This document shows positions 1 through 64,000 of a DNA stretch of 64,000 nucleotides, one piece after another. Positions within the stretch are counted from its first letter, which is position 1, and each line of letters begins with the position of its first letter. This stretch comes from Desulfobacterales bacterium (lineage in GTDB: Bacteria > Desulfobacterota > Desulfobacteria > Desulfobacterales > Desulfosalsimonadaceae), in the NCBI GenBank assembly GCA_034520365.1, contig JAXHNP010000007.1, positions 124,001 to 188,000 on the forward strand, read 5' to 3'. Under the pieces are notes generated by a model. It worked only from the letters and a program-made list of their open reading frames with translations, had not been told where the DNA came from and did not search any database. A program made the translations under genes and the position numbers.

Positions 1-170
1 ATGAGGATGATGCTGCTGTTTTCAGGATAATCACGGGCTTCTTCAGATCCATCGGCGGCACCCAGGCTCGGCCCGAGGTTAACGCCCAGCAGGCGCAGAC
101 ATCCAGCCAGAACGGAAGTCCCGCTTTGGTACGCGCCCAGTATTACAACAGGATTGGTCTGCTCACTCAT
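1..170 (-). CDS. Sulfotransferase-like protein, N-terminal part (cut by window edge)
   Basis: The reverse strand reads without a stop from an ATG at 170 to the window edge, 56 complete codons. The N-terminus MSEQTNPVVILGAYQSGTS carries the P-loop-like GxxxSGTS motif with which bacterial sulfotransferase-family proteins bind the 5'-phosphosulfate of PAPS, followed by a hydrophobic helix and a LGVNLG turn typical of that family. The acceptor-binding and 3'-phosphate-binding parts lie outside the window. It is transcribed away from the glycosyltransferase at 551, so it may modify the same glycan. A second, shorter sulfotransferase-like gene lies at 19203. The assignment rests on the first 25 residues only. 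Confidence 0.6.
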   Translation of the reverse strand, partial: MSEQTNPVVILGAYQSGTSVLAGCLRLLGVNLGPSLGAADGSEEARDYPENSSIIL

Positions 171-299
171 GCCATTACCCCGAAAAAAAATTGTAAAATT
201 TTTAGATAGATAGATGGTTTCATGCCTCTATTGCCCGGAAAGCCTTAAAGACAAAGCAACCACTTGACAACCACTGTCATGAACTTAGCTCCTCCCGAA

Positions 300-382
300 T
301 GTCATTTCGAGGAGCGATAGCGACGAGAAATCTAAAAAAATCATGCAATTGAAAGATTTCTCGCTGCCGCTCGAAATGACAG
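300..382. repeat. Palindromic intergenic repeat, type A (TCATTTCGAG...CTCGAAATGA)
   Basis: Left arm 300-333 (TGTCATTTCGAGGAGCGATA and on to GAGAAATCT) and right arm 353-382 (AGATTTCTCG ... CTCGAAATGACA) form a long imperfect hairpin. A second copy lies at 15384-15456, a half copy (AAAGATTTCTCGTCG) at 4869-4883 and a degraded arm near 1483-1510. It has no coding content and looks like a dispersed REP/MITE-type element. In the rest of 171-550 I see nothing convincing except a TTGACA at 420-425 without a good -10. Confidence 0.7.
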
Positions 383-550
383 CCGCGCTCATTTTAAGGC
401 TTAAGTTAATGGCATTGACTTGACAACAAACTTGTTTTTTATCCGCATAACCGGTAAAAACAATTTATTTAACATCCCAACAGGTTGCATAAAAACAGAT
501 AAAAATCAAGCCAGAGAATACACCATCAGATAGGGGTAGCTCTTTTCCGA

Positions 551-1453
551 ATGCCTGAAAAAAGACCATTTGTATCCATTATTATCCCTGTCTGCCATGA
601 CTGGGAGCGGCTTAGCCTGGCCCTGGACGCCCTTGAGCGGCAGACCTGGCCAAGAGAGCGGTTCGAAGTCATCGTGATAAACAATGACCCGGCCGATCCC
701 TTTCCGGATGAATATGCAAACCGGCCGGGTCTGCGTTTGGACAGCGAGGCAAAGAAGGGCTCCTATGCGGCCCGAAACCGCGCGATACAGATGAGCCGGG
801 GGGATGTGCTGGGATTCTGCGATGCGGACTGCATCCCGAATACGGATTGGATCGAAAAGGCAGTGGCGTTTTTGGTGGAGAATCCGGGCTGCTTTCGGAT
901 GGCGGGCAGGATTGAACTGGTATACGGGGATAGTGAAAAACGCACCTGGGCGGAAATGCACGAACGCATTTTTGCCTTCATGCAGGACGAGTATGCGAGA
1001 AATGGAAGCTCCACCACGGCGAACATGTTTGCGTGGGGATGCGTGTTTGACGCGGTGGGGGGATTTGATGAAACGCTGGTATCCGGCGGGGATCTGGAGT
1101 GGGGCAAACGGGCGGATGCGGCCGGGTTCAGCATCGGCTACTGCGAAAATGCTGTTGTTCGGCATCCGGCAAGAAGCACCATGCCTGAATTAATGGAAAA
1201 GGCCAGGCGGGTGTGCAGCGGCTATATCCGGGTCAATGAAGCAGATATCCGGAAAAACCCGTTAAGTGCCCTCTATCACGGTCTTTGCATGATCAAGCCG
1301 CCGGTAAAGGGCGGATCCATGATTTTTGCCAGCAAAGACCTCAGGCCTGCCCAAAAAATGGGGGTGTATTTTCTTGAGTATTTACTGAAGCTCGTGCAGT
1401 TCGGGGAATATGTGCGGTGTCAGACAAAAGTTGTCCGCGGGCATCAATTTTGA
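551..1453 (+). CDS. Glycosyltransferase family 2
   Basis: This 300-residue GT-A enzyme probably adds a sugar from a nucleotide-sugar donor to a growing surface glycan at the cytoplasmic membrane. The N-terminus shows the GT2 opening VSIIIPVCHDWERL (8-21). The donor/metal motif is DADC (about 93-96), followed by the usual GGFDE loop (about 174-178) and an acidic GGDLEWGKR segment where the catalytic base is expected. No transmembrane helix is evident apart from a moderately hydrophobic C-terminus. The start ATG has only a weak, distant AGGGG upstream. It is convergent with the leftward GT4 genes that follow. Donor and acceptor cannot be told from sequence. Confidence 0.85.
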   Translation: MPEKRPFVSIIIPVCHDWERLSLALDALERQTWPRERFEVIVINNDPADPFPDEYANRPGLRLDSEAKKGSYAARNRAIQMSRGDVLGFCDADCIPNTDWIEKAVAFLVENPGCFRMAGRIELVYGDSEKRTWAEMHERIFAFMQDEYARNGSSTTANMFAWGCVFDAVGGFDETLVSGGDLEWGKRADAAGFSIGYCENAVVRHPARSTMPELMEKARRVCSGYIRVNEADIRKNPLSALYHGLCMIKPPVKGGSMIFASKDLRPAQKMGVYFLEYLLKLVQFGEYVRCQTKVVRGHQF

Positions 1454-1520
1454 TTAAACCATTCATTGCCATTTCATTTGATCGAGGAATGCGAGCGAGG
1501 AGAAATCTTCCCGCGAAAAA

Positions 1521-2708
1521 TTACAGAGGATCAACATTGGATATCAGCGCTTCAAACACTTTCTTCCAGTCAAACCGCCCGGCAAAGCGGCGGGCGGCGG
1601 CAGGATCGAATTCCTGCGGGTGAATGGCTTTCTGCACAAGGCTTACAAACTCCCGGGCATTGTCATAGAACCATACCGGGCCGCCTATCTCTTCAACCTC
1701 GGGCCACCGGGCGGAGATTGCGGGCAGGCCGGCGGCCATGTACTCGAATAGTTTCAGGGGGCGGATGCCTTTGATGGCACCCATCTGGTTGTTTACGTCA
1801 AAAGGAATCAAGCCGGCCACAGCAGAGCGCATCAAATCCGGCAAAGCAGGATGCGGTACCGGACCGATGGGGTAAACATTGGCGGGCAAGTCTGACAAGC
1901 CGTTGGCCGCCTCGGCCGGTCCGGCCAGCACGAAAGAAACGCGGGGCAATTGTTTTGCAGCGGTTTTAATAACGTTGAAATCGATGCGGGAGTCGATTAT
2001 CCCGGTGTAGAGTGCAATTGGATCGGGTATATGTTGAATCGATGCGGGTCTTTTTCGGTGCTGCCGATTCTTTTTGAAATCAAACAGATCAAAATCGACC
2101 CCGTTGGGAACCAGTATCGCCTTATTGGGACCGAGCCGATCAATATAGGATTTTAGCCCATTGGCTGAATATGCGGTGATATCAGCCTTTCGGGCAATTT
2201 TTTCTGCCAGCGGCCGTGCCTCGCCTTCCCATCCCGGAAACCGCTCGTGCATGTCCATGACCCTGAAGAGCGATTTTTCAAAAGAGAGCTGCTCTGTCAA
2301 AAAATGATAAGAAATATTGTCAATATAGAGCAGTGAAACCCGGTTGATGCCCGCCTTTTGAATTCTTTGCTTCAATGACGGCATTAGGGTTTTATACCAG
2401 CTGCGGGTTACCGGTTTGCTTCTTAACGGGAAACGTCCGTCCGGGGCGATAAGGGAAAAAGGCAGATGCGAATGGATCATGCCGTTTTCATGAATCGATG
2501 GATTGTAAAAAACGCGCTTGAACCTTTGCAGCACCTCGGGAGTGGAAAGTTTCAGGAGATGCAGCGGGGTAACGGGCGCGGAAAAATAATGCACCTGCCA
2601 GCCATGGCGGGCAAACTGCCGGGCCAGGTGCTGGCTGCCTACCTGCAGCACCGACCAATAGGGATGGGAACATGCCATGACAACGGTTTTAGGTTTGTAC
2701 GCAGACAT
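1521..2708 (-). CDS. Glycosyltransferase, GT4 (group 1) family
   Basis: This is a 395-residue GT-B-fold glycosyltransferase. The frame is open back to 3035, but the extension is low-quality sequence lying antisense-like inside the preceding gene. The ATG at 2708 (MSAYKPKTVVMACSHPYW) gives a normal GT4 N-terminus and a 20-bp overlap with the upstream gene, so I chose it. The C-terminal half has the donor-binding region with LKLFEYMAAGLPAIS, the Ex7E-type segment of the family. It also contains LALYTGIID and PIGPVPHPALPDLMRSA. It is the last gene of a three-gene leftward operon (methyltransferase, GT4, GT4). Substrate unknown. Confidence 0.85.
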   Translation of the reverse strand: MSAYKPKTVVMACSHPYWSVLQVGSQHLARQFARHGWQVHYFSAPVTPLHLLKLSTPEVLQRFKRVFYNPSIHENGMIHSHLPFSLIAPDGRFPLRSKPVTRSWYKTLMPSLKQRIQKAGINRVSLLYIDNISYHFLTEQLSFEKSLFRVMDMHERFPGWEGEARPLAEKIARKADITAYSANGLKSYIDRLGPNKAILVPNGVDFDLFDFKKNRQHRKRPASIQHIPDPIALYTGIIDSRIDFNVIKTAAKQLPRVSFVLAGPAEAANGLSDLPANVYPIGPVPHPALPDLMRSAVAGLIPFDVNNQMGAIKGIRPLKLFEYMAAGLPAISARWPEVEEIGGPVWFYDNAREFVSLVQKAIHPQEFDPAAARRFAGRFDWKKVFEALISNVDPL

Positions 2709-3867
2709 ATTCAAAAACCTCAACCGTTTTTCCCGCTGTTTTTGACCAGTCAAACCCTGCCGCCCGTTTGAGCCCCTGCCGGCGCATGCGGCTATAAAGT
2801 TCATCCGAGTCAAAAACCCTTTGGATTGCATCTGCCAGACAGATCGAATCATCGGGATCGCAGAGGATGGCGGCGTCTCCGGCGACTTCGGGCAGACTGG
2901 CGGTATCTGCGCACACCACGGGGCAGCCGCAGGCCATTGCCTCAAGCACGGGCAGGCCGAAGCCTTCATAAAAACTGGGATAGACAAATACGCGGGCGCC
3001 GGCATACAAAAGGGCCAACTCGGCGTCCGAGACATAGCCGGTATAAATAATCCGGTCTTTTAAACCGGATGCGTGCCGGCTGCCTTGCCCATCCTTTCCC
3101 CAGCCGGACCAGCCCGTGCACACCAGCTTTACGTGTGCCGGCAGATGGGCCAGGGCATCGAAAACGGCCCGGATGTTTTTGCGCGGATCAGAAGTACCGG
3201 CAAAAAGGACGTATTTTTCCGGCAGGCGCTTTTGCGCTTTGAATGCGTTTATTTTTTCCCGGGGATAATCATAAAACAGCGATTTATCGCAGCCCAGCGG
3301 GATGGGATGGATCCTTGCAGGCATGTCCGGATAGGTTTTTTGGAACTCTTTTCCGGTAAATGCCGATGGCGTGATGATAGCGTCCGCCAGGTTAAGGGAT
3401 TTTTCAAAATATTTATTGAAAAACCGGACCCGGTCTTTGGGATGAAATTGGGGCATTATTTTTAATGACAGATCGTGGATAGTGAACACGGTTTTTACAT
3501 TGCCTGCCGCCTTATAAGGGAAATAGCCGGCCTCATGATAGATGTCAAATCCCCGTGAAACGCGGTAAAACCGGCGGGCGCTCATTTCATGGGCAAGCAT
3601 CCTGGCCATGTAGACAAAACCGGGCGGCAGCCGCCAGGCAAGATCAACGGCAGCTGTCCAGGGGCTTCTGCCGCCGGGCGGCACCGGCATTTGCTCGCAA
3701 AGGCGGATGCCGTCAAAATACCGGATCACCAGCTCCGGGTAGCGGACCTGGATTTGCCTGTAAAGCTCCCGAATATACCGGCCGATACCCGTCGCAATAT
3801 TTTTCAGCGGCCCCGCATTCACCACCAGGGTGTCAAACCTTGAATTGTGAATTATTGGCTGCTTCAT
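2689..3867 (-). CDS. Glycosyltransferase, GT4 (group 1) family
   Basis: A 392-residue retaining GT-B glycosyltransferase. The N-terminal domain holds the GIGRYIRELYRQ acceptor-loop helix seen in mannosyl- and rhamnosyltransferases of this group. The C-terminal domain carries LFAGTSDPRKNI, the donor-binding VFVYPSFYEGFGLPVLEAMA segment (two catalytic-region glutamates, EGFGLPVLE), and GCPVVCADTASLPEVAGDAA. The start ATG lies one base after the stop of the upstream methyltransferase, and its 3' end overlaps the next GT4 by 20 bp, so the three are almost certainly co-translated. It resembles WbaZ/mannosyl-type GT4 enzymes, but the sugar cannot be assigned. Confidence 0.88.
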   Translation of the reverse strand: MKQPIIHNSRFDTLVVNAGPLKNIATGIGRYIRELYRQIQVRYPELVIRYFDGIRLCEQMPVPPGGRSPWTAAVDLAWRLPPGFVYMARMLAHEMSARRFYRVSRGFDIYHEAGYFPYKAAGNVKTVFTIHDLSLKIMPQFHPKDRVRFFNKYFEKSLNLADAIITPSAFTGKEFQKTYPDMPARIHPIPLGCDKSLFYDYPREKINAFKAQKRLPEKYVLFAGTSDPRKNIRAVFDALAHLPAHVKLVCTGWSGWGKDGQGSRHASGLKDRIIYTGYVSDAELALLYAGARVFVYPSFYEGFGLPVLEAMACGCPVVCADTASLPEVAGDAAILCDPDDSICLADAIQRVFDSDELYSRMRRQGLKRAAGFDWSKTAGKTVEVFEYVCVQT

Positions 3868-3868
3868 C

Positions 3869-4609
3869 TTATCGCCGTGTGAATATGAAGTTGGCCGAGC
3901 TCGGCAGAATCCGCTGCAGAAACGGCAGGCATGAAAGAAAATAAAAATACACGGTTTCCAAGGGCCCCCTTTTGATCAGGCACGGATAATAGTCTATATA
4001 CAATTCGAGCCCGGCGTTTAAGGCAAGTCGTTTAATCTCAGGAATAATCATCACATCTTCGGGGACAGCCGCCCTTTTCCGGTTCATATGACGCGTCAAA
4101 ACAGGATAAAAGAATCTTGTGGCAGCTGGTTCGTAAAAATAAATTGCCCTGCCCCCGGGCTTTAGCACCCGCGCGATTTCCTGAAGCATCCGTTTATGGG
4201 CCAGAAAATGATGGGCCGAAGCAAAGCAGAAGATCAGGTCCAGCGAGGCGTCGTCTTCATGGATTTCATAGCTTTTGCAGGCATATGAATTATCTATGCT
4301 GACCTCAAAAACGCGCTCCCATTTGGGAAGCGATATGACCGCATATTCGCTGATATCGGTGGCTGTCACGTGTGCGTGCGGAAAAACCCGTTTGTAGATG
4401 CAGGCGGCCCAGCCCTGCCCTCCCCCGATTTCCAGCACACGACCGGTTTTGGGGAGTTTGTCCCGATGCCGGTCCAGGCAATCCAGAAACACCCGGGCAT
4501 CTGACATTTTGTTAATAATGTTGACAATCGAATCGGATTCAGGCGATTCGGTTTTGGAATCCCGCCAGAAATCGATTTCAATTTTCTGTTTGGCCTCAAT
4601 ATCACTCAT
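3869..4609 (-). CDS. Class I SAM-dependent methyltransferase
   Basis: A 246-residue Rossmann-fold methyltransferase. Motif I is VLEIGGGQGWAACIYKR (about 58-74), followed by ATDIS for the ribose-binding acidic residue. Motif IV-like is DLIFCFASAHHF and motif VI-like is ARVLKPGGRAIYF, as in the Methyltransf_11 group. The C-terminal 70 residues are more hydrophobic (YFYFLSCLPFLQRIL) and may touch the membrane or a lipid-linked substrate. It is first in the leftward operon with two GT4 genes, so it probably O-methylates a glycan sugar (inference from context). The ribosome-binding site is weak. Confidence 0.82.
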   Translation of the reverse strand: MSDIEAKQKIEIDFWRDSKTESPESDSIVNIINKMSDARVFLDCLDRHRDKLPKTGRVLEIGGGQGWAACIYKRVFPHAHVTATDISEYAVISLPKWERVFEVSIDNSYACKSYEIHEDDASLDLIFCFASAHHFLAHKRMLQEIARVLKPGGRAIYFYEPAATRFFYPVLTRHMNRKRAAVPEDVMIIPEIKRLALNAGLELYIDYYPCLIKRGPLETVYFYFLSCLPFLQRILPSSANFIFTRR

Positions 4610-4614
4610 CTTAA

Positions 4615-4822
4615 TTCAGCCTAAATTGAGCGTTTCAGATTTTTAAAAACATGCTTTTATAAAAGATTATAACAATTTATATTTTAACAATCTGAAACCC
4701 TCCGGGATTTCCAATTTTACCGCATCTACTGCGTCAGATGCAGCCTCGCATAGTCCACTATAGCTCGCCTGCATCTTCCTTGTATCTGCGGCAAACTTGA
4801 AAATCGCTCAATTTAGGTTCAG
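4615..4822. repeat. About 208-bp intergenic element bounded by inverted repeats
   Basis: TTCAGCCTAAATTGAGCG at 4615-4632 is mirrored by CGCTCAATTTAGGTTCAG at 4805-4822, with one mismatch. Between them, 4720-4791 is itself an imperfect palindrome: CCGCAT...GATGCAG and CTGCATC...TGCGG, with CATAGTCCACTAT at the centre. There is no reading frame of note. It looks like a non-autonomous MITE-like or structured repeat. It sits directly next to a half copy of repeat type A and a full repeat type B, so this 400-bp gap is built almost entirely of repeats. Confidence 0.55.
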
Positions 4823-4883
4823 AGTAAAATACTTTATGTCTGGATAGGACTGGATAGAAAACATATTTAAAGATTTCTCGTCG

Positions 4884-4971
4884 CCCCCCCTTTGAAAAAG
4901 GGGGGATTGGGGGGATTTATAATGGGCCATGATGAAAAATCCCCCTAAATCCCCCTTTAAAAGGGGGACTT
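4884..4971. repeat. Palindromic intergenic repeat, type B (CCCCCCTTTGAAAAAGGGG...)
   Basis: G-run and C-run arms flank a conserved core GGATTTATAATGGGCCATGA. The same element, about 90 bp and nearly identical in the core, lies at 15490-15581. Both copies are preceded by type A repeat sequence (a half copy at 4869-4883, a full copy at 15384-15456), so A and B seem to travel or nest together. The arms could form two consecutive hairpins. No coding potential. Confidence 0.7.
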
Positions 4972-5022
4972 AAAGGAATCTGAAAATCTCATCCGGCGAC
5001 TTTCCTCGAGTATCATAAGGGG

Positions 5023-5421
5023 TCACTCGTTTATTATCTTGATTGCAAAAACCTGCATGGCTTTGTCTACACTTGCCAGCGCCATCTTTTCCAGCAACGC
5101 CTGAGCTGCCAGCATGCGATCAAAAGGATCGCGATGATCAGCATTCCAGCTTCCGGCCATTTGCGCATGCTCAGGCTTGATATTCAAAGATTGAAACCCC
5201 GCCTTATCAATCCATAAAGGCACATTTACGGCAACTGCATCTGCTTCAGGAAGTTTGCCCAATCGAAACTTGGTCGTTATTTCCCAAACCGAGGCTGCGC
5301 TCACATAAACCGGGTTATTGATGTCCTGAATAAACGCTTTTATTTTTTTGGGCAAACGCTCGTCATCAAACAGCCACCATAAAAATATGTGAGTATCCAG
5401 AAGCATCGCTTCTATTCCCAT
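5023..5421 (-). CDS. PIN-domain toxin (VapC family)
   Basis: A 132-residue PIN-domain ribonuclease, the toxin of a type II toxin-antitoxin pair; VapC-like enzymes cleave tRNA or rRNA using Mg2+ bound by acidic residues. Visible features are the first acidic motif LLDTHIFLWWL (7-17), the central VWEITTK helix carrying the conserved glutamate (about 44-50), and HRDPFDRMLAAQAL with the third and fourth acidic positions. The start ATG at 5421 has a GAGGAGG ribosome-binding site about 10 bases upstream. The frame overlaps the antitoxin by 10 bp, typical of coupled TA pairs. It is intact by length. Confidence 0.85.
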   Translation of the reverse strand: MGIEAMLLDTHIFLWWLFDDERLPKKIKAFIQDINNPVYVSAASVWEITTKFRLGKLPEADAVAVNVPLWIDKAGFQSLNIKPEHAQMAGSWNADHRDPFDRMLAAQALLEKMALASVDKAMQVFAIKIINE

Positions 5422-5633
5422 CGGCGCAGTTCCTCCTCAGGCAGCGGTTCAAAAAATGCATCGGTCACTTTGCCTGATGCGATTCCCGGAATCCTTTCTT
5501 GGGACTCTTTAAAAGGTACAATTTTGGCATAGGGTTTGCCGGCTTTGGCAATAACAATCTCCTCCCCCGCATGGACGCGGGATAAGAGTTTTGAAAAATG
5601 TGTTTTGGCTTCATGAATATTTATAATTTCCAT
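5412..5633 (-). CDS. Antitoxin, Phd/YefM family
   Basis: A 73-residue antitoxin. The N-terminal MEIINIHEAKTHFSKLLSRV is the Phd/YefM DNA-binding and dimer signature. It continues with AGEEIVIAKAGKPYAKIVP, and the acidic C-terminus (FFEPLPEEELRRWE) would wrap the toxin. It lies immediately upstream of and overlaps the PIN toxin gene. Phd-type antitoxins repress their own operon, and a direct TTAGTCTA repeat lies just upstream. Confidence 0.85.
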   Translation of the reverse strand: MEIINIHEAKTHFSKLLSRVHAGEEIVIAKAGKPYAKIVPFKESQERIPGIASGKVTDAFFEPLPEEELRRWE

Positions 5634-5652
5634 CAGAACCCCTCCCTCCAGC

Positions 5653-5673
5653 TTAGTCTACTTTTTTAGTCTA
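5653..5673 (-). promoter_or_regulatory. Possible Phd-type operator (direct TTAGTCTA repeats)
   Basis: TTAGTCTA occurs at 5653-5660 and again at 5666-5673, 20-30 bases upstream of the antitoxin start, where an autorepressor site is expected. This is inferred from position and repetition only. Confidence 0.3.
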
Positions 5674-5797
5674 ATCCACTTAAGCTCTTAGCGCAACAGT
5701 TATTCAATAAGGTGTTATTTAATAAGGCCATGCGAAATCAGGTAATCACTTAAAACCACGGCGGATCATGTTTCGAATTCCGGGGCTTAGCCCGGTA

Positions 5798-6955
5798 TCA
5801 AGAAAGAATCGGGTTTGTCAGAAACATGTCGTAGTTCTCAGGGGTTAGCAACAGGGTTTTCGCTCTGGGGTATCCTTTTAAGAAGGTTTTGGGAAAACCG
5901 GCGTCCTTTTTTTTCGGGTTCCATTTGAATTCACAGGCGTAAAGAGGCTCTCCCTGCTCTTCGATATAGTCGATTTCCTGCTGCTGGGTGGTGCGCCAGA
6001 AAAAGGCATCTGCCTTCACACCTTTATTGCCCGTCATTTTCCGCCTCTCAGAGACCAGGTAATTTTCCCACAAGGCCCCTGTATCTGTGCGGCTGGCCGG
6101 AGCAAGGAAGTTGCCGATCACTGCATTGCGTATTCCATTATCCAGGAAATAGATTTTTCTGCTCTTTTTTATTTCATTGCGGATGTTGCGGCTGTATGCA
6201 GGGAGTGTGAAGATGACAAATGCTTTTTCAAGCAGGTCAATATAACGTTCCACGGTGTGGCTGTCCGCGCCTGTAAGCTGCCCGATTTCATTAAATGAAA
6301 CCTCACTGCCGAGCTGCAGTGCAAGGGCCTTGACGATTTTTTCCAAAAGTGCCGGTTTCTTGATGTTCTCCAGCGTGAGCAAATCCTTAAACAGGTAGCT
6401 GCCGGCCAGAAGCTTCACCAATTCTTCTTCCCGGCCTGAAGATGTCACAACTTCCGGGTAACTGCCGTAAATCATGCGATGCTCCAGGAAACGACGCTCC
6501 TCAAGCAGGCCATGATGAGAAGCCAGCTCATTAAATGAGAGAGGCGGCAGGGTAAATTCAAACTTCCTGCCCGTAAGGGGTTCAGCTATGCTGGAATTAA
6601 GTTCCAGAGAAGAAGACCCGGTGGCAATTGTCTGCACTTCCGGAATCTGATCGGTCATCAGCTTCAGGGTAAGGCCGATATTGGGAATCCGCTGCGCTTC
6701 ATCAATACAGACGATTCGATTTCCTTTGATGATTGTTTTCAGGCGGGTGGAAGTCGCATCCTGCAGCAGTTCACGCACATCCGGCTCATCAGCGTTTAAC
6801 ATCAAATAGCTTTCGCCGGAGAGTTCTAAAACGGCCTCTATTAAGGTGGTTTTTCCGGATTGCCGGGGGCCGAGCAGAATAACCGCCTTGCCCTGAAAAA
6901 GGCGTTCCTGGATTCGGCCCATCACATCTCTGTATATAAAATTTTTGGATTTCAT
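5798..6955 (-). CDS. AAA_14/DUF4143 P-loop ATPase
   Basis: A 385-residue protein of the common archaeal/bacterial AAA plus DUF4143 family. Walker A is GPRQSGKTTL (about 29-38). Walker B is IVCIDEAQRI, where DEAQ is characteristic, followed by sensor ATGSSSLEL. The middle contains a winged-helix-like part (IGQLTGADSHTVERYIDLLEKA). The C-terminal DUF4143 has the nuclease-like WENYLVSERR ... QQEIDYIEE ... ACEFKW pattern, reminiscent of PD-(D/E)XK (E, D, ExK). The role of the family is not established; members are frequent in accessory regions next to TA modules and insertion sequences, as here. Full length, single gene, with a weak ribosome-binding site (TTTGGA). Confidence 0.82.
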   Translation of the reverse strand: MKSKNFIYRDVMGRIQERLFQGKAVILLGPRQSGKTTLIEAVLELSGESYLMLNADEPDVRELLQDATSTRLKTIIKGNRIVCIDEAQRIPNIGLTLKLMTDQIPEVQTIATGSSSLELNSSIAEPLTGRKFEFTLPPLSFNELASHHGLLEERRFLEHRMIYGSYPEVVTSSGREEELVKLLAGSYLFKDLLTLENIKKPALLEKIVKALALQLGSEVSFNEIGQLTGADSHTVERYIDLLEKAFVIFTLPAYSRNIRNEIKKSRKIYFLDNGIRNAVIGNFLAPASRTDTGALWENYLVSERRKMTGNKGVKADAFFWRTTQQQEIDYIEEQGEPLYACEFKWNPKKKDAGFPKTFLKGYPRAKTLLLTPENYDMFLTNPILS

Positions 6956-6995
6956 TCCAAATAAATTATAATAATTTTGGAATTAATGCAAGAAT

Positions 6996-7010
6996 AATGG
7001 GGTCGGACCT
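6996..7010 (+). repeat. REP-like motif AATGGGGTCGGACCT
   Basis: One of six copies in the window. It lies just outside the 3' end of a RAYT gene fragment. The others are at 9076-9090, 10015-10028, 10030-10044, 11221-11235 (one base different) and, inverted, 14098-14112. Confidence 0.7.
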
Positions 7011-7019
7011 ATGTAACCA

Positions 7020-7069
7020 ACTCAAATATCATCAAATACGTCCCACAAAAGCCCCTTTTCATCCCTTAG
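7020..7069 (-). pseudogene. RAYT transposase 3' end fragment, left of IS copy 1
   Basis: The reverse strand reads LRDEKGLLWDVFDDI then stop (TGA at 7022-7024), the C-terminus of a REP-associated tyrosine transposase. It is cut by the insertion sequence whose left end starts at 7070; 7066-7069 is the TTAG target duplication. A 64-residue frame extending from here into the IS (to 7216) is a chance fusion, not a gene. The piece is identical to 11245-11294. Confidence 0.75.
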
Positions 7070-7180
7070 CCTGAGTTTACGAATTATAAATAATTTATTC
7101 GAAAAGCCGTTTATTTTCAATGCGTTAATAAAATATTTTGTGCCCCCTAACTTTTTATGCACAATATATTCACGTTTTAC

Positions 7181-7210
7181 TTGACAATTGACACAATATA
7201 TTGCTATTGT
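7181..7210 (+). promoter_or_regulatory. Sigma-70-type promoter of IS transposase, copy 1
   Basis: TTGACA at 7181-7186 and TATTGT at 7205-7210 are 18 bases apart, 24 bases upstream of the transposase ATG. An AAGGGGG ribosome-binding site lies at 7222-7228. Confidence 0.6.
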
Positions 7211-7233
7211 ACCCACTAACTTAAGGGGGCGCT

Positions 7234-8940
7234 ATGGCATATATTACCAGGAAGAAGATTAAAGGCATCACCTATTATTATGCGGAAGAAAGCGAGAGGC
7301 GAGACGGCAAGTCTCGAAGAAAATGGCAAAAATATTTAGGACCTTTGCACAAAATCATTGAAGCGGTAGAGGGAGAACCATTAAAGCCGGATTATGCAGA
7401 GATTTTCCAGCTCGGCGGCCCGGCAGCCTATTTAAATACGTCCGAACAGATAAAGATGATACAAACCCTCGACAGTGTCCTCCCTAAACGGAACCAAGGA
7501 CCATCAATTGGATTCTATTTGACGCTGGCCGCGATAAATCGGGGAATTGACGCAGTGAGTAAACGATCGATGTGGCCCTGGTTCCAGGATACAATTCTGT
7601 TTCGTGCGTTTCCTGAAGTCAACAAGGCCTCTCTGAGTTCGCAGCGGTTTTGGGACAACATGTCTGCGATTACAGAAGATAAAATAAAATGCGCTTGGAT
7701 GAAACTTGTCAATTCCGTGTTGGACCGGGAAAAATTAGATTTGTCATGCACTTCATACGATGGCACCAATTTTTATACATTCATCGGTTCTTTTAACACG
7801 CGTTGCGCAATTGCGAAAAGAGGGAAAAACAAACAGGGGCGCGGTGATCTCAGGCAAATTAATTATGCCTTGTTCTGTACACGCAAAGACCACTTCCCAC
7901 TATATTTCGATGTGTTCGAAGGCAATCGTCATGATTCAAAGGAGTTTGAGGTCTTGATTGACCGTTTTTTCCAAGCCTTTAAAAACAGGGCCCCAAAAGG
8001 CGATGGCATGACGATTGTATTTGATAAGGGCAATAACTCCAGCGAAAATTTGAACAGATTTATCAGGGATTCCGGTTTTCATTTTGTGGGTTCGGTAAAA
8101 CCGGATGATCATAAAGAACTGGCCACAATCTCCAATAACGATAAACGTTTTGAGCCCTTATCACATCCGCGGCTTGATCAGGTGAAGGCCTTTCGTACAC
8201 ATAAAAGAATATACGGAAAGGATCTTACCGTTGTGGTTACATTCAACGACAACCTTTATGTTTCACAGGTGAAGTCCATTAATAATGAAATCAACAAAAG
8301 CATGGGCAAACTCGACGCTATCGCCGCCAAATTAGACGACCGAGCAGCGGGTATAATAACCAGAGGCAAAAAACCGACGAAAGAGTCTATTCATAACCAG
8401 GTGTCAAGAGCACTTTCCGGGCAACATATGAAAAACCTGATAGAAACAGTGATCGGTGAACGCGATGGCATGCCGACACTATCCTATAAAATAAATACGG
8501 ATGAATATGCCAGGCTTGCCGATACATATCTGGGCAAAAACATTATTATCACAGACAACCATAACTGGACGACAGAAGATATCGTTGTGACGTACCGGAG
8601 CCAGTACGTTATAGAGGATGTTTTCAAACAGATGAAAGACAGGAACACGGGCACCTGGTGGCCCATGTATCATTGGACCGATAATATGATAAGAGTTCAT
8701 GGGTTTTATTGCTCATTATCGCTGCTGCTTCGTGCCTTGATTATGAAAAAAGCCAAAGAATCCGGGCTCCCCATGTCGATAAACAAATTGCATGATAAGC
8801 TTTTCGGAATCCGTGAAGTGTTGAATATATTTTCGAAAAAGAAGAATAAACAGAAAGCCCAATCCGTTGTTTCCAAACTGGATGAGGTGCAAGAAGAGCT
8901 TTTCAATTTATTTGAAATGAAAAAGTATTTGGCAAGTTAG
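7234..8940 (+). CDS. IS1634-family DDE transposase, copy 1
   Basis: A 568-residue transposase that cuts and joins the IS ends. The N-terminus MAYITRKKIKGITYYYAEES is typical of the IS1634 branch of IS4-like transposases. Candidate catalytic residues are D176 in SYDGTNF, D264 in IVFDKGNNS and E461 in the YRSQYVIEDVFKQMK segment, the Y-R-E-K signature. The reading frame is intact, with no frameshift, and identical to copy 2, so both copies are recent and potentially active. It starts at ATG 7234 behind AAGGGGG. Confidence 0.92.
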   Translation: MAYITRKKIKGITYYYAEESERRDGKSRRKWQKYLGPLHKIIEAVEGEPLKPDYAEIFQLGGPAAYLNTSEQIKMIQTLDSVLPKRNQGPSIGFYLTLAAINRGIDAVSKRSMWPWFQDTILFRAFPEVNKASLSSQRFWDNMSAITEDKIKCAWMKLVNSVLDREKLDLSCTSYDGTNFYTFIGSFNTRCAIAKRGKNKQGRGDLRQINYALFCTRKDHFPLYFDVFEGNRHDSKEFEVLIDRFFQAFKNRAPKGDGMTIVFDKGNNSSENLNRFIRDSGFHFVGSVKPDDHKELATISNNDKRFEPLSHPRLDQVKAFRTHKRIYGKDLTVVVTFNDNLYVSQVKSINNEINKSMGKLDAIAAKLDDRAAGIITRGKKPTKESIHNQVSRALSGQHMKNLIETVIGERDGMPTLSYKINTDEYARLADTYLGKNIIITDNHNWTTEDIVVTYRSQYVIEDVFKQMKDRNTGTWWPMYHWTDNMIRVHGFYCSLSLLLRALIMKKAKESGLPMSINKLHDKLFGIREVLNIFSKKKNKQKAQSVVSKLDEVQEELFNLFEMKKYLAS

Positions 8941-9018
8941 GGAGGACGCTTGATGTAATATATAATATATTATATCAAAATGTTATGTATTTGATTTTTG
9001 ATAAATCGTAAACTCAGG

Positions 9019-9067
9019 TTAGAGTCTCAATTTCGCCGCCAAAATCAGCGCTGTAAGCAGCAAGTGA
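9019..9067 (-). pseudogene. RAYT transposase fragment, right of IS copy 1
   Basis: The reverse strand encodes SLAAYSADFGGEIETL-like residues of a RAYT C-terminal region up to the IS insertion point. It matches 13244-13292 with one mismatch (G at 9038 against C at 13263), then similarity ends abruptly at 9067/9068. Thus IS copy 1 carries about 50 bp of RAYT sequence on each side but no complete RAYT gene. Confidence 0.7.
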
Positions 9068-9075
9068 AATGGGCG

Positions 9076-9090
9076 AATGGGGCCGGACCT
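9076..9090 (+). repeat. REP-like motif AATGGGGCCGGACCT
   Basis: A one-base variant of the motif at 6996-7010, directly downstream of the next RAYT remnant. Confidence 0.65.
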
Positions 9091-9101
9091 ACATAACTTC
9101 C

Positions 9102-9240
9102 TCATAAATCAAAAAATATTTGCCACAGAAGCCTGTTTTCATCCCTTAGGATTGCCTTTTTGCAATCAAAATTGACATTGTAAGGGACTGCTGCTTCTTT
9201 CAATGCATAAGCAGCCTCTGAACACGGTCCGGAAGAAGTG
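9102..9240 (-). pseudogene. Decayed RAYT transposase, C-terminal remnant
   Basis: The reverse strand reads AYALKEAAVPYNVNFDCKK, then AILRDENRLLWQIFFDL and a stop at 9102-9104. This aligns with the C-terminus of the other RAYT copies (AVYALQESLAAYSADF ... LRDEKGLLWDVFDDI). Nothing upstream of about 9240 is recognisable, so only the last roughly 45 residues survive. It is followed by the REP-like motif, as in the other copies. Confidence 0.7.
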
Positions 9241-9280
9241 CACCAGTGTTGCGTAAATCATTTTTGGATAAGTGATGGGT

Positions 9281-9691
9281 TCAGTCCGTGGCTTGAACCC
9301 AGTTTTCGAGGTGCAGGTTGTCGATTTTCTCAAATTCTTTTGTGTTGTTGGTCACCAGGGTCATCTGCCGGGACCTGGCGATACCCGCGATCAATAGATC
9401 ATAAGGACCGATTGGCTCCCCCTTTTTTTCCAGATGCGCACGGATGGCAGCCGCTTCTTCGGCCCCGAAGCGGTCCAGTTCGATGATGCTCAGGGGCAGA
9501 AGAAACTTTGCCAGCGCTTTTTCCGATTGCCGGGCAGATCGGCTTTTTTGGGCGCCGTATTGGAGTTCGAAAAGAGTGATGGCCGAAATGGCCACATCCT
9601 CGGGCGGGTGCTTGCGAAACTGCGCAAGGACTTCCGGGGGATGGTTTTTTATAAGGTAAATACAGATATCGGTGTCCAGCAGATAACGCAT
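9281..9691 (-). CDS. vapC: VapC-type PIN-domain toxin
   Basis: A 136-residue PIN ribonuclease. Visible are MRYLLDTDICIYLIKN (first acidic pair), the ISAITLFELQYGAQ helix with its conserved glutamate, IGPYDLLIAGIA (third acidic), and VTNNTKEFEKIDNLHLENW, the usual VapC C-terminal pattern (family VapC4/FitB-like). The ATG at 9691 shares one base with the antitoxin stop codon, so translation is coupled; the codon one position upstream (TTG) is a less likely start. All key acidic positions are present. Confidence 0.88.
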   Translation of the reverse strand: MRYLLDTDICIYLIKNHPPEVLAQFRKHPPEDVAISAITLFELQYGAQKSRSARQSEKALAKFLLPLSIIELDRFGAEEAAAIRAHLEKKGEPIGPYDLLIAGIARSRQMTLVTNNTKEFEKIDNLHLENWVQATD

Positions 9692-9921
9692 CAAAACGCG
9701 GATCTTTCCTGCATGTCAGGCTGGCTGCGGCCATCGGCCATAAAATCCTCCGGAAATTCTTCCAGCGCCTCAAACGCCGCATCCCACGTAGTTTCCATGG
9801 GCTCGAGGATCACCTGGCTGCCTTTTTTATAGATTTTGACCTCGGTGCCCGGCATCCGGAATTCCCGGGGCAGCCTGACCGCCTGGGAGCTGCCGTTTTG
9901 AAACAATTTTGCTTTTTCCAT
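9691..9921 (-). CDS. vapB: VapB-type antitoxin (AbrB/SpoVT fold)
   Basis: A 76-residue antitoxin. The N-terminal AKLFQNGSSQAVRLPREFRM is the swapped-hairpin AbrB DNA-binding motif of VapB. The C-terminal half (WDAAFEALEEFPEDFMADGR) is acidic and would mask the toxin. It has a GGAGGG ribosome-binding site immediately before ATG 9921. It is preceded by a clear promoter and palindrome at 9945-9983, fitting autoregulation. Confidence 0.88.
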   Translation of the reverse strand: MEKAKLFQNGSSQAVRLPREFRMPGTEVKIYKKGSQVILEPMETTWDAAFEALEEFPEDFMADGRSQPDMQERSAF

Positions 9922-9944
9922 TTTTCCCTCCGGACAATTCTACT

Positions 9945-9983
9945 GTATATACTTTTTATATATACGAAGGGCGGGGTTGTCAA
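9945..9983 (-). promoter_or_regulatory. vapBC promoter with overlapping palindromic operator
   Basis: On the reverse strand, TTGACA (9983-9978) is followed 17 bases later by TATAAA (9960-9955). The -10 lies inside a perfect 7-bp inverted repeat GTATATA-N7-TATATAC (9945-9965), 24 bases upstream of vapB. Binding of the VapB/VapC complex there would block RNA polymerase (inference from other VapBC loci). Confidence 0.65.
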
Positions 9984-10014
9984 GTTTTTTCGACGAATTC
10001 GAATTCCGATTCCG

Positions 10015-10044
10015 AATGGGGTCGGACCGAATGGGGTCGGACCT
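10015..10044 (+). repeat. Tandem pair of REP-like motifs
   Basis: AATGGGGTCGGACC at 10015-10028 is repeated at 10030-10044, next to another RAYT remnant. Confidence 0.65.
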
Positions 10045-10055
10045 ATGTAACCAAC

Positions 10056-10166
10056 TCAAATGTCATCAAATACGTTCCACAAAAGCCTGTTTTCAGTCCT
10101 TAGAGCCTCAATTTTGCCCTTAAAAACAGGGTGTAAATTGCAACCGGCTCCTCAGTCCTATGTTTC
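10056..10166 (-). pseudogene. Decayed RAYT transposase, C-terminal remnant with frameshift
   Basis: The reverse strand gives KIEALRTENRLLWNVFDDI then stop (TGA at 10056-10058), the RAYT C-terminus. Just upstream, EEPVAIYTLF appears in another frame, so a frameshift lies near 10115-10125. Beyond about 10166 nothing is recognisable. Its flank is nearly identical to those of the 7020 and 11245 copies. Confidence 0.65.
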
Positions 10167-10240
10167 AAAATCTTCTTTGTTCAGTCCGGACTGCCTTGCC
10201 GGCCCTCCGACTGTATTTGTCGCCCTTGTATAATTATATA

Positions 10241-10291
10241 CCCGATCTGTGCGCCGTCGTCGATGATGGATGTTTCGTGGATGAAGGTTGT
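10241..10291 (-). pseudogene. Possible fragment of a hexapeptide acyltransferase N-terminus
   Basis: The reverse strand encodes TTFIHETSIIDDGAQIG, which matches the usual opening of left-handed beta-helix sugar acetyltransferases of the WbpD/WlbB type. It is followed immediately by unrelated sequence. It could be the debris of a glycan gene removed when this island formed. With only about 17 residues, chance similarity cannot be excluded. Confidence 0.35.
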
Positions 10292-10292
10292 G

Positions 10293-10430
10293 TGGGCTAA
10301 GGGCCGAGGGCCGAGGGCCAAGGGGAAAGGTGAAAGGTGAAAGGGCCAAGGTTCAAGGGGAAAGGGCCAAGGGCGAAGTGTCCTTGTTCCTTGCTCCTTG
10401 GCCCTTGCTCCTTGGCCCCGAGCCCTACCT
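10293..10430. repeat. Purine-rich / pyrimidine-rich imperfect palindrome
   Basis: 10293-10380 is built of GGGCCAAGG, GGGCCGAGG and GGTGAAAGG units, and 10381-10430 of CCTTGGCCC and TCCTTGCT units, so the two halves can pair into a long imperfect hairpin. Reading frames crossing it on both strands are compositional artefacts. Confidence 0.55.
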
Positions 10431-10491
10431 TGCTTTTCCGTGGGCTATATAGTTGTGGGGTCGGTAGTTGTGGGGTCGGGTCCCAAAGGCT

Positions 10492-10856
10492 TTATTCACC
10501 AATGGTTGAGTATATGGTATTCAACGTTTCTGCATCAATTCGAAGGCCCGCCTCGAGCAATTTTTCTATTTCCGGCCTGACGGAGTCAATCAAACCGATG
10601 CGCTTTGCCTTTACAAGTAAACCTATTGATCCTATCAGGGGCAGGTTTAAAAGTTTGGATTCAGCAGTTCCGCAAATTCTATTTCATAATGACTTAAATC
10701 CGACAGATAAGCAGAAACCGGTTTTTTGACTTCCACCTCGGAGACCACTTTTTCAGGTACTACCCATAAATCTGCAAGAGGTGAGACTGTTTTCAGCAGG
10801 CCGGCTTTTCCAAGAAGAATAATCGGCGAGGCGTTAAGGACGAAAATTTTATTCAT
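10492..10856 (-). pseudogene. DUF3368 PIN-domain toxin, broken by internal deletion and frameshift
   Basis: The N-terminal part, MNKIFVLNASPIILLGKAGL (ATG at 10856), is the standard opening of DUF3368 PIN proteins, and this frame stops at 10647. The true C-terminus continues in another frame, IGSIGLLVKAKRIGLIDSVRP and on to LEAGLRIDAETLNTIYSTIGE, ending with TAA at 10492-10494. About 50 residues expected in between, including the conserved acidic GAGE region, are missing. The toxin should therefore be inactive, while its antitoxin partner remains intact. Confidence 0.75.
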
Positions 10857-11106
10857 ATCCGGCTTCTGTAAGTATTTCCCGGGCTGTATACTGAAATGGA
10901 GATACGTTTAGTTTGGACAGTGCCATTAAAAAGTCCTCACGGGTTATTCCGGCTATTTCTGCGGCTTTCTCCTGCGAGACTTGTCCCATTTCATACCACT
11001 TTACGGCTGCTATAAGGCGCATGTCCCGTGTAAGTTCATCAGGTGTCTTGCGAAGGGCTGAAAAAGCCCCTACCGGCAAGTCAAAACATACAGTTCTGGT
11101 TTCCAT
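10849..11106 (-). CDS. UPF0175 family antitoxin-like protein
   Basis: An 85-residue protein of the UPF0175 family, usually found directly upstream of DUF3368 PIN proteins and thought to be their antitoxin. Visible are TRDMRLIAAVKWYEMGQVSQ and EKAAEIAGITREDFLMALSK, a helix-turn-helix-like segment. It overlaps the broken toxin by 8 bp. The start ATG at 11106 has GAGGA nine bases upstream. It is now an orphan, because the toxin is a pseudogene. Confidence 0.75.
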   Translation of the reverse strand: METRTVCFDLPVGAFSALRKTPDELTRDMRLIAAVKWYEMGQVSQEKAAEIAGITREDFLMALSKLNVSPFQYTAREILTEAGYE

Positions 11107-11220
11107 GACAATATATCCTCAAACATGAATTTTTGGCAGCAAGGGAAAATTGACGTGTTTCCTTGCCTTGGGCCCTTAACAGTAAAATACAACAGTAAAC
11201 TAAAATACGCAAGGTTCTTT

Positions 11221-11235
11221 AATGGGGGCGGACCT
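11221..11235 (+). repeat. REP-like motif AATGGGGGCGGACCT (3' flank of RAYT)
   Basis: It marks the downstream end of the interrupted RAYT unit. The inverted partner is at 14098-14112, so the RAYT gene lies between inverted copies of the motif. Confidence 0.65.
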
Positions 11236-11405
11236 ATGTAACCCACTCAAATATCATCAAATACGTCCCACAAAAGCCCCTTTTCATCCCTTAGCCTGAG
11301 TTTACGAATTATAAATAATTTATTCGAAAAGCCGTTTATTTTCAATGCGTTAATAAAATATTTTGTGCCCCCTAACTTTTTATGCACAATATATTCACGT
11401 TTTAC

Positions 11406-11435
11406 TTGACAATTGACACAATATATTGCTATTGT
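11406..11435 (+). promoter_or_regulatory. Sigma-70-type promoter of IS transposase, copy 2
   Basis: TTGACA at 11406-11411 and TATTGT at 11430-11435, spacing 18, identical to copy 1. Confidence 0.6.
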
Positions 11436-11458
11436 ACCCACTAACTTAAGGGGGCGCT

Positions 11459-13165
11459 ATGGCATATATTACCAGGAAGAAGATTAAAGGCATCACCTAT
11501 TATTATGCGGAAGAAAGCGAGAGGCGAGACGGCAAGTCTCGAAGAAAATGGCAAAAATATTTAGGACCTTTGCACAAAATCATTGAAGCGGTAGAGGGAG
11601 AACCATTAAAGCCGGATTATGCAGAGATTTTCCAGCTCGGCGGCCCGGCAGCCTATTTAAATACGTCCGAACAGATAAAGATGATACAAACCCTCGACAG
11701 TGTCCTCCCTAAACGGAACCAAGGACCATCAATTGGATTCTATTTGACGCTGGCCGCGATAAATCGGGGAATTGACGCAGTGAGTAAACGATCGATGTGG
11801 CCCTGGTTCCAGGATACAATTCTGTTTCGTGCGTTTCCTGAAGTCAACAAGGCCTCTCTGAGTTCGCAGCGGTTTTGGGACAACATGTCTGCGATTACAG
11901 AAGATAAAATAAAATGCGCTTGGATGAAACTTGTCAATTCCGTGTTGGACCGGGAAAAATTAGATTTGTCATGCACTTCATACGATGGCACCAATTTTTA
12001 TACATTCATCGGTTCTTTTAACACGCGTTGCGCAATTGCGAAAAGAGGGAAAAACAAACAGGGGCGCGGTGATCTCAGGCAAATTAATTATGCCTTGTTC
12101 TGTACACGCAAAGACCACTTCCCACTATATTTCGATGTGTTCGAAGGCAATCGTCATGATTCAAAGGAGTTTGAGGTCTTGATTGACCGTTTTTTCCAAG
12201 CCTTTAAAAACAGGGCCCCAAAAGGCGATGGCATGACGATTGTATTTGATAAGGGCAATAACTCCAGCGAAAATTTGAACAGATTTATCAGGGATTCCGG
12301 TTTTCATTTTGTGGGTTCGGTAAAACCGGATGATCATAAAGAACTGGCCACAATCTCCAATAACGATAAACGTTTTGAGCCCTTATCACATCCGCGGCTT
12401 GATCAGGTGAAGGCCTTTCGTACACATAAAAGAATATACGGAAAGGATCTTACCGTTGTGGTTACATTCAACGACAACCTTTATGTTTCACAGGTGAAGT
12501 CCATTAATAATGAAATCAACAAAAGCATGGGCAAACTCGACGCTATCGCCGCCAAATTAGACGACCGAGCAGCGGGTATAATAACCAGAGGCAAAAAACC
12601 GACGAAAGAGTCTATTCATAACCAGGTGTCAAGAGCACTTTCCGGGCAACATATGAAAAACCTGATAGAAACAGTGATCGGTGAACGCGATGGCATGCCG
12701 ACACTATCCTATAAAATAAATACGGATGAATATGCCAGGCTTGCCGATACATATCTGGGCAAAAACATTATTATCACAGACAACCATAACTGGACGACAG
12801 AAGATATCGTTGTGACGTACCGGAGCCAGTACGTTATAGAGGATGTTTTCAAACAGATGAAAGACAGGAACACGGGCACCTGGTGGCCCATGTATCATTG
12901 GACCGATAATATGATAAGAGTTCATGGGTTTTATTGCTCATTATCGCTGCTGCTTCGTGCCTTGATTATGAAAAAAGCCAAAGAATCCGGGCTCCCCATG
13001 TCGATAAACAAATTGCATGATAAGCTTTTCGGAATCCGTGAAGTGTTGAATATATTTTCGAAAAAGAAGAATAAACAGAAAGCCCAATCCGTTGTTTCCA
13101 AACTGGATGAGGTGCAAGAAGAGCTTTTCAATTTATTTGAAATGAAAAAGTATTTGGCAAGTTAG
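11459..13165 (+). CDS. IS1634-family DDE transposase, copy 2
   Basis: A 568-residue transposase identical in sequence to the one at 7234. Candidate catalytic residues are D176, D264 and E461 as in copy 1. The frame is intact with the same AAGGGGG ribosome-binding site. Complete identity of two unselected copies points to recent duplication or gene conversion. Confidence 0.92.
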   Translation: MAYITRKKIKGITYYYAEESERRDGKSRRKWQKYLGPLHKIIEAVEGEPLKPDYAEIFQLGGPAAYLNTSEQIKMIQTLDSVLPKRNQGPSIGFYLTLAAINRGIDAVSKRSMWPWFQDTILFRAFPEVNKASLSSQRFWDNMSAITEDKIKCAWMKLVNSVLDREKLDLSCTSYDGTNFYTFIGSFNTRCAIAKRGKNKQGRGDLRQINYALFCTRKDHFPLYFDVFEGNRHDSKEFEVLIDRFFQAFKNRAPKGDGMTIVFDKGNNSSENLNRFIRDSGFHFVGSVKPDDHKELATISNNDKRFEPLSHPRLDQVKAFRTHKRIYGKDLTVVVTFNDNLYVSQVKSINNEINKSMGKLDAIAAKLDDRAAGIITRGKKPTKESIHNQVSRALSGQHMKNLIETVIGERDGMPTLSYKINTDEYARLADTYLGKNIIITDNHNWTTEDIVVTYRSQYVIEDVFKQMKDRNTGTWWPMYHWTDNMIRVHGFYCSLSLLLRALIMKKAKESGLPMSINKLHDKLFGIREVLNIFSKKKNKQKAQSVVSKLDEVQEELFNLFEMKKYLAS

Positions 13166-14083
13166 GGAGGACGCTTGATGTAATATATAATATATTATAT
13201 CAAAATGTTATGTATTTGATTTTTGATAAATCGTAAACTCAGGTTAGAGTCTCAATTTCGCCCCCAAAATCAGCGCTGTAAGCAGCAAGTGACTCCTGTA
13301 AGGCGTACACGGCACCGTTTTCTTTTCTGCGAATTTGTCGATGCCTGGCCTTTAATCCAAGGTTGGCCTTGACATTCTCAACAAATTCGGCAGACCCTGC
13401 TGCTATGCCTTCGCTCCAGATCTTTTCCCGGTTGGTGCCCGCCTCGATATAATCCTCCACCCAGTGTTCATAGCTGTCAGTCAGTGTTTTCTCATCTACA
13501 TCCAGCACTTGCTTTAATCGATCCCGGGCTATTATTCTATATCGCCGGGGCGGGTCAACGATTTCATGCCATCCCCCGTGCCTCCATTTTCGGGGATGCG
13601 CTACAACTCCCGCCCTGACCATGTTCAGATCTATATATATTAAACATCGGACAAGATGCTCATCTGTATCCACGGCAGTCGCGTGGTAGCGGTCTTCCCA
13701 AAAGGCCCCTTTCCTGTTTTTCCGCTGATTATATTCCTGTCCGACTCGGCCTGCCACAAGCTGCATGGCCCGGGGGATTGATTCACGATCATGGTTGCTG
13801 TGCACCAGAAGATGAATGTGGTTTGAAGTCACAGTATAGTTCAGGACCTCCAGGCCGTAGCGTTTTCGGGCTTCAAAAAGCCATCTGATCCAGGCCCTGC
13901 GATCTGTGGCAAATTTCAGCAAAAATTCCTTTTTATGGCATCGGTGCGTAATATGCCACACATGGTCCGGCAAAAAATATCTGTTAGCTCTGGGCATAGG
14001 CTCCTTAATTCGACATTTTGAGTGCCAAAATAGGTATTCTAAGGCAGTTTCAAGGCTTTGTAAATGATCTTTAATAAATAAGT

Positions 14084-15244
14084 TCAATGATTTAAACAGG
14101 TCCGACCCCATTCATAGACCCATTCATAGAGGCGTTCAATTTGTGCTGCAACGGAGCTGATATGAAAACATTTTTCAAATCGCCGGCGCGCCGCCTCGCC
14201 CATCTGCCGGCAGGCGGATACTTGCCCGCGCATGGTGTTAATGGCTTCTGCCAAGGCAACTGCATCTGCCGGCGGCACCTGCATGCCGGTAACACCGTCT
14301 ATGTTCACCTCGTTTACGCCGGAGCCGGCGATTTTAGTTGTCAAAAGCGGCTTGCCAAGGCTCATGGCCTCTAAGAGGACCATGCCGAACGCCTCTGTGC
14401 GTTCAATAGAGGGGAGGCAGAACAGGTCACAGTCTGAAAAGAGCTGCCTTAAACGATCCGTATCCACCTGACCCGGAAGAACGACCCGATCCTGCAGGCC
14501 TTTTTGCGAAACCAGTTTTTTAATACTGAGATAGCGCGGGCCATCGCCCACTAAAATGAATTTGGCATCCGGCACTTTTTCCGCGGCTGCAACCAGGTAC
14601 TCAAACCCCTTGTAATAGGCAAACCGGCCCACGCTAAGCACTTTGAAGGACGAATCCGGTTTTGACGGCTTACCGCCTGAAAGACTGCCTTCCAGTCGCG
14701 CCGGGTTTATTCCCAGGGGAACGACCTGGATTTTTTCCTTAAATCCTGAAAGCGGCCGGCTGGCATGCAGATAGGCATTAGACGTCGCGATTACGCGGTC
14801 CGCTTTTTTGAGCAGCAAAGCCTCCCAGGGCTTGTAAAAATTATACAAGAGCCCCATTTTCCGATCGATCGGCGAGGCCACCACATCGGCGTGCCAATGC
14901 AGCACCAGCGGGCACAGCTTTTTGATAAATAACAGCCAAAACGCAGAAATATTGGGCAGATGCGCGTGAATCACATCCGGCCTAAACGTTCGTATGGATG
15001 AAAGAAGGTGCAGCGGGAATTCAGGGGTTAGCGGCGCATAGGCGGCCTGGCCGAAGGTCCGGATCCGCCTCACTTTTACCCCATTAATTTGTTCCCGGCA
15101 GGTGGGTTTATTAAATTCAGATTGATGGGCCAGGACGCATACCTCATGGCCCTGCCGGACCTGCTCCTCGGCCAGATCACACACAAAACTCTCAATGCCG
15201 CCGGGCTCGGGCGGATAGAATTTGGAAATATGGAGGATTTTCAA
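14084..15244 (-). CDS. Glycosyltransferase, GT4 family, with C-terminus rewritten by a REP element
   Basis: A 386-residue GT-B glycosyltransferase. The N-terminus MKILHISKFYPPEPGGIESF is the classic GT4 opening with a GGIE acceptor loop. The C-terminal domain has VLSVGRFAYYKGFEYL and the donor-binding segment LPSIERTEAFGMVLLEAMSLG (glutamates of the EX7E motif), followed by VNIDGVTGMQVPP. The last residues (EWGRTCLNH) are translated from the REP-like motif and RAYT flank at 14084-14112, and the sequence just before is a small tandem duplication (CTATGAATGGG twice). The original end was therefore replaced when the RAYT unit arrived. The change lies beyond the last family-conserved region, so the enzyme is probably still functional. 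Confidence 0.85.
   Translation of the reverse strand: MKILHISKFYPPEPGGIESFVCDLAEEQVRQGHEVCVLAHQSEFNKPTCREQINGVKVRRIRTFGQAAYAPLTPEFPLHLLSSIRTFRPDVIHAHLPNISAFWLLFIKKLCPLVLHWHADVVASPIDRKMGLLYNFYKPWEALLLKKADRVIATSNAYLHASRPLSGFKEKIQVVPLGINPARLEGSLSGGKPSKPDSSFKVLSVGRFAYYKGFEYLVAAAEKVPDAKFILVGDGPRYLSIKKLVSQKGLQDRVVLPGQVDTDRLRQLFSDCDLFCLPSIERTEAFGMVLLEAMSLGKPLLTTKIAGSGVNEVNIDGVTGMQVPPADAVALAEAINTMRGQVSACRQMGEAARRRFEKCFHISSVAAQIERLYEWVYEWGRTCLNH
14098..14112 (-). repeat. REP-like motif, inverted (5' flank of RAYT)
   Basis: AGGTCCGACCCCATT, the exact reverse complement of the motif at 6996-7010. It bounds the RAYT unit on its upstream side and is read as codons of the glycosyltransferase at 14084. Confidence 0.65.
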
Positions 15245-15383
15245 AAGCGGCCCAATTTATTGCTTAGACAGTAAAGATTTAATATGTTAATGGGTTTGTA
15301 AAAAGCGGTTTATTCCGCCGCCGCGGTATTTTTGCAGAAAGTAACCCTGAGAAGCGTCCGCATTGCCAGAAAAGCGTCCGCAT

Positions 15384-15456
15384 TGTCATTTCGAGCGCCA
15401 GCGAGAAATCTTTTACAAACAAGATTCCTCGTCGCTTGCGCTTCTCGGAATGACAG
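15384..15456. repeat. Palindromic intergenic repeat, type A, copy 2
   Basis: TGTCATTTCGAGCGCCAGCG then GAGAAATCTT, and further on CTTCTCGGAATGACA, matching the element at 300-382. It is preceded by a direct repeat AGCGTCCGCATTG (twice within 15354-15384). Confidence 0.65.
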
Positions 15457-15489
15457 CAGCGGAAGTGTCTGGAATAAAAGTACATGCTG

Positions 15490-15581
15490 CCCCCCCTTTT
15501 TGAAAAAGCGGGGATTTGGGGGATTTATAATGGGCCATGATGAAAATCCCCCTAAATCCCCCTTTCAAAAGGGGGAGTTAA
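15490..15581. repeat. Palindromic intergenic repeat, type B, copy 2
   Basis: Core GGATTTATAATGGGCCATGA between G-run and C-run arms, matching 4884-4971. In the remaining part of 15245-15739 I see only short tandem TGAAC-type repeats (15664-15690) and no gene. Confidence 0.7.
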
Positions 15582-15739
15582 AGGATTCGGTCCTTTTTTT
15601 ATAAACCTTTTACAATTTTTATAAACCTTTGCCAAAGTCAGAGGCACTGAGTTTTTTAAAACTTGAACTGTGAACCGTGAACCTTGAACTCAAAATTACT
15701 TAGAAACTAAACATCTATTCACACCATAACCGAGAACAT

Positions 15740-16492
15740 ATGTCAAGCAGGCATGATCTGCCGCTAAAATCGGGCAAAAATACTTTGGTCGTCATACCGG
15801 CGTGGAACGAGTCAGGAAGCATTCAGGATGTGGTCCGTTCCGTATGGGAACTGTCCGGCCTGAAAGTCCTGGTGGTGGATGATGCGAGCAGTGACGGCAC
15901 CGGCGCTTTGGCCAGGCAGGCAGGGGCTGAAGTGGTTCGCCTATCCATGAACCTGGGCGCCTGGACCGCTATTCAGACCGGGTTTCGCTATGCGCTGGCC
16001 CACGGATACGATACGGTTATAACCATGGATGCCGACGGCCAGCATTTTGCCGAAAGCATACCATTGCTTTTAGGCACACTTTTTAACACCGATAATGATG
16101 TGATTATCGGCGCTAATCCGGATCGGGCCACCCGATGCCGGCAGCTTTCCTGGTCCTTTTTCCGCGTGCTGACCACCATTGACCTGGAGGATTTCACCTC
16201 CGGGCTAAAGGCTTATAACCATCGCGCCATGCACCTGCTCCTCAAAGACAGGGCGCACCTTTTTGACTACCAGGACCTGGGGGCGCTGCTTTTGATGCAG
16301 CGATTCGGCCTAAAAATTCAGGAAGTGGCAGTCCCCATGCAGAAACGCATGAACGGGCACTCCCGGGTTTTTTCCAACTGGTGGCAGGTCATGCGGTACA
16401 TGCTTTTGAGCACCGCCCTGTGCATTTCAAAATTCCGCCATACAGACAACGGCGAAAAAACATGCAGCGGAGGTACAGATGCCGGTTTATAA
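15740..16492 (+). CDS. Glycosyltransferase family 2 (DPM1-like)
   Basis: A 250-residue GT2 enzyme of the dolichyl/polyprenyl-phosphate sugar transferase type. Visible are VVIPAWNESGSIQDVV (18-33), VVDDASSDGTG (48-58), the MNLGAWTAIQTGFRYA segment, and TMDADGQH carrying the DxD metal site (about 95-102). A further family feature is TSGLKAYNHRAM. It lacks C-terminal membrane helices of its own; the neighbouring DUF2304 membrane protein overlaps its 3' end by 14 bp and may supply the membrane anchor. This GT2 plus DUF2304 pairing is common in polysaccharide loci. The product would be a lipid-linked sugar. Confidence 0.85.
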   Translation: MSSRHDLPLKSGKNTLVVIPAWNESGSIQDVVRSVWELSGLKVLVVDDASSDGTGALARQAGAEVVRLSMNLGAWTAIQTGFRYALAHGYDTVITMDADGQHFAESIPLLLGTLFNTDNDVIIGANPDRATRCRQLSWSFFRVLTTIDLEDFTSGLKAYNHRAMHLLLKDRAHLFDYQDLGALLLMQRFGLKIQEVAVPMQKRMNGHSRVFSNWWQVMRYMLLSTALCISKFRHTDNGEKTCSGGTDAGL

Positions 16493-16820
16493 CATTATTA
16501 CGGCACTGATCGGGCTTGCCACAGGCGCCCTGATACTATTTCTTGTGCGAAAGGACCGGCTCTCGGTGAATTATACTCTCTGGTGGGGATTTGTGGCAGC
16601 GGGCCTTGTCATTGCCGGCTTGATTCCGCAGCTTTCAGACTTTGTGGGCCGGCTGCTGGGGATTCACTATCCGCCCATCCTGTTCGTGATCATCGCCATC
16701 TGCTTAATATTTATTAAAATTCTGTTTATGGATATCCACCGCTCCAAACACGAGCAGCAGATCAAAATCCTGGCCCAGCGGCTGGCCTTGTATGAAAATA
16801 ATATGGATAAGGATGATTAA
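16479..16820 (+). CDS. DUF2304 small membrane protein
   Basis: A 113-residue protein with three hydrophobic helices (about 5-22, 35-52, 64-84) and a charged, helical cytoplasmic tail (RSKHEQQIKILAQRLALYEN). The layout and length fit DUF2304, a family that accompanies polyprenyl-phosphate GT2 enzymes. A strong GGAGGT lies five bases before ATG 16479. It overlaps the upstream GT2, so they are co-translated. Its 3' end overlaps that of the convergent gene at 16817 by 4 bp. Confidence 0.75.
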   Translation: MPVYNIITALIGLATGALILFLVRKDRLSVNYTLWWGFVAAGLVIAGLIPQLSDFVGRLLGIHYPPILFVIIAICLIFIKILFMDIHRSKHEQQIKILAQRLALYENNMDKDD

Positions 16821-18988
16821 TTTGACCCTGCCGGATTTTTCTTAACTCTTTTTTGGATTCTCAAAAACCACTCATTATCCCGAACAGCATTGAAGCGGGT
16901 ATCCGATTCCAGACGATTCAGGTCATCAAAACCGCTGTCAACAGCCTTTTCAAGCCATTCACAGGATTTTTCCGGATTGCCCTTGTAAGCGTGAAGGGCC
17001 GCCAGCTGATAGGCAAACTTATAATCATCCGGGGACAGCTCAGCACCCTCTAAAAACAAGGCCATGGCCTTGTCAACCGCACCTAAGCGCAGATGGGAAG
17101 TAGCCAGATGGTTTAAGGCTAGTATATATATCTCTCGTTCCCTGGCTGAAACCATTGACAGCACTTTTTCATAGGCTGAAGCAGCCTGCCTGGTTTTTCC
17201 CTGCCCCTCATATACTATCCCCATCTTAAACTTGAGCGCCGGATTCTCAGGATATTGATCGATCAAGGCCTCAACGCATGCTTCAGGGGCGCCGCATTGC
17301 CTTAAAAACCGAATCAACTGTTGAAGGTCCTCTTTAATCGCCTGGTTCTCCGGATCAATTTCAAGCGCCTGGCGATAATTTTCGATAGCGGTGTTAAACT
17401 CACCTATCATGGTCAATTCATACCCCAATTTGGCGTATGCCATTGCCGGCTTGTAGTTTTCTTCTATGCCTTTACGGAAAGCGGTGATAGCTTCTACATG
17501 GTATTCCATTGCACTATAACACAGGCCTATATTATATAAAATCGCCGGCTGTTCAGCCATCCCAAAAGACCTTCTATAATACGGAATCGCCTCTTTGTAT
17601 CGTCCGTTCTGCTGCAATGAAAAAGCCAAATTCTTAAGCGGCCTGGCATCCTCAGGCGCCTTGCGCCCAGCATCTTTCCAGAATTGAACGTCATCGCTCC
17701 ATAAAACATTTCTCTCATGAGTCCAAAAGCCTAAAATCACAGCAATGACCAACATGCCAGCTATCGACAGCCATTGTGGCTTTAACGTTTTAAAAACAAT
17801 ATTCGCTACCAGCATAGCGATCATAATGGATGGCAGGTACAGTCGGTGCTCATATATAAGCTCGATAGGAATTACTGAGGATTCTATCACCAAATTGCCC
17901 AGAAACCAGAGTAGACAAAACGCAAGCACCCGATGTTTTCTGGCCGTATAAACCGCCAGAAAAAAAAGTGCCGTCACCATAATTATTGCGAGTATAGTGG
18001 TTGACGGATGAAGGGCAGAATAGGACAGGGGATAATCATAATCCAGGGTAAGACGTGACGGATGCGGGAAAAACAAAAGGCTGAGGTAAAATCCAATAAT
18101 CCGGAATTCGGTTAGAAGCCTTTCCGCCATTGTAAAATCCCAATAGCGAAATCCCGCTGTTATTCGTGCAATCGAGTTGTCGCCCAGAAAAATCAAGGCC
18201 AAACAGCCAAATATCAAAACAGCCATAACCGTGGCTGCGATCATCCATTTTGAATAGACGGGGCGGAGATTCTGAAAAAAAAACCATTCATATAAAAGAA
18301 TAAAAATCGGCAAAGTGGCGGCATTCTCCTTGCTTGAAACAGCAAACACGCCGCTTAGCACACATCCAGTGAGAAAAACGATGGCCACAAATGCCTGATC
18401 CCGGCGCATCGCCAGCCGGCACCTAATATAAAACACCATAGAGAGGACAAAAAACATGGTTGCCATGCTGGTCATTCGCTGAACGATATACGTGACCGCA
18501 TTGGTCTGCAGGGGATGCAGCACCCATATTATTGCAGCCAGAAAAGCAATCCATAAAGACTGCTGTGCCTCTGTTTGAAAATTTGCATATCGCCCATTGC
18601 CTTCTGTATTTGTAACGGAAAGATTCAGTGTCGCGTGAAATAAAAAAAACAGCAGAATCCCGGTGAACAAGTGAATGGCGATATTGAAGAGGTGATAGCT
18701 GAATGTATCTGTTCCGCCGAAATAATAATTAACCGCCAGGCTTATGATTGCCAGGGGGCGATATTTCCCCTCAGCTTGAGTGGCAACTTCCAGTAAGGAA
18801 TCTATACTTAATTCACTGATTTGAAGGTTTGGGTTATTTTTGATAATCGAGTTGTAGTCATCGAAAAGAAATGGCGCATCAAGGGTATTGGCATATACAA
18901 ACAGGGCAGGAATTATGATAAGGAGGGCAAAAGAAATCTTTATAATATAATTTCGTGAGGTCACATACATTCCAGAGTTGCCTTGCAT
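16817..18988 (-). CDS. Polytopic membrane protein with C-terminal TPR domain
   Basis: A 723-residue protein (717 if started at the ATG at 18970, which has the better-spaced AAGG). The first about 430 residues hold roughly a dozen hydrophobic helices with an early NTLDAPFLFDDYNSI loop and a YRPLAIISLAVNYYFGG segment. This is the signature of TMTC/PMT-like GT-C proteins, where the acidic DD pair contributes to the active site. From about 440 onward come at least five tetratricopeptide repeats (LKNLAFSLQQNGRYKEAIPY, AKLGYELTMIGEFNTAIENY and others). It may glycosylate exported proteins or lipid-linked glycans, with the TPRs binding partners. Substrate unknown. Confidence 0.75.
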   Translation of the reverse strand: MQGNSGMYVTSRNYIIKISFALLIIIPALFVYANTLDAPFLFDDYNSIIKNNPNLQISELSIDSLLEVATQAEGKYRPLAIISLAVNYYFGGTDTFSYHLFNIAIHLFTGILLFFLFHATLNLSVTNTEGNGRYANFQTEAQQSLWIAFLAAIIWVLHPLQTNAVTYIVQRMTSMATMFFVLSMVFYIRCRLAMRRDQAFVAIVFLTGCVLSGVFAVSSKENAATLPIFILLYEWFFFQNLRPVYSKWMIAATVMAVLIFGCLALIFLGDNSIARITAGFRYWDFTMAERLLTEFRIIGFYLSLLFFPHPSRLTLDYDYPLSYSALHPSTTILAIIMVTALFFLAVYTARKHRVLAFCLLWFLGNLVIESSVIPIELIYEHRLYLPSIMIAMLVANIVFKTLKPQWLSIAGMLVIAVILGFWTHERNVLWSDDVQFWKDAGRKAPEDARPLKNLAFSLQQNGRYKEAIPYYRRSFGMAEQPAILYNIGLCYSAMEYHVEAITAFRKGIEENYKPAMAYAKLGYELTMIGEFNTAIENYRQALEIDPENQAIKEDLQQLIRFLRQCGAPEACVEALIDQYPENPALKFKMGIVYEGQGKTRQAASAYEKVLSMVSAREREIYILALNHLATSHLRLGAVDKAMALFLEGAELSPDDYKFAYQLAALHAYKGNPEKSCEWLEKAVDSGFDDLNRLESDTRFNAVRDNEWFLRIQKRVKKNPAGSN

Positions 18989-19202
18989 CCTTACTGTCTA
19001 ATGTCAGCTCTTTTTTATCGGGATATGACATTAATTCTAATGTATGTCAAGCGCCTGAAAGGCCTCTTAACCCCATACTTAATTGGAGTCCCGGTAAAAA
19101 TTTATTTGCCCACTGAATCAAATTTGTTATTATTTATAATTTGCCTATATAGACTTCTTAAATGCAAATTGGATGCGTCACCTAAATTTGACTGTATAAA
19201 AA

Positions 19203-19769
19203 ATGATTTATATTGTATCCGGATTGCCGCGCTCCGGCACCTCCATGCTCATGAAAATGCTTGAAGCCGGGGGCATTGAAATTTTGACCGATTATCGCCG
19301 AACGGCTGATGTTGACAACCCGAAAGGCTACTTCGAATACGAAGCAATTAAAAAGCTGGCCGAAGATGCTGAATGGATTAATCATATTGAGGCGAAAGGG
19401 ATAAAGGTCATTTCTCACTTGTTGCCATATTTACCCAGAACGCAATCTTATAAAGTTTTATTTGTACTGCGGCCCATTGAAGAGGTCATGCTATCTCAAG
19501 CACGAATGCTTGAACGCACGGGAGACACAGCGGGTCTTGAGGATCAGGACAAACTGGCCCGAAAATTTAAAGATCATTTGTATACGATACGATTGTGGAT
19601 AGCCAAACAGGCTCACATGGAATGCCTTTTTATAAAATACAGGGATATTATAAATGCCCCTCAAGAATACGCTGAAAAAATCAGTGCTTTTATCCAGGTC
19701 CCATGTAACATCCAGGCCATGGCAGATGTTGTGGACAGTCGTTTATACCGAAACAAAATTACATCCTAA
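19203..19769 (+). CDS. Sulfotransferase-like protein, short form
   Basis: A 188-residue protein. The N-terminus MIYIVSGLPRSGTSMLMKML has the 5'-phosphosulfate loop GLPRSGTS, and VLFVLRPIEEVMLSQARML corresponds to the 3'-phosphate-binding strand and helix of sulfotransferases. It is shorter than typical members (250-300 residues) but complete in frame. There is no obvious ribosome-binding site before the ATG. It lies 11 bp upstream of the phosphodiesterase genes and may be co-transcribed. A role in sulfating a glycan is possible; related P-loop proteins of this size also exist without proven activity. Confidence 0.68.
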   Translation: MIYIVSGLPRSGTSMLMKMLEAGGIEILTDYRRTADVDNPKGYFEYEAIKKLAEDAEWINHIEAKGIKVISHLLPYLPRTQSYKVLFVLRPIEEVMLSQARMLERTGDTAGLEDQDKLARKFKDHLYTIRLWIAKQAHMECLFIKYRDIINAPQEYAEKISAFIQVPCNIQAMADVVDSRLYRNKITS

Positions 19770-19780
19770 AAAGATTCTCT

Positions 19781-21895
19781 ATGAGTAAGTTCATGCCCAT
19801 TATTTTCCTGCTTTTGATCTTTGTCCTTTGGCTGGTCATGCCGGCCTGCGCATTCGCCTATATAGGGCCGGGGGCGGGTTTTGCGGTGATATCATCCTTC
19901 TTTATCCTTTTGGCCACGGGATTTCTGGCGGTTTTTACAATTCTGCTATGGCCTTTCCGGGCAGGAATTTTATATTTAAAAAAATCCCGGGTCCGAAAAA
20001 ACAAAAAAGCCGGCCGCGTGATTGTACTGGGGTTTGACGGACTTGATCCCGGACTTGTCAATGAGTATATGAACAGCGATTTGCTGCCGCACTTTAAAAA
20101 CCTGAGCCAGTCAGGAACGTTCTCGAAGCTTTCCACCACCAAGCCGTCCATTTCTCCGGTGGCCTGGTCATCTTTTGCCACCGGCGTCAACCCGGGAAAG
20201 CATCGCATTTTTGACTTCTATACCCGGGATACGAACACCTATCTCCCGGTATTATCCTCTGCCGAAATCGCCACTATCACCAAACCTATAAAGATAGGGC
20301 CCTTAAAATGGCAAAGAAATAAAACTGTTGTCCGGTTTCTGCGAAAAGCCACCTCTTTCTGGCAGACCATCGGAAAAAACGGTATCTTTTCATCGGTTTT
20401 GCGGGTCCCCATATCTTTTCCCCCGGAAAAATTTTACGGCGCCAGCCTCTCCGCCATGTGCACACCGGATTTGCGAGGCAGCCAGGGCGCTTTTACATGC
20501 TATACAAGTGCGGCGGAACAACATACATCGGGAATTTCAGAAGGGGCTTATGTACCTGTTGAAATACAGAACAATTGCTTTCAAACCCAAATATACGGCC
20601 CCAGAATGCCTGGCCAAAATTCCGAATTGACCATCCATGTCCAAGGAAAGCTTGATTTAGAACGAAACCAGCTGATTCTCCAAATCCACAAAAATTCTTA
20701 TAGACTGATGCCGGGCGAATATTCACCCTGGATTCGGCTGTCCTTTAAAACCGGGGTACATAAAAAAGTTACCGGGATTGCCCGATTCCTGCTTAAACAA
20801 ATAGAGCCTGACATGCGCCTTTACATGAGCCCGATTAATATTGATCCGGAAAAACCTGTTTTGCCGGTTTCCCATCCTTTCTATTATTCCGTTGTTTTAT
20901 CGAAGCTTTATGGCCCATTTTCAACTCTGGGGCTTTCCGAAGACACTTGGGCATTAAATGAGGGGGTTATTGATGAACAGGACTTCCTTGATCAAAGCTA
21001 TGATATCTATGAGGATCGAAAAAAACATTTCTTTGATGCGCTTAAAAAAAACAGAGAGGGCTTAATCGTATCCGTATTTGACACCAGTGACCGCATCCAG
21101 CACATGTTCTTCAGATACCTCGATCCAGATCACCCGGCCAATACAGACAAAGACAACCTTAAACATAAGCTGGCCATACAGGGAATGTATCAACGCATGG
21201 ATCAAATGGTCGGGGAAGTAATGAGCCGGCTGAAGAAAAATGATGTGCTGATGATTATTTCGGATCACGGCTTTACACAATTTAAATGGGGGATTAATAT
21301 CAATTCCTGGCTTTGGAAAAACGGGTATCTGGTGTTTCATGACAATATGAAGCCCGGCGGAAGCTGGTTTGAAAACGTTGACTGGCGTCATACAAAAGCA
21401 TACGGTATGGGATTAACGGGAATTTTTATCAATCTTGAACACCGAGAAAGCCAGGGAATAGTGAAAAACGGGGATGAACGATTTAAATTGCAACTCGAAC
21501 TCAAAGAAAAACTCGAGTCCCTAATCGATGAAAAAACCGGGATAGCCCCCATACGCCGGGCGATGCTCTGCCAAATGAATCTCAGCGGCCCCTATGTCGA
21601 CGATGCGCCGGACCTTTTAATCGGCTATGAAAAAGGATACCGCGCTTCCTGGAACAGTGCAGTAGGGAAAGCCACGGATTGCGTTATCGAACCCAATACC
21701 CGGCGCTGGTCCGGGGATCATTCCGTAGATCCGGAACTGGTGCCGGGGATTTTTTTCTGCAATCGCAAAGTTCAAGAAAAAAACCCCTCCATCCTGGATA
21801 TTGCGCCGACCATTCAGGATCTTTTCGGCGTTCCCCCACTTAAAAATCAGGATGGACGGACATTAAACCTTTCGTTTAAAAGCCAAAGACCATGA
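19781..21895 (+). CDS. Membrane-anchored type I phosphodiesterase / alkaline-phosphatase-superfamily protein
   Basis: A 704-residue protein. It opens with two hydrophobic segments (about 5-27 and 35-60), then a basic stretch and an alkaline-phosphatase-superfamily domain. Metal site residues include GFDGLDPG (about 83-90), the nucleophile region SPVAWSSFATG (about 125-135), SDHGF (about 494-498) and GDHS (about 645-648). The family splits phosphodiesters or transfers phospho-groups in the periplasm. It overlaps the next gene by ATGA and the two proteins share this layout, so they are ancient duplicates. The substrate may be a phospho-substituted glycan or lipid of this locus (inference). Confidence 0.8.
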   Translation: MSKFMPIIFLLLIFVLWLVMPACAFAYIGPGAGFAVISSFFILLATGFLAVFTILLWPFRAGILYLKKSRVRKNKKAGRVIVLGFDGLDPGLVNEYMNSDLLPHFKNLSQSGTFSKLSTTKPSISPVAWSSFATGVNPGKHRIFDFYTRDTNTYLPVLSSAEIATITKPIKIGPLKWQRNKTVVRFLRKATSFWQTIGKNGIFSSVLRVPISFPPEKFYGASLSAMCTPDLRGSQGAFTCYTSAAEQHTSGISEGAYVPVEIQNNCFQTQIYGPRMPGQNSELTIHVQGKLDLERNQLILQIHKNSYRLMPGEYSPWIRLSFKTGVHKKVTGIARFLLKQIEPDMRLYMSPINIDPEKPVLPVSHPFYYSVVLSKLYGPFSTLGLSEDTWALNEGVIDEQDFLDQSYDIYEDRKKHFFDALKKNREGLIVSVFDTSDRIQHMFFRYLDPDHPANTDKDNLKHKLAIQGMYQRMDQMVGEVMSRLKKNDVLMIISDHGFTQFKWGININSWLWKNGYLVFHDNMKPGGSWFENVDWRHTKAYGMGLTGIFINLEHRESQGIVKNGDERFKLQLELKEKLESLIDEKTGIAPIRRAMLCQMNLSGPYVDDAPDLLIGYEKGYRASWNSAVGKATDCVIEPNTRRWSGDHSVDPELVPGIFFCNRKVQEKNPSILDIAPTIQDLFGVPPLKNQDGRTLNLSFKSQRP

Positions 21896-23877
21896 ATCGA
21901 CGACAATTTATAAAATACCTCACAGCAATGGGAGCGACAGCCATACTCCCCCTTCACAGTTCTTTATATGCCGCCAAACGCCATCCCAAAGTCATGGTAC
22001 TTGGCATTGACGGCATGGATGTCCGTTTGACCCGGCAGTTTTTAAGCAAAGGCCTGCTGCCGAACATCCAAAAGCTCATTAAAAATGGTGCGATGACCCC
22101 TATGCAAACAAGCATGCCGCCCCAAAGCCCCGTAGCATGGTCAAATGTAACAACAGGAGCGCCCCCGGGCATGCACGGTATTTATGATTTTATACACCGT
22201 GATCCGGAAACTATGGCGCCTTATTTATCAACATCAGAAGTCACGCCCCCCAAACGTGTTCTGCATATCGCTGATTACCGGATACCGCTCTCGGCGGGAG
22301 ACACGCGGTTGCTTCGCAAAGGAAAACCTTTCTGGGAGGCGCTAGGCCAAAGAGAAATCCCCACAACAATCTTTAAAATGCCGGCCAACTTTCCCTGCCA
22401 ATCAAACACCTCCGTTAATATGGTCTCTGGCATGGGAACACCGGATCTCAGGGGAGGATATGGCAGCTACACTTTAGTAACAACTTCTGCTGAAAAAAAT
22501 AATCTTTCAGGCGGCCGCCGCATCTCCATTCAATTCAGCCAGGGACGTGCGGATGTCAGATTGCCGGGGCCTGCCAACAGCTTGCGCGACGGCAGCCCGG
22601 AAAGCCATGTCCCCCTTACCATCTGGCGGGACAAACATAATCCGGTCGCCCGCATCCGTCTTCAGGATAATGAACTTGTGCTCAAACAAGGCGAATGGAG
22701 CGGCTGGCAGGAAATCGCATTCCCTATGATGGGGCAACTAATCAGCGTCAAAGGAATTTGCAAGATATTGATCAAGCAGGTGCATCCGGACTTTTCAATG
22801 TACATCTCGCCCATCAATATCAACCCCGCAGCTCCTTCCCTGCCAATCGCATATCCAGAGAGCTACGCCGAGAAACTCACCCGGCAGGTGGGCATGTTTT
22901 ATACCCAGGGTTTTCCGGAGGATACCAAGGCCCTTTCTGACGGCATCCTTTCCGAAGATCAATATTTGGAACTTGCTGATCAGGTTTTTGATGAACGGGA
23001 ACGCTTACTGGATTTTGAACTTGACCGGTTTTCAAAAATTCGCAGCGGCATGCTTTTTTTCTATTTTTCCAGCCTGGATCAAAACACCCATATGTATTGG
23101 CGCATGATGGATGATGCCAATCCATTGTACTCCCAGGAAATGGCTGCAAAATACGGTGACACCATCCTTTCCTACTATCTCAGGGTGGATCGTATCATTC
23201 AAAAAATCATGGATCAAATCGACACCCGGGATCCGGATACGACCCTGCTTATCATGAGCGATCATGGATTTGGCGCATTTAATCGTCAGGTCAATCTCAA
23301 CACCTGGCTTCATGAAAAGGGCTATCTCTCACTGAATGGCAGAATCAACCAAGTGGCCGGAAAAGATGGCTATTTCCAAAAAGTTGACTGGAAGCGAACC
23401 GCCGCCTACAATGTGGGGATTAATTGTATTTATTTAAACAGGGAGCAACGAGAGGCCAACGGCATTGTTACAAACGGTCAGGCCAACAGCCTGCTTAAAA
23501 TGCTCAGCAAGGACCTGAAAGCCCTGCGTGATCCTGAAACCGGAGACAACGCTGTTTCCCGAATCCGCATCATCCCCCCGGAAGAGCAGCAGCGGCATCC
23601 GGATGCCCCGGATATTATTGTGGGCTGGAACGAAGGCTACCGAAATTCCTGGAAAAGTATACTCGGCAGCTTTGAATCCGAAATATTCAAAGACAATACA
23701 GACAAATGGAGCGGGGACCATTGCATGGATCCGGCTTTTGTGCCCGCCCTGTTGATCAGCAACCATAAACTATCCAAGACATCCCCAAGCCTCTGCGATA
23801 TCGGCCCCACCATACTGGACCGTTTTGCTATTCAACCGGGTGCGGACATGACCGGCACCAGCCTTTTTAAAGGCTGA
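21892..23877 (+). CDS. Tat-exported type I phosphodiesterase / alkaline-phosphatase-superfamily protein
   Basis: A 661-residue paralogue of the preceding protein. The N-terminus MNRRQFIKYLTAMGATA is a twin-arginine signal (RRQFIK), so this one is exported folded, probably with its metal ions. Catalytic landmarks are LGIDGMDVR, SPVAWSNVTTG (nucleophile region), MSDHGFG and SGDHC. The long central insert (about 100-330) is shared with its neighbour. ATGA overlap with the upstream gene implies coupled translation. One membrane-held and one soluble version in tandem suggests two steps, or two locations, of the same chemistry. Confidence 0.82.
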   Translation: MNRRQFIKYLTAMGATAILPLHSSLYAAKRHPKVMVLGIDGMDVRLTRQFLSKGLLPNIQKLIKNGAMTPMQTSMPPQSPVAWSNVTTGAPPGMHGIYDFIHRDPETMAPYLSTSEVTPPKRVLHIADYRIPLSAGDTRLLRKGKPFWEALGQREIPTTIFKMPANFPCQSNTSVNMVSGMGTPDLRGGYGSYTLVTTSAEKNNLSGGRRISIQFSQGRADVRLPGPANSLRDGSPESHVPLTIWRDKHNPVARIRLQDNELVLKQGEWSGWQEIAFPMMGQLISVKGICKILIKQVHPDFSMYISPININPAAPSLPIAYPESYAEKLTRQVGMFYTQGFPEDTKALSDGILSEDQYLELADQVFDERERLLDFELDRFSKIRSGMLFFYFSSLDQNTHMYWRMMDDANPLYSQEMAAKYGDTILSYYLRVDRIIQKIMDQIDTRDPDTTLLIMSDHGFGAFNRQVNLNTWLHEKGYLSLNGRINQVAGKDGYFQKVDWKRTAAYNVGINCIYLNREQREANGIVTNGQANSLLKMLSKDLKALRDPETGDNAVSRIRIIPPEEQQRHPDAPDIIVGWNEGYRNSWKSILGSFESEIFKDNTDKWSGDHCMDPAFVPALLISNHKLSKTSPSLCDIGPTILDRFAIQPGADMTGTSLFKG

Positions 23878-23923
23878 AAAAACGAAACCCGTTCAAATTG
23901 AAACGTTTTAAGCAGGAGATTGA

Positions 23924-24118
23924 ATGATGGCCAAAATAAAAATTGATGATGCCCTCTACCAAAAAGTTAAAAATCTCGCCGAAAAAGCCGGTTATGCATC
24001 GGCAGATGAATTTGTCGCCCACATGCTGGAGCGGGAAATCAATTACGCCGGTGATGAAAATGCACCCAGCGACCAGGAAGTCCTGGATCGGTTAAAAGGA
24101 CTCGGCTATATTTCGTAA
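23924..24118 (+). CDS. Small ribbon-helix-helix-like protein with LKGLGYIS tail
   Basis: A 64-residue protein, starting at ATG 23924 behind GCAGGAG (a second ATG follows directly). KIKIDDALYQKVKNLAEKAG then YASADEFVAHMLEREI looks like a CopG/ribbon-helix-helix unit. The C-terminus VLDRLKGLGYIS matches the end of the sulfatase-fold protein at 26142 (LNQLKELGYIK). It lies 46 bp after the phosphodiesterase gene and 6 bp before a membrane-protein gene, clearly in the same operon. It may be a regulator or a small partner of the enzymes; the function is not established. Confidence 0.65.
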   Translation: MMAKIKIDDALYQKVKNLAEKAGYASADEFVAHMLEREINYAGDENAPSDQEVLDRLKGLGYIS

Positions 24119-24124
24119 AATCCA

Positions 24125-24952
24125 ATGGAAAGTCTGATGCACCTGATAAACCGCATTTTTGATCTGATCAGCATGAATCAAACTTATGGGCAACGATACG
24201 CGACGATCGCCTTGCTAAGTTTGATCAGTGCGGCCGTATTTCTGGTCATTTTCAAAAAGATGTCCGACCAAACAGCCATTAAAAAAGAAAAAGGAAAAAT
24301 CCTCGGGCATTTATTTCAAATCCGGCTGTACAAGGACCAGCTTTTAATGATCCTCTCGAGCATGGGCGGCATTTTCAAGCATAATTTGCTATATATCCGA
24401 TACACCCTCCCCCCCCTTGTGATCATCATTATTCCATTGCTGATTATCACCATACAGATCAACCAAAGATGCGGCTATGCGCCCCTTCAAAAAGGAAATG
24501 AGTTTATTATATCCGCCCGCATCAACCAGCCAAAGGCCCTTGACTCCATCCAATGCCGCCCAACCGCCGGCATTGAGTTGATGACGCCCGTCCTGCGTAT
24601 ACCGGATAAAAACACAGCCTATTGGCGGGCCAAACTTATTCCCAGTGCCGAATCAAATGAAGCGGTGGCGTTCTATACATTGAAAAACAAACTGGGCCAA
24701 AAAAGCATTGCCAGCACCCCCCCACCCCGCCGTTTCCTGCCAAAAAGCGTGCAATCAAATGGGCTCAACGCCTTTTTATACCCGGCTGAAGGTTTTTTGC
24801 CGGATAATACGGCGCTAAAAGAAATCACCGTTGATTATAAGCGCGCTTCCTATTCCTTCCTCTGGATCAGCATGGATGCCATTGTTCTATATTTTATCCT
24901 GACACTCCTGTTTGCTTTAATCATCAAGCCCCTTTTCAGGGTTGTGATTTGA
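24125..24952 (+). CDS. Unrecognised membrane protein, possibly Oxa1/DUF106-like
   Basis: A 275-residue protein with a first hydrophobic helix at about 27-44, then a basic, helical stretch (KKMSDQTAIKKEKGKILGHL) and a second amphipathic region. A strong helix follows at about 95-112 (PPLVIIIIPLLIITIQI), then a 120-residue polar domain, and a last helix at about 250-270. Helix, charged coiled stretch, helix is the outline of DUF106/EMC3-type Oxa1-superfamily proteins, but I cannot confirm homology. It is the last gene of the phosphodiesterase operon. The polar domain is probably periplasmic. Confidence 0.55.
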   Translation: MESLMHLINRIFDLISMNQTYGQRYATIALLSLISAAVFLVIFKKMSDQTAIKKEKGKILGHLFQIRLYKDQLLMILSSMGGIFKHNLLYIRYTLPPLVIIIIPLLIITIQINQRCGYAPLQKGNEFIISARINQPKALDSIQCRPTAGIELMTPVLRIPDKNTAYWRAKLIPSAESNEAVAFYTLKNKLGQKSIASTPPPRRFLPKSVQSNGLNAFLYPAEGFLPDNTALKEITVDYKRASYSFLWISMDAIVLYFILTLLFALIIKPLFRVVI

Positions 24953-24965
24953 TATGCATAACCCG

Positions 24966-25931
24966 CTATCGGCCAATATTTTTTTTGCGGATTGATGCGG
25001 GCAAAGGCTTAAACTCCTTTCTCCAGGCATGATACAACCCTTTTAGCGCATAGGCCGTGGCCCTTATCGGGTGACGGCCCCAGCGAAATTGCAGGAATAT
25101 ATGACCGGGTAAGGTGTGCCGAAGAAAATGCCGCCGGGCGGGACGGCCGCCGGCGCGGTAAAGCCCGTCCATCATGTTGCGCGCCATGTAATAATAACGC
25201 TCGGGAGCATGTTCCAGCCATAGCCCTTGCGGCGTGAGCTTTTGGTACTGGCCGAGTTGATGGTAAATTACAGCACCGGGATCCCAGTAAAAACTATAGC
25301 CCGCATCGCGAAGGCGCAAGTGCAGCTCATGCTCCACAAAATCGATAAAATAGTCGCTTCGAAATCCTCCGACCCTGTTGAGAGCTTCAACGGCATAAAG
25401 CGTGCCTGAGCTCAGGCTGGAATCCACCTTCCACGGTGTTTGCTGGACCAGCGCCTCTCCGATATCTGCAGGTTCCTCGAAACTTACCCCATTCCAGCGA
25501 TAGGGCCAATGCACGTGCTCTGGGTATTTAGCGCTCCGCGCACAGGCTGCCACAGCGCCTACAGGCGAGTCGGTTCGGTTCAGAGCTTCAGCGGTTTCCA
25601 GTAAACGGGCGAGACAACCGGGCGTGCAACGGCTGTCTTGATCCAGCATCCAGAGCCAACACGATCTTCTTTCAAGAGCCGCTGCCAAGGCCATATTGGC
25701 CGCAGCAGCTACGCCAATATTGGTCGGTAAAGCCCGACATTCAAGGTTTTCGATATTGGCTTTGTGCGCTTTTTCGCATGTAGCATCATGCGAGGCATTA
25801 TCAATCAAAAGCACCGATATGCCAGTTTTTGACAGGCAGGTATCTAAAAGGGGTTGAATCGTATCCTCCCCTTGCCGGGCAATGACCGCTGCCAACACTT
25901 TATCAGCGGCGAATTGATTTGCTGGACGCAT
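24966..25931 (-). CDS. Glycosyltransferase family 2 (rhamnosyltransferase-like)
   Basis: A 321-residue GT2 enzyme. Visible features are ISVLLIDNASHD (nucleotide-binding DNAS), ALPTNIGVAAAANMAL, and LWMLDQDSRC carrying the DxD. Further on are SGTLYAVEALNRVGGFRSDYFIDFVEHELHLRLR, with the catalytic-region acidic residues. This pattern matches rhamnosyl/galactofuranosyl-type GT2 proteins. I chose ATG 25931 over the GTG one codon upstream. It is convergent with the operon at 19781-24952, with only a 13-bp gap. Confidence 0.82.
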   Translation of the reverse strand: MRPANQFAADKVLAAVIARQGEDTIQPLLDTCLSKTGISVLLIDNASHDATCEKAHKANIENLECRALPTNIGVAAAANMALAAALERRSCWLWMLDQDSRCTPGCLARLLETAEALNRTDSPVGAVAACARSAKYPEHVHWPYRWNGVSFEEPADIGEALVQQTPWKVDSSLSSGTLYAVEALNRVGGFRSDYFIDFVEHELHLRLRDAGYSFYWDPGAVIYHQLGQYQKLTPQGLWLEHAPERYYYMARNMMDGLYRAGGRPARRHFLRHTLPGHIFLQFRWGRHPIRATAYALKGLYHAWRKEFKPLPASIRKKNIGR

Positions 25932-26046
25932 CACTGCTGCTCTCTTTCATCCCATTTAAGCTTTTCAGGCGGGCACGGTGGCCCGCCACTACCCTTTGTA
26001 TCCATCCCCAACACCCTTCAGGATGCTTGAATGTTTGAAAACTAAA

Positions 26047-26075
26047 TTGACCCTGATTTTTAAAAATACTATAAT
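26047..26075 (+). promoter_or_regulatory. Sigma-70-type promoter upstream of sulfatase-fold lipoprotein gene
   Basis: TTGACC at 26047-26052 and a perfect TATAAT at 26070-26075, spacing exactly 17, 66 bases upstream of ATG 26142. The surroundings are AT-rich. This is the best -35/-10 pair I found outside the mobile elements and TA loci. Confidence 0.6.
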
Positions 26076-26141
26076 TTAAATTTATATCTTAACAAGCGAT
26101 TAAAATCATTAACATATAAGACGACAAAAAAGGATGGCATA

Positions 26142-28460
26142 ATGAAACAATATGCATATGTGGGCGTTATCCTGCTGGGTTTTTTGATACTGGGCGGATG
26201 CTCCGACACCTCAAACAACAATACCACCAATGACATAAACATTAATGCCGCCGGAGATGCGGCAAAGACGACCCGCAAAGAAAAATCATCTATTCCAGAC
26301 CCCTCATACACAAATTTAATTAATGCCTTTGCCCTATCCGAAAAACTCTTGCCCCATCAAACCATTAATCTGAAATCTTTTGATACGAGACAGCTGGAAA
26401 AGGGCTGGCATCATATATCTGACCCAGAACAGGCACGCTGGGCCAAAGGCTTAAAGAGCGATCTGACCTTTCTTTCGCCGATAAAAGCAGACATGGACCT
26501 AATAATCTCCTGCCGGCCTTTTATGCCCGGGAAAACCCCCCAACAGACCATCAAGATATCTTTAAATGGCGACTATCTGCTTGAACTCCCCCTGAAACCC
26601 TCAAAGCACCAGTATCATGTTTCACTGCCTTCAGACTCTGTCACTACCGGAAAAAACAAACTGCGATTTCAATACAAATATGCCGAAAAGCCTTCAGATC
26701 ATACCGACTCCAATGACGACAGAAAACTTTCGGTGGCTTTTGATGAAATTCGGCTGAAAACACCGAGCATACCGGATCATTCGGCAATACTACAAAAAAA
26801 TGAAGATCAGATCCTTCAATCTCCCCATACGGTAATGAATTATTATTATCGCGTCCCCGCCGGTAGTAACCTTGAGGTAGCGGCGGCGCCTCTGAAAAAC
26901 CCTGTTACGGGCAAAATTCTTATTTCATCCGGAGACAAAGAGACGAAACGCATTGATCTGGCGGTTAAAAAAAATGATTCGGCTTCCAAAAAAATATCTC
27001 TTGAACCGTTTGCCGGCCAGATAGTCAAATTTTCATTCTGCATAGCGGATGATGCATCTCAACCCCAGACCCCGACGGAATCAACTCTGAAAAATGGTGT
27101 ATTATGGTCTAAGCTAAAAATTGACAAAGCAGAAAACGACCTGGATGAACAGACGCCGACGAAAACAGCCCCGCTAAATAAATTCAAAAAAAGCATCCGA
27201 AATCTGGATGTCATCTATATTGTTTTTGACGCATTTAATGCGAAGCACTCTAATATATACGGATACAACAGGGATACAACCCCCTTCCTGGCCCAATTAT
27301 CTAAAAGAGGCATTGTATTTGACCATTTTTTTGCCAATCAGCCATATACCCTGGCATCCACTGCAACCCTACTGACCTCGACCTATTGTGACGAGCACGG
27401 TTTGATTCGTCACCAAAACCGGCTTAGTCCAGTGGTTCAAACATTGCCGGAAATTTTGTCTGATCATGATGTGGCATCCTATCTTATCACTGGCCACACC
27501 TATTTTAAAGAAACATGGGGGCTTCAACGCGGATTTACAGATGTTTTTTTCGATCTTAAGTATAACAATCAGGCAAATGAAATCCGGAACGCTCTGGAAA
27601 CAATTTATCAGTCCGCTAATGATCAGACAGCACAAAAATTCATATATCTGCATCTGATGCCGCCACACGCCCCTTACGAACCGCCTGAAAAGTATCAAAC
27701 TTTTCATCAGGAAAATCATACACCGATATCAGTCAGCTCTGAAACGCTTCAAAAAATTCAAGATAAGGAAATAGAGGCCAGCCAAAGCCAATTAGAACAC
27801 ATAAAAGCCATGTATGACGCAAATATATTATTCGCTGATGCCATTGCGCAAAAAATCGTTGATTTTCTGGAATCCAGGCAATTAAAAGAAAAAACGATTA
27901 TTTTCTTCACCTCAGATCACGGTGAGGCATTTATGGAACACGGTTTTACTACGCATAATGACTCAATTTATGACGATATGCTCCATATACCGTTTATTAT
28001 CTCAACACCGGAAAAAATCCAGACAGAGCGTAAAAATATCCCGAACATCGCCAGCATTGTGGATATCAAACCGACTCTTTTGGATATATTCAACATCCGC
28101 GCAACAGACAGACTTAAAGGCACCAGCCTTCTGCCGACATTGTTTGAGGAATCGGCAAAGGGCCATATGGACCATATTTACCTTGAAACATTGGCAAGAA
28201 CCGGGCAGATCGGCATCAGAGATTTGAATTATAAATTGATTATAGCCCCGGACGGCAACGAATTGTTCGATTTACAGAAAGATCCGGCCGAGCAAAACAA
28301 CTGCTTCAATGAGCGGCCGCTGATAGCCGGCTATTACCTGCAAAAATTGAAAAGATATCAAGATCAAAACGAGAGGGCCGGCACAGGGGGAGACGTAAAT
28401 ATTGAAAATTTGGATGAAAAAACTTTAAACCAGTTAAAAGAACTGGGCTATATAAAATAA
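26142..28460 (+). CDS. Sulfatase-fold lipoprotein (formylglycine motif absent)
   Basis: A 772-residue protein with a lipoprotein signal (LGFLILGGC, Cys 20). It has an unrecognised beta-rich N-terminal part (about 50-350) and a sulfatase/alkaline-phosphatase domain from about 355. Metal-site landmarks are VFDAFNAKHSN (about 360), FTSDHGEAFMEHG (about 590) and HPP-like LHLMPPHAPY. Where sulfatases have the Cys/Ser of C-x-P-x-R, this protein reads PYTLASTATLLTS. That favours a threonine nucleophile, as in phosphoglycerol or phosphoethanolamine transferases. It ends LKELGYIK, a tail shared with the small protein at 23924. AAGGA lies eight bases before the ATG. Confidence 0.78.
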   Translation: MKQYAYVGVILLGFLILGGCSDTSNNNTTNDININAAGDAAKTTRKEKSSIPDPSYTNLINAFALSEKLLPHQTINLKSFDTRQLEKGWHHISDPEQARWAKGLKSDLTFLSPIKADMDLIISCRPFMPGKTPQQTIKISLNGDYLLELPLKPSKHQYHVSLPSDSVTTGKNKLRFQYKYAEKPSDHTDSNDDRKLSVAFDEIRLKTPSIPDHSAILQKNEDQILQSPHTVMNYYYRVPAGSNLEVAAAPLKNPVTGKILISSGDKETKRIDLAVKKNDSASKKISLEPFAGQIVKFSFCIADDASQPQTPTESTLKNGVLWSKLKIDKAENDLDEQTPTKTAPLNKFKKSIRNLDVIYIVFDAFNAKHSNIYGYNRDTTPFLAQLSKRGIVFDHFFANQPYTLASTATLLTSTYCDEHGLIRHQNRLSPVVQTLPEILSDHDVASYLITGHTYFKETWGLQRGFTDVFFDLKYNNQANEIRNALETIYQSANDQTAQKFIYLHLMPPHAPYEPPEKYQTFHQENHTPISVSSETLQKIQDKEIEASQSQLEHIKAMYDANILFADAIAQKIVDFLESRQLKEKTIIFFTSDHGEAFMEHGFTTHNDSIYDDMLHIPFIISTPEKIQTERKNIPNIASIVDIKPTLLDIFNIRATDRLKGTSLLPTLFEESAKGHMDHIYLETLARTGQIGIRDLNYKLIIAPDGNELFDLQKDPAEQNNCFNERPLIAGYYLQKLKRYQDQNERAGTGGDVNIENLDEKTLNQLKELGYIK

Positions 28461-28483
28461 AGAAATCTTTATTTCAAAACCAG

Positions 28484-29191
28484 TTACGCCCTCAAGGGCT
28501 TATTAACGGCGTGAATGTAATATTGACCGCCCAACGGCAGCCACTCTAAATAAGGCTCAAACCGGCGCAACGGTTTTAAAAAACCAGGAAAAAAAAGCGT
28601 ATAACCTGAACTCTTTACCTCCATACCTGATTGTTCGATACCATCAAGCGCGTCTTTTCGTTTTAACAGGCTGGCGTTTTCGTCAAACGGGCACGTATTT
28701 ACGAAATATTTTGTAACCGGATTCAACGGATTCTGCTCAAAAATAAATAAATCTGCATTGAAATCCATTAAGCTGGCTATTTTTTTTAGCGTTTGGTGCC
28801 TCTCATTGATCGGGATATGATGCAGAATCCCAGCGGCCAATACAAGGTCGAATTTCGGCTGGTTTTTTTGAAGTGCCAATTCCGAAACCAAATAAAAATC
28901 CGCATAAGGAAAATTTTTCGAAGCGGCGCGCAAACTTTTTACAGATACATCACAGCCGCTAATCTTTGAGTCAGGAAAATATTTTTTTAAGTAGGGAATG
29001 CTGCGCCCCGTACCACACCCGAAATCCAGTATTTTTCGGGGGAAAGCCTCGGTTTTGGAAAAAACCTTTGCGATCTTATATTCAGCAAAATAACCGATAT
29101 CGCGATTTAAAACAGAAAGCTGCTTTTCCAGTAAATCATTATACGTGTCGGCAAATTGATCAAACTCTTCAGGTTTCTTTCTCTCTATCAA
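28484..29191 (-). CDS. Class I SAM-dependent methyltransferase (TTG start)
   Basis: A 235-residue methyltransferase. Motif I is ILDFGCGTGRSIPYLKK, then GCDVS, and FDLVLAAGILHHIP for the later motifs, as in Methyltransf_11/25 proteins. There is no ATG near the expected N-terminus. The frame extends to a TTG at 29206, but a strong GGAGGAGA lies inside those first codons (29202-29195), so translation should begin at TTG 29191 (or 29194). It overlaps the 3' end of the upstream GT2 by 23 bp. Likely a sugar methyltransferase of the glycan locus. Confidence 0.78.
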   Translation of the reverse strand: MIERKKPEEFDQFADTYNDLLEKQLSVLNRDIGYFAEYKIAKVFSKTEAFPRKILDFGCGTGRSIPYLKKYFPDSKISGCDVSVKSLRAASKNFPYADFYLVSELALQKNQPKFDLVLAAGILHHIPINERHQTLKKIASLMDFNADLFIFEQNPLNPVTKYFVNTCPFDENASLLKRKDALDGIEQSGMEVKSSGYTLFFPGFLKPLRRFEPYLEWLPLGGQYYIHAVNKPLRA

Positions 29192-30149
29192 CAATCTCCT
29201 CCACAATAAAACGCGGGCGTTTTTTTACCTCAAGGTATATCTTGCCCAGATATTCCCCGATGATACCAATGGCCAGAATTTGAATCCCGCCTAAAAAAAA
29301 TATTGGCAGCAGCGTAGAGGCCCAGCCAGGGACAATCATATCTTCAGCAAAAATTGTCAGAGAAACAATCCATATACCGACCCCTGTTGACAGAATGGCA
29401 ATGAATAAGCCGATAAGCATAACAAAACGCAAGGGGGTGACACTAAAAGAGGTAATCCCATCCCATGCCAATGCCAGCATTCTTTTTAAGTTATATTTGG
29501 ACCTTCCGCCAGCTCGCTCTTTAATCGAATATGTTATGCTCGTACTCGAAAAACCGAGCGATGGGATAATGCCTCTCAAAAAAACGTGGCTCTCTTCATA
29601 TTTTTCAAGTGCTTGAATGGCTTTCGCACTCAACAATCTGAAATCGGCATGATTATAAATAATATTAACACCACATAGTTTTAACAATTTATAATATGCT
29701 TGAGCCGTATATCGTTTTGAAATTGAATCTGCATGCCTCGAATCCTTTACTCCATAAACAATATCATAGCCATTTTTAAAACTGCCGACCATCTGCTCAA
29801 TGACACTTATATCATCCTGCAGATCTGCATCAATAGTAACAGCACAATCTATTTTATCAGCAACATAAGACAACCCGGCCATTAATGCCTTTTGCTGGCC
29901 GACATTGCCGGCAAGCTTGATACAGCTTACATTTTGATATGTTTGGCTTTCATGCTTTATAATATCCCAGGTATTATCCTTGCTGCCGTCATCTACAAAA
30001 CAACAGAAGCTGTCCTTAGATACAATTTTAAGATTGATCAGATGATCAAGATATTCAGATAATTGCTTCACCGTGTCTTTGATGACTTCGGATTCGTTAT
30101 AACAAGGAGAAACAACAGCTAATGCAGGTAAATTCGGGGCATCCGGCAT
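29169..30149 (-). CDS. GT2 polyprenyl-phosphate glycosyltransferase (GtrB/ArnC-like)
   Basis: A 326-residue protein that would move a sugar to undecaprenyl phosphate. The catalytic domain shows VVSPCYNESEVIKDTV, FVDDGSKDNTWD, NVGQQKALMAGLSY and TIDADLQDD (the DADLQD metal motif), and ERAGGRSKYNLKRM. Two C-terminal membrane helices (about 225-250 and 262-285) give the GtrB/ArnC layout. The frame opens 8 codons earlier with TTG, but AGGGAG sits six bases before ATG 30149, which I chose. It overlaps the following methyltransferase. Confidence 0.87.
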   Translation of the reverse strand: MPDAPNLPALAVVSPCYNESEVIKDTVKQLSEYLDHLINLKIVSKDSFCCFVDDGSKDNTWDIIKHESQTYQNVSCIKLAGNVGQQKALMAGLSYVADKIDCAVTIDADLQDDISVIEQMVGSFKNGYDIVYGVKDSRHADSISKRYTAQAYYKLLKLCGVNIIYNHADFRLLSAKAIQALEKYEESHVFLRGIIPSLGFSSTSITYSIKERAGGRSKYNLKRMLALAWDGITSFSVTPLRFVMLIGLFIAILSTGVGIWIVSLTIFAEDMIVPGWASTLLPIFFLGGIQILAIGIIGEYLGKIYLEVKKRPRFIVEEIVDREKET

Positions 30150-30222
30150 ATCTACTCCCTTTGGCTCTGACAAAAACAGTTAGTTAATAAATCATTTGAG
30201 TGTTTATTGCTTTTATAAGTGA

Positions 30223-31905
30223 TCACCTTGACCATTCAATGCTAAATTCTTTCCCGGAATTAAATGGGATCGCATCCGAATAGGTCATCCAGCCTTGATT
30301 CGATGCATATTTTACAATAAGTTCATATACGCTCTCATCATTGAAGCTGGCTTTTAACCTGCCTGATTGAGCAACCGGATAAACTATTTCCAATCTGCCT
30401 GTTTTTTGATTGCGGATCAAAAACTTGTATGACCCTGCGTCATAGGGGCCCAATTGCCATAAATATTTATATCTGTCATTATGCGCAAACCTTACATAGA
30501 GATCGGCCTCTTTTCGTATATCACATTTTTTGAGTCTCTTTACAGGCGCTACTTCAGACAGCCCCCTATCGTATTTATAAATTTTTCTATTATATCCCAG
30601 TGTATTCTTGGCACTGTAGTTTAAAAAGCATTCATCCGCGAAAATCTCAGGGCCAGCCCCTGATCCCAGCACTTCCTCTCTTAACCACAGCAGGCCGTGA
30701 TGATGCCAGAAGGGCATTGCCGGCGACAGCAGAATATCTGTCCGGGCGCCGCGCTTTAGCACAAATTCCCCTTCCGCATAAATCCGCTCCATTGCATTCT
30801 TTTTTTCAGCCGCTGCCTGCGGTACAACCAGCCCAATATTTATAATAACAAGCATGAGGGGCAGCGCATATATCATAAGCGCCGATTTCGAGTCCGCATA
30901 TGTAACGGTGATCCAATAGGTAACAGAGATGGCGGCAACTGAAGTAAAAAGATAGGGGAGCAACATATAATGCGAATGACATAAAGATAATACAGGGGCA
31001 ACAGGCAGCAAAACAATTAGCGCCCAGCATATCCAGAAAAGCTTCCACTGAAACGAACATTTCAAAAAACAAGCGCCGCCGGCCGACATCAAAGCGATAA
31101 AAATAACATACTGTGCTGCTTCAGTATAATTTAAATCAAGGAATATGTTTTGAAAAAACATAAAAAATTCATGCAGAGACGGCAGGCTAACGGCCTGTCC
31201 ATATCCGCCCAAAAATTCCCCTAACATCAAACGGCGCCAAATAATATAAACAATAGCCACCGCCGCAACAGGAAATAAATGCCGAATGCGGCGTTTTAAA
31301 TCAACCTCGGGAATCATCAGAAAAAACAAACATAAGGGGGCATATATTTCTTTTGCGGTAAGCGCAAGGGCATAAAAAAAGGCGGCCAGAAGGCCCAGTT
31401 CCATTTTATCCTTTTTGATTGCATGGACAAAAAAGATAAATGAGATGCAACTAAATATCAGTCCATCCAAATAATGGCGCTTATACAAATGCTGCGAAAC
31501 ATCAAAAAATGGCAAGCTGCATAAAAAAAGCAGAGAAGCAAGAAAAGCCAAAAACGGGGGGAAAAAATGCCTTAAGCCCACATACAAAACAAATATTCCA
31601 AGAACAATGGAGCTGAGATGATGCAAATAAAAGGATTCCGGCTTCAAACCGAAAAGATGCCAGTCAATGTCATAAGCAAGGGTAAGCCATGGGGTGAGAT
31701 TAGAGATGGAGAGCTCCCGCCACACCGATGGATTAAAAAAATATTCAAAAAAACTATATTGCACCGCATGTTTTAGTATGGCCGGATCATCCGCTAGCCA
31801 CCAAAACTTCAATATATGAGAGCAGAAAAAAAAAACCGCTGCCCCCAGGGCAAAGAGAAAAACGCCGTCAAATAAAAAATTTTTACTAATACCGCTTTTT
31901 AACAT
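30223..31905 (-). CDS. Polytopic membrane protein, GT-C-like
   Basis: A 560-residue protein with about eleven hydrophobic helices over the first 390 residues and a soluble C-terminal part. The first loop contains WWLADDPAILKHAVQY with an acidic pair, as in GT-C sugar transferases (ArnT/PMT-like), which use lipid-phosphate sugars on the periplasmic face. The GtrB-like gene just downstream could make its donor. The frame begins with a TTG at 31920; the ATG at 31905 (MLKSGISKNFLF) is the more natural start. No close family recognised. Confidence 0.6.
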   Translation of the reverse strand: MLKSGISKNFLFDGVFLFALGAAVFFFCSHILKFWWLADDPAILKHAVQYSFFEYFFNPSVWRELSISNLTPWLTLAYDIDWHLFGLKPESFYLHHLSSIVLGIFVLYVGLRHFFPPFLAFLASLLFLCSLPFFDVSQHLYKRHYLDGLIFSCISFIFFVHAIKKDKMELGLLAAFFYALALTAKEIYAPLCLFFLMIPEVDLKRRIRHLFPVAAVAIVYIIWRRLMLGEFLGGYGQAVSLPSLHEFFMFFQNIFLDLNYTEAAQYVIFIALMSAGGACFLKCSFQWKLFWICWALIVLLPVAPVLSLCHSHYMLLPYLFTSVAAISVTYWITVTYADSKSALMIYALPLMLVIINIGLVVPQAAAEKKNAMERIYAEGEFVLKRGARTDILLSPAMPFWHHHGLLWLREEVLGSGAGPEIFADECFLNYSAKNTLGYNRKIYKYDRGLSEVAPVKRLKKCDIRKEADLYVRFAHNDRYKYLWQLGPYDAGSYKFLIRNQKTGRLEIVYPVAQSGRLKASFNDESVYELIVKYASNQGWMTYSDAIPFNSGKEFSIEWSR

Positions 31906-31917
31906 GGCCGGCAGTCT

Positions 31918-31963
31918 CAAAAAAAAGGCGCTGCCCGCCCTTTGTAAAGGGAGGGCAAACGCC
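31918..31963 (-). terminator. Rho-independent terminator after the Ig-repeat protein gene
   Basis: On the reverse strand, TGCCCTCCCTTT-AC-AAAGGGCGGGCA forms a strong stem extended by outer GGCG/CGCC pairing, followed by a run of T's (31925-31917). It lies 33 bases past the stop at 31996, ending the long leftward operon. Confidence 0.65.
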
Positions 31964-31995
31964 CTTTCATATAATATACTAAACCTTAACAGATA

Positions 31996-34900
31996 TTAGC
32001 GGCCAAGCAGCGCCCGAATAAAACATCCGCTGCTGCCACCGCCGCCGCTGCCACTGTCTCCGCCATTGGAAACGGCGGCCGACAATCCGCCGGGATCAAT
32101 TATCCGGCCATCCGGTTCATCGATCAGATCGCCGTATCCCCCGTCTTTAAATTTCAATGTAACCGACATGCGGTCCTCACTGAATAAAACCACGTCCTGC
32201 TCGACGGATTGTTGATAATCATAGTATTCGCCCCTATTCGGATCAAACGTAAACCAGGAGACATTTTCAGGGATTGGCTCTGAAAAATGAAGCTCTATGG
32301 AGACTTCGTCCCCCCTGTTCGGCAGATCCAGAGCAAATTCAATCAATCCGTATAAAAACTCCATTGATGAGGACGCTTGACCAGATGCATATTGCGCCGG
32401 ATCAACAACCCCGCACTTCTGGACTAAAGTACCTTCCGGGGCCTTGATACCAATCAATGCTTCATTCACGGCCTGATATTTGAGAACCTTAATATTTTCC
32501 TCATTGACAGGATTGCCGCTTCCATCAACAAAATCCACACCCAGCGGGATGTCTCTATCATTTTTTACTATATTTTCAATTCTGATGCCATTTTCATATT
32601 CAGGTCCCTCTGCAGTTGTGACAAAAGAATGCACCTCGGAAGCAGGAGACCATAAACTGCCGTCATAATGCATGGCCCGCCAGTAATAAGCGGTATTTGG
32701 CTCCAGAATCATATCCGTGGGCACAATAATACGGGTTAAGTATTGATGGGTAATTTCGTCATAGACCATATACTGATCATCAAAAATGGGCTCTCCTTCA
32801 GCAATCTGCCAGCGCGTTTTCACATGATCGTCCCCGTCTTCATCGCTGAACGAAGAAGTTTCCAGAACCGGCGATACGGGAACATTTAATTCTTTATCTC
32901 CAGGCGACTCAAGGGCGGGGGGCTCCGGCGGCAGGTTGTCTTTGGAACCGGTAACAGAAACCTTTACCGCATTAACCGCAACACTCCCGCATGCTTTTGT
33001 GGCCGTCAACAGATAAGTGGTGGTCTGCTCAGGGGAAACCTCTGCAGAGCCACTTTCCGGGTCATCTACCTGACCTACCCCGTTATCTATTTCAACCCGT
33101 TCAGCGCCGATCACCTCCCAGTATAAGGTTGCGCTTTCACCATAACGAATAGAATGTGAATCCGTTGAAAAATCAGTAATTCCCGGTGGATTGCAGATGG
33201 CATTAATTGTCACCGCATTGACCGCATAGCCCCAACTATTGTGGGCGGTCAGCCGATAACGCATCGTTTCCTCAGTCGGCGTCACCCAGACAAAACCGCT
33301 TTCCGGGTCCACTTCACCCACGCCGTTATCGATCTCGACCCGGGTGGCGCGCTTCACCTCCCAGGAAAGCTTCACCCGCCCGCCATAATCTATCTCCTGC
33401 TTATTGGCTGAAAAATCTTTTATCCCGGGGACCGCTTTATAGCTCATTCGAACCGTCACCGCGTTTACCGCCGAATCATAAGGATTATAGGCGGTCAACC
33501 GATAACGCGTCGTTTCCTCAGTCGGCGTCACCCAGACAAAACCGCTTTCCGGGTCCACTTCACCCACGCCGTTATCGATCTCGACCCGGGTGGCGCGCCT
33601 CACCTCCCAGGAGAGCTTCACCCGCTCGCCATAGCTTATATCTATTGTTTCCTTGCCATTGGCCAAAAATTCCTTTATCCCGGGTACCTCCTGATAGCTC
33701 AGGTGGATGGTTACCCCGTTTACAGCATCCCCGTTCTGGTTATGGGCGGTCAACCGGTAACGCGTCGTTTCTTCCTTCGGCGTCACCCATACAAAACCGC
33801 TCTCCGGGTCCACTTCACCCACACCGTTATCGATCTCAACACGATTGGCATTGTTGACTTCCCAGGAAAGTTTTACCCGTTCGCCATAGACTATGTTGGT
33901 CGTTTTCTCTCCATTGGCCAAAAACTCCTTAATTCCCGGCACATTGTCGTTTGAGCCCCCAGCCCCCGGTTCTACGACAATATATTTTTCGGCCCGATTC
34001 CCGCAGCTGTTTACTGCAATTAATTGATATTCTGTTTTTTCAGTTATTGAGTGTTTAATCGTGCCGTTAGGCGGCAACCCCGCGTCAAGTTTATATGTTC
34101 GGTTAATAATAATATTTACACTGTCCGCGCCGGTGGTTTCCCAGGAAAGAACAACCTGGCCGGGCTTCTCCTGCTTTGAAGAAAAATCCGAAATTTCCGG
34201 GGTTCCGCAGGTGCCATCGCTTACATAAACAGTCACCGCTTTGCTTGATGTGGCGCCACAACTGCTCTCTGCCGTCAGCGTATAGCGCGTTGTCTGCGTC
34301 GGTTTCACAGATTTTGAACCACCCGAGCTGCTGACAGACCCCAGTCCGATGATCTGTGCGGACACGGCATTGCTTATCCGCCAGGAAAGGGTGGCGCTGC
34401 CACCCTGGGAAATGGATTTCGGCTCAGCGGAAAAACTGATATTCGGAGAACTGCAGGTTGACGTAACACTAACATACTCTTCTGCGACGGCTGGCGCGCA
34501 TTGGTCTACGGCAGTGGCTTCTAATATATAATAGGTGCTCTGAGACGGATATACCGTAGTCTGGCCTTTAGGTGACCCATTACTGACAATTGTTGTAGAA
34601 ACCATTTTCCCCTCGCGAATGGAGACGCTGTCGGCGTTTTTGACATCCCAGGAAATGGTTACTGGCTCACCGGATTCAATATCCGTGTTTGGAGACGCAC
34701 TGAAATCTTCTACGTCAAGGTCTATGCAATCCGGCCGCACCGTCACCGTGGTATCAAAACTGCAAAAAGGGATATCGCTTGTTGCGCTGGTTTCAGCCCG
34801 TTCCACTTCAAAATCAGCACTGCCGGTCTGTTGGGCGGCAAAAGAAAGCTCCCTCGAATTCGCCGCATCAAAGCTCAAGCGAATGGGGTTTTCTGTCCCG

Positions 34901-35721
34901 TCGGCGTATGTCACCAAGGATCCATCATAGTGGACCAAAAGATCAATGCCGCCGGTTTGAGAATCATCAATATAATCAACGGTGATATTAAACGTCTCTT
35001 CCACTTTCACCTCGGCGGAATCCGGGGAAAGTTTCACCACCTGCTTTTCCACTTGAGCATCCGTACAGGGATCATAGCCATCATGTGCTGAGTCACCCGG
35101 ATCGCCCGGATCATCCGGATCAGTCCCGTTTCTGCATTCATCAAGATCGCTATAGCCGTCCTGATCGCTGTCTTTTTCGGGGTCACAGAACGTGACTTCA
35201 CCACCAACAACCGCGCCCCCGGCATCATAGTCGGCAGGGGATATCAGCGTCCCGGGCGAGGCTTCGCCGCTTGTTAACAGATCAATGCGCTTGGCTGTAT
35301 CATAGCCGGCACTGGCATTGCTGATTTCCGAGGGCGCAATGGAAATAGGATATGAACCGTCGGCCGCCCCGGAGGCCAAACTCACCCTAAGGGTCATTAT
35401 GGTTTTTGAATCGGCGGCTGACGCGCCATTGGCACTCGCAGCGGCAACCATCAGGCCGGAACTGATTTTATGGGACTGGATAACCTCAAAAAATTGGGTA
35501 TCCACCCGGACATCCAGGTCACTTGGATATTCCAGCGTAAAAGCAGCGCCAGCCAGCGATTCCGGATCATCCACAGTCACAGGAATCGTTAATTCATCAC
35601 TTACCTCCCCGCAGCCGGCACCCACTGTCAACTGCTGGGGGGCAGCCAGCACGGCTGCCGGCACCATCAGCATCAAGCTTAATACCGCATATATTAAAAC
35701 AGTTCGATATTTGGAAAACAT
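31996..35721 (-). CDS. Large secreted Ig-repeat protein with cohesin-like and calcium-binding segments
   Basis: A 1241-residue exported protein. A signal peptide (1-26) is followed by a beta-rich domain of about 130 residues resembling cohesin-type modules (TVGAGCGEVSDELTIPVTVD ... GAAFTLEYP). An Asp-rich thrombospondin-3-like stretch follows (DSDQDGYSDLDEC, about 187-199), then a second cohesin-like part (about 230-310) and seven Ig-like repeats of about 80-90 residues with SWEV ... NRVEIDNGVGEVDP ... TTRYRLTA. Near the end come a fibronectin-like piece and a domain ending GDLIDEPDGRIIDPGG, similar in outline to choice-of-anchor domains. The tail is Gly/Ser-rich and ends GCFIRALLGR. It is probably a surface or matrix adhesin exported by the type II system; the function is not known. 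Confidence 0.75.
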   Translation of the reverse strand: MFSKYRTVLIYAVLSLMLMVPAAVLAAPQQLTVGAGCGEVSDELTIPVTVDDPESLAGAAFTLEYPSDLDVRVDTQFFEVIQSHKISSGLMVAAASANGASAADSKTIMTLRVSLASGAADGSYPISIAPSEISNASAGYDTAKRIDLLTSGEASPGTLISPADYDAGGAVVGGEVTFCDPEKDSDQDGYSDLDECRNGTDPDDPGDPGDSAHDGYDPCTDAQVEKQVVKLSPDSAEVKVEETFNITVDYIDDSQTGGIDLLVHYDGSLVTYADGTENPIRLSFDAANSRELSFAAQQTGSADFEVERAETSATSDIPFCSFDTTVTVRPDCIDLDVEDFSASPNTDIESGEPVTISWDVKNADSVSIREGKMVSTTIVSNGSPKGQTTVYPSQSTYYILEATAVDQCAPAVAEEYVSVTSTCSSPNISFSAEPKSISQGGSATLSWRISNAVSAQIIGLGSVSSSGGSKSVKPTQTTRYTLTAESSCGATSSKAVTVYVSDGTCGTPEISDFSSKQEKPGQVVLSWETTGADSVNIIINRTYKLDAGLPPNGTIKHSITEKTEYQLIAVNSCGNRAEKYIVVEPGAGGSNDNVPGIKEFLANGEKTTNIVYGERVKLSWEVNNANRVEIDNGVGEVDPESGFVWVTPKEETTRYRLTAHNQNGDAVNGVTIHLSYQEVPGIKEFLANGKETIDISYGERVKLSWEVRRATRVEIDNGVGEVDPESGFVWVTPTEETTRYRLTAYNPYDSAVNAVTVRMSYKAVPGIKDFSANKQEIDYGGRVKLSWEVKRATRVEIDNGVGEVDPESGFVWVTPTEETMRYRLTAHNSWGYAVNAVTINAICNPPGITDFSTDSHSIRYGESATLYWEVIGAERVEIDNGVGQVDDPESGSAEVSPEQTTTYLLTATKACGSVAVNAVKVSVTGSKDNLPPEPPALESPGDKELNVPVSPVLETSSFSDEDGDDHVKTRWQIAEGEPIFDDQYMVYDEITHQYLTRIIVPTDMILEPNTAYYWRAMHYDGSLWSPASEVHSFVTTAEGPEYENGIRIENIVKNDRDIPLGVDFVDGSGNPVNEENIKVLKYQAVNEALIGIKAPEGTLVQKCGVVDPAQYASGQASSSMEFLYGLIEFALDLPNRGDEVSIELHFSEPIPENVSWFTFDPNRGEYYDYQQSVEQDVVLFSEDRMSVTLKFKDGGYGDLIDEPDGRIIDPGGLSAAVSNGGDSGSGGGGSSGCFIRALLGR
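33220..33960. repeat. Three nearly identical tandem Ig-domain coding repeats
   Basis: Segments around 33284-33354, 33524-33597 and 33781-33851 are almost identical in DNA, including synonymous positions, at a spacing of about 240 and 257 bp. This indicates recent duplication or ongoing homogenisation of the Ig modules. Confidence 0.7.
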
Positions 35722-35894
35722 ATAAGGCTCTCCCGTTTATGTATTTTAGCTACATCGATTATGTCTGGATATAGCTTTTTTATAACGTTTTTTAAGTTTG
35801 TGGTTTCTGTAAACGCCATTGATGCGAACCTCATAAAAATCACATCAGTGCTTATTATTCTTCATTATATCAAATTCAAATTTTGAATGGCAAC

Positions 35895-37721
35895 CTATAT
35901 CATGATTATCTCAAGGTGCTTGACTTCAGGATTGCATCCCAATTCTTCACAAATTTTCAAAATTTCTTTTTTTTGTTCATTTCGGTTTGTCTTAAATGAA
36001 ATAATCACCTCTTGGATGCCCATATGATTGACAAGGTGCTTAAAATGCCGGATATCGCCATATACCGGATAGCCGTATATTTTTTTCCCTTTAAGCTTTG
36101 GATTGTCGTCAATAAACCCCTTAATCGTTAAGCCTAATGCGCTATTGTTTTCGATTTCCCTTACAGCCATCTGACCGCCTATGCCGGCGCCATAAATCAA
36201 GATGGGTTTGCCCTTACCATTGGCTTTGGAAACGCGTTCATCCAATAATTTGAAAAAAAAGCGGGAAAAGGTAAGGAGTATCATCATAATTCCCCAATAA
36301 ATGACAAACACAGCGCGGGAAAAGTACTGAAACCGGTATAGAAACAGCAGCACCAGAATAGCCGCCACAGTGCCCGCCGTAACCCCTTTCAAATATATTA
36401 CCATATCACCAAGGCGGGCGCCTTTCCATATATTCTGATACTGACCAAAAAGATAAAACGCCGAAATCTGGCAGGCGAACATGATCGGCAAGGATTTTAG
36501 AAAAAAATTAAAATCCGGACCGATATCCCCTTCAAACCGCAGCAGATAGGCCGCATAATACGCCATGGTAATCAACAGCAGGTCAAATACGATAACTAAA
36601 AGCGTCTTACCATAATCGCCGACCCCCGGATTGGAAAAGCGTTCAGCTGTCTGTTCAACCTGCCTCTGTTTATAGACATCCACATGGCCCAGATAAACCC
36701 AGAAAAGCAACACCAGCAGCAGATAAAGAGCAATAATAAAAACACTGATAAAAATGTTCAGGGGAATAATAAGAAGGGCGATCACACCCGAGAGAAAGGC
36801 AAAAAGGTATAGCACAAGCACGGCACGGGGCTCGGACAGACCAATGGCAACCATCCTGTGGGAAGAATGATCCGTTCCGCCCTGGAAAATTGAGCGCGCC
36901 TTCAGCTTGCGCATAAAGCTAACAAATCCTGTATCCAGAATAGGCACAAACAAAATAAGCATGGGAATGAAAATAACGGATAATTGATTGAAAATGCTGC
37001 TGTGATAAGCTTCCCCCGGCTGAATGGTAATCATCATGCTGGATAGGATAAACCCGATAAACAGACTCCCCGCATCTCCCATGAAAATAGATGCCGGATG
37101 AAAATTGTAGATTAAAAAACCCGCGATGCCGCCAAGATAAGTTAAAATAAACAATTGCTGTGCCTGCTTATGAGCAACCAAGGATGGCTCAAGAATCAGC
37201 CATAGCAAGAAAAAGCAGCCAGAAATCATGGCGATGCCCGCAGCCAGACCATCCATATTGTCCATTAAATTAAAGGCGTTTGTAACGCCCACAACCCAGA
37301 AAACACTCACCAGCTGATTGGCTGTCATGGATTCAAACCATTGCACCTGGAACCCGAAAAGCACCAATACGGAAGCAATGACCACCTGCCCGATCAGCTT
37401 ATACTGTGGATTAATCTCAAAAATATCATCGAATAGCCCTAATAAAAAAATCCCGCTTCCAGCAAATGCAATCGGGGCTACAGGCTGAACGACAGAATAA
37501 AAATCAAAAAAATAAAAGCTGGAAAAAAGCCAGGCCCCCATCATGCTTACAAAAATAGCAACACCGCCAAAAAGCCCCGTCTTTTTCGTGTGCCACCGAT
37601 CCATCCGGGGACTCGCCACGCAATTCGCTTTCACAGCTAAGCACCTGATAACGGGAGTGAATACAACGGACAGGCCGAAGGAGAGTGCAAAAGCAATGCT
37701 ATGTAACCCAAATAACTGCAT
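35895..37721 (-). CDS. WecA/MraY-type sugar-1-phosphate transferase fused to WbpM-like N-terminal module
   Basis: A 608-residue fusion. The N-terminal half (about 1-330) is a polyprenyl-phosphate HexNAc-1-phosphate transferase. Its landmarks are LFDDIFEINPQYKL, FNLMDNMDGLAAG, FMGDAGSLFIGF and the HSSHRM loop, so it should start glycan synthesis on undecaprenyl phosphate. The C-terminal half has four membrane helices plus a nucleotide-binding GKPILIYGAGIGGQMAVREI domain, as in the front part of WbpM/PglF-type dehydratases, but ends before their catalytic SDR domain. ATG 37721, seven bases after the previous stop, is preferred over the TTG at 37745. Confidence 0.83.
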   Translation of the reverse strand: MQLFGLHSIAFALSFGLSVVFTPVIRCLAVKANCVASPRMDRWHTKKTGLFGGVAIFVSMMGAWLFSSFYFFDFYSVVQPVAPIAFAGSGIFLLGLFDDIFEINPQYKLIGQVVIASVLVLFGFQVQWFESMTANQLVSVFWVVGVTNAFNLMDNMDGLAAGIAMISGCFFLLWLILEPSLVAHKQAQQLFILTYLGGIAGFLIYNFHPASIFMGDAGSLFIGFILSSMMITIQPGEAYHSSIFNQLSVIFIPMLILFVPILDTGFVSFMRKLKARSIFQGGTDHSSHRMVAIGLSEPRAVLVLYLFAFLSGVIALLIIPLNIFISVFIIALYLLLVLLFWVYLGHVDVYKQRQVEQTAERFSNPGVGDYGKTLLVIVFDLLLITMAYYAAYLLRFEGDIGPDFNFFLKSLPIMFACQISAFYLFGQYQNIWKGARLGDMVIYLKGVTAGTVAAILVLLFLYRFQYFSRAVFVIYWGIMMILLTFSRFFFKLLDERVSKANGKGKPILIYGAGIGGQMAVREIENNSALGLTIKGFIDDNPKLKGKKIYGYPVYGDIRHFKHLVNHMGIQEVIISFKTNRNEQKKEILKICEELGCNPEVKHLEIIMI

Positions 37722-37728
37722 AATCCCG

Positions 37729-38697
37729 CTAAATACAATATTCAATCACGCTGTTAATAATGGCACACAGGTCTTTTTCCGGTCTAAATCCCAGCAGCGC
37801 ATGGATTTTAGAGATATCCGGCAGGCGGCGCTGCATGTCTTCAAAGCCTGACCCGTAAGCCCGGTCATAAGATAAATACTCGATGGCGGACGAACTGTTG
37901 GTCAATTCTTTGACTTTGTGGGCAAGCGCCTCTATGGTAATTTCTTTCTGGCTGCCAATATTGTACACATTGCCCAACGCCTTCTTTTCATTCATTAATT
38001 GTATTAACACCTCAGCAACATCAGAAACATGGATAAAGCTTCTTGATTGCTGGCCGTCCCCGTAAATAATAATCGGCTTTCCAATCAGTGCCTTTTGGAC
38101 AAAACTGGGAAGCACCATACCATATTGTCCGCTCTGCCGGGGGCCAACGGTATTAAACAAACGGGCAATCACCACCGGCAATTTTTTCTCTTCATAATAA
38201 GCCAAAGCCAAAAACTCGTCAAAAGCCTTTGAGCAGGCATAAGCCCAGCGTCTTTTGGTGGTTGCGCCCATCAACCGGTCCGCCTCCTCATGAAGCGCAC
38301 ATCCCCCATTATCCTCCATAATTTTGCCATAAACCTCGCTTGTTGAAGCGATCAGGACCGTTTTTTTATATTTATTGGCAATCGAAAGCACCATTTCAGT
38401 TCCCTTGACGTTGGTTTCAAGGGTTTCAACAGGCCGATTCATAATTAACTTGACGCCTACAGCGGCCGCCATATGATATATATGATCGCATTCAGCAATA
38501 AGCTTCTCCATCAGCGATTGATTAAAAATTGTATCCGCGTTGAAATGAAAATTGGGATTGTCCTGGTGATGACGAATATTTTTCATGCTTCCGGAACTTA
38601 AATCATCAACCACATATACTTCGTGGCCCATCTCTATTAGCTTATCTGCCAAATGAGAGCCAATAAACCCTGCACCGCCTGTAATAAGTATTTTCAT
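37729..38697 (-). CDS. NAD-dependent nucleotide-sugar epimerase/dehydratase (extended SDR)
   Basis: A 322-residue extended short-chain dehydrogenase. The NAD-binding motif is ITGGAGFIGSHLADKL at the N-terminus (ATG 38697, MKILITGG; a TTG three codons upstream is ignored). Catalytic Tyr-Lys is in WAYACSKAFDEF (YxxxK). The ARLFNTVGPRQ, YGDGQQSRSFIHVSDVA and NIGSQKEITI stretches are typical of UDP-sugar epimerases and UDP-glucuronate decarboxylases. It should supply a modified sugar nucleotide for the glycan. The exact substrate cannot be read from sequence. AAAGG lies about ten bases before the ATG. Confidence 0.85.
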   Translation of the reverse strand: MKILITGGAGFIGSHLADKLIEMGHEVYVVDDLSSGSMKNIRHHQDNPNFHFNADTIFNQSLMEKLIAECDHIYHMAAAVGVKLIMNRPVETLETNVKGTEMVLSIANKYKKTVLIASTSEVYGKIMEDNGGCALHEEADRLMGATTKRRWAYACSKAFDEFLALAYYEEKKLPVVIARLFNTVGPRQSGQYGMVLPSFVQKALIGKPIIIYGDGQQSRSFIHVSDVAEVLIQLMNEKKALGNVYNIGSQKEITIEALAHKVKELTNSSSAIEYLSYDRAYGSGFEDMQRRLPDISKIHALLGFRPEKDLCAIINSVIEYCI

Positions 38698-38828
38698 ATC
38701 AACCAACCTTTTGATTGCTTTGCCACAAGTTCATTTTTTGATATTGCCCCCCCTACGTTTCATCCAGCAAGATACGATGCAAAAGCTGCAATTCATTACT
38801 TGAAATCTGCAATGCCGACGAAGTGAGA

Positions 38829-40928
38829 TTATAGACTGTCCACTCCACACAATTCATATTCCAGCTCGGAAAAAAAGGATTCTATTTGTTGGCCAAAACT
38901 ATTGGCATTAAAATCATGGCTACGCGTATAAGCTGCAGCAGCCATATTTTCATACTTTTTCCCATCTTTTATAAGTTCTAACGTATACTGTTGTAATTGG
39001 AAAATATTTTGAAATCGAAACCCATTTTGGCCGTGCCTTATAATTTCTTTTTGTCCGCCGCCATCAAACACCACCGGCACGCATTTGTTTTGCATCGCCT
39101 CCACTGTGGTCATTCCAAAATGCTCAATCAAATGCGGGCTGGTCTCATTCAGCCCGCATGCATGCCAAAAGATCGAGGCGCGGGCGTATAAATCCTTCAA
39201 TACCTGATGACTCACATCCGGCATCAATTCAATATCTTTGCACTGGCGGACTTTATTCTTTATCTCTTGATAATATGAATTTTTCGGAAAATTCCCGCCT
39301 GCCAGACAAAGCCGCCAGCCATCCAGCAATTCCGGATTTTTCGCCTTCAAATCGAGGAACGCATTTATCATTTCAATCTGTTTTTTGCTGCCACCCACCT
39401 CAAAACGGGCGACGGATAAAATGATTTTTTCCTTTTCCGTTTCGCAAACATCGCCATTATACATATCAACCGGGGGGTATATGCGGTGCGTGGGCGCCAG
39501 CCCCCATCGCTTTTTTAGCCAAAGCCCCGTGTAATCCCCATTGCTAATTAAAAAATCATATTTATCGACCTGAAAAAAAGCCTCCCTGTCTCGGTCCGGA
39601 AAATGACAAACAAAGACGCTCAACGGGGAGAGCGGCCGCACCTTACCCAGCATATTGGCGTTTATAAATATATCGTAATCGACGCTTTCTTTGCTGATTA
39701 TCTCAAAAGGATTGGTTTCTTCATTGATAACCATGCCTTCATCAATAAAATAACGGCCCCGTGCCTCAAAAAATGGAATTTTCAACACTTTCAGGCGGCA
39801 GCCGGACAAATTAAGACCAAACCATTCCCGGTATTTTTCAAGACTTATATCTTTATTGGCAATATAGGTAATATCAAATGTATCCTGAAGCATTTCAGCC
39901 ATAGTCGCCACATATCTTTGTCCCCCGCCGGCAAAATGAAAAGCATGATCATAGATACCAATACGAATGCTGCGAAATTGAAGCAGCAGTTCCAAGCGGG
40001 AAAAAAAATGATAGGCCTTAAGCGGACCATATACCTCTTGGACAATTTGCTTAAGGCGATCGAGCACCCTGTTAGAAATGGCCGCTTTATTCGAGATAAC
40101 CAGCTTTCTTGCTGCCTGCAGCACTACCCGATAAAGGTTTTTCTTCTCACCCTTTAGAAAGATATGGGATTGGCGTATACCGGCAGGCAATTTTTCCGGG
40201 ATATGCTTGGCCATGCAAAAGAGCCGATTCCTGGAACAAAAATATTCGCAGAGAGCCGAACTGGCAGAGCCCTGGTATTTATGAAGAACTTCGCTTTTGG
40301 GGGCATAAAAAATTTTCCATCCGTTTTGCCGGCATCGAATGCTATAGTCTACATCCTCACAGTACATGATAAAATCTTCATCAAAATCGCCGACATCGGC
40401 TATGCACGCCATCCTGAGAAAGACAGCGCCACCTGAGAAATATTGAAGCTCCCGCACTTGATCGTATTGGCCCGAATCCTTTTCATCAAACCCGATATCC
40501 CGGAAATAGAAATCTTCGACCTCCTCCACCCCCGCACTGTTGATTCGTCCGTTTTCCATAAAACGGATTTTGCTCTGCACGGCGCCGATATGTTCATCCG
40601 GCAGGAACATTTCCATGGCAGATAACAGCCAATTTTTTTCAACCGTCATGTCATTATTAAGCAGGGCCACAAAATCCCCTTCAGCCTTCTGAATCCCTAA
40701 ATTTAAGGCTTTAGCGAAATTATTGCGGTCGTTCTTAATAATTTTGACCTCCGGAAAACGGGATCCGACAAAATCCATTGAATTATCTGTTGAACAGTTA
40801 TCAACCATGATAATGTCCACATTAAATGGCCCCGAATCCATATCCCTTAAAGATTGCAAACATCGTTCCAAGTATTGGAGGCCATTAAAATTGACAATGA
40901 CCACTGAAATTTGTTTCTCCAACCCCAT
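38829..40928 (-). CDS. Bifunctional glycosyltransferase: GT2 fused to GT4
   Basis: A 699-residue protein with two complete transferase modules. The N-terminal GT2 (about 5-240) has VVIVNFNGLQYLERCLQSL, MVDNCSTDNS, ALLNNDMTVEKNW (DxD-type NND) and EDVDYSIRCRQNGW. The C-terminal GT4 (about 330-690) begins IGIYDHAFHFAGGGQRYV with the GGG acceptor loop. It has ILSVARFEVGGSKKQIEMI for the donor half, followed by EHFGMTTVEAMQNKCVPVVF. The gap of 120 bp to the epimerase gene contains nothing obvious. Two linkages of the repeat unit could be made by one polypeptide. Confidence 0.87.
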   Translation of the reverse strand: MGLEKQISVVIVNFNGLQYLERCLQSLRDMDSGPFNVDIIMVDNCSTDNSMDFVGSRFPEVKIIKNDRNNFAKALNLGIQKAEGDFVALLNNDMTVEKNWLLSAMEMFLPDEHIGAVQSKIRFMENGRINSAGVEEVEDFYFRDIGFDEKDSGQYDQVRELQYFSGGAVFLRMACIADVGDFDEDFIMYCEDVDYSIRCRQNGWKIFYAPKSEVLHKYQGSASSALCEYFCSRNRLFCMAKHIPEKLPAGIRQSHIFLKGEKKNLYRVVLQAARKLVISNKAAISNRVLDRLKQIVQEVYGPLKAYHFFSRLELLLQFRSIRIGIYDHAFHFAGGGQRYVATMAEMLQDTFDITYIANKDISLEKYREWFGLNLSGCRLKVLKIPFFEARGRYFIDEGMVINEETNPFEIISKESVDYDIFINANMLGKVRPLSPLSVFVCHFPDRDREAFFQVDKYDFLISNGDYTGLWLKKRWGLAPTHRIYPPVDMYNGDVCETEKEKIILSVARFEVGGSKKQIEMINAFLDLKAKNPELLDGWRLCLAGGNFPKNSYYQEIKNKVRQCKDIELMPDVSHQVLKDLYARASIFWHACGLNETSPHLIEHFGMTTVEAMQNKCVPVVFDGGGQKEIIRHGQNGFRFQNIFQLQQYTLELIKDGKKYENMAAAAYTRSHDFNANSFGQQIESFFSELEYELCGVDSL

Positions 40929-40973
40929 GATTGAACAGTTAACTCCTTCACTTATTGCCGGCGATACAACACA

Positions 40974-43900
40974 TCAGCCATTTTTTAGCACCTCATTTAA
41001 TAACTCCTGCTTAATATTGGCTATCTTCTCTTTCACCATCTGCATATCAGCATCATGGTCCGCCGCCTGATCAGGCAGTCGTTTAGAGGAAACCGGAGAA
41101 ATTTCCTGGTCTGCATTCAAGGACTTTGGGGCCTGGTTTTTCTGGTTATCCGGGGAATTCACGTCTTTTGTGAAAAACGAGTCATGATGGCGCTTGCGCC
41201 CGCCGTATTTTCGCTTGATATGCCGGATTACCCCGAAAACCCCTTTATCCAAATAAATCTTTCCGGCTGAAATAAATTTTAAATAAACTTTTCGACGCCT
41301 CGAAGTATCCGGAAAAATAATATTGGCCCAGCGCCGGAAGCCCTCCACCAGCCGCCAGGCAAATGAGTGTCGAATTATAGCCAATTCAGTCTCTATATCA
41401 CCGAGGATCGCATCCTTCTCAGCCGCCATATCTTCCAGACTAATGATGCGATGCCTCCTGTCCTCTGCAACTGCCGTCAACCGGTCGATTTCATTTTTCT
41501 GATAAGTATCGGTCGCCTTGAATTCATTCAGGCTTTGGTTTAAAATATCAATGGTTTTTTGTTTGGATGCCTGATCCGCAGTCAGTGTCTGAATTTTTTC
41601 ATTTTGAATGTTTTGTTCTTTTTCCAGGCTGGCTGTGCAGGCGCGCCCATCTTCCAATTCCTTTTCCAAATTGTTTGCACGCGCCCGCTGATCTTCCAAT
41701 TCCCTCTCCAAATTGCCGGCGTGCGCACGTTGATCCGTCAGTTCTTTTTCAAGATTGGCCGCATGTTCCTGTTGGTCAGTCGCAAATGCTTCGAGATTTT
41801 TTACATGATTTTTCCGATCCGCCTCCGCGGCCGATAGCTTCTCAATTTCCGACTCTTTTTGGACATTAGCCACCTCAAGTCGATCTATAAAACCTTCCCA
41901 AAATTGAAACAGCGACGCGGATGAATCCACCAAAAAATAGCTGTCGGGTTCTTGGGGAAGCGGTCCATTAGATGCCATAACCAAAAAAAAGCCTGCCTGG
42001 AAAGGGGTGCCCGAAATTTCTGCACTCCGCTTTATATCGGCATTCCAGGTATTCTGCGTTATTTCCGATGCATCTTCAAAAAGCGCAGATAAAACAGATA
42101 CCGGATAAACATTTTCCTCCCAAACGCGCACATTTTTAAAACGCTCTGCCAGCAAAGTCCGCCATCCGTTAAAATCCAACTCCTGGTGGGGGCCGGCCCG
42201 CTGACTGAATGATTGCGGGGGATGAACGGAAAGGATTAAAACACCATTTTTATCAAGCCGGTTTTGGATCTTATCTAATCCCCCCGCACCGCTTTGCTGC
42301 CAAAACTGATTAAAATCAAAACAGGCAATCAGCTGATAAAAGTCCTTTTCTTGGTCATTCGGGGAGTCCAAAAAGGTTGAAACGAATCTTAAATTGTCTT
42401 TTACATACATAGCCCCGGCCCGGCTGACCCAAAGACTATCCAGATCCGTGCCGACAACATAACGCGCTGCCGAAGTCAGTAAGTAACAGCCGCTGCCATC
42501 GCCGCAGGTGACATCCAAAACATTTCCGCCGTCACAAAGAAACCGGGCAAATTGATAAAAATGCTGGCGTTGATAATCCCTGATAATCAGAAATTTCTCA
42601 GCATCCCTGAGTTCCAAATCCAAGTCCTGCTGCGCCTGCTTCTGGGCCTTTGAAACAGACGGGGATTTCACGAGATGCGCATACCGCTTGTGAATCACTT
42701 TGATTGTATCGGAAAACGCGATTTTCTGTTCTGACTTGGATTGCTGGGGCCCTTTTTTTACCCGAAATTCGGCTGTGGTTTTGGCCACATGCTGAAAATC
42801 ATGGTCAAGTGAGGCCCGAATCCACATATCCCAATCTTCATGAACGGCTAAGCGTTCATCAAAATATCCGATTTTATCAAGCAAATCCCGGCGGTGAAGA
42901 ATATTTAGCGTGGGGATATAATTGCTAATCAGCAACTTATCCCGATCAAAATCATAACTGTACCGCACCCGCTTTTCAGTGGGGACATATCGATCTGTAA
43001 TCCAGTTCATCACCACCTGGTTTGCATCTGTATAAGCAAATTGATAGTCGGAATATTGCAGGGCATGGACTAATATTTCCAGATGCTGCGGATAATAAAT
43101 ATCATCATCATCCAGGTATGCGATATAAAGCCCGCGCGACGCCCGTAGGCCCGTATTTCTGGCGGCGGCCACATCTTTTCTTTGCTCATGGGTCAAACAA
43201 CGAATCTTGCCATCCGTATTGAGGGCATCAATGACCGGCGCCACATCCTCGCCGCCATCGTTTACCACTATAATTTCAAAGTCCTGAAAAGTTTGCGCCA
43301 AAACGCTCTCCACGGCATAATACAAGTCATTCGGTCGATTATACGTGGGGATGATGACGCTAACCTGCGGGTTTGTATCCGGCGTATGTTTTTTCTCTAA
43401 GTGAAATTTGTCGTGCTGGTTCTGAAGGTATTCCTGCCATTCAGCGTACAGCCCTTGATTCTCATGTTCATAGACGGAAAAAAGGCCATTTTGATCTATT
43501 TTAGAAGAATTGACCAAATAAAAGGCCTCCGCATAAACGGCAGATTCAGAAAGCGTCATACTCCGGAATCTGTTTAAGCCCTGGGTCAAATCCAAAAAAT
43601 TTTTTTCCCGCAGCTGAGATTCATATACGCCAATCGCTTCGTACTTTGCCTCAGCTACAGCCGTAATATCTACCAGGCAATTGACTTTCAGCGGCTGATT
43701 AACTTCATAAAAAGCTATATCAAAATCAAAGCGGCAGCATAGACTAAGCGCAAACACTAAAAATGCGGCGGCACGATGGTCCGGATGGAACTCAAACGGC
43801 GAGGGGGCATATACCAATTCGGGGCGCCAGGCCGCAAACAGAGAAGAGAGTTTTTCCAATGCCCGGGGCGTCTCTGCCAGCGAGCGGTCCGCAAAAGACC

Positions 43901-44177
43901 AAAATTCACGGTCTCCGATTCCAAGCCGGCTGCATGCAGCTATAGCCTCCTGCCGCCTTACCGCCATATATGCTTCAGGTTCATCTTGCCCGGAAAAATC
44001 ACCCTTTGCCCCATCAGTCAAAAAAACCACTTTCACCGAATCGCCGGCTTTCACATGACGAATCAAGCTTCCGCCACACCCCAGTGTTTCATCATCCGGA
44101 TGCGGGGCCAAAACGAGCACCCGTTTACCGGTCAGATCGGTTTCCTGGTATGGTACCAGCACATCTTCAGATAACAT
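40974..44177 (-). CDS. Four-part glycan enzyme: PIG-L deacetylase, GT2, methyltransferase, coiled coil
   Basis: A 1067-residue protein. Residues 17-225 are a PIG-L/LmbE deacetylase (LAPHPDDETLGCGG with HPDDE at 26-30, and HPDH at 131-134). Residues 271-480 are a GT2 domain (VSVIIPTYNRPNDL, VVNDGG, AYLDDDDIYYP). Residues 530-735 are a SAM methyltransferase (VLDVTCGDGSGCYLL, GTDLD). Residues 757-935 are a long coiled coil with five 14-residue repeats. The tail carries the RHSFAWRLVEGFRRW motif common at the end of glycan transferases. GGAGG lies seven bases before ATG 44177. It sits directly downstream of wzt; a role in modifying and capping the exported chain is plausible. Confidence 0.82.
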   Translation of the reverse strand: MLSEDVLVPYQETDLTGKRVLVLAPHPDDETLGCGGSLIRHVKAGDSVKVVFLTDGAKGDFSGQDEPEAYMAVRRQEAIAACSRLGIGDREFWSFADRSLAETPRALEKLSSLFAAWRPELVYAPSPFEFHPDHRAAAFLVFALSLCCRFDFDIAFYEVNQPLKVNCLVDITAVAEAKYEAIGVYESQLREKNFLDLTQGLNRFRSMTLSESAVYAEAFYLVNSSKIDQNGLFSVYEHENQGLYAEWQEYLQNQHDKFHLEKKHTPDTNPQVSVIIPTYNRPNDLYYAVESVLAQTFQDFEIIVVNDGGEDVAPVIDALNTDGKIRCLTHEQRKDVAAARNTGLRASRGLYIAYLDDDDIYYPQHLEILVHALQYSDYQFAYTDANQVVMNWITDRYVPTEKRVRYSYDFDRDKLLISNYIPTLNILHRRDLLDKIGYFDERLAVHEDWDMWIRASLDHDFQHVAKTTAEFRVKKGPQQSKSEQKIAFSDTIKVIHKRYAHLVKSPSVSKAQKQAQQDLDLELRDAEKFLIIRDYQRQHFYQFARFLCDGGNVLDVTCGDGSGCYLLTSAARYVVGTDLDSLWVSRAGAMYVKDNLRFVSTFLDSPNDQEKDFYQLIACFDFNQFWQQSGAGGLDKIQNRLDKNGVLILSVHPPQSFSQRAGPHQELDFNGWRTLLAERFKNVRVWEENVYPVSVLSALFEDASEITQNTWNADIKRSAEISGTPFQAGFFLVMASNGPLPQEPDSYFLVDSSASLFQFWEGFIDRLEVANVQKESEIEKLSAAEADRKNHVKNLEAFATDQQEHAANLEKELTDQRAHAGNLERELEDQRARANNLEKELEDGRACTASLEKEQNIQNEKIQTLTADQASKQKTIDILNQSLNEFKATDTYQKNEIDRLTAVAEDRRHRIISLEDMAAEKDAILGDIETELAIIRHSFAWRLVEGFRRWANIIFPDTSRRRKVYLKFISAGKIYLDKGVFGVIRHIKRKYGGRKRHHDSFFTKDVNSPDNQKNQAPKSLNADQEISPVSSKRLPDQAADHDADMQMVKEKIANIKQELLNEVLKNG

Positions 44178-44198
44178 GATGCGCCTCCGGGCAATTCT

Positions 44199-45365
44199 TT
44201 ATATATTTAAATCCCACTGATGCTCCATGTAAAAGCAACCATATACCTCCGGCCGTTTATAAATTTCAAGCTCGGCCGAAAGCTTGCGGTCGTAAATATG
44301 CATCGCATATTCATCCAGAAGATATACCACCGCCTTATATGTGCCGTTAACTAATTTGATATCCGGAAAAGCCATTTTTACTTGAGTAAAACTGTTGATC
44401 CAAATAGGGGGATAACCGTCCCCTTTCGTGGTAACAACAAAAAGGCCTTCTCCCGAAGGGTTTTCAAATCCAATACCCACATGGCACTGCACTTGCCGTG
44501 AGCTGGAAATGGTCACAGACACGCAAACATCTTTACCGCATGCTGTCTTCTGAACAATCTCCCCATTGTAATTCTGGACTTCAACCCGATCGATCTTTAC
44601 CGGCGCGGTGGCATCATGCTGATGCTCGAGTTTTTGCGCCTCCTGCTGCTGGCACCATTTTTCATAGGCAATCACAACTTGATCGGTGAAGCCCATCCTT
44701 TGAATTTTACCACTATTTAACCACATGGTACGATCACATAATTCAGATACAAAATACATGCTATGGCTGCAAAAAATAATGGTTTTATTTTTCCGCCGAA
44801 AGCTCATTATGCGATCCACACATTTTTTCTGAAAATTCTGGTCGCCGACGCTTAACGCCTCATCAATGATCAAAATATCGGGGTCCACGCTGGTAGCAAT
44901 GGAGAAAGCCAACCGAACATACATCCCGGAAGAATAGGTTTTGACCGGCTGATCGATAAATTCTTCAAGACCGGCGAAGCTGATAATTTCATCCTCAATG
45001 GCTTGGATTTCTTCGTGTTCCAGGCCCAGCAGGGTCGCGTTCAAATAAATATTCTGACGACCCGAAAATTCGGGATGGAACCCCGCCCCCAACTCTAAGA
45101 GGGCGGCTACCCGGCCATTAATGGAAAGGCTGCCCTCCGAGGGCTGCAGGGTTCCGGCCAGAATCTTAAGCAACGTGCTCTTGCCCGCCCCGTTATTTCC
45201 TATTATACCGAAAGCTTCGCCGCGATCTATGCTGAAAGAAATACGATCCAGCGCATGAAAGGCTTTATGAAAAGGACGCCTTAGGATCAATTCTTTTAGG
45301 CGATCCACGGGCTTGGCATAGAGCCGGTATTGTTTTGATATATTCTGTGCGTCTATGTCTAACAT
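44199..45365 (-). CDS. wzt: ABC transporter ATP-binding protein for polysaccharide export (Wzt)
   Basis: A 388-residue ATPase powering export of lipid-linked glycan across the inner membrane with Wzm. Walker A is GNNGAGKST, the Q-loop region ELGAGFHPEFSGRQNIYLN is typical of Wzt/TagH, and the signature is YSSGMYVRLAFS. Walker B is ILIIDEALSVGD and the switch histidine is in CSHS. After about residue 240, a 140-residue beta-rich extension (KIDRVEVQNYNGEIV ... VNGTYKAVVYLLDE) matches the Wzt C-terminal carbohydrate-binding domain, which in other systems reads the chain end. The wzm gene lies two genes upstream in the same operon. Confidence 0.92.
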   Translation of the reverse strand: MLDIDAQNISKQYRLYAKPVDRLKELILRRPFHKAFHALDRISFSIDRGEAFGIIGNNGAGKSTLLKILAGTLQPSEGSLSINGRVAALLELGAGFHPEFSGRQNIYLNATLLGLEHEEIQAIEDEIISFAGLEEFIDQPVKTYSSGMYVRLAFSIATSVDPDILIIDEALSVGDQNFQKKCVDRIMSFRRKNKTIIFCSHSMYFVSELCDRTMWLNSGKIQRMGFTDQVVIAYEKWCQQQEAQKLEHQHDATAPVKIDRVEVQNYNGEIVQKTACGKDVCVSVTISSSRQVQCHVGIGFENPSGEGLFVVTTKGDGYPPIWINSFTQVKMAFPDIKLVNGTYKAVVYLLDEYAMHIYDRKLSAELEIYKRPEVYGCFYMEHQWDLNI

Positions 45366-45400
45366 CGAAATGCCAAAATGATTTTTTTATCCGGCGATTA

Positions 45401-46393
45401 TCAGAAGAGATCGCCATCGGCCATGGTATAATAAAGATTGTTTAATACCCAGTCAGGGGAGATCTCCGGGGCAAAACAGCATGCTGCGGGAATAAATCCA
45501 AACGGTTCTGGTTCATTGGTGAAACCAGCGCCAAGAAATATGTCGGCAAGCGCATGATGGGCCGGCAACCAGGTAACCATATGCTTAACCCCCTTTGTTT
45601 TATATGCCTGCTTGAGGCAGGATAGAAAACTTTTGACAGTCTCAGGCTTCGGCATTGAGAGCCAGTCCACAATAACAGCCCGATCACCCTCGTTACAGAT
45701 CACGGCATAGCCTTCCATAACAGTCTGCGGTGTGTTGTAATACCCCCATATTTCATAGTCCTTCAAGCAATTTTCACAGAAACGCCATTTAACAAACTGC
45801 TGATTCCGCACCACCGCCATTGGATAATAGGGGCGGCATTTTTCCCACAATCTGTCGAATGCCCCATCGATTTGGCTGTACGTCAGGGCTGATGCCTGTT
45901 TGCAGGTTGAGAAAAATTCTGCATCATCCGTGGACGCAGTCACATAGGCCATCCCCTCTGGCAAGCGCCTGTATTGAAGGTATTTTTCCCCGATATCAAA
46001 ATGCTGCTTCCCCGGCAATCCATAACAAAAAGCATATTTCTCAATTCCCATACAATTTTCAGTAAACGCCTGGGCCGTTTGGACAAAAAAACCGCCCCCC
46101 CTGTATTGCGGATGCGACATGATGTCCATTAGTTGAACGATCTCAACCCGCCGGCCATTGCAGTTGGCCGAATAGGGAATCCCGCCGAAATATGCCACAA
46201 TTTCACCGGTATCCTGGACACAGAGCATAATGCGGCGGCCGTATGGATTGGCCGTGTATTTCCAATGCCACAGGGAGGCCGGCATTTCCTGACCAAACAC
46301 TTCGCGCCAGAGAGCCAGCACCCCTGGTTGATCAACCTCCTGATAAGGGCGAATGATAAAGCGGCCGTCCGCTATGCGTTGACTTTTTCCCAT
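45401..46393 (-). CDS. GNAT-family N-acetyltransferase
   Basis: A 330-residue protein. The N-terminal part shows a GNAT fold: RFIIRPYQEVDQPGVLALWR, then GEIVAYFGGIPYSANCNGRR, and VQLMDIMSHPQYRGGGFF, whose RGGGFF region is the acetyl-CoA phosphate loop. A second, divergent half (about 170-330) suggests a double-GNAT layout. It likely acylates an amino sugar of the glycan, given its place between the GT2 and wzt. It overlaps the upstream GT2 by 22 bp. Confidence 0.7.
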   Translation of the reverse strand: MGKSQRIADGRFIIRPYQEVDQPGVLALWREVFGQEMPASLWHWKYTANPYGRRIMLCVQDTGEIVAYFGGIPYSANCNGRRVEIVQLMDIMSHPQYRGGGFFVQTAQAFTENCMGIEKYAFCYGLPGKQHFDIGEKYLQYRRLPEGMAYVTASTDDAEFFSTCKQASALTYSQIDGAFDRLWEKCRPYYPMAVVRNQQFVKWRFCENCLKDYEIWGYYNTPQTVMEGYAVICNEGDRAVIVDWLSMPKPETVKSFLSCLKQAYKTKGVKHMVTWLPAHHALADIFLGAGFTNEPEPFGFIPAACCFAPEISPDWVLNNLYYTMADGDLF

Positions 46394-47442
46394 TTCCAGA
46401 TTCTATTCTGATTTTTTTGGGGGTTTCTAACCCGGCTGTAATAGGTTCCCGGGGCGAGCCGCTGCCATACGGTTTCAGGCAGACAAAAATCGTCTGAAGC
46501 CAAATCACACTGGATAAACGGCACAAACAAGGAATTCAGGGCGATTTCAAAATAGGCATAACCACAGTCGCAATCTTTGCCGAACCCAAACCTCGGCGGG
46601 GTCTTTTGCTTCCCTAAATCTTCAATTTGAAGCGGGCGGGATGGTGGACCATGGATGGTTTGCACACGGTAGTGCGAATAATATTTTTCATAAAATTGTT
46701 CGCCAGATTTATTAATGGCAGCCATCTTGGTCTGCGGTGGTGCGGGCGACTGGTTATAATAATGGATGGCTTTGGCTGCCGGCACGCAGATCGGGGATTC
46801 ATCATTTAAAAGCGCCTGGGCGCAAAGGTCGGTATCTTCATAATATAAAAAAAACCGTTCATCAAAAAGCACGCCGCCCTTGGCCAGAATCCAGGGCATT
46901 TGCACCAGCAGGCAGGCACCGGAAAGAAACGGCTCGAAAAACGGCTCAGTAGCCGCCCAGAACCGCTCATGGCGAATCTGCCAATAAAAATCGGCCAGTT
47001 TGGCATCGATTTCAAAATGGGACGCCGCATTAAGCGCTCCATACATTCCCATAAAATCACCGGTTGAAGGGGGCAGACGAAACAGATAATCGTCATCCCA
47101 GTAAAATCTGGGACCGGTCAAAACTGCATCATATGTATTTGCCGCATCCAGCAAATGGCGCAGGCAGGCATTATCCAAACGAACATCCGGATTAATGACC
47201 AGTACCCAATCCGTTTCTACATGCTTGAGTCCCTGGTTAACGCCTTTGGCAAATCCAAGATTGGCTGAATTGCGGATCAGTTCGATGTTTTTCGGGCCAG
47301 CCCGCTTCTCCGCAAGGTCAATGGCGCCGCTATTATCCACCACAATTATGGACCTGATTTCAGGAAACGCGTAAAGGTGCCGTATTAATTGGCCGACAAG
47401 CCGCTCGGTTTTATAATTGACAACAACAGCCGTAACAGCCAT
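46372..47442 (-). CDS. Glycosyltransferase family 2
   Basis: A 356-residue GT2 enzyme starting at ATG 47442 (MAVTAVVVNYKTERL); the frame opens six codons earlier with TTG. Visible are VVVDNSGAID, RNSANLGFAKGVNQGL, VINPDVRLDN (DxD-type), SGACLLVQMPWILAKGGVLFDERFFLYYEDTDLCAQ with the catalytic EDTD. This fits the rhamnosyl/GlcNAc-type branch. About 90 C-terminal residues have no clear assignment. It lies between wzm and the GNAT gene and overlaps the latter. Confidence 0.85.
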   Translation of the reverse strand: MAVTAVVVNYKTERLVGQLIRHLYAFPEIRSIIVVDNSGAIDLAEKRAGPKNIELIRNSANLGFAKGVNQGLKHVETDWVLVINPDVRLDNACLRHLLDAANTYDAVLTGPRFYWDDDYLFRLPPSTGDFMGMYGALNAASHFEIDAKLADFYWQIRHERFWAATEPFFEPFLSGACLLVQMPWILAKGGVLFDERFFLYYEDTDLCAQALLNDESPICVPAAKAIHYYNQSPAPPQTKMAAINKSGEQFYEKYYSHYRVQTIHGPPSRPLQIEDLGKQKTPPRFGFGKDCDCGYAYFEIALNSLFVPFIQCDLASDDFCLPETVWQRLAPGTYYSRVRNPQKNQNRIWKWEKVNA

Positions 47443-47456
47443 TTCTATATATCCCG

Positions 47457-48269
47457 TCAAAGCACGTCGCCAAAGGCATTTTTGGCCCGCATGAAAAAGG
47501 TTGTGCCAATCGAATAGGCAATCAGGGAAACCGCCGTTACATATACTAACTGCCCCATATCCATCTGGTGCTTTAAAAGCACATCGCGGTACAGGTCAAC
47601 AAAGCCCCACATGGGGTTAAACTGCATGGCGGAGCGAAAGACATCCGGCAGCATGGAGGCCGGATAAACTATCGGGCACGCATAGAACCATACCATCAGC
47701 AGGATGGCCAGAATTTCTTTCATGTCCCGGATAAATACGCACAGCCCGGATAACAGGTTGGCCAGTCCCCATGTAAACAGGGTCTGAAGAAAAAGCAGCA
47801 ACAGCAGATGCAACCAGGTTCCCCCGAGATATCCCAAAAAAGCCAGTACAATCAAAAAACATAGATACCCCACGCCATTTATCAAAAAGGATGAAATCAC
47901 CACCCCCACAGGCAAAAGCTCCACCGGAAAAAAGACCTTGGTGATCAGGTTGGCGTTTTCAAGCAGCACAACGACCGAGCGCGACAGACTTTCGGCAAAC
48001 ATAAACCAGGGAAAAAACCCGCTTAAAAAATAAATCGTAAAATTGCCGGTGCCGGTTTCCCCGGGGCTCACCTGAACTCTTAGCACGATTGAAAAAATAA
48101 ACAGGTAAGTAACAATGGTAGCCAGCGGATTAATCAGCACCCAGAGGTTGCCGGCGTAAGAGCCGACAAACCGCCCCTTAATGTCCCGGACGACAAAAGA
48201 GCTCAGCAGATGCCGATAACTGCCGATGGAAAAAAACGGTATTATTAACAATTTTAAAGCGTTTCGCAT
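47457..48269 (-). CDS. wzm: ABC transporter permease for polysaccharide export (Wzm)
   Basis: A 270-residue ABC-2 type permease forming the membrane channel that Wzt drives. SFVVRDIKGRFVGSYAGNLW is the cytoplasmic gate-helix region of Wzm/TagG, followed by six hydrophobic helices (first about 35-60, last about 240-258). The frame is open back to 48416, but that extension crosses a transcription terminator hairpin and lacks family similarity, so I place the start at ATG 48269 (MRNALKLLIIPF). It is first in the export operon, which runs leftwards to the terminator at 31918. Confidence 0.9.
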   Translation of the reverse strand: MRNALKLLIIPFFSIGSYRHLLSSFVVRDIKGRFVGSYAGNLWVLINPLATIVTYLFIFSIVLRVQVSPGETGTGNFTIYFLSGFFPWFMFAESLSRSVVVLLENANLITKVFFPVELLPVGVVISSFLINGVGYLCFLIVLAFLGYLGGTWLHLLLLLFLQTLFTWGLANLLSGLCVFIRDMKEILAILLMVWFYACPIVYPASMLPDVFRSAMQFNPMWGFVDLYRDVLLKHQMDMGQLVYVTAVSLIAYSIGTTFFMRAKNAFGDVL

Positions 48270-48297
48270 GAATATGATCAATCCGCAGTATAGATAT

Positions 48298-48324
48298 AAA
48301 AAAAAGCGGCTGTGCCGCTTTTTA
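48298..48324 (-). terminator. Rho-independent terminator after the dockerin-like gene
   Basis: AAAAGCGGC-ACA-GCCGC followed by eight T's on the reverse strand. A T-run on both sides makes it potentially bidirectional. It separates the secreted-protein genes from the wzm operon. Confidence 0.75.
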
Positions 48325-48462
48325 TACCGCCCAGGCCAAAACGGCCTTAAGCGGTAAGCATGTGGGGTGTGATTACAGCGTCCAAGTTCCGCCGCCGGTG
48401 AACAAAACGCAATCAAATGTTAATGCAATCCACCAGAGAGCCCAAACACCCCGGCTATCTAT

Positions 48463-49359
48463 CTACTGTCCTGACAGAATATCAAGCATCTGTTTGACAT
48501 CTGGGTTGCTTGCACCGTCACCGTCAAGGTCCTTGAGCTTTAAAACAACATCCGGCATGTCAATCCTGCCGGAATTGTCCAGGTCATTTTCCTCCAGAAA
48601 ATCATCGGTCGGCACATAACCGCCCTCGGGGTTGCCGTTTTCATCAAAATTTGCGTTGTTGAACCAGTCCATATAAGAAGCTGTATTGACATAAAAAGTT
48701 TTATTAAACATCGGAATTGTAGCTGTACCCTCACAATTCAAAATCCGGAAGTATATCCAGCCACCTTCTGAAATCGCAGGGAAAAAACTCCCGCCCATCA
48801 AAAGGGTGTTATCCCCATTTTTCAACAGAACGTCATTTTCTTCAAATCCGGATAGAGACGAGGGCGTACTTTGCCAGTCGTAACTGTCAAATGCCTTGAC
48901 ACTGGAGTAGTCTTCTTTAAGCGGCGACCGGAATCGAATCGCCAGCCCGACCTCCCGGCCCTGTTCGAAATTAGCTATAAATTTGAAATAGTTTGTTCCC
49001 GGCGGCACGTACATTTTAAAATACGCGTGATCCAGGGCCGGATAACCGTATTCCCAGGTGGTCGCCTTTGAAGAGAGACCCCAGTACAGGTCTTCCGATG
49101 TTGGCGGCACAGGGGTTTTGTTTTCATCTCCGTAATAAACGATCGGATCGTATGGATTAAACAAGTCATGAAACCCGTAAAAAATTTTGCTGGTGTTGTC
49201 ACCACCATCATCTTTGTAATTCACGACCCAACCGTCGTTATAAACGGGCACATATGTAGACTCCGGTGCAGCAGCAAAAACGCTTTGGGCGAGTAAGACA
49301 AAAACGATAACTGCTGACAGAAGGTGGATTGGCCATACTGAGTTGATTTTATTTTTCAT
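48463..49359 (-). CDS. Secreted protein with C-terminal dockerin-like EF-hand pair
   Basis: A 298-residue exported protein. Signal peptide about 1-29 (ATG 49359, MKNKINSVWPIHLLSAV; a TTG nine codons upstream is less likely). The middle is beta-rich without recognised family. The last 45 residues show two calcium-loop-like stretches, NDLDNSGRIDMPDVVLKL and LDGDGASNPDVKQMLDIL, as in type I dockerins. Dockerins bind cohesin modules; a cohesin-like domain is present in the protein at 31996. The ribosome-binding site is weak. Confidence 0.65.
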   Translation of the reverse strand: MKNKINSVWPIHLLSAVIVFVLLAQSVFAAAPESTYVPVYNDGWVVNYKDDGGDNTSKIFYGFHDLFNPYDPIVYYGDENKTPVPPTSEDLYWGLSSKATTWEYGYPALDHAYFKMYVPPGTNYFKFIANFEQGREVGLAIRFRSPLKEDYSSVKAFDSYDWQSTPSSLSGFEENDVLLKNGDNTLLMGGSFFPAISEGGWIYFRILNCEGTATIPMFNKTFYVNTASYMDWFNNANFDENGNPEGGYVPTDDFLEENDLDNSGRIDMPDVVLKLKDLDGDGASNPDVKQMLDILSGQ

Positions 49360-49421
49360 CGTTAAAATTAAAAATTCTTTAAACAATAAATCATAGCTAA
49401 TTCCGGCTATGATTCTAATTT

Positions 49422-49464
49422 AAGCCCCTAAGAGCGTTTTTATACAGCTCTTAGGGGCTTTTTT
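49422..49464. terminator. Strong terminator-type hairpin
   Basis: AAGCCCCTAAGAGC pairs perfectly with GCTCTTAGGGGCTT (14 bp stem, 11-base loop). The T-run is best on the plus strand, but its position 27 bases after the stop of the leftward gene at 49491 suggests it ends that gene as well. Confidence 0.7.
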
Positions 49465-49490
49465 GCTATCTATAGTGGTTAGTAGCTATA

Positions 49491-50711
49491 TTAATCACCT
49501 AAGCAAGTTCCGAACTCATAAGCCGCATCATAAAGGGACATCCCTTTGGGGCCGAAATTCATCACCAAAGGAATCACCGGCGCGCCGGTCATGGTGCACA
49601 CCTCGCTATAAGGCGTTGCAAAACCCTCGAATTCATATCGGACCCAGCCTGCTTCATATTCATCATCCAGGTCATAGCTCAGGTTGATGTTTAATTCGTC
49701 GCAGAATTCCGATTTTTGCTTCTCAGAGACCGGAGAGAAGAGGTCCTGATCCTTACCGGGCGAATTTTCCTTCAGATCGTAATAGGTCAGGCCGTATTCA
49801 ACACAGTAAGGGTCCTCCTGATCCGCCAGGCCATTGTTCATCCAAAACGGCCCCGTACCTTGCGTGGTCGTCGCTGCATTACAACTGCTATTAGGATTGA
49901 TTCGTTTTGTCGGGAATGTAAACATATGCGCAGTGACTCCCTCCTCATCCGGATCCTGATAATAGGGCATAAAGGCCTGCACTTTATTTAACAATTGTTC
50001 AATATCTGCGTTTGTAGCCAAAGCGTCGGCCAAAGAGGTTTCTGAGAAGTCAAGCTTATTATTGATAAAAACATCTTTAAAGGAAACCGCATTTTCAGAA
50101 GCACTCAGGCCCTGCAAGGGCAGATTAATTTCGAAACTGCCATAAAGACTATTAATCAGATCCCTTTGGGCGATCTCCGCTGTCGAAGCAGCGTCATACG
50201 CATCATAGATTTCATCTTTATCTACAGTATTATCGATATCTTTTGGAAGCTCTCCGTTCCAGGCTTCAAATACCTCAATGTAGCCATACTGTTCATATTC
50301 ACAGTCTTTTTCGACTAACGCCCGGTTCAGCGCTTGCTCATCGCCCCAGATCGGCTCTTCCAGATCCACGTTCCACCCAGTGGCAATGCTGTCATCATCA
50401 CTTTGGACATAGGTTTTGCCTCCCTGAAAGACGAGCTTTCCGGTCCAGACATCATTGGGAGAGAGGTAGATAAAGAAGTCCAGGAGCTCAATGCTGAAGG
50501 CAGAGCCCCGAAAAACAACCTTGGCCACGACAGAGTGGGTGTCGCTGGTATTTATCACCTGAATGGGGGTTTCAAACGGCCCGTCTGCGATATATGCCGG
50601 GAAAATCAAATAATCACCGGTATTGTCATCAGACAGCGTCACTGCCATTGCGGAGCCGGCGACAAAAGTGGCCAGAACGCACAGTACAAGAATTTTTGTT
50701 AGTTTTTTCAT
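49491..50711 (-). CDS. Secreted protein of unknown function
   Basis: A 406-residue protein with a clear signal peptide (MKKLTKILVLCVLATFVAGSAMA). The mature start, VTLSDDNTGDYLIFPAYIAD, leads into FETPIQVINTSDTHSVVAKVVFR, a beta-domain reminiscent of exported proteins common in this group of bacteria. The rest is acidic, with four or five cysteines near the C-terminus (about 298-400). No enzyme motif seen. AGGAGG lies five bases before ATG 50711. A sigma-54-like promoter lies about 165 bases upstream and a terminator hairpin follows the gene, so it is probably transcribed alone. Confidence 0.7.
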   Translation of the reverse strand: MKKLTKILVLCVLATFVAGSAMAVTLSDDNTGDYLIFPAYIADGPFETPIQVINTSDTHSVVAKVVFRGSAFSIELLDFFIYLSPNDVWTGKLVFQGGKTYVQSDDDSIATGWNVDLEEPIWGDEQALNRALVEKDCEYEQYGYIEVFEAWNGELPKDIDNTVDKDEIYDAYDAASTAEIAQRDLINSLYGSFEINLPLQGLSASENAVSFKDVFINNKLDFSETSLADALATNADIEQLLNKVQAFMPYYQDPDEEGVTAHMFTFPTKRINPNSSCNAATTTQGTGPFWMNNGLADQEDPYCVEYGLTYYDLKENSPGKDQDLFSPVSEKQKSEFCDELNINLSYDLDDEYEAGWVRYEFEGFATPYSEVCTMTGAPVIPLVMNFGPKGMSLYDAAYEFGTCLGD

Positions 50712-50873
50712 TTCATCCTCCTAAATTTTTGGTTTTGCCATTACGTGTTCAAACATTTTTCCTTTTAGGCTATTAAACCTTACTGAATCAATACTGAATC
50801 AATTAACCGAAATTGCTTTCGCCACCTCCTTTCATGAACTTCTGTGTTTTTTTGACATTGGCATTTTAACTTA

Positions 50874-50890
50874 TGCAATATTTGTTCCAA
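50874..50890 (-). promoter_or_regulatory. Candidate sigma-54 promoter (TTGGAAC-N5-TTGCA)
   Basis: On the reverse strand TTGGAACAAATATTGCA has GG (50888-50887) and GC (50876-50875) separated by exactly ten bases, as RpoN promoters require. It faces the secreted-protein gene starting at 50711. Confidence 0.45.
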
Positions 50891-50916
50891 CAAAAAACGT
50901 AACTATATTTTATCAA

Positions 50917-51429
50917 TTAAAACCCTAAATCCGGGAAAATAAGCTTATTCCGCGCCACATGGAACCATTTGCCATCGATTCGCACCCAGCGATCCGGCAA
51001 ATGGGTCTGAATCCGTTTCTCGGAGGTTTTTTTCTTAAGGTAAAATTTTCCCTCTATATCAATCACTTGTTCCGCCAGGTCAGACTCGCGTTGCTCCATC
51101 CGCACAAGCTCCAACTCCAGAAGCTGCTGCTCGGAGGTTCGTTCAATGTAGAGCCTGTATTTTTCAAAGCTGACTTTGTCCCTGAAATCCGGGGTCTCCA
51201 TCGCGTACGCGGCTTTGAACTCATCCGTATACCGCAATTTCCAATACGCCTTAAACTGATCATATAATTGCGGCGGTAATTCTAAACTATCGGGGTTGGT
51301 GATGTTAAGCTCAAATTCAGGTTTGTTATCCCTTGCTGACAATTTTTCGTTAGTGAACAAGGTGCATCCACTGCTAAATAAACACATTGTAACCAACACA
51401 ACCGCCCCCGTCAAATAAAAATGCCGCAT
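50917..51429 (-). CDS. Small lipoprotein of unknown function
   Basis: A 170-residue protein with a lipoprotein signal (LVTMCLFSSGC, Cys about 22). The mature part includes LYDQFKAYWKLRYTDEFKAA and ends with a beta-rich VRIDGKWFHVARNKL, resembling small NTF2-like or chaperone-type lipoproteins; no family was recognised. The start codon directly follows the stop of the CAP-domain gene (TAGATG) with GGAG five bases before, so the two are translationally coupled. Confidence 0.7.
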   Translation of the reverse strand: MRHFYLTGAVVLVTMCLFSSGCTLFTNEKLSARDNKPEFELNITNPDSLELPPQLYDQFKAYWKLRYTDEFKAAYAMETPDFRDKVSFEKYRLYIERTSEQQLLELELVRMEQRESDLAEQVIDIEGKFYLKKKTSEKRIQTHLPDRWVRIDGKWFHVARNKLIFPDLGF

Positions 51430-52968
51430 CTATTCTCCTTTGTCCTGCAAGCGAAGATTTTTAAATAAATTCTTATTTTCATTAAATGCAAAAACTTCCG
51501 TATAAAGCGGCTCAACACCTGTTCCAGGGTTCATGCGGCTTACGGATAGCCGGTAAGGGCCTGTATTATTATCCCAATTCGGCAGCCGAAGACAGTAGCC
51601 CCCTGTCGGATCTGTAAACGCAGCAGCATAAGGGATATTCCCGTTGTCCTGCCGGGCGGCATCCCTGTAAACGGCAACCAAAAGCCCGTTTGGCGAGTAT
51701 GACTCAGATGGCTCCACCCGGGCCTCGCTTTCAGGCGGGTTTTCCGCCCTCTCCCTTGAAACACGACCAACTATATGCCTCTTGGCATCAGCAGGATTTG
51801 CCAGGGTACACAGAAGCATCCCGCCGACCCCTTCCGGTGCAAGATTATTTCCCGATGGGGGCGGCTCCCTGTATGCAATCCCGATTTCGGTAAAATCCGG
51901 GTTGAAAATCGCCTCAAACCCTTTTCCGGAAGCATTCAGACCGGATTGCAGCATCCGAAGAAAAGCCATAAATGCCCCTTCCCAGGCATCGAGCGATTTT
52001 CCTGCTTTGTCAGGCGACCCTGACACCAAAAGCTCGGCGGCCGTAATCGCATCATAATCATATTTTTCTTCCAATACCTGCCGGACATCAGTTAAAAAAA
52101 GCAGGTTTGTCCCCTCCGGCCGATTTTTCCGGTCAACATCTACCCGCCTTTCCGCGAAATCAAAGAGCTTTTCATTTGCCGACAGGGGGGGCAGCCCCTC
52201 ACCAAGAACCCAGCCATTAACCCCAAGGGCCTTAAATGCCGTATCATGATCGATGCCGAGCGCCCACAACATGAAATCCGGATTGGCCCGGACCGTATTG
52301 ATCAGCTGCAACAGTTTTCTCTCAGCTGCGTAGCTGCCTTCTTGACTGGCTCCGAAATCGCATGCGGCAATATACACATTAACCGGTGTGCCTTCAAAAT
52401 TCATGCTTCCGCTTTGAACAGCGACCCCAATCTCCGAAAATTGCGAACCGAGAATATGCCAGGGTTCCGCCGGCCTGGAAGACAACTCATCCCGCAGCAT
52501 ATTCTTGAATATTTCCCAAACAGCCTGCTCTTCACTCATAAAATTGTTAAATGATACCATGCCGATACTTTCTCCACTGGCAATGGGCAGGTACCCTTCA
52601 GCCCGGATACGGTCCTCAGGCCTTTGGCCATCCCTGGAGGTTTGGGCATAATAGTTACGCATCAGCATATCCGAGACATGGCTGAAGGCGGCGTTTTGCA
52701 ACTTGCGATTAACAGAAAGGGACCGCACCCCATGGTTTAAAATCGCTCTTCGCTCTTGGGAAAAAGCCGGCTCCGCCTTTATATCAATATCAATCATTTC
52801 CGCCATCATTACAGGATTGCGGCGGGCCTGATTAATCAACTCCACCAGCTGTTTTTCCATAGCCGAATAATCAGCCTCAGCCGAGCCAACGGAAAAACAA
52901 CAAAGGCTGAGCACAGCTATGGCAGTGAATAACCGGTACCTCAATTTATTGCGTTGATACGTCTTCAT
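51430..52968 (-). CDS. Secreted double CAP-domain (SCP/PR1) protein
   Basis: A 512-residue exported protein with signal peptide about 1-32. Two CAP-type domains follow. The first, about 35-215, has MEKQLVELINQARRNP, LQNAAFSHVSDMLMRNYYAQ and GESIGMVSF. The second, about 218-385, has AERKLLQLINTVRANPDFML and ends with FTEIGIAYRE. The last 110 residues resemble a carboxypeptidase-regulatory/surface beta-sandwich (FTDPTGGYCLRLP). Bacterial CAP proteins are exported and their chemistry is largely unknown. A sigma-54-like promoter lies about 90 bases upstream, and the next gene is a coupled lipoprotein. Confidence 0.8.
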   Translation of the reverse strand: MKTYQRNKLRYRLFTAIAVLSLCCFSVGSAEADYSAMEKQLVELINQARRNPVMMAEMIDIDIKAEPAFSQERRAILNHGVRSLSVNRKLQNAAFSHVSDMLMRNYYAQTSRDGQRPEDRIRAEGYLPIASGESIGMVSFNNFMSEEQAVWEIFKNMLRDELSSRPAEPWHILGSQFSEIGVAVQSGSMNFEGTPVNVYIAACDFGASQEGSYAAERKLLQLINTVRANPDFMLWALGIDHDTAFKALGVNGWVLGEGLPPLSANEKLFDFAERRVDVDRKNRPEGTNLLFLTDVRQVLEEKYDYDAITAAELLVSGSPDKAGKSLDAWEGAFMAFLRMLQSGLNASGKGFEAIFNPDFTEIGIAYREPPPSGNNLAPEGVGGMLLCTLANPADAKRHIVGRVSRERAENPPESEARVEPSESYSPNGLLVAVYRDAARQDNGNIPYAAAFTDPTGGYCLRLPNWDNNTGPYRLSVSRMNPGTGVEPLYTEVFAFNENKNLFKNLRLQDKGE

Positions 52969-53065
52969 TTCAAAACTTATATCTCAAATAGGTTGCTTGC
53001 TTTCCTGCTCATCAATAACCAATGACAACCGGAAACATTAAAACAGGTTTTGGGTATTTAAACAT

Positions 53066-53082
53066 GCAAAATAGATACCAAA
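53066..53082 (-). promoter_or_regulatory. Candidate sigma-54 promoter (TTGGTAT-N5-TTGC)
   Basis: On the reverse strand TTTGGTATCTATTTTGC has GG (53079-53078) and GC (53067-53066) ten bases apart. It lies about 97 bases before the CAP-domain gene start at 52968, just downstream of a locus encoding an NtrC-type activator. Confidence 0.45.
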
Positions 53083-53231
53083 GTGAAGGCCTTGCCGCCA
53101 CTTCTTTTTCCATGAATTATTGGCTCGGACGCCCCTGCCCATAAAACACACGGCTGAAGTTGGTCAAATTTAGTCACCCCTGGTTACATATAACCATCAG
53201 GCGAAATAACCCCGGCAAATCTCCAAAGGTA

Positions 53232-55310
53232 TTAACGCCAGTGCTTGCGAAGCAGCACCTCTACAGATATAGGCGCAGCGCGAATCATTTCATATGTTCC
53301 CGGCAGGCTTTCATCCCGGTCCAGCATATTTTTAAGCGTAATACTCAGATCCATATCACTGGCGGCAATATCACTATACGAAGCATTCATATCCACCAAC
53401 CATTGATCTTCACCCGCCACTTGCGATTCACCCCTTGGGAAAACTAAACTACAGGCGTCCGCATACGCCAGCCGGCCAAAAAAACTCAGCTTGTCTGTGG
53501 GTTGCCACTGAATCATAAAATCGGCGTATATCTCAGGCCCCACATCAAAAGGATAAGTGACATCCTCGAACACTTCCTCAACCGTTCCATCCGGCCGTAT
53601 GAAAGAATAAGCCAGGAAATGATACCTTTCCGAGGGGCCGCTGTTGTTTAGCATCGTTATATTTCCAGACAGGGTTAAATTTTCCCGCAATCTTACCTCG
53701 CTCCCTATTTCCACGCCATTAATGGTTTGATGGTTGGGATCGGAAAGACCGGCATATGGATCCTGCATGATGTGGTCGGAGATGCGGCTAACGAATCCGC
53801 ATAAATTGATGGTCGCCCGCCGGCTCGGCTGCCAGCTCAACTGGGCATTGAACGTATCGATCTCCTCCAGCGGCGGGGTTTCATCCTCGATCAACTGCTT
53901 GGCAAAAGGGGTGCGATAGGCAGTGCCGTAAAGTAGTTTCAGCTGCCAGTCCTGATGAAAAGGCCAGACCATGCCGGTGTTGAAACTGAAGTTGTCTGCG
54001 TAAGCCTCGTGATCGTCGTAGCGGCCGCCCAAAAACAAATCAATTTTACCGATTTTATGAGAATATTGTCCGAAAACAGAGCGCAAGCTGTTGTCATAAT
54101 CGATTTGCCGGACACTTGGAAGAAATGTTTGGTTTTCCGGCCCCAAATACTCAGGCAAATAGCTATCCCAGACCGGTGCGTCCTCCACCCGCCGGTCTCT
54201 GTATGCCACCCCCCCGGTCAAAAGCCCTTGACCGGAAAACAGCCGGCGATCATAAATCACTTCTGTGTAATAGGCGTATTCATCCGGGGAATAGGATTTA
54301 TCAATAACTTCGTAGTCCGAGTGAACCGTACTGTAATACCCCATCAAACGGATGGCTGAGTGCGCATCCAAATCTGTCTTGCTTTCCGCCTTGACAAAAC
54401 TAAACGGCGTACTCCTGGACTCTGACCAAACACCGGCATTCCGGGCCTCAATAGTATAAGGCTTTTCAAAATCGGAAAAACGAGCCGTCAGGGCGAATTG
54501 GTCCCCGTAAGCCAAGCGGCCTGACATATCCAGATATTTGGCTTCATCCGGGCGGCGCCTTCCGAAGCGCGCCTCCGGCGAAACCGGATTTTCTCCGTCC
54601 CCCCAGAACCTCACGATATCAAAATGGCGATCATCTTCCTTGCCGTACCGGCCGGAAACAGAGAAAAACATATCCCACGGCCCGCTGTTATGACCGGCAT
54701 TCAAATAACCACCTGCCTGATCCCCATGGGAATTATATAAAACGCCGGTTTCAGCCTTATCTATATCTTTCCCGGTCATGGGCACAATATTGACGATGCC
54801 GCCATATGCGTCCGGGCCCCACAACACGGAACCAGGCCCCCGAATTATTTCGATTCGCTTTACAGGCGCCAGAGAGAGTTCGTGATCCAAAGGATGAACC
54901 GATTTTCGAATATTGGAATGCATGGGGACCGTATCATACAAAAAAAGCGCAGAATTCGGCAAACCGCGCAGGTATGGCTGGCTTCCCCACTCCTTGGGCG
55001 CCATATAAAACCCCGGCGTCATCCCTAACAACTCAGCCAATGTCGAATAACCTGATTTTTCTATCTGATCCCTTGTAATGACATCTGCAACAGCCGGCGC
55101 CTGGGAGGCGCTTTCCTCCCTTCGGGAGGCAATCGTCAAAACCTCCAGGTCCAGGCCGACAAACATCAGCATGGTGTCATCGGCTACCTGATTTGATGTC
55201 TCAGCCGATAGCGCCTTCGGGGCGATGGGTGGAACAAGCCCCGCCAACCAAGCGATCCAGACACCCAGGCAAACAACCAAAACCCTTTCAAATCGTCGAT
55301 TCATGAACAT
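53232..55310 (-). CDS. TonB-dependent outer-membrane receptor
   Basis: A 692-residue outer-membrane protein. Signal peptide about 1-36, then DLEVLTIASRREESASQAPA, near which a TonB box is expected. The plug domain (about 65-170) has VADVITRDQIEKSGYSTLAELLGMTPGF, YLRGLPNSALFLYDTVPM and RIEIIRGPGSVLWGPDAYGGIVNIV. The rest is a beta-barrel. It resembles cobalamin/siderophore-type receptors (BtuB, ligand-gated). It is the last gene behind SBP, kinase and regulator genes, with 20 bp separating it from the regulator, so uptake and sensing may be linked. The ligand is unknown. Confidence 0.88.
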   Translation of the reverse strand: MFMNRRFERVLVVCLGVWIAWLAGLVPPIAPKALSAETSNQVADDTMLMFVGLDLEVLTIASRREESASQAPAVADVITRDQIEKSGYSTLAELLGMTPGFYMAPKEWGSQPYLRGLPNSALFLYDTVPMHSNIRKSVHPLDHELSLAPVKRIEIIRGPGSVLWGPDAYGGIVNIVPMTGKDIDKAETGVLYNSHGDQAGGYLNAGHNSGPWDMFFSVSGRYGKEDDRHFDIVRFWGDGENPVSPEARFGRRRPDEAKYLDMSGRLAYGDQFALTARFSDFEKPYTIEARNAGVWSESRSTPFSFVKAESKTDLDAHSAIRLMGYYSTVHSDYEVIDKSYSPDEYAYYTEVIYDRRLFSGQGLLTGGVAYRDRRVEDAPVWDSYLPEYLGPENQTFLPSVRQIDYDNSLRSVFGQYSHKIGKIDLFLGGRYDDHEAYADNFSFNTGMVWPFHQDWQLKLLYGTAYRTPFAKQLIEDETPPLEEIDTFNAQLSWQPSRRATINLCGFVSRISDHIMQDPYAGLSDPNHQTINGVEIGSEVRLRENLTLSGNITMLNNSGPSERYHFLAYSFIRPDGTVEEVFEDVTYPFDVGPEIYADFMIQWQPTDKLSFFGRLAYADACSLVFPRGESQVAGEDQWLVDMNASYSDIAASDMDLSITLKNMLDRDESLPGTYEMIRAAPISVEVLLRKHWR

Positions 55311-55330
55311 TTCTGGCTTAACTTGAATAT

Positions 55331-56674
55331 TTATTTAATGCCCGCCTGCTTCATTAACACCCTGAATTTAGCCCTTGTCAATCCAAGAAGCTTGGCTGCC
55401 GAGGACTGATTGTTCTGTGTGATTTCAAGCGCCTGCCTGACGAGATTGGCCTCTAGTTCTTCTATCGAGAGGCCTTCCGGCGGCAGGGCAAAGCTACCAT
55501 CACCGCAAACGTTATCGACCTGCAAAAAAGATAATGTTTCCGCTGTAACCACCCCCTCTTTCCGGCACAATATGACGGCGCGCTCCATGGCGTTGACCAG
55601 CTCCCGGACATTGCCCGGCCAGGAATAGCGGCAGAGAACCCGTTTTGCGCCTTCAGTTAATTGAATATCCCGTCCCTCGCCGGTACGCTTTAAAACGTAT
55701 TCAGCAATCGCGCTCACATCCTCCGTGCGCTTGCGCAGAGGCGGGACATCAATTGGAAACACATTAATGCGGTAAAACAAATCCCGGCGAAAAAGCCTCT
55801 TTTCAACAAGATCTTCCAGGTTTTGATTCGTCGCGCATATGATGCGCACATCCACAGGTATCTCCGCGTTGCCGCCCACACGCTGAATCCGTTTTTCTTC
55901 AAGGGTGCGCAAAAGTTTGCTCTGGGCCTCCATCGGCATATCCCCGATCTCATCCAGAAACAGGGTCCCCCCGGAGGCATACTCAAACTTTCCCTTGGTA
56001 CGCTTATCCGCGCCGGTAAAGGCCCCTTTTTCATAGCCGAACAACTCCGACTCGACCAGGGAGGGGGTAATGGCCGCGCAGTTGACCGGTACAAACCGCT
56101 GTGCGCTTCGGGGACTGACTTTATGGATATACCTTGCGACAAGCTCCTTGCCGGTTCCGGACTCCCCCCTTACCAGTGCGGCCGTATCCCTTTTGGCCAC
56201 TTGCCCGGCGATCTCCATGAGCTGGGCCATGGGTTGTGAATTATAGATAATTTCATCAGGACCCGCCTTCTCCTGCAGCTCCTCTTTCAATTCCCGGTTT
56301 TCGGCCATAATCCGGGAAATTCCCAGGGCACGCTCAACCGTCAGCAGGAGCCGTTCTTCTTCAAAGGGTTTGGTTATATAATCGACCGCCCCCTCCCGCA
56401 TGGCCTCCACCGCCGAATCCACAGTGGCAAAAGCGGTGATGAAAATAAAGGAACATTGAATATTGAGTTCCCGAACAGTTCGAAACAAAGTCATACCATC
56501 CATGGAGGGCATTTTAATATCAGTAATAACGATATCATAGGCCTTTTCCCGGATCATTTCCAGCGCCGCCTCCCCGTCAGCTGCCTGATCCACCTGATAT
56601 CCGCTTTCAGTGAGCATGATGCTCAGCAGATGCCGCATTTTTTTTTCGTCTTCAACCACCAGAATATAAGCCAT
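55331..56674 (-). CDS. NtrC-type sigma-54-dependent response regulator
   Basis: A 447-residue activator. Receiver domain 1-120 with VVEDEKK and the phosphoacceptor Asp 52 in [12 protein letters not shown]. The AAA+ domain has Walker [10 protein letters not shown] (about 169-177), GAFTGA (217-222, contacts sigma-54) and Walker B-region LFLDEIGD. The C-terminal Fis-type helix-turn-helix reads [20 protein letters not shown]. It follows the kinase gene by 27 bp and is clearly its partner. Two sigma-54-like promoters at 53066 and 50874 are attractive targets. Confidence 0.93.
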
Positions 56675-56701
56675 GGTTTATGCGTCCAAGCTCCGAATTA
56701 T

Positions 56702-58102
56702 TTATAGGATTGGATTCTCGGATTTATTTCGGGGTATCTCAACAGTAAAAACTGCCCCGCCCTTGATGTAATTGTCTGCGTAAACAACTCCGCCATGGGC
56801 TTTTACGACTTGAGTCGCGAATGTCAGGCCCAGACCGCTGCCCTTGGAGCGGGTGGAATAAAAGGGCTCAAAAATCTTTTCCATATCCGCCTCGGCAATT
56901 CCCGGTCCTTGATCAGCGATAACTGCCCGCCACTTATCCGGCAGGCATTCGGCGATTATCGTGATAATGCCTTTTTCCTTATTGGCCGAGACCGCATTGA
57001 TTAAGATATTAAAAAGCGCTCTATCGCATAATCCCTTATCTGCATAGATTTCGCAAGGTTCCTCAGGAATGTGGGTGTCGAATTCAAGTAAACCGTGCTG
57101 AGTCTCCAGCCGTTCAATAAGCTCCCCGAGCATCTGGTTGGCCTCTACCTCCTTAAAGCTCGGAACCGCCGGCTGGGCGAATGTCAAAAAATCTTCAATC
57201 AGCTTGTTTAGCTGGGTTATTTCCTCCTCAATATAGCCCACCAGATTATCATTGTTTTCAGCGGACGGAATGCGCCGCTTGAGCACATCCAGAGTGCTTT
57301 TCATAATGCCCAGGGGATTTTTGACTTCATGGGCCACCATCATGGAAAACTTCCCCATTTCCGCCAGTATCTGCTGCCGGGCCATCTTCATATGCGCATT
57401 TTCAATCGCCTGGCGGTTTTTTTCAATGGAATCGAGCATGGAATTAAATGCAACGCCCACTTCCCGGGTCTCCGGTACACTGCCAGGCCGGAGCCGGATA
57501 TGCAGCTCTCCGCAACTTACCCGCTGTGCGGCATCGGAGAGGTTCTTTAAAGGCGCCACGATGGATCGGGAAATATAGTAAAAAAGAATCACACAGATCA
57601 AGGCCAGGCCTGCGGCGACCCAGAAAAAAAGCGTCTGGATGTCTTCCAGAATCTGTTTAATCCCGGATGTACTGTAAATAATTTTTACTGATCCGATATT
57701 CTTTTCAGCCTCAGATGTATCGCTGATCTCGAAAAGCCGATTATATTCCGGATTGGTTTTTAAGCGTACAGGCTTTTCAATATCATGCAGTGGCCCCTTG
57801 ATCTGCTTGGCCTTTTTTGCGAGAATCCCCGAACGGCTGCTGCTGATGGTTACTTCGGCCACGTCCTGTTCAGCAATCAAATTGCCGGCCAGATCTTCAA
57901 GCATATCCGGCTCATCAATAAGTATCCCCAATTCTGAGTTCATCGCCAGATACCGGGCCAAAAAATCCATTCGCCCATGAAATCGGTCAAAGGCAAAATC
58001 CTGAAAAATTTTTACCCCGATAAACCCCAGCAAAAATGCCGTGATACACAAAACCATGACGGCGGCAATAACCAGCCGGGCATGTATACCCAAGCTTTTC
58101 AT
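56702..58102 (-). CDS. Membrane sensor histidine kinase
   Basis: A 466-residue kinase. Membrane helix about 8-33, a periplasmic sensor of about 125 residues, a second helix about 158-178, then a HAMP segment (YYISRSIVAPLKNLSDAAQRV). The phosphoacceptor His is in MMVAHEVKNPLGIMK (about 258). The ATPase domain has N-box LFNILINAV, G1 DQGPGIA and G2 GSGLGLTFA. Its ATG overlaps the stop of the upstream binding-protein gene (4 bp), so a ligand-loaded binding protein may be the direct signal (inference). Confidence 0.92.
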   Translation of the reverse strand: MKSLGIHARLVIAAVMVLCITAFLLGFIGVKIFQDFAFDRFHGRMDFLARYLAMNSELGILIDEPDMLEDLAGNLIAEQDVAEVTISSSRSGILAKKAKQIKGPLHDIEKPVRLKTNPEYNRLFEISDTSEAEKNIGSVKIIYSTSGIKQILEDIQTLFFWVAAGLALICVILFYYISRSIVAPLKNLSDAAQRVSCGELHIRLRPGSVPETREVGVAFNSMLDSIEKNRQAIENAHMKMARQQILAEMGKFSMMVAHEVKNPLGIMKSTLDVLKRRIPSAENNDNLVGYIEEEITQLNKLIEDFLTFAQPAVPSFKEVEANQMLGELIERLETQHGLLEFDTHIPEEPCEIYADKGLCDRALFNILINAVSANKEKGIITIIAECLPDKWRAVIADQGPGIAEADMEKIFEPFYSTRSKGSGLGLTFATQVVKAHGGVVYADNYIKGGAVFTVEIPRNKSENPIL

Positions 58103-59034
58103 GGCTGCACCTTAATCATCGGAGGGGGGTTTTCAGGCAGCTCTGTTTCCAACCGCTTGCATACCCGCTTATTCAACCACACCTCATATGCCGGGGTTTG
58201 CCTGCCGCAAGGCTTCCCCTGATATAGATCCGCCACCATGGCACCAGTTTGCCGGCCGATCTGATGAAAATCAAAAACAAATGACAGGCAGGCCCCGCTT
58301 TCATAAAAAAATTTATTATAACCTATAACAGATTTCCCCTGCACAAGGCAGGTTTTAATCACATAGTGGATAATGGTTTCAGAAATCACCGTCTGGTCCG
58401 GGATCATCCATAGGCAATCAATCGAATCCAGGTGGGCCCGAAGTATCTCGGAAATACTCTGGCGGGAATTGACTCGCAAAGGCTTAATTAAAATTCCCAA
58501 TGAAGCGGCCGCGGCTTGCGCCGCTTCATAAAAAGCTTCATTATGAGCCGGATCGTAAATTATGCCGATACGCTCAATACCGGGCAAACCCTGATGGATT
58601 CGCCGGACTTGCTCGGCGGGAGGGATATTCAAAGGCACGCCGCACTGTTCGCGATCCAGTGCTGAAATATTTTTTTCCGGATTGCGCACGACGGAATATA
58701 TTTTCCCCCCATCCGCAGCGGGCAGACGGTTCCAAAGCAATTCCGCGGCTTCCGGTCCGATTGCCAGAAAAATGCGGTAGCCGCCGTCACCAAATTTCGC
58801 CAGCGCCTGATCCTGGCGCGCCTCATCCATTTGATCCAGAAAATAAGTTTCCGCAGCAGCCCCCGGGATATCTTTAAAGACGCTGCGGATGCCTTCCAAA
58901 ACCTCAATAAACGGGCGAATCTGCCGTGAAACAACAATGGCCGTCTTTCCTGACATGGCCGGACCAGCCGCTGAGGCCGCTGGAAGCGCCAGGATCATAA
59001 TGAGACTAAAAATCAGGTGACGGTAAAATTTCAC
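58099..59034 (-). CDS. Periplasmic ABC_sub_bind-type ligand-binding protein
   Basis: A 311-residue exported protein with signal peptide about 1-22. The fold cues are FRLAIG-like IFLAIGPEAAELLW, GIERIGIIYDPAHNEAFYEA, SLGILIKPLRVNSRQ and CLWMIPDQTVISETIIHYV, as in the TrpX/ABC_sub_bind family of periplasmic binding proteins. No permease or ATPase for it is present in the locus; instead a kinase gene overlaps its end. This suggests a sensory rather than transport role. Confidence 0.78.
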   Translation of the reverse strand: MKFYRHLIFSLIMILALPAASAAGPAMSGKTAIVVSRQIRPFIEVLEGIRSVFKDIPGAAAETYFLDQMDEARQDQALAKFGDGGYRIFLAIGPEAAELLWNRLPAADGGKIYSVVRNPEKNISALDREQCGVPLNIPPAEQVRRIHQGLPGIERIGIIYDPAHNEAFYEAAQAAAASLGILIKPLRVNSRQSISEILRAHLDSIDCLWMIPDQTVISETIIHYVIKTCLVQGKSVIGYNKFFYESGACLSFVFDFHQIGRQTGAMVADLYQGKPCGRQTPAYEVWLNKRVCKRLETELPENPPPMIKVQP

Positions 59035-59117
59035 GGCGCATTCTAAATTTCTTCAAGTCATCCTCTTTTGCCGTCAGACAGCCGAAGGTATCGGTCAATT
59101 ATCAATTCCCGACGGTT

Positions 59118-61403
59118 TTATGGCTCCGAATCCAGGATGCCCTTCATTTGTTTTTTGAATTCACTGGTTACCGCATCCACATCCGCCAGACTCGTAATGA
59201 CCTGTGGCGAGATGAAAATAATCAGCTCGGTCTTGGAGACCGAATCCGTAGACTTTCCGAAAATATATTTTAATATTGGGATATCGACAAACCATGGTGT
59301 GCCTGATCTGCTGTCGGTTTGCGTCTCTTTAATCAATCCGCCGATAACGATAGTCTGGCCGCTTTTCACAGAAAGCGTCGTCCGGGCCCGGCGCTTAAAA
59401 AAAGAGGGAAAGGTTTGCCCGCCCACACTCACATTCTCTGCCAGTTCACTGACTTCCTGCTCAATATCCATCGTAACCAGGCCGACTTCATTGATATGAG
59501 GGGTCACGGAAAGCATCACGCCTGTATCCCGATACTCTATATTGGTCGATACCACAGGGTTATCCCCTGATGTGTATTCAAACTCGGAGCTGGCCACAGG
59601 CACCTCGGTTGAAATGTCAATTTGGGCATTCTGGCTGTTGGATGCAAGAATGGTGGGGGATGAGAGAATATTTACCATATTTTTTGAAGCCAAAGCTGAC
59701 AGGGCCGAAGTCCACCGATCGATCTCGCCGATCGTATACTTAAAGCCATTGGCTCCGGCCGAGGCACTCAGCAGACTGGTGCCGGGAGTTCCTCCCTCTC
59801 CCTTCACGTAAGACCACTCCACCCCCATTTCGGTTTTGTCATCAAGATTTACCTCAGCAATGGTCATTTTGATTAAAACCTGCCTGGGCAGGACATCAAT
59901 TTTTTTCAAAAGCTCTGAAATCAGTGCATAATCCGGGGGAATCGCTTCAATAATCAGCGAATTGCGGGTTTCATCCGCAACAATCTTGACATGATCGCGC
60001 AGTGTATTGGAGTAAGCGATCTCCTGGGCGGGCTTTTGAGCTTCTGACTCCTGGCCCGAAGATTGATTATAATCGGCATCGGCATCGGCATCACTCCTAT
60101 CACCTTTGGCTTTTACCGTCTCCGCCGCATCCCGCTTTTCCCGCTTAGCATCCGCCGCAAACGGATTGCCTGATATGCCGGCAGATTCGCCCGGCCCTTC
60201 GGCCCTTTTCTCAGAACGAAACACTTCATTGAGCAAATCCGCAATTTCTCCGGCTTGGCCATTTTTGACAGAATAGACGTAAATCTGGGACGACATGCCT
60301 TTTCTGGGGACATCAAGCTGTTCAATAAACTGTTCAACGGATTGAAAGGTGTCTTCGGCCGGACTTATCAACAGAATGCTGTTCAACCGTTGGATGGGGA
60401 TAAACATTGTATTTGAGGATTTATTTTTATTAATTGGCGACTGAAAAATCTTTTCCAGCACATCCGCCATCTCCTTGGCGTCCATATGGTCGAGGGGATA
60501 AAACGCATAATCGATTTGCTCGAAAAAATCGACATCAAAGGCATTAACCAGGCGCAAAATCTTTTCAATGTTGTCACGGTAATCGACAACAATCAAAGTA
60601 TTGGTTTCCGATTGGGCAAGGATCTCACCCGCCTTGCTGGTAAAAGGCTTCAATAATTTCAATATTTCATCAGATTTGATGCTGTTTAACGGGATAATTT
60701 GAACAATCACCCCGCCCCTGGTTTTTTCGGCATCCAGGTCGCGCCCCACATTCGAAAAAAGGGGCAGGCGGGTGAGGTCTTCTGCGGATACGATATGAAA
60801 ATATTCGCCGCGTTTTACCGCTGTTAATCCATTGATCTCCAATAATTGATAGAAAACCGGCCACAATTCAGACCGGTCTAATTTGCCGGCGCTGTGTATC
60901 GTAACCTTTCCTTTCACCGGTGCATCCAGAATGTAATTAATCTCCAGAATCTGTGAAAAATGGCGGACCACCTCAATCAATTCAGCCTCTTCAAAGTTTA
61001 ACAGGAATTTTTTTTCACCCGATTGCTGCCGTTGAGAAAAATGGACCGGCGCATCCGAATTGGATTTTTCATCTTCCGCGGATGCTTTAATACGAGATTC
61101 AGCGGACGTTTCGCCATCCGGGCTTGATTGCTGCCGCCTCGGCTCGCCGCCCCCTAAAGGGGGCTCAGATGGGTCAGGGGCGGAGACCAAAGCATCACTT
61201 TGAACTGTCGATACAGTCTCCTCCCCTTTGCCCGGAGCCAGGTCCCGATCCTGAGAGGAGACTTCCTCAGCGTCTCCGCCCACTTCTATCTGGAAATCCC
61301 TCTTTTGTGGCCCGCTTTGGGTGGCGCAACCACTCATCAAAGCGAACACCATTGCAATAAAAATAATCGGAAGTCGTCTTTTTGCGTCGCTTTTCAATGC
61401 CAT
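59118..61403 (-). CDS. gspD: Type II secretion secretin GspD
   Basis: A 761-residue outer-membrane secretin that forms the exit channel of the type II secretion system. It has a lipoprotein signal (FALMSGC, Cys about 25) and a Gly/Ser/Glu-rich linker. The N0 domain follows (LNFEEAELIEVVRHFSQILE), then N1-N3 repeats (VIVQIIPLNSIKSDEILKLL, NTLIVVDYRDNIEKI, MSSQIYVYSVKNGQAGEIADLL) with a charged insert rich in Lys, Asp and Glu (about 400-450). The secretin domain reads VLIKMTIAEVNLDDKTEMGVEW ... SGQTIVIGGLIKE ... FISPQVI. It lies 3 bp after the gspC-like gene. Confidence 0.93.
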   Translation of the reverse strand: MALKSDAKRRLPIIFIAMVFALMSGCATQSGPQKRDFQIEVGGDAEEVSSQDRDLAPGKGEETVSTVQSDALVSAPDPSEPPLGGGEPRRQQSSPDGETSAESRIKASAEDEKSNSDAPVHFSQRQQSGEKKFLLNFEEAELIEVVRHFSQILEINYILDAPVKGKVTIHSAGKLDRSELWPVFYQLLEINGLTAVKRGEYFHIVSAEDLTRLPLFSNVGRDLDAEKTRGGVIVQIIPLNSIKSDEILKLLKPFTSKAGEILAQSETNTLIVVDYRDNIEKILRLVNAFDVDFFEQIDYAFYPLDHMDAKEMADVLEKIFQSPINKNKSSNTMFIPIQRLNSILLISPAEDTFQSVEQFIEQLDVPRKGMSSQIYVYSVKNGQAGEIADLLNEVFRSEKRAEGPGESAGISGNPFAADAKREKRDAAETVKAKGDRSDADADADYNQSSGQESEAQKPAQEIAYSNTLRDHVKIVADETRNSLIIEAIPPDYALISELLKKIDVLPRQVLIKMTIAEVNLDDKTEMGVEWSYVKGEGGTPGTSLLSASAGANGFKYTIGEIDRWTSALSALASKNMVNILSSPTILASNSQNAQIDISTEVPVASSEFEYTSGDNPVVSTNIEYRDTGVMLSVTPHINEVGLVTMDIEQEVSELAENVSVGGQTFPSFFKRRARTTLSVKSGQTIVIGGLIKETQTDSRSGTPWFVDIPILKYIFGKSTDSVSKTELIIFISPQVITSLADVDAVTSEFKKQMKGILDSEP

Positions 61404-61406
61404 CGG

Positions 61407-62144
61407 TTATCTTATCCTTCGCTTGATTTTGCCAAGTGGGGTGTCGATTATTTTATATTTTCCATCTTCGCTGATTTCAACCTCTTGCTCTTGCTGCTGT
61501 CCGTTTTCGGCGTTATCTGAATCTTTTGCTTCACCGCCACCTTTGCCAGACACGCTGACCTCCACATCTTTATCCTTTTTATAAAGATGCAATTCATGGG
61601 ATTCTGATTGTATGGATACAACAACAAAATCCTCATGAATTGCCTCGATTCTGACCCGATTGGCCTCATCCGGCGGGCCGATGGTATCGCCTTTTTTCAG
61701 CCACTTATAAGGCCTATCCGCATCATCGGCAAAGGGGTTGTTGATCAAGACGGCCTGGTACTGATCAGTGAAAATAACCCCATAGAGATCAATCTTTACC
61801 AGTTTACGAGGGCTTTTCTTTTCCGGCCTGGATTCCTTACGGCGCTCTTCTGCCGGGTCGATTACCGGGCCCTGACGATCCGGCGAAAATAAATTTTTTT
61901 CAGCTATCGTACTGTAGGCTTTTGCGGCCTTAATGCGCTCTTTCTGTTTAACCCTGACTTTTTCAGCAACAGGATCCGCATCAGTCGCCTCCGCCTTTTC
62001 CCCTTTTGCTTCCGGGCTCTGAGCTTCAACCGGCAGCCCCGTGCCTGACTGCCAAACCGCATGGATTTCAGTGCATACCATGATAATACCGATGATCAAC
62101 AGCCCATTAATCAACCAAATCTTATGGCGAATCCTTATAACCAT
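61407..62144 (-). CDS. gspC: Type II secretion GspC-like inner-membrane protein
   Basis: A 245-residue protein. One N-terminal membrane helix (about 9-28), a charged linker, then YSTIAEKNLFSPDRQGP, the start of the homology region of GspC. The HR domain has KLVKIDLYGVIFTDQYQAVLINNP and YKWLKKGDTIG, which in other systems docks on the N0 domain of GspD. No PDZ domain follows; instead the protein ends in a Gly/Glu-rich stretch and a basic tail (IIDTPLGKIKRRIR). It could be described as PilP/GspC-like. Its position next to gspD supports the call. Confidence 0.75.
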   Translation of the reverse strand: MVIRIRHKIWLINGLLIIGIIMVCTEIHAVWQSGTGLPVEAQSPEAKGEKAEATDADPVAEKVRVKQKERIKAAKAYSTIAEKNLFSPDRQGPVIDPAEERRKESRPEKKSPRKLVKIDLYGVIFTDQYQAVLINNPFADDADRPYKWLKKGDTIGPPDEANRVRIEAIHEDFVVVSIQSESHELHLYKKDKDVEVSVSGKGGGEAKDSDNAENGQQQEQEVEISEDGKYKIIDTPLGKIKRRIR

Positions 62145-62153
62145 TTAAATTAG

Positions 62154-62705
62154 CTACCCATTTTCCTTCATGAGTCCGGTAACGGTCAGCCTCGCATAAA
62201 CCCCGTCATCGCTGCCTTTAACTTTCCTTGGCTTTACCTGTGCGTCTTTAACCACCATATACCGGGAATGTCCCTCAATACCATACAGAATATGCCTTAA
62301 CTGATCAATCTCGGCCAATATGACAAACCGGACCGGAATTTCGACATAAGGAACATTTTCGAACGTGTTGACCGATAGCACTTCAACGGACTCGATCTGC
62401 GCCCCGTTTTTTTCGGAAATTTCCCTTAATATTTTCTGAATCGAAACGGCTGCCAGTGAAGGGGTTTTACCTGTGAAAAGCTGAGATTCCAGTTCGCTCA
62501 GCTTTTTTTCCAAGGTGCTCAGCCGCGATTTCATCGCATTTATTTTCTGCAGCTGCTTGTTATATTGCAATATCTGGTTCTGTTGTGCTTCCAGGTCAGT
62601 GCCACCGGGCCAGAGATCGCCCACCAGCGGATAAAAACGATATATTGCGCCGAATACCAGCAATATTGCGCCGAATACCAGTAAATTTCGTTTTCGTTTA
62701 TCCAT
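62154..62705 (-). CDS. gspM: Type II secretion GspM-like protein
   Basis: A 183-residue bitopic protein. One membrane helix (LLVFGAILLVFGAIYRFYPL, 8-27), then a coiled-coil segment (QNQILQYNKQLQKINAMKSR), then a ferredoxin-like periplasmic domain with VEIPVRFVILAEIDQLRHIL. This is the GspM/PilO layout. A 21-bp tandem duplication of codons encodes the repeated LLVFGAI in the membrane helix. It lies 29 bp after the gspL-like gene. Confidence 0.75.
   Translation of the reverse strand: MDKRKRNLLVFGAILLVFGAIYRFYPLVGDLWPGGTDLEAQQNQILQYNKQLQKINAMKSRLSTLEKKLSELESQLFTGKTPSLAAVSIQKILREISEKNGAQIESVEVLSVNTFENVPYVEIPVRFVILAEIDQLRHILYGIEGHSRYMVVKDAQVKPRKVKGSDDGVYARLTVTGLMKENG
62642..62681. repeat. Tandem duplication inside gspM-like gene
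   Basis: ATATTGCGCCGAATACCAG appears twice, 21 bp apart, lengthening the membrane helix by seven residues in frame. Confidence 0.7.
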
Positions 62706-62734
62706 CTATTGGTCTGCTCGTATCGTCTTCAAAT

Positions 62735-64000
62735 TCACTCTGATTCAATTTCAACCCCGATGTGAAACCGTTCCTTGCCTTTTCCGATTTTGCGGATGGT
62801 TGATAAGAAACTGGCATTGTCAAACAGGACAGACCCCTCCAGCAAGGAGATCAGCTTTGAAGCCGAATCCGAGGAGCCTTGAATTTTAATTTCACTTTCG
62901 GAACAATTAAATTCATGTATCCATGAATCCCGGGGAATTATATCACTCAGTTCGGTCAATATTTCGATCAACGGGGCCCTTCCGGAAAAATCATTTAGAA
63001 AACGCAAATCTGATGCGATCCGATCATATTTCTTTTGAATCTGACCGGCGGCTTCGATTTTCTGCCTGAGCCTTCCGGCTTTTGCCTCCAATTCATCCAT
63101 GGCCGATTTTTTTTGGTAAAAAAGGCTGCCCCCATAAAACATGGCGCATATCACCAGCATGCCCGCCAAGCCGATCATGATATAAAATCCGGTTCTGCCG
63201 CTCTTTTTCTTGAGTGCATCCGGCAGCAGATTGATCTCATTGGGGGCTGTTCCGAAAGCATCGACGCCAAGGCCATAGGCGGTGATATATTGCGCATCAG
63301 GCAGACTGATAGCATTCAGATCAATGGGGGCCGCCGACAAATTAATATCGGCAAGCAGCCTTTCAGCAGTCGCCGGCAGCTCCGAGAACGGATAATAACA
63401 CTTATCGAATGGCCCGTCGACGGTGCCCATCTCCCCGAGACCAGCCTGAACAGCCTTTTTGGCAGACACCGGAGCCGACGTGCCAATTTTGACCATATGT
63501 TTCAGCCGGCCCTTTTCAACAGCGCTAAAAACCACGTGACTGCCTGATACAGTCAACACACATAGGGCCCCTGTCTTTCCGCGCCCCCCCCTGTGAAACA
63601 GGAAAGAGCCAACTGCCGCTGCTGCTATCTCAATCCGGGACAGACTGACGCTCTCTCCTATGCCGACCTCCAAAAACGGCGCCAGAAGACTTTTCTTAAC
63701 AACCAAGAGCAGCACCTTAATGATTGCCTTTTCCTTGTCTTCATCAACAATCTGACAATCATAATAAACCGCTTCCGGCAGAAAAGGGACGTATTTATCC
63801 AACTCATAACCAAGCGCCCCTTTTAAATTTTCTTTTACCGCACTGGGCATTTCAATAAACCGGAATGTCACCATGTCCTCGGGCAACCCCAGACAGACAG
63901 AAGCATACCGAACCTTGTTTCGATCAACCATCTCCTGGAGCAGGCCATTTATAATGCCGACAGTTTCCCTGGGGCCATAGTTTTCCGGAACCTCCCGACT
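62735..64000 (-). CDS. gspL: Type II secretion GspL/PilM-PilN-like protein (5' end outside window)
   Basis: The frame stays open to the window edge, so the ATG at 63931 is internal and at least 422 residues are present. The N-terminal part is the actin-like GspL/PilM cytoplasmic domain (LPEDMVTFRFIEMPSAVKEN ... YELDKYVPF, LCVLTVSGSHVVFSAVEKG). A membrane helix (about YIMIGLAGMLVICAMFYGGS) follows, and then a PilN/GspL periplasmic part with a coiled coil (EAKAGRLRQKIEAAGQIQKK) and a final ferredoxin-like domain. It anchors the secretion ATPase to the inner-membrane platform in known systems. Confidence 0.82.
   Translation of the reverse strand, partial: SREVPENYGPRETVGIINGLLQEMVDRNKVRYASVCLGLPEDMVTFRFIEMPSAVKENLKGALGYELDKYVPFLPEAVYYDCQIVDEDKEKAIIKVLLLVVKKSLLAPFLEVGIGESVSLSRIEIAAAAVGSFLFHRGGRGKTGALCVLTVSGSHVVFSAVEKGRLKHMVKIGTSAPVSAKKAVQAGLGEMGTVDGPFDKCYYPFSELPATAERLLADINLSAAPIDLNAISLPDAQYITAYGLGVDAFGTAPNEINLLPDALKKKSGRTGFYIMIGLAGMLVICAMFYGGSLFYQKKSAMDELEAKAGRLRQKIEAAGQIQKKYDRIASDLRFLNDFSGRAPLIEILTELSDIIPRDSWIHEFNCSESEIKIQGSSDSASKLISLLEGSVLFDNASFLSTIRKIGKGKERFHIGVEIESE

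Follow-up and report, generated by a model that had tools for sequence, protein, structure and literature searches.

Chain-end marks govern glycan length and export, and the window analyzed here, a 64,000-nucleotide stretch of a Desulfobacterales contig, raises the question of whether the protein encoded directly after wzt places such a mark. The initial annotation had recognized PIG-L, GT2, a methyltransferase (MT) fold, and a coiled coil of ∼180 residues in this one protein, all of which was confirmed. We refer to the gene at 40974 to 44177 as the target, to loci of relatives by L numbers, and to genomes by G numbers. Our answer, held with slightly less than even confidence, is that the target protein may be a chain terminator and ruler of the WbdD/WbbB kind for an ABC-exported glycan, in which PIG-L-GT2 has functionally replaced the usual distal MT head.

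Domain order of the target protein and its gene cluster

The target is a real gene, a single open frame with an ATG start on the minus strand; the initial annotation had named no strand. It comprises the following parts:

40974 to 44177, minus strand: target gene (1067 aa), PIG-L, GT2, degenerate MT, coiled coil, and SxxW tail
43494 to 44177, minus strand: PIG-L deacetylase domain, residues 1 to 228 (Pfam and alignment)
42678 to 43391, minus strand: GT2 glycosyltransferase domain, residues 263 to 500 (Pfam and alignment)
41958 to 42575, minus strand: methyltransferase fold, residues 535 to 740 (AlphaFold2, Foldseek, and alignment)
41370 to 41921, minus strand: coiled coil, residues 753 to 936, with 14-residue repeats (model and autocorrelation)
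41649 to 41735, minus strand: tandem repeat of a 42-bp unit (2.1 copies), which corresponds to the 14-residue unit
41202 to 41369, minus strand: SxxW tail, residues 937 to 992, 62.5% identical to L037/L055

Pfam matched PIG-L at residues 21 to 143 (E = 3.9e-30) and GT2 (PF00535) at residues 273 to 431 (E = 5.9e-31). The PHPDDE and HPDH metal-binding motifs of PF02585 are present and invariant across 9 of 9 aligned rows, and the GT2 domain carries the DxD-type motif and the E-D base region, DDDD and HEDWD being invariant in 22 aligned rows. PIG-L and MT are different families. No kinase domain was matched in the target by Pfam at E ≤ 1e-3, and no glycosyltransferase follows its coil, unlike in L038, L172, and L186. 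A full-length single-chain model of modest quality (pLDDT 68, pTM 0.38) placed helices at 753 to 841 and 851 to 936, and autocorrelation of the coil at 14 residues gave z = 11. The coil thus lies between the head and a predicted helical tail (939 to 991), a WbdD-like layout; the SxxW tail is a possible membrane or polymerase docking region.

The wzt gene lies directly upstream of the target across an intergenic gap of 21 bp, within the following cluster:

44199 to 45365, minus strand: wzt, ABC ATPase with a C-terminal domain of the PIG-L-locus class
45401 to 46393, minus strand: GNAT-fold acyltransferase (Acetyltransf_9), which has a homologue in the vicinity of 20 of the 26 close PIG-L genes, the target's counted
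46372 to 47460, minus strand: GT2 glycosyltransferase, which has a homologue in the vicinity of 13 of the 26 close PIG-L genes, the target's counted
47457 to 48416, minus strand: wzm-like ABC permease, the sole match of the wzm-like protein in the genome at E ≤ 0.001
38829 to 40928, minus strand: GT2-GT1 glycosyltransferase (Pfam)
37729 to 38706, minus strand: SDR nucleotide-sugar epimerase/dehydratase-like protein
35895 to 37745, minus strand: WecA-like glycosyl-1-phosphate transferase (Glycos_transf_4) with a C-terminal CoA_binding_3 domain, the probable initiating enzyme

The methyltransferase domain is probably a relic

Pfam Methyltransf_25 matched residues 553 to 645 below the family cut-off (E = 2.1e-4). 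An AlphaFold2 model of residues 519 to 760 (pLDDT 74, pTM 0.79) supports a class I MT fold, and its Foldseek matches were SAM-dependent enzymes of class I, led by 3l8d (E = 4.3e-10). The PDB sequence search with the target MT gave six matches at E ≤ 1, among them 3l8d (E = 2.1e-5). Both the Rossmann fold and the G-x-G-x-G loop of class I enzymes are found in the target.

The initial annotation took this domain to be active, so that it would methylate the cap in addition to the deacetylation and glycosyl transfer. The confidently predicted Rossmann core speaks for activity, as do the glycine-rich SAM loop (D555, G559, G561, and G563), the acidic D578, and the retention of the domain in five GT2-fused proteins, on which our search profile (A7) was built. 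Other stretches argue otherwise: the E-x-x-E-H motif (621 to 625) reads D-F-N-Q-F, nothing corresponds to the histidine of the F-H-x-K-E stretch, and H625 and R540 are absent in all five GT2-fused MTs. Of 30 residues invariant among 12 unfused family members, the target retains 15, L055 13, L058 23, L059 19, and L060 19; the 17 lost by L055 include D578 and G559. The MT tree has a long stem branch (1.65) beneath the target and L055 and unites the five fused domains in one clade in only 12% of bootstraps, and identity between the target and L037 is 67% in GT2 but 38% in MT. The target's Wzt C-terminal domain, moreover, lies outside the MT-locus class described below. We regard an active MT as improbable; because only 15 of the 30 family-invariant residues are kept, the domain is probably a relic. 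Loss of SAM-binding or coiled-coil character among orthologues, which would have counted against the original proposal, is seen in part, the MT having decayed in the target and its four GT2-fused relatives, although the target keeps the glycine-rich loop and D578.

Linkage to the exporter

In 11 of 13 loci read, an unfused member of the MT family follows wzt on the same strand at a distance of at most 0.8 kb, and a coil stands behind the MT domain in 11 of the 13 by our own heuristic, which uses author-set weights checked against shuffled sequences only. In L227, a canonical MT adjoins a 254-aa Wzt lacking a C-terminal domain; with L227 as query, the MT matched WbdD (4azw) only at E = 0.0057. 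Five further loci (L215, L216, L217, L219, and L221) all retain the FETIEH motif and are excluded from every count, their flanks being too short to judge wzt.

The four GT2-fused MT relatives had no Wzm or Wzt match within stretches of 9 to 23 kb, so that frequent occurrence away from wzm/wzt, a second test of the proposal, is likewise partly borne out, but the unfused family stands against it. We rejected the idea that the genes are often away from wzt and hence unrelated to export, given the linkage in 11 of 13 unfused MT loci and in 12 of 26 PIG-L loci. That reading does hold for a GT2-driven sample of 80 loci, GT2-MT-coil relatives included, where Wzm was matched in 0 of 80 and ABC proteins in 2 of 80.

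Among the 26 close PIG-L genes, GNAT is found in the stretch in 20 and Wzt or Wzm in 12; of the 14 stretches with neither Wzt nor Wzm, many are short. The set leaves aside two pieces in G333, one in G305, and one in G075. PIG-L stands alone in 11 of the 26 (one of them, L182, truncated at the end of its contig) and is fused to MT in the target only, among the 26 and among all 40 read. GT2-MT-coil recurs in four relatives. By our heuristic, the C-terminal coil of several PIG-L-GT2 proteins is only short or is missing altogether, as in L040 and L042. Since the coil-less L042 gene belongs to a wzm/wzt cluster much like the target's, clusters of this type can do without a long ruler.

These data bear on an alternative in which the repeat unit or a lipid-linked primer (for example, GlcNAc-PP-undecaprenol made by the WecA-like enzyme encoded in the cluster) is where PIG-L and GT2 work, GNAT re-acylates the amine, and the coil and tail are a tether that measures nothing. 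Short, unfused PIG-L proteins are common, a long coil is frequently missing, the link of PIG-L to GNAT exceeds that to the exporter, and PIG-L enzymes elsewhere have lipid- or inositol-linked GlcNAc as their substrate. Yet PIG-L-GT2 occupies the MT-head position on the same coil-GT2-GT2 chassis, the class of the Wzt C-terminal domain agrees with the class of the head, and five GT2-fused coils keep their heptad phase across a twofold range of length. We consider a repeat-unit or primer role unlikely, though it is the alternative to be taken most seriously.

Heads are exchanged on a shared chassis

Three relatives (L038, L172, and L186) have PIG-L-GT2 followed by a coil and then by two GT2 modules (GT2-GT2). 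The C-terminal GT2-GT2 regions of L038 and L186 are 41 to 44% identical over 526 to 539 aa to those of the MT-coil-GT2-GT2 proteins L224 and L225, 38 to 40% identical to that of L222, and 46 to 48% identical to a separate GT2-GT2 protein adjoining the L229 MT. The pair in L172 is only 24 to 27% identical to those of L222, L224, and L225. By our heuristic, L172 has a short coil of 52 residues and L186 one of 41. In L044, cut at a contig end, both GT2 modules precede the coil. The same chassis therefore carries either head, which suggests that head swapping can exchange the chemical end-mark of exported chains. The proposed role of terminator and ruler fits this swap and the proximity of the MT family to wzt, and the interpretation given in the initial annotation is partly supported.

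The target itself is best read, from its pattern of identity, as a cassette fusion. Its GT2 is 66 to 67% identical to that of L037 and 35 to 41% identical to the PIG-L-protein GT2s of L040 to L043; a 67%-identical C-terminal fragment of GT2-GT1 adjoins the GT2-MT-coil gene of L037 in convergent orientation at the contig end, and an SDR gene directly follows PIG-L-GT2 in L040 and L041. Such a pattern, with MT in 0 of 39 other PIG-L genes read, could also mean a recent, low-function fusion of a GT2-MT-coil gene to PIG-L, in which PIG-L and GT2 matter and the remainder is baggage. This we judge improbable: the frame is open across 3.2 kb, the tail is as similar to that of L037 as noted above, and the difference in coil length from L037 is exactly 28 residues, or two repeat units. 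Tail identity and a whole-repeat difference suggest that coil and tail are maintained.

From the end-of-MT anchor to the tail tryptophan, the five GT2-fused proteins span 190, 162, 148, 92, and 197 residues, all 1 mod 7. Of 8 further MT-coil proteins measured, only 2 have this phase; anchors in L229, L230, L231, L233, and L234 were chosen by eye, and the short L226 was left out, as were L224, L225, L228, and L232, in which no SxxW anchor is clear. We rejected this register lock as proof of selection, because slippage of the 42-bp repeat would give the same phase and the other proteins share it in 2 of 8 cases.

Two classes of Wzt C-terminal domain

A Pfam Wzt_C search across the class matched 154 of 389 genomes and is too broad alone as a test of cap matching; the target Wzt itself fell below the cut-off (E = 2.9e-6). 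We compared the domains directly, leaving out L193 (cut at the stretch end) and the ABC matches in L224, L225, L231, and L233 that do not adjoin MT. The best match of each C-terminal domain was in the same head class (25/25), and the tree needed one change of head class (support 86/74), as low a number being reached in 0 of 500 label shuffles. The target's domain falls in the PIG-L-locus class, on a branch separate from the MT-locus class, and the profiles of the two classes are related (hhalign probability 96). The N-terminal domains likewise separate by class (24/26), so the exporter may merely track cluster ancestry.

A profile of 7 of 10 MT-class domains (A8, omitting L222, L223, and L230) matched the 3-O-methyl-mannose-binding domain of Aquifex aeolicus (6o14) at E = 1.6e-19, and MT-class domains of relatives matched the A. 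aeolicus Wzt domain at E = 1.6e-19 to 3.2e-21. The PIG-L-class profile (A4), built from 9 of 15 domains, matched no PDB chain at E ≤ 1. The lid tryptophan of the methyl pocket occurs in 8 of 10 MT-class rows, in a region where the alignment is unreliable for PIG-L-class rows, and we take no proof from it. Because the target's domain groups with PIG-L loci, recognition of a methyl cap by its Wzt is the less likely version.

A possible amino-sugar cap

If the target is a terminator and ruler with a replaced head, then once the chain is long enough GT2 would add an N-acetylated sugar to its end and PIG-L would strip the acetyl group from that terminal sugar. The GNAT encoded just upstream of wzt may re-acylate the amine with another acyl group. 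Bordetella O-antigen, a precedent for acylated amino-sugar ends, forms no part of this argument. The amino-sugar cap would halt growth and be recognized by the C-terminal domain of the target's Wzt class, and the relic MT may be retained as a structural joint from head to coil. It is possible, and we say so more tentatively than for the terminator role, that PIG-L-GT2 (with GNAT) represents an undescribed terminator class with a deacetylated or re-acylated amino-sugar mark, a dedicated class of Wzt C-terminal domain, heads exchanged between rulers, and, in the target, a dead MT as joint. Searches among open-licence PubMed Central papers listed no title linking PIG-L, LmbE, or deacetylases with O-antigen terminators. 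If true, a PIG-L-GT2 head in the MT-head position would turn the cap into an interchangeable component, and Wzt would be expected to have a second binding specificity. The naturally occurring coils, with 92 to 197 residues from anchor to anchor, offer a test of the ruler idea outside the Enterobacteriaceae.

Comparison with known systems

The target shares the PIG-L fold and metal-binding motifs with MshB and BshB (NCBIfam BshB1, E = 4.7e-24; score 85 bits, below the cut-off of 182.5). Those are enzymes of thiol biosynthesis, not glycan export, and are not known to carry a fused GT2 or coil. A. aeolicus WzmWzt also has a Wzt with a C-terminal carbohydrate-binding domain, which MT-class relatives match but the target's class does not by sequence at E ≤ 1.

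Caps named in excerpts of the literature are methyl, phosphomethyl, and Kdo (PMC11231755 and PMC9445017), and in the known systems covered there the terminator is placed distal to the coil (PMC11231755). As outlined in parts of PMC11231755 and PMC5082667, WbdD of Escherichia coli O9a and Klebsiella pneumoniae O3 has, like the target, an N-terminal catalytic head, a long coil, a C-terminal membrane-proximal region, ABC export, and a Wzt with a C-terminal domain; its head is an active MT with a kinase, whereas the target has a degenerate MT behind PIG-L-GT2. ORF6 of K. pneumoniae O7 (MT-coil-GT2-GT2) resembles L222, L224, and L225 in layout; it has a kinase and a CBM, whereas the target has a PIG-L-GT2 head without the C-terminal GT2 pair. 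WbbB of K. pneumoniae O12 (GT99-coil-GT102-GT103) sets a glycosyltransferase terminator head before the coil, a layout resembling L038, L172, and L186; that head is a GT99 Kdo transferase, whereas the target's is PIG-L with a GT2 by PF00535 match and no polymerase glycosyltransferase after the coil. The initial annotation held that one polypeptide able to deacetylate, extend, methylate, and measure a glycan would be a new architecture, but WbbB and ORF6 already combine extension, capping, and measurement in one polypeptide according to excerpts of PMC11231755, and the target is a variation on them.

Domain content and surroundings of the target gene

The gene reported in the initial annotation was recovered as an open frame:

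40974-44177, minus strand: target, 1067 residues (PIG-L, GT2, degenerate methyltransferase, coiled coil, SxxW tail)

It starts 21 bp downstream of wzt (44199-45365) and is followed after 45 bp by a GT2-GT1 gene. Pfam recognized PIG-L (E 3.9e-30) and GT2 (E 5.9e-31), while the methyltransferase match was weak and under the cut-off (E 2.1e-4). Modeled with AlphaFold2, the methyltransferase part had a class I core (pLDDT 74); by title, the best 50 Foldseek rows were SAM-dependent methyltransferases, uncharacterized relatives, or enzymes that include a domain of this kind (for example, OvoA and CmoB). Long helices at residues 753-841 and 851-936, then 939-954 and 960-991, were predicted in the full-length model (pLDDT 68, pTM 0.38), and the coil repeats every 14 residues (z = 11), matched in the DNA by a 42-bp repeat. 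The target's Wzm and, at E <= 1e-4, Wzt_C each had one match in the genome.

Two minus-strand genes lie either side of the glycan cluster: the product of 31996-35721 has a choice-of-anchor U domain and matches Cohesin (E 3.8e-7), and that of 48463-49386 has a C-terminal stretch that by eye resembles a calcium-binding dockerin; Pfam dockerin had no match there at E <= 1. The 49491-50711 product, a predicted secreted protein lacking a Pfam match, may be a glycan carrier or substrate; in L041 and L042, too, wzm is preceded by a homolog (E about 2e-71).

PIG-L-GT2 proteins and their partners

At E <= 1e-30, a nine-row PIG-L profile matched in 31 of 389 genomes in the class; at E <= 1e-60, it matched in 12 of 395 in the phylum, the samples overlapping. 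We read 40 PIG-L genes in context, 26 of them close (>= 200 bits, the window's own included). Partner counts for the close genes are lower bounds, since many stretches end near the gene: a GNAT acyltransferase gene accompanied 20/26, Wzt or Wzm 12/26, either GNAT or exporter 22/26, and a homolog of the window's GT2 (46372-47460) 13/26. Among the 14 remoter genes, five had an exporter and four a GNAT. PIG-L stood alone in 11 of the 26 close genes (L182, cut by a contig end, included); the other architectures were PIGL-GT2, some with a coil and some lacking one, and the longer PIGL-GT2-coil-GT2-GT2 of L038, L172, and L186. Of all 40, the target alone carries the methyltransferase. PIG-L-GT2 is a system distinct from the methyltransferase family, with its own partners.

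In L043, L046, L175, L182, and L183, the GNAT partner is fused behind a methyltransferase domain. A second PIG-L group (L176-L178, L050, L190, L191) combines a long unassigned middle with a C-terminal pair of GT2 modules; in 3/6, the stretch also includes wzm and wzt.

Exporter class agrees with head class

We compared Wzt from 15 PIG-L and 11 methyltransferase loci. The H-loop reads CSH in 15/15 of the former and V[ST]H in 11/11 of the latter, and the best match fell within the same head class for 24/26 N-terminal and 25/25 C-terminal domains. The C-terminal tree needed one class change (support 86/74; 87% of bootstraps), a value as low as this arising in 0/500 label shuffles; the target's domain falls in the PIG-L class. 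A profile of methyltransferase-class domains (7/10) matched the Aquifex aeolicus 3-O-methyl-mannose-binding domain (E 1.6e-19), in which a closing Trp covers the methyl group (PMC9445017); the PIG-L-class profile (9/15 domains) matched no PDB chain at E <= 1. Wzt class thus agrees with head class, although common descent of entire clusters can account for some of this agreement because the N-terminal domains split too.

At L227:8252-10439, a canonical methyltransferase-coil protein adjoins a 254-residue Wzt without a C-terminal domain, which is at odds with cap recognition by Wzt.

A decayed methyltransferase

A profile built from the five GT2-fused methyltransferase domains (target, L055, L058, L059, L060) matched at E <= 1e-30 in 5/311 genomes of the target's class (its own included) and 14/315 of the phylum that includes G773, a genome titled Nitrospira sp. 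and holding L060 (G773 and L058's genome included). Thirteen unfused members (L222-L234) were read in context: four from the class search, eight from the phylum search, and G774:C596. Eleven lie <=0.8 kb downstream of a same-strand wzt (exceptions L226, L228). By our heuristic, a coil follows the domain in 11/13, several of just 28-40 residues, and none was found in L226 or L230; in L222, L224, and L225, two GT2 modules follow.

Thirty invariant columns were defined on 12 of these 13, the short L226 being omitted. On leave-one-out, each of the 12 kept 30 of 30-34 columns; L226 kept 21/30, the target 15, L055 13, L058 23, and L059 and L060 19 each. H625 and R540 are gone in all five GT2-fused domains, and the FETIEH motif is intact in five more unfused members known with short flanks. 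The target and L055 share one long branch in the methyltransferase tree, where a clade of all five GT2-fused domains appears in 12% of bootstraps. The target's domain, METHYLTRANSFERASE, therefore appears to come from a wzt-adjacent, terminator-like family and to have since decayed. Its Gly-rich loop and Asp578 are intact, so it may still bind SAM.

Origin of the target

The target's PIG-L is 51-54% identical to the nine relatives compared, roughly equidistantly. Its GT2 shares 66-67% identity with that of L037/L055, where GT2-MT-coil stands as a protein of its own, versus 35-41% (L040-L043), 50% (L038), and 44% (L039) for GT2s of PIG-L proteins. Against L037, identity is 67% in GT2, 62.5% in the tail, 42% in the coil, 38% in the methyltransferase, and 36% in the last 75 residues, and coil lengths differ by exactly 28 residues. 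The target's neighbor has a 67%-identical counterpart beside L037's gene, a GT2-GT1 fragment in convergent orientation at a contig end. SDR and WecA-like genes directly follow PIG-L-GT2 in L040 and L041, and L183 has no close GT2-GT1 homolog (GT2 matches at 24-27% or none); the L042, L043, and L181 stretches end too close behind the PIG-L gene for this check. The simplest account is that recombination placed a GT2-MT-coil plus GT2-GT1 cassette behind a PIG-L part.

Exchange of heads before the coil

In their C-terminal GT2-GT2 part, L038 and L186 share 41-44% identity with L224 and L225 across 526-539 residues, and 38-40% with L222. Ahead of the coil, L038 and L186 carry a PIG-L-GT2 head and L222, L224, and L225 a methyltransferase head; a separate GT2-GT2 protein beside the L229 methyltransferase is 46-48% identical to L038 and L186. 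L172 stands apart: the closest identities of its GT pair, 40-41%, are to separate GT2-coil-GT2-GT2 proteins in the PIG-L loci L045 and L185, against only 24-27% to L222, L224, and L225. By our heuristic the coils span 167 (L038), 52 (L172), and 41 (L186) residues, the latter two short. Heads thus appear to have been exchanged on a retained chassis. Because both precede the coil on related GT2-GT2 chassis, PIG-L-GT2 is best read, by position rather than activity, as an alternative terminator head.

Many of the loci L061-L134, mostly titled Nitrospira, contain single frames of 1,000-3,900 residues with several GT2 and, often, methyltransferase modules.

The coil as ruler, and known systems

From methyltransferase end to tail Trp, the five GT2-fused proteins measure 190, 162, 148, 92, and 197 residues, all 1 mod 7, a phase found in just 2/8 other MT-coil proteins. 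An unbroken coil predicts this uniformity; slippage by 42-bp units would yield the same. The proposal of a chain terminator with ruler stands as our best guess, but the methylation assigned to it probably does not occur. The precedent is Escherichia coli O9a WbdD, in which the modal length of the chain is determined by that of the coil (PMC5082667).

One polypeptide performing several steps, initially suggested to be new, is already published: the Klebsiella pneumoniae O7 terminator-polymerase (PMC11231755) has the layout of L222, L224, and L225. Within the literature searched, three features are new: a head made of PIG-L and GT2, a Wzt class that goes with it, and a decayed methyltransferase as joint.
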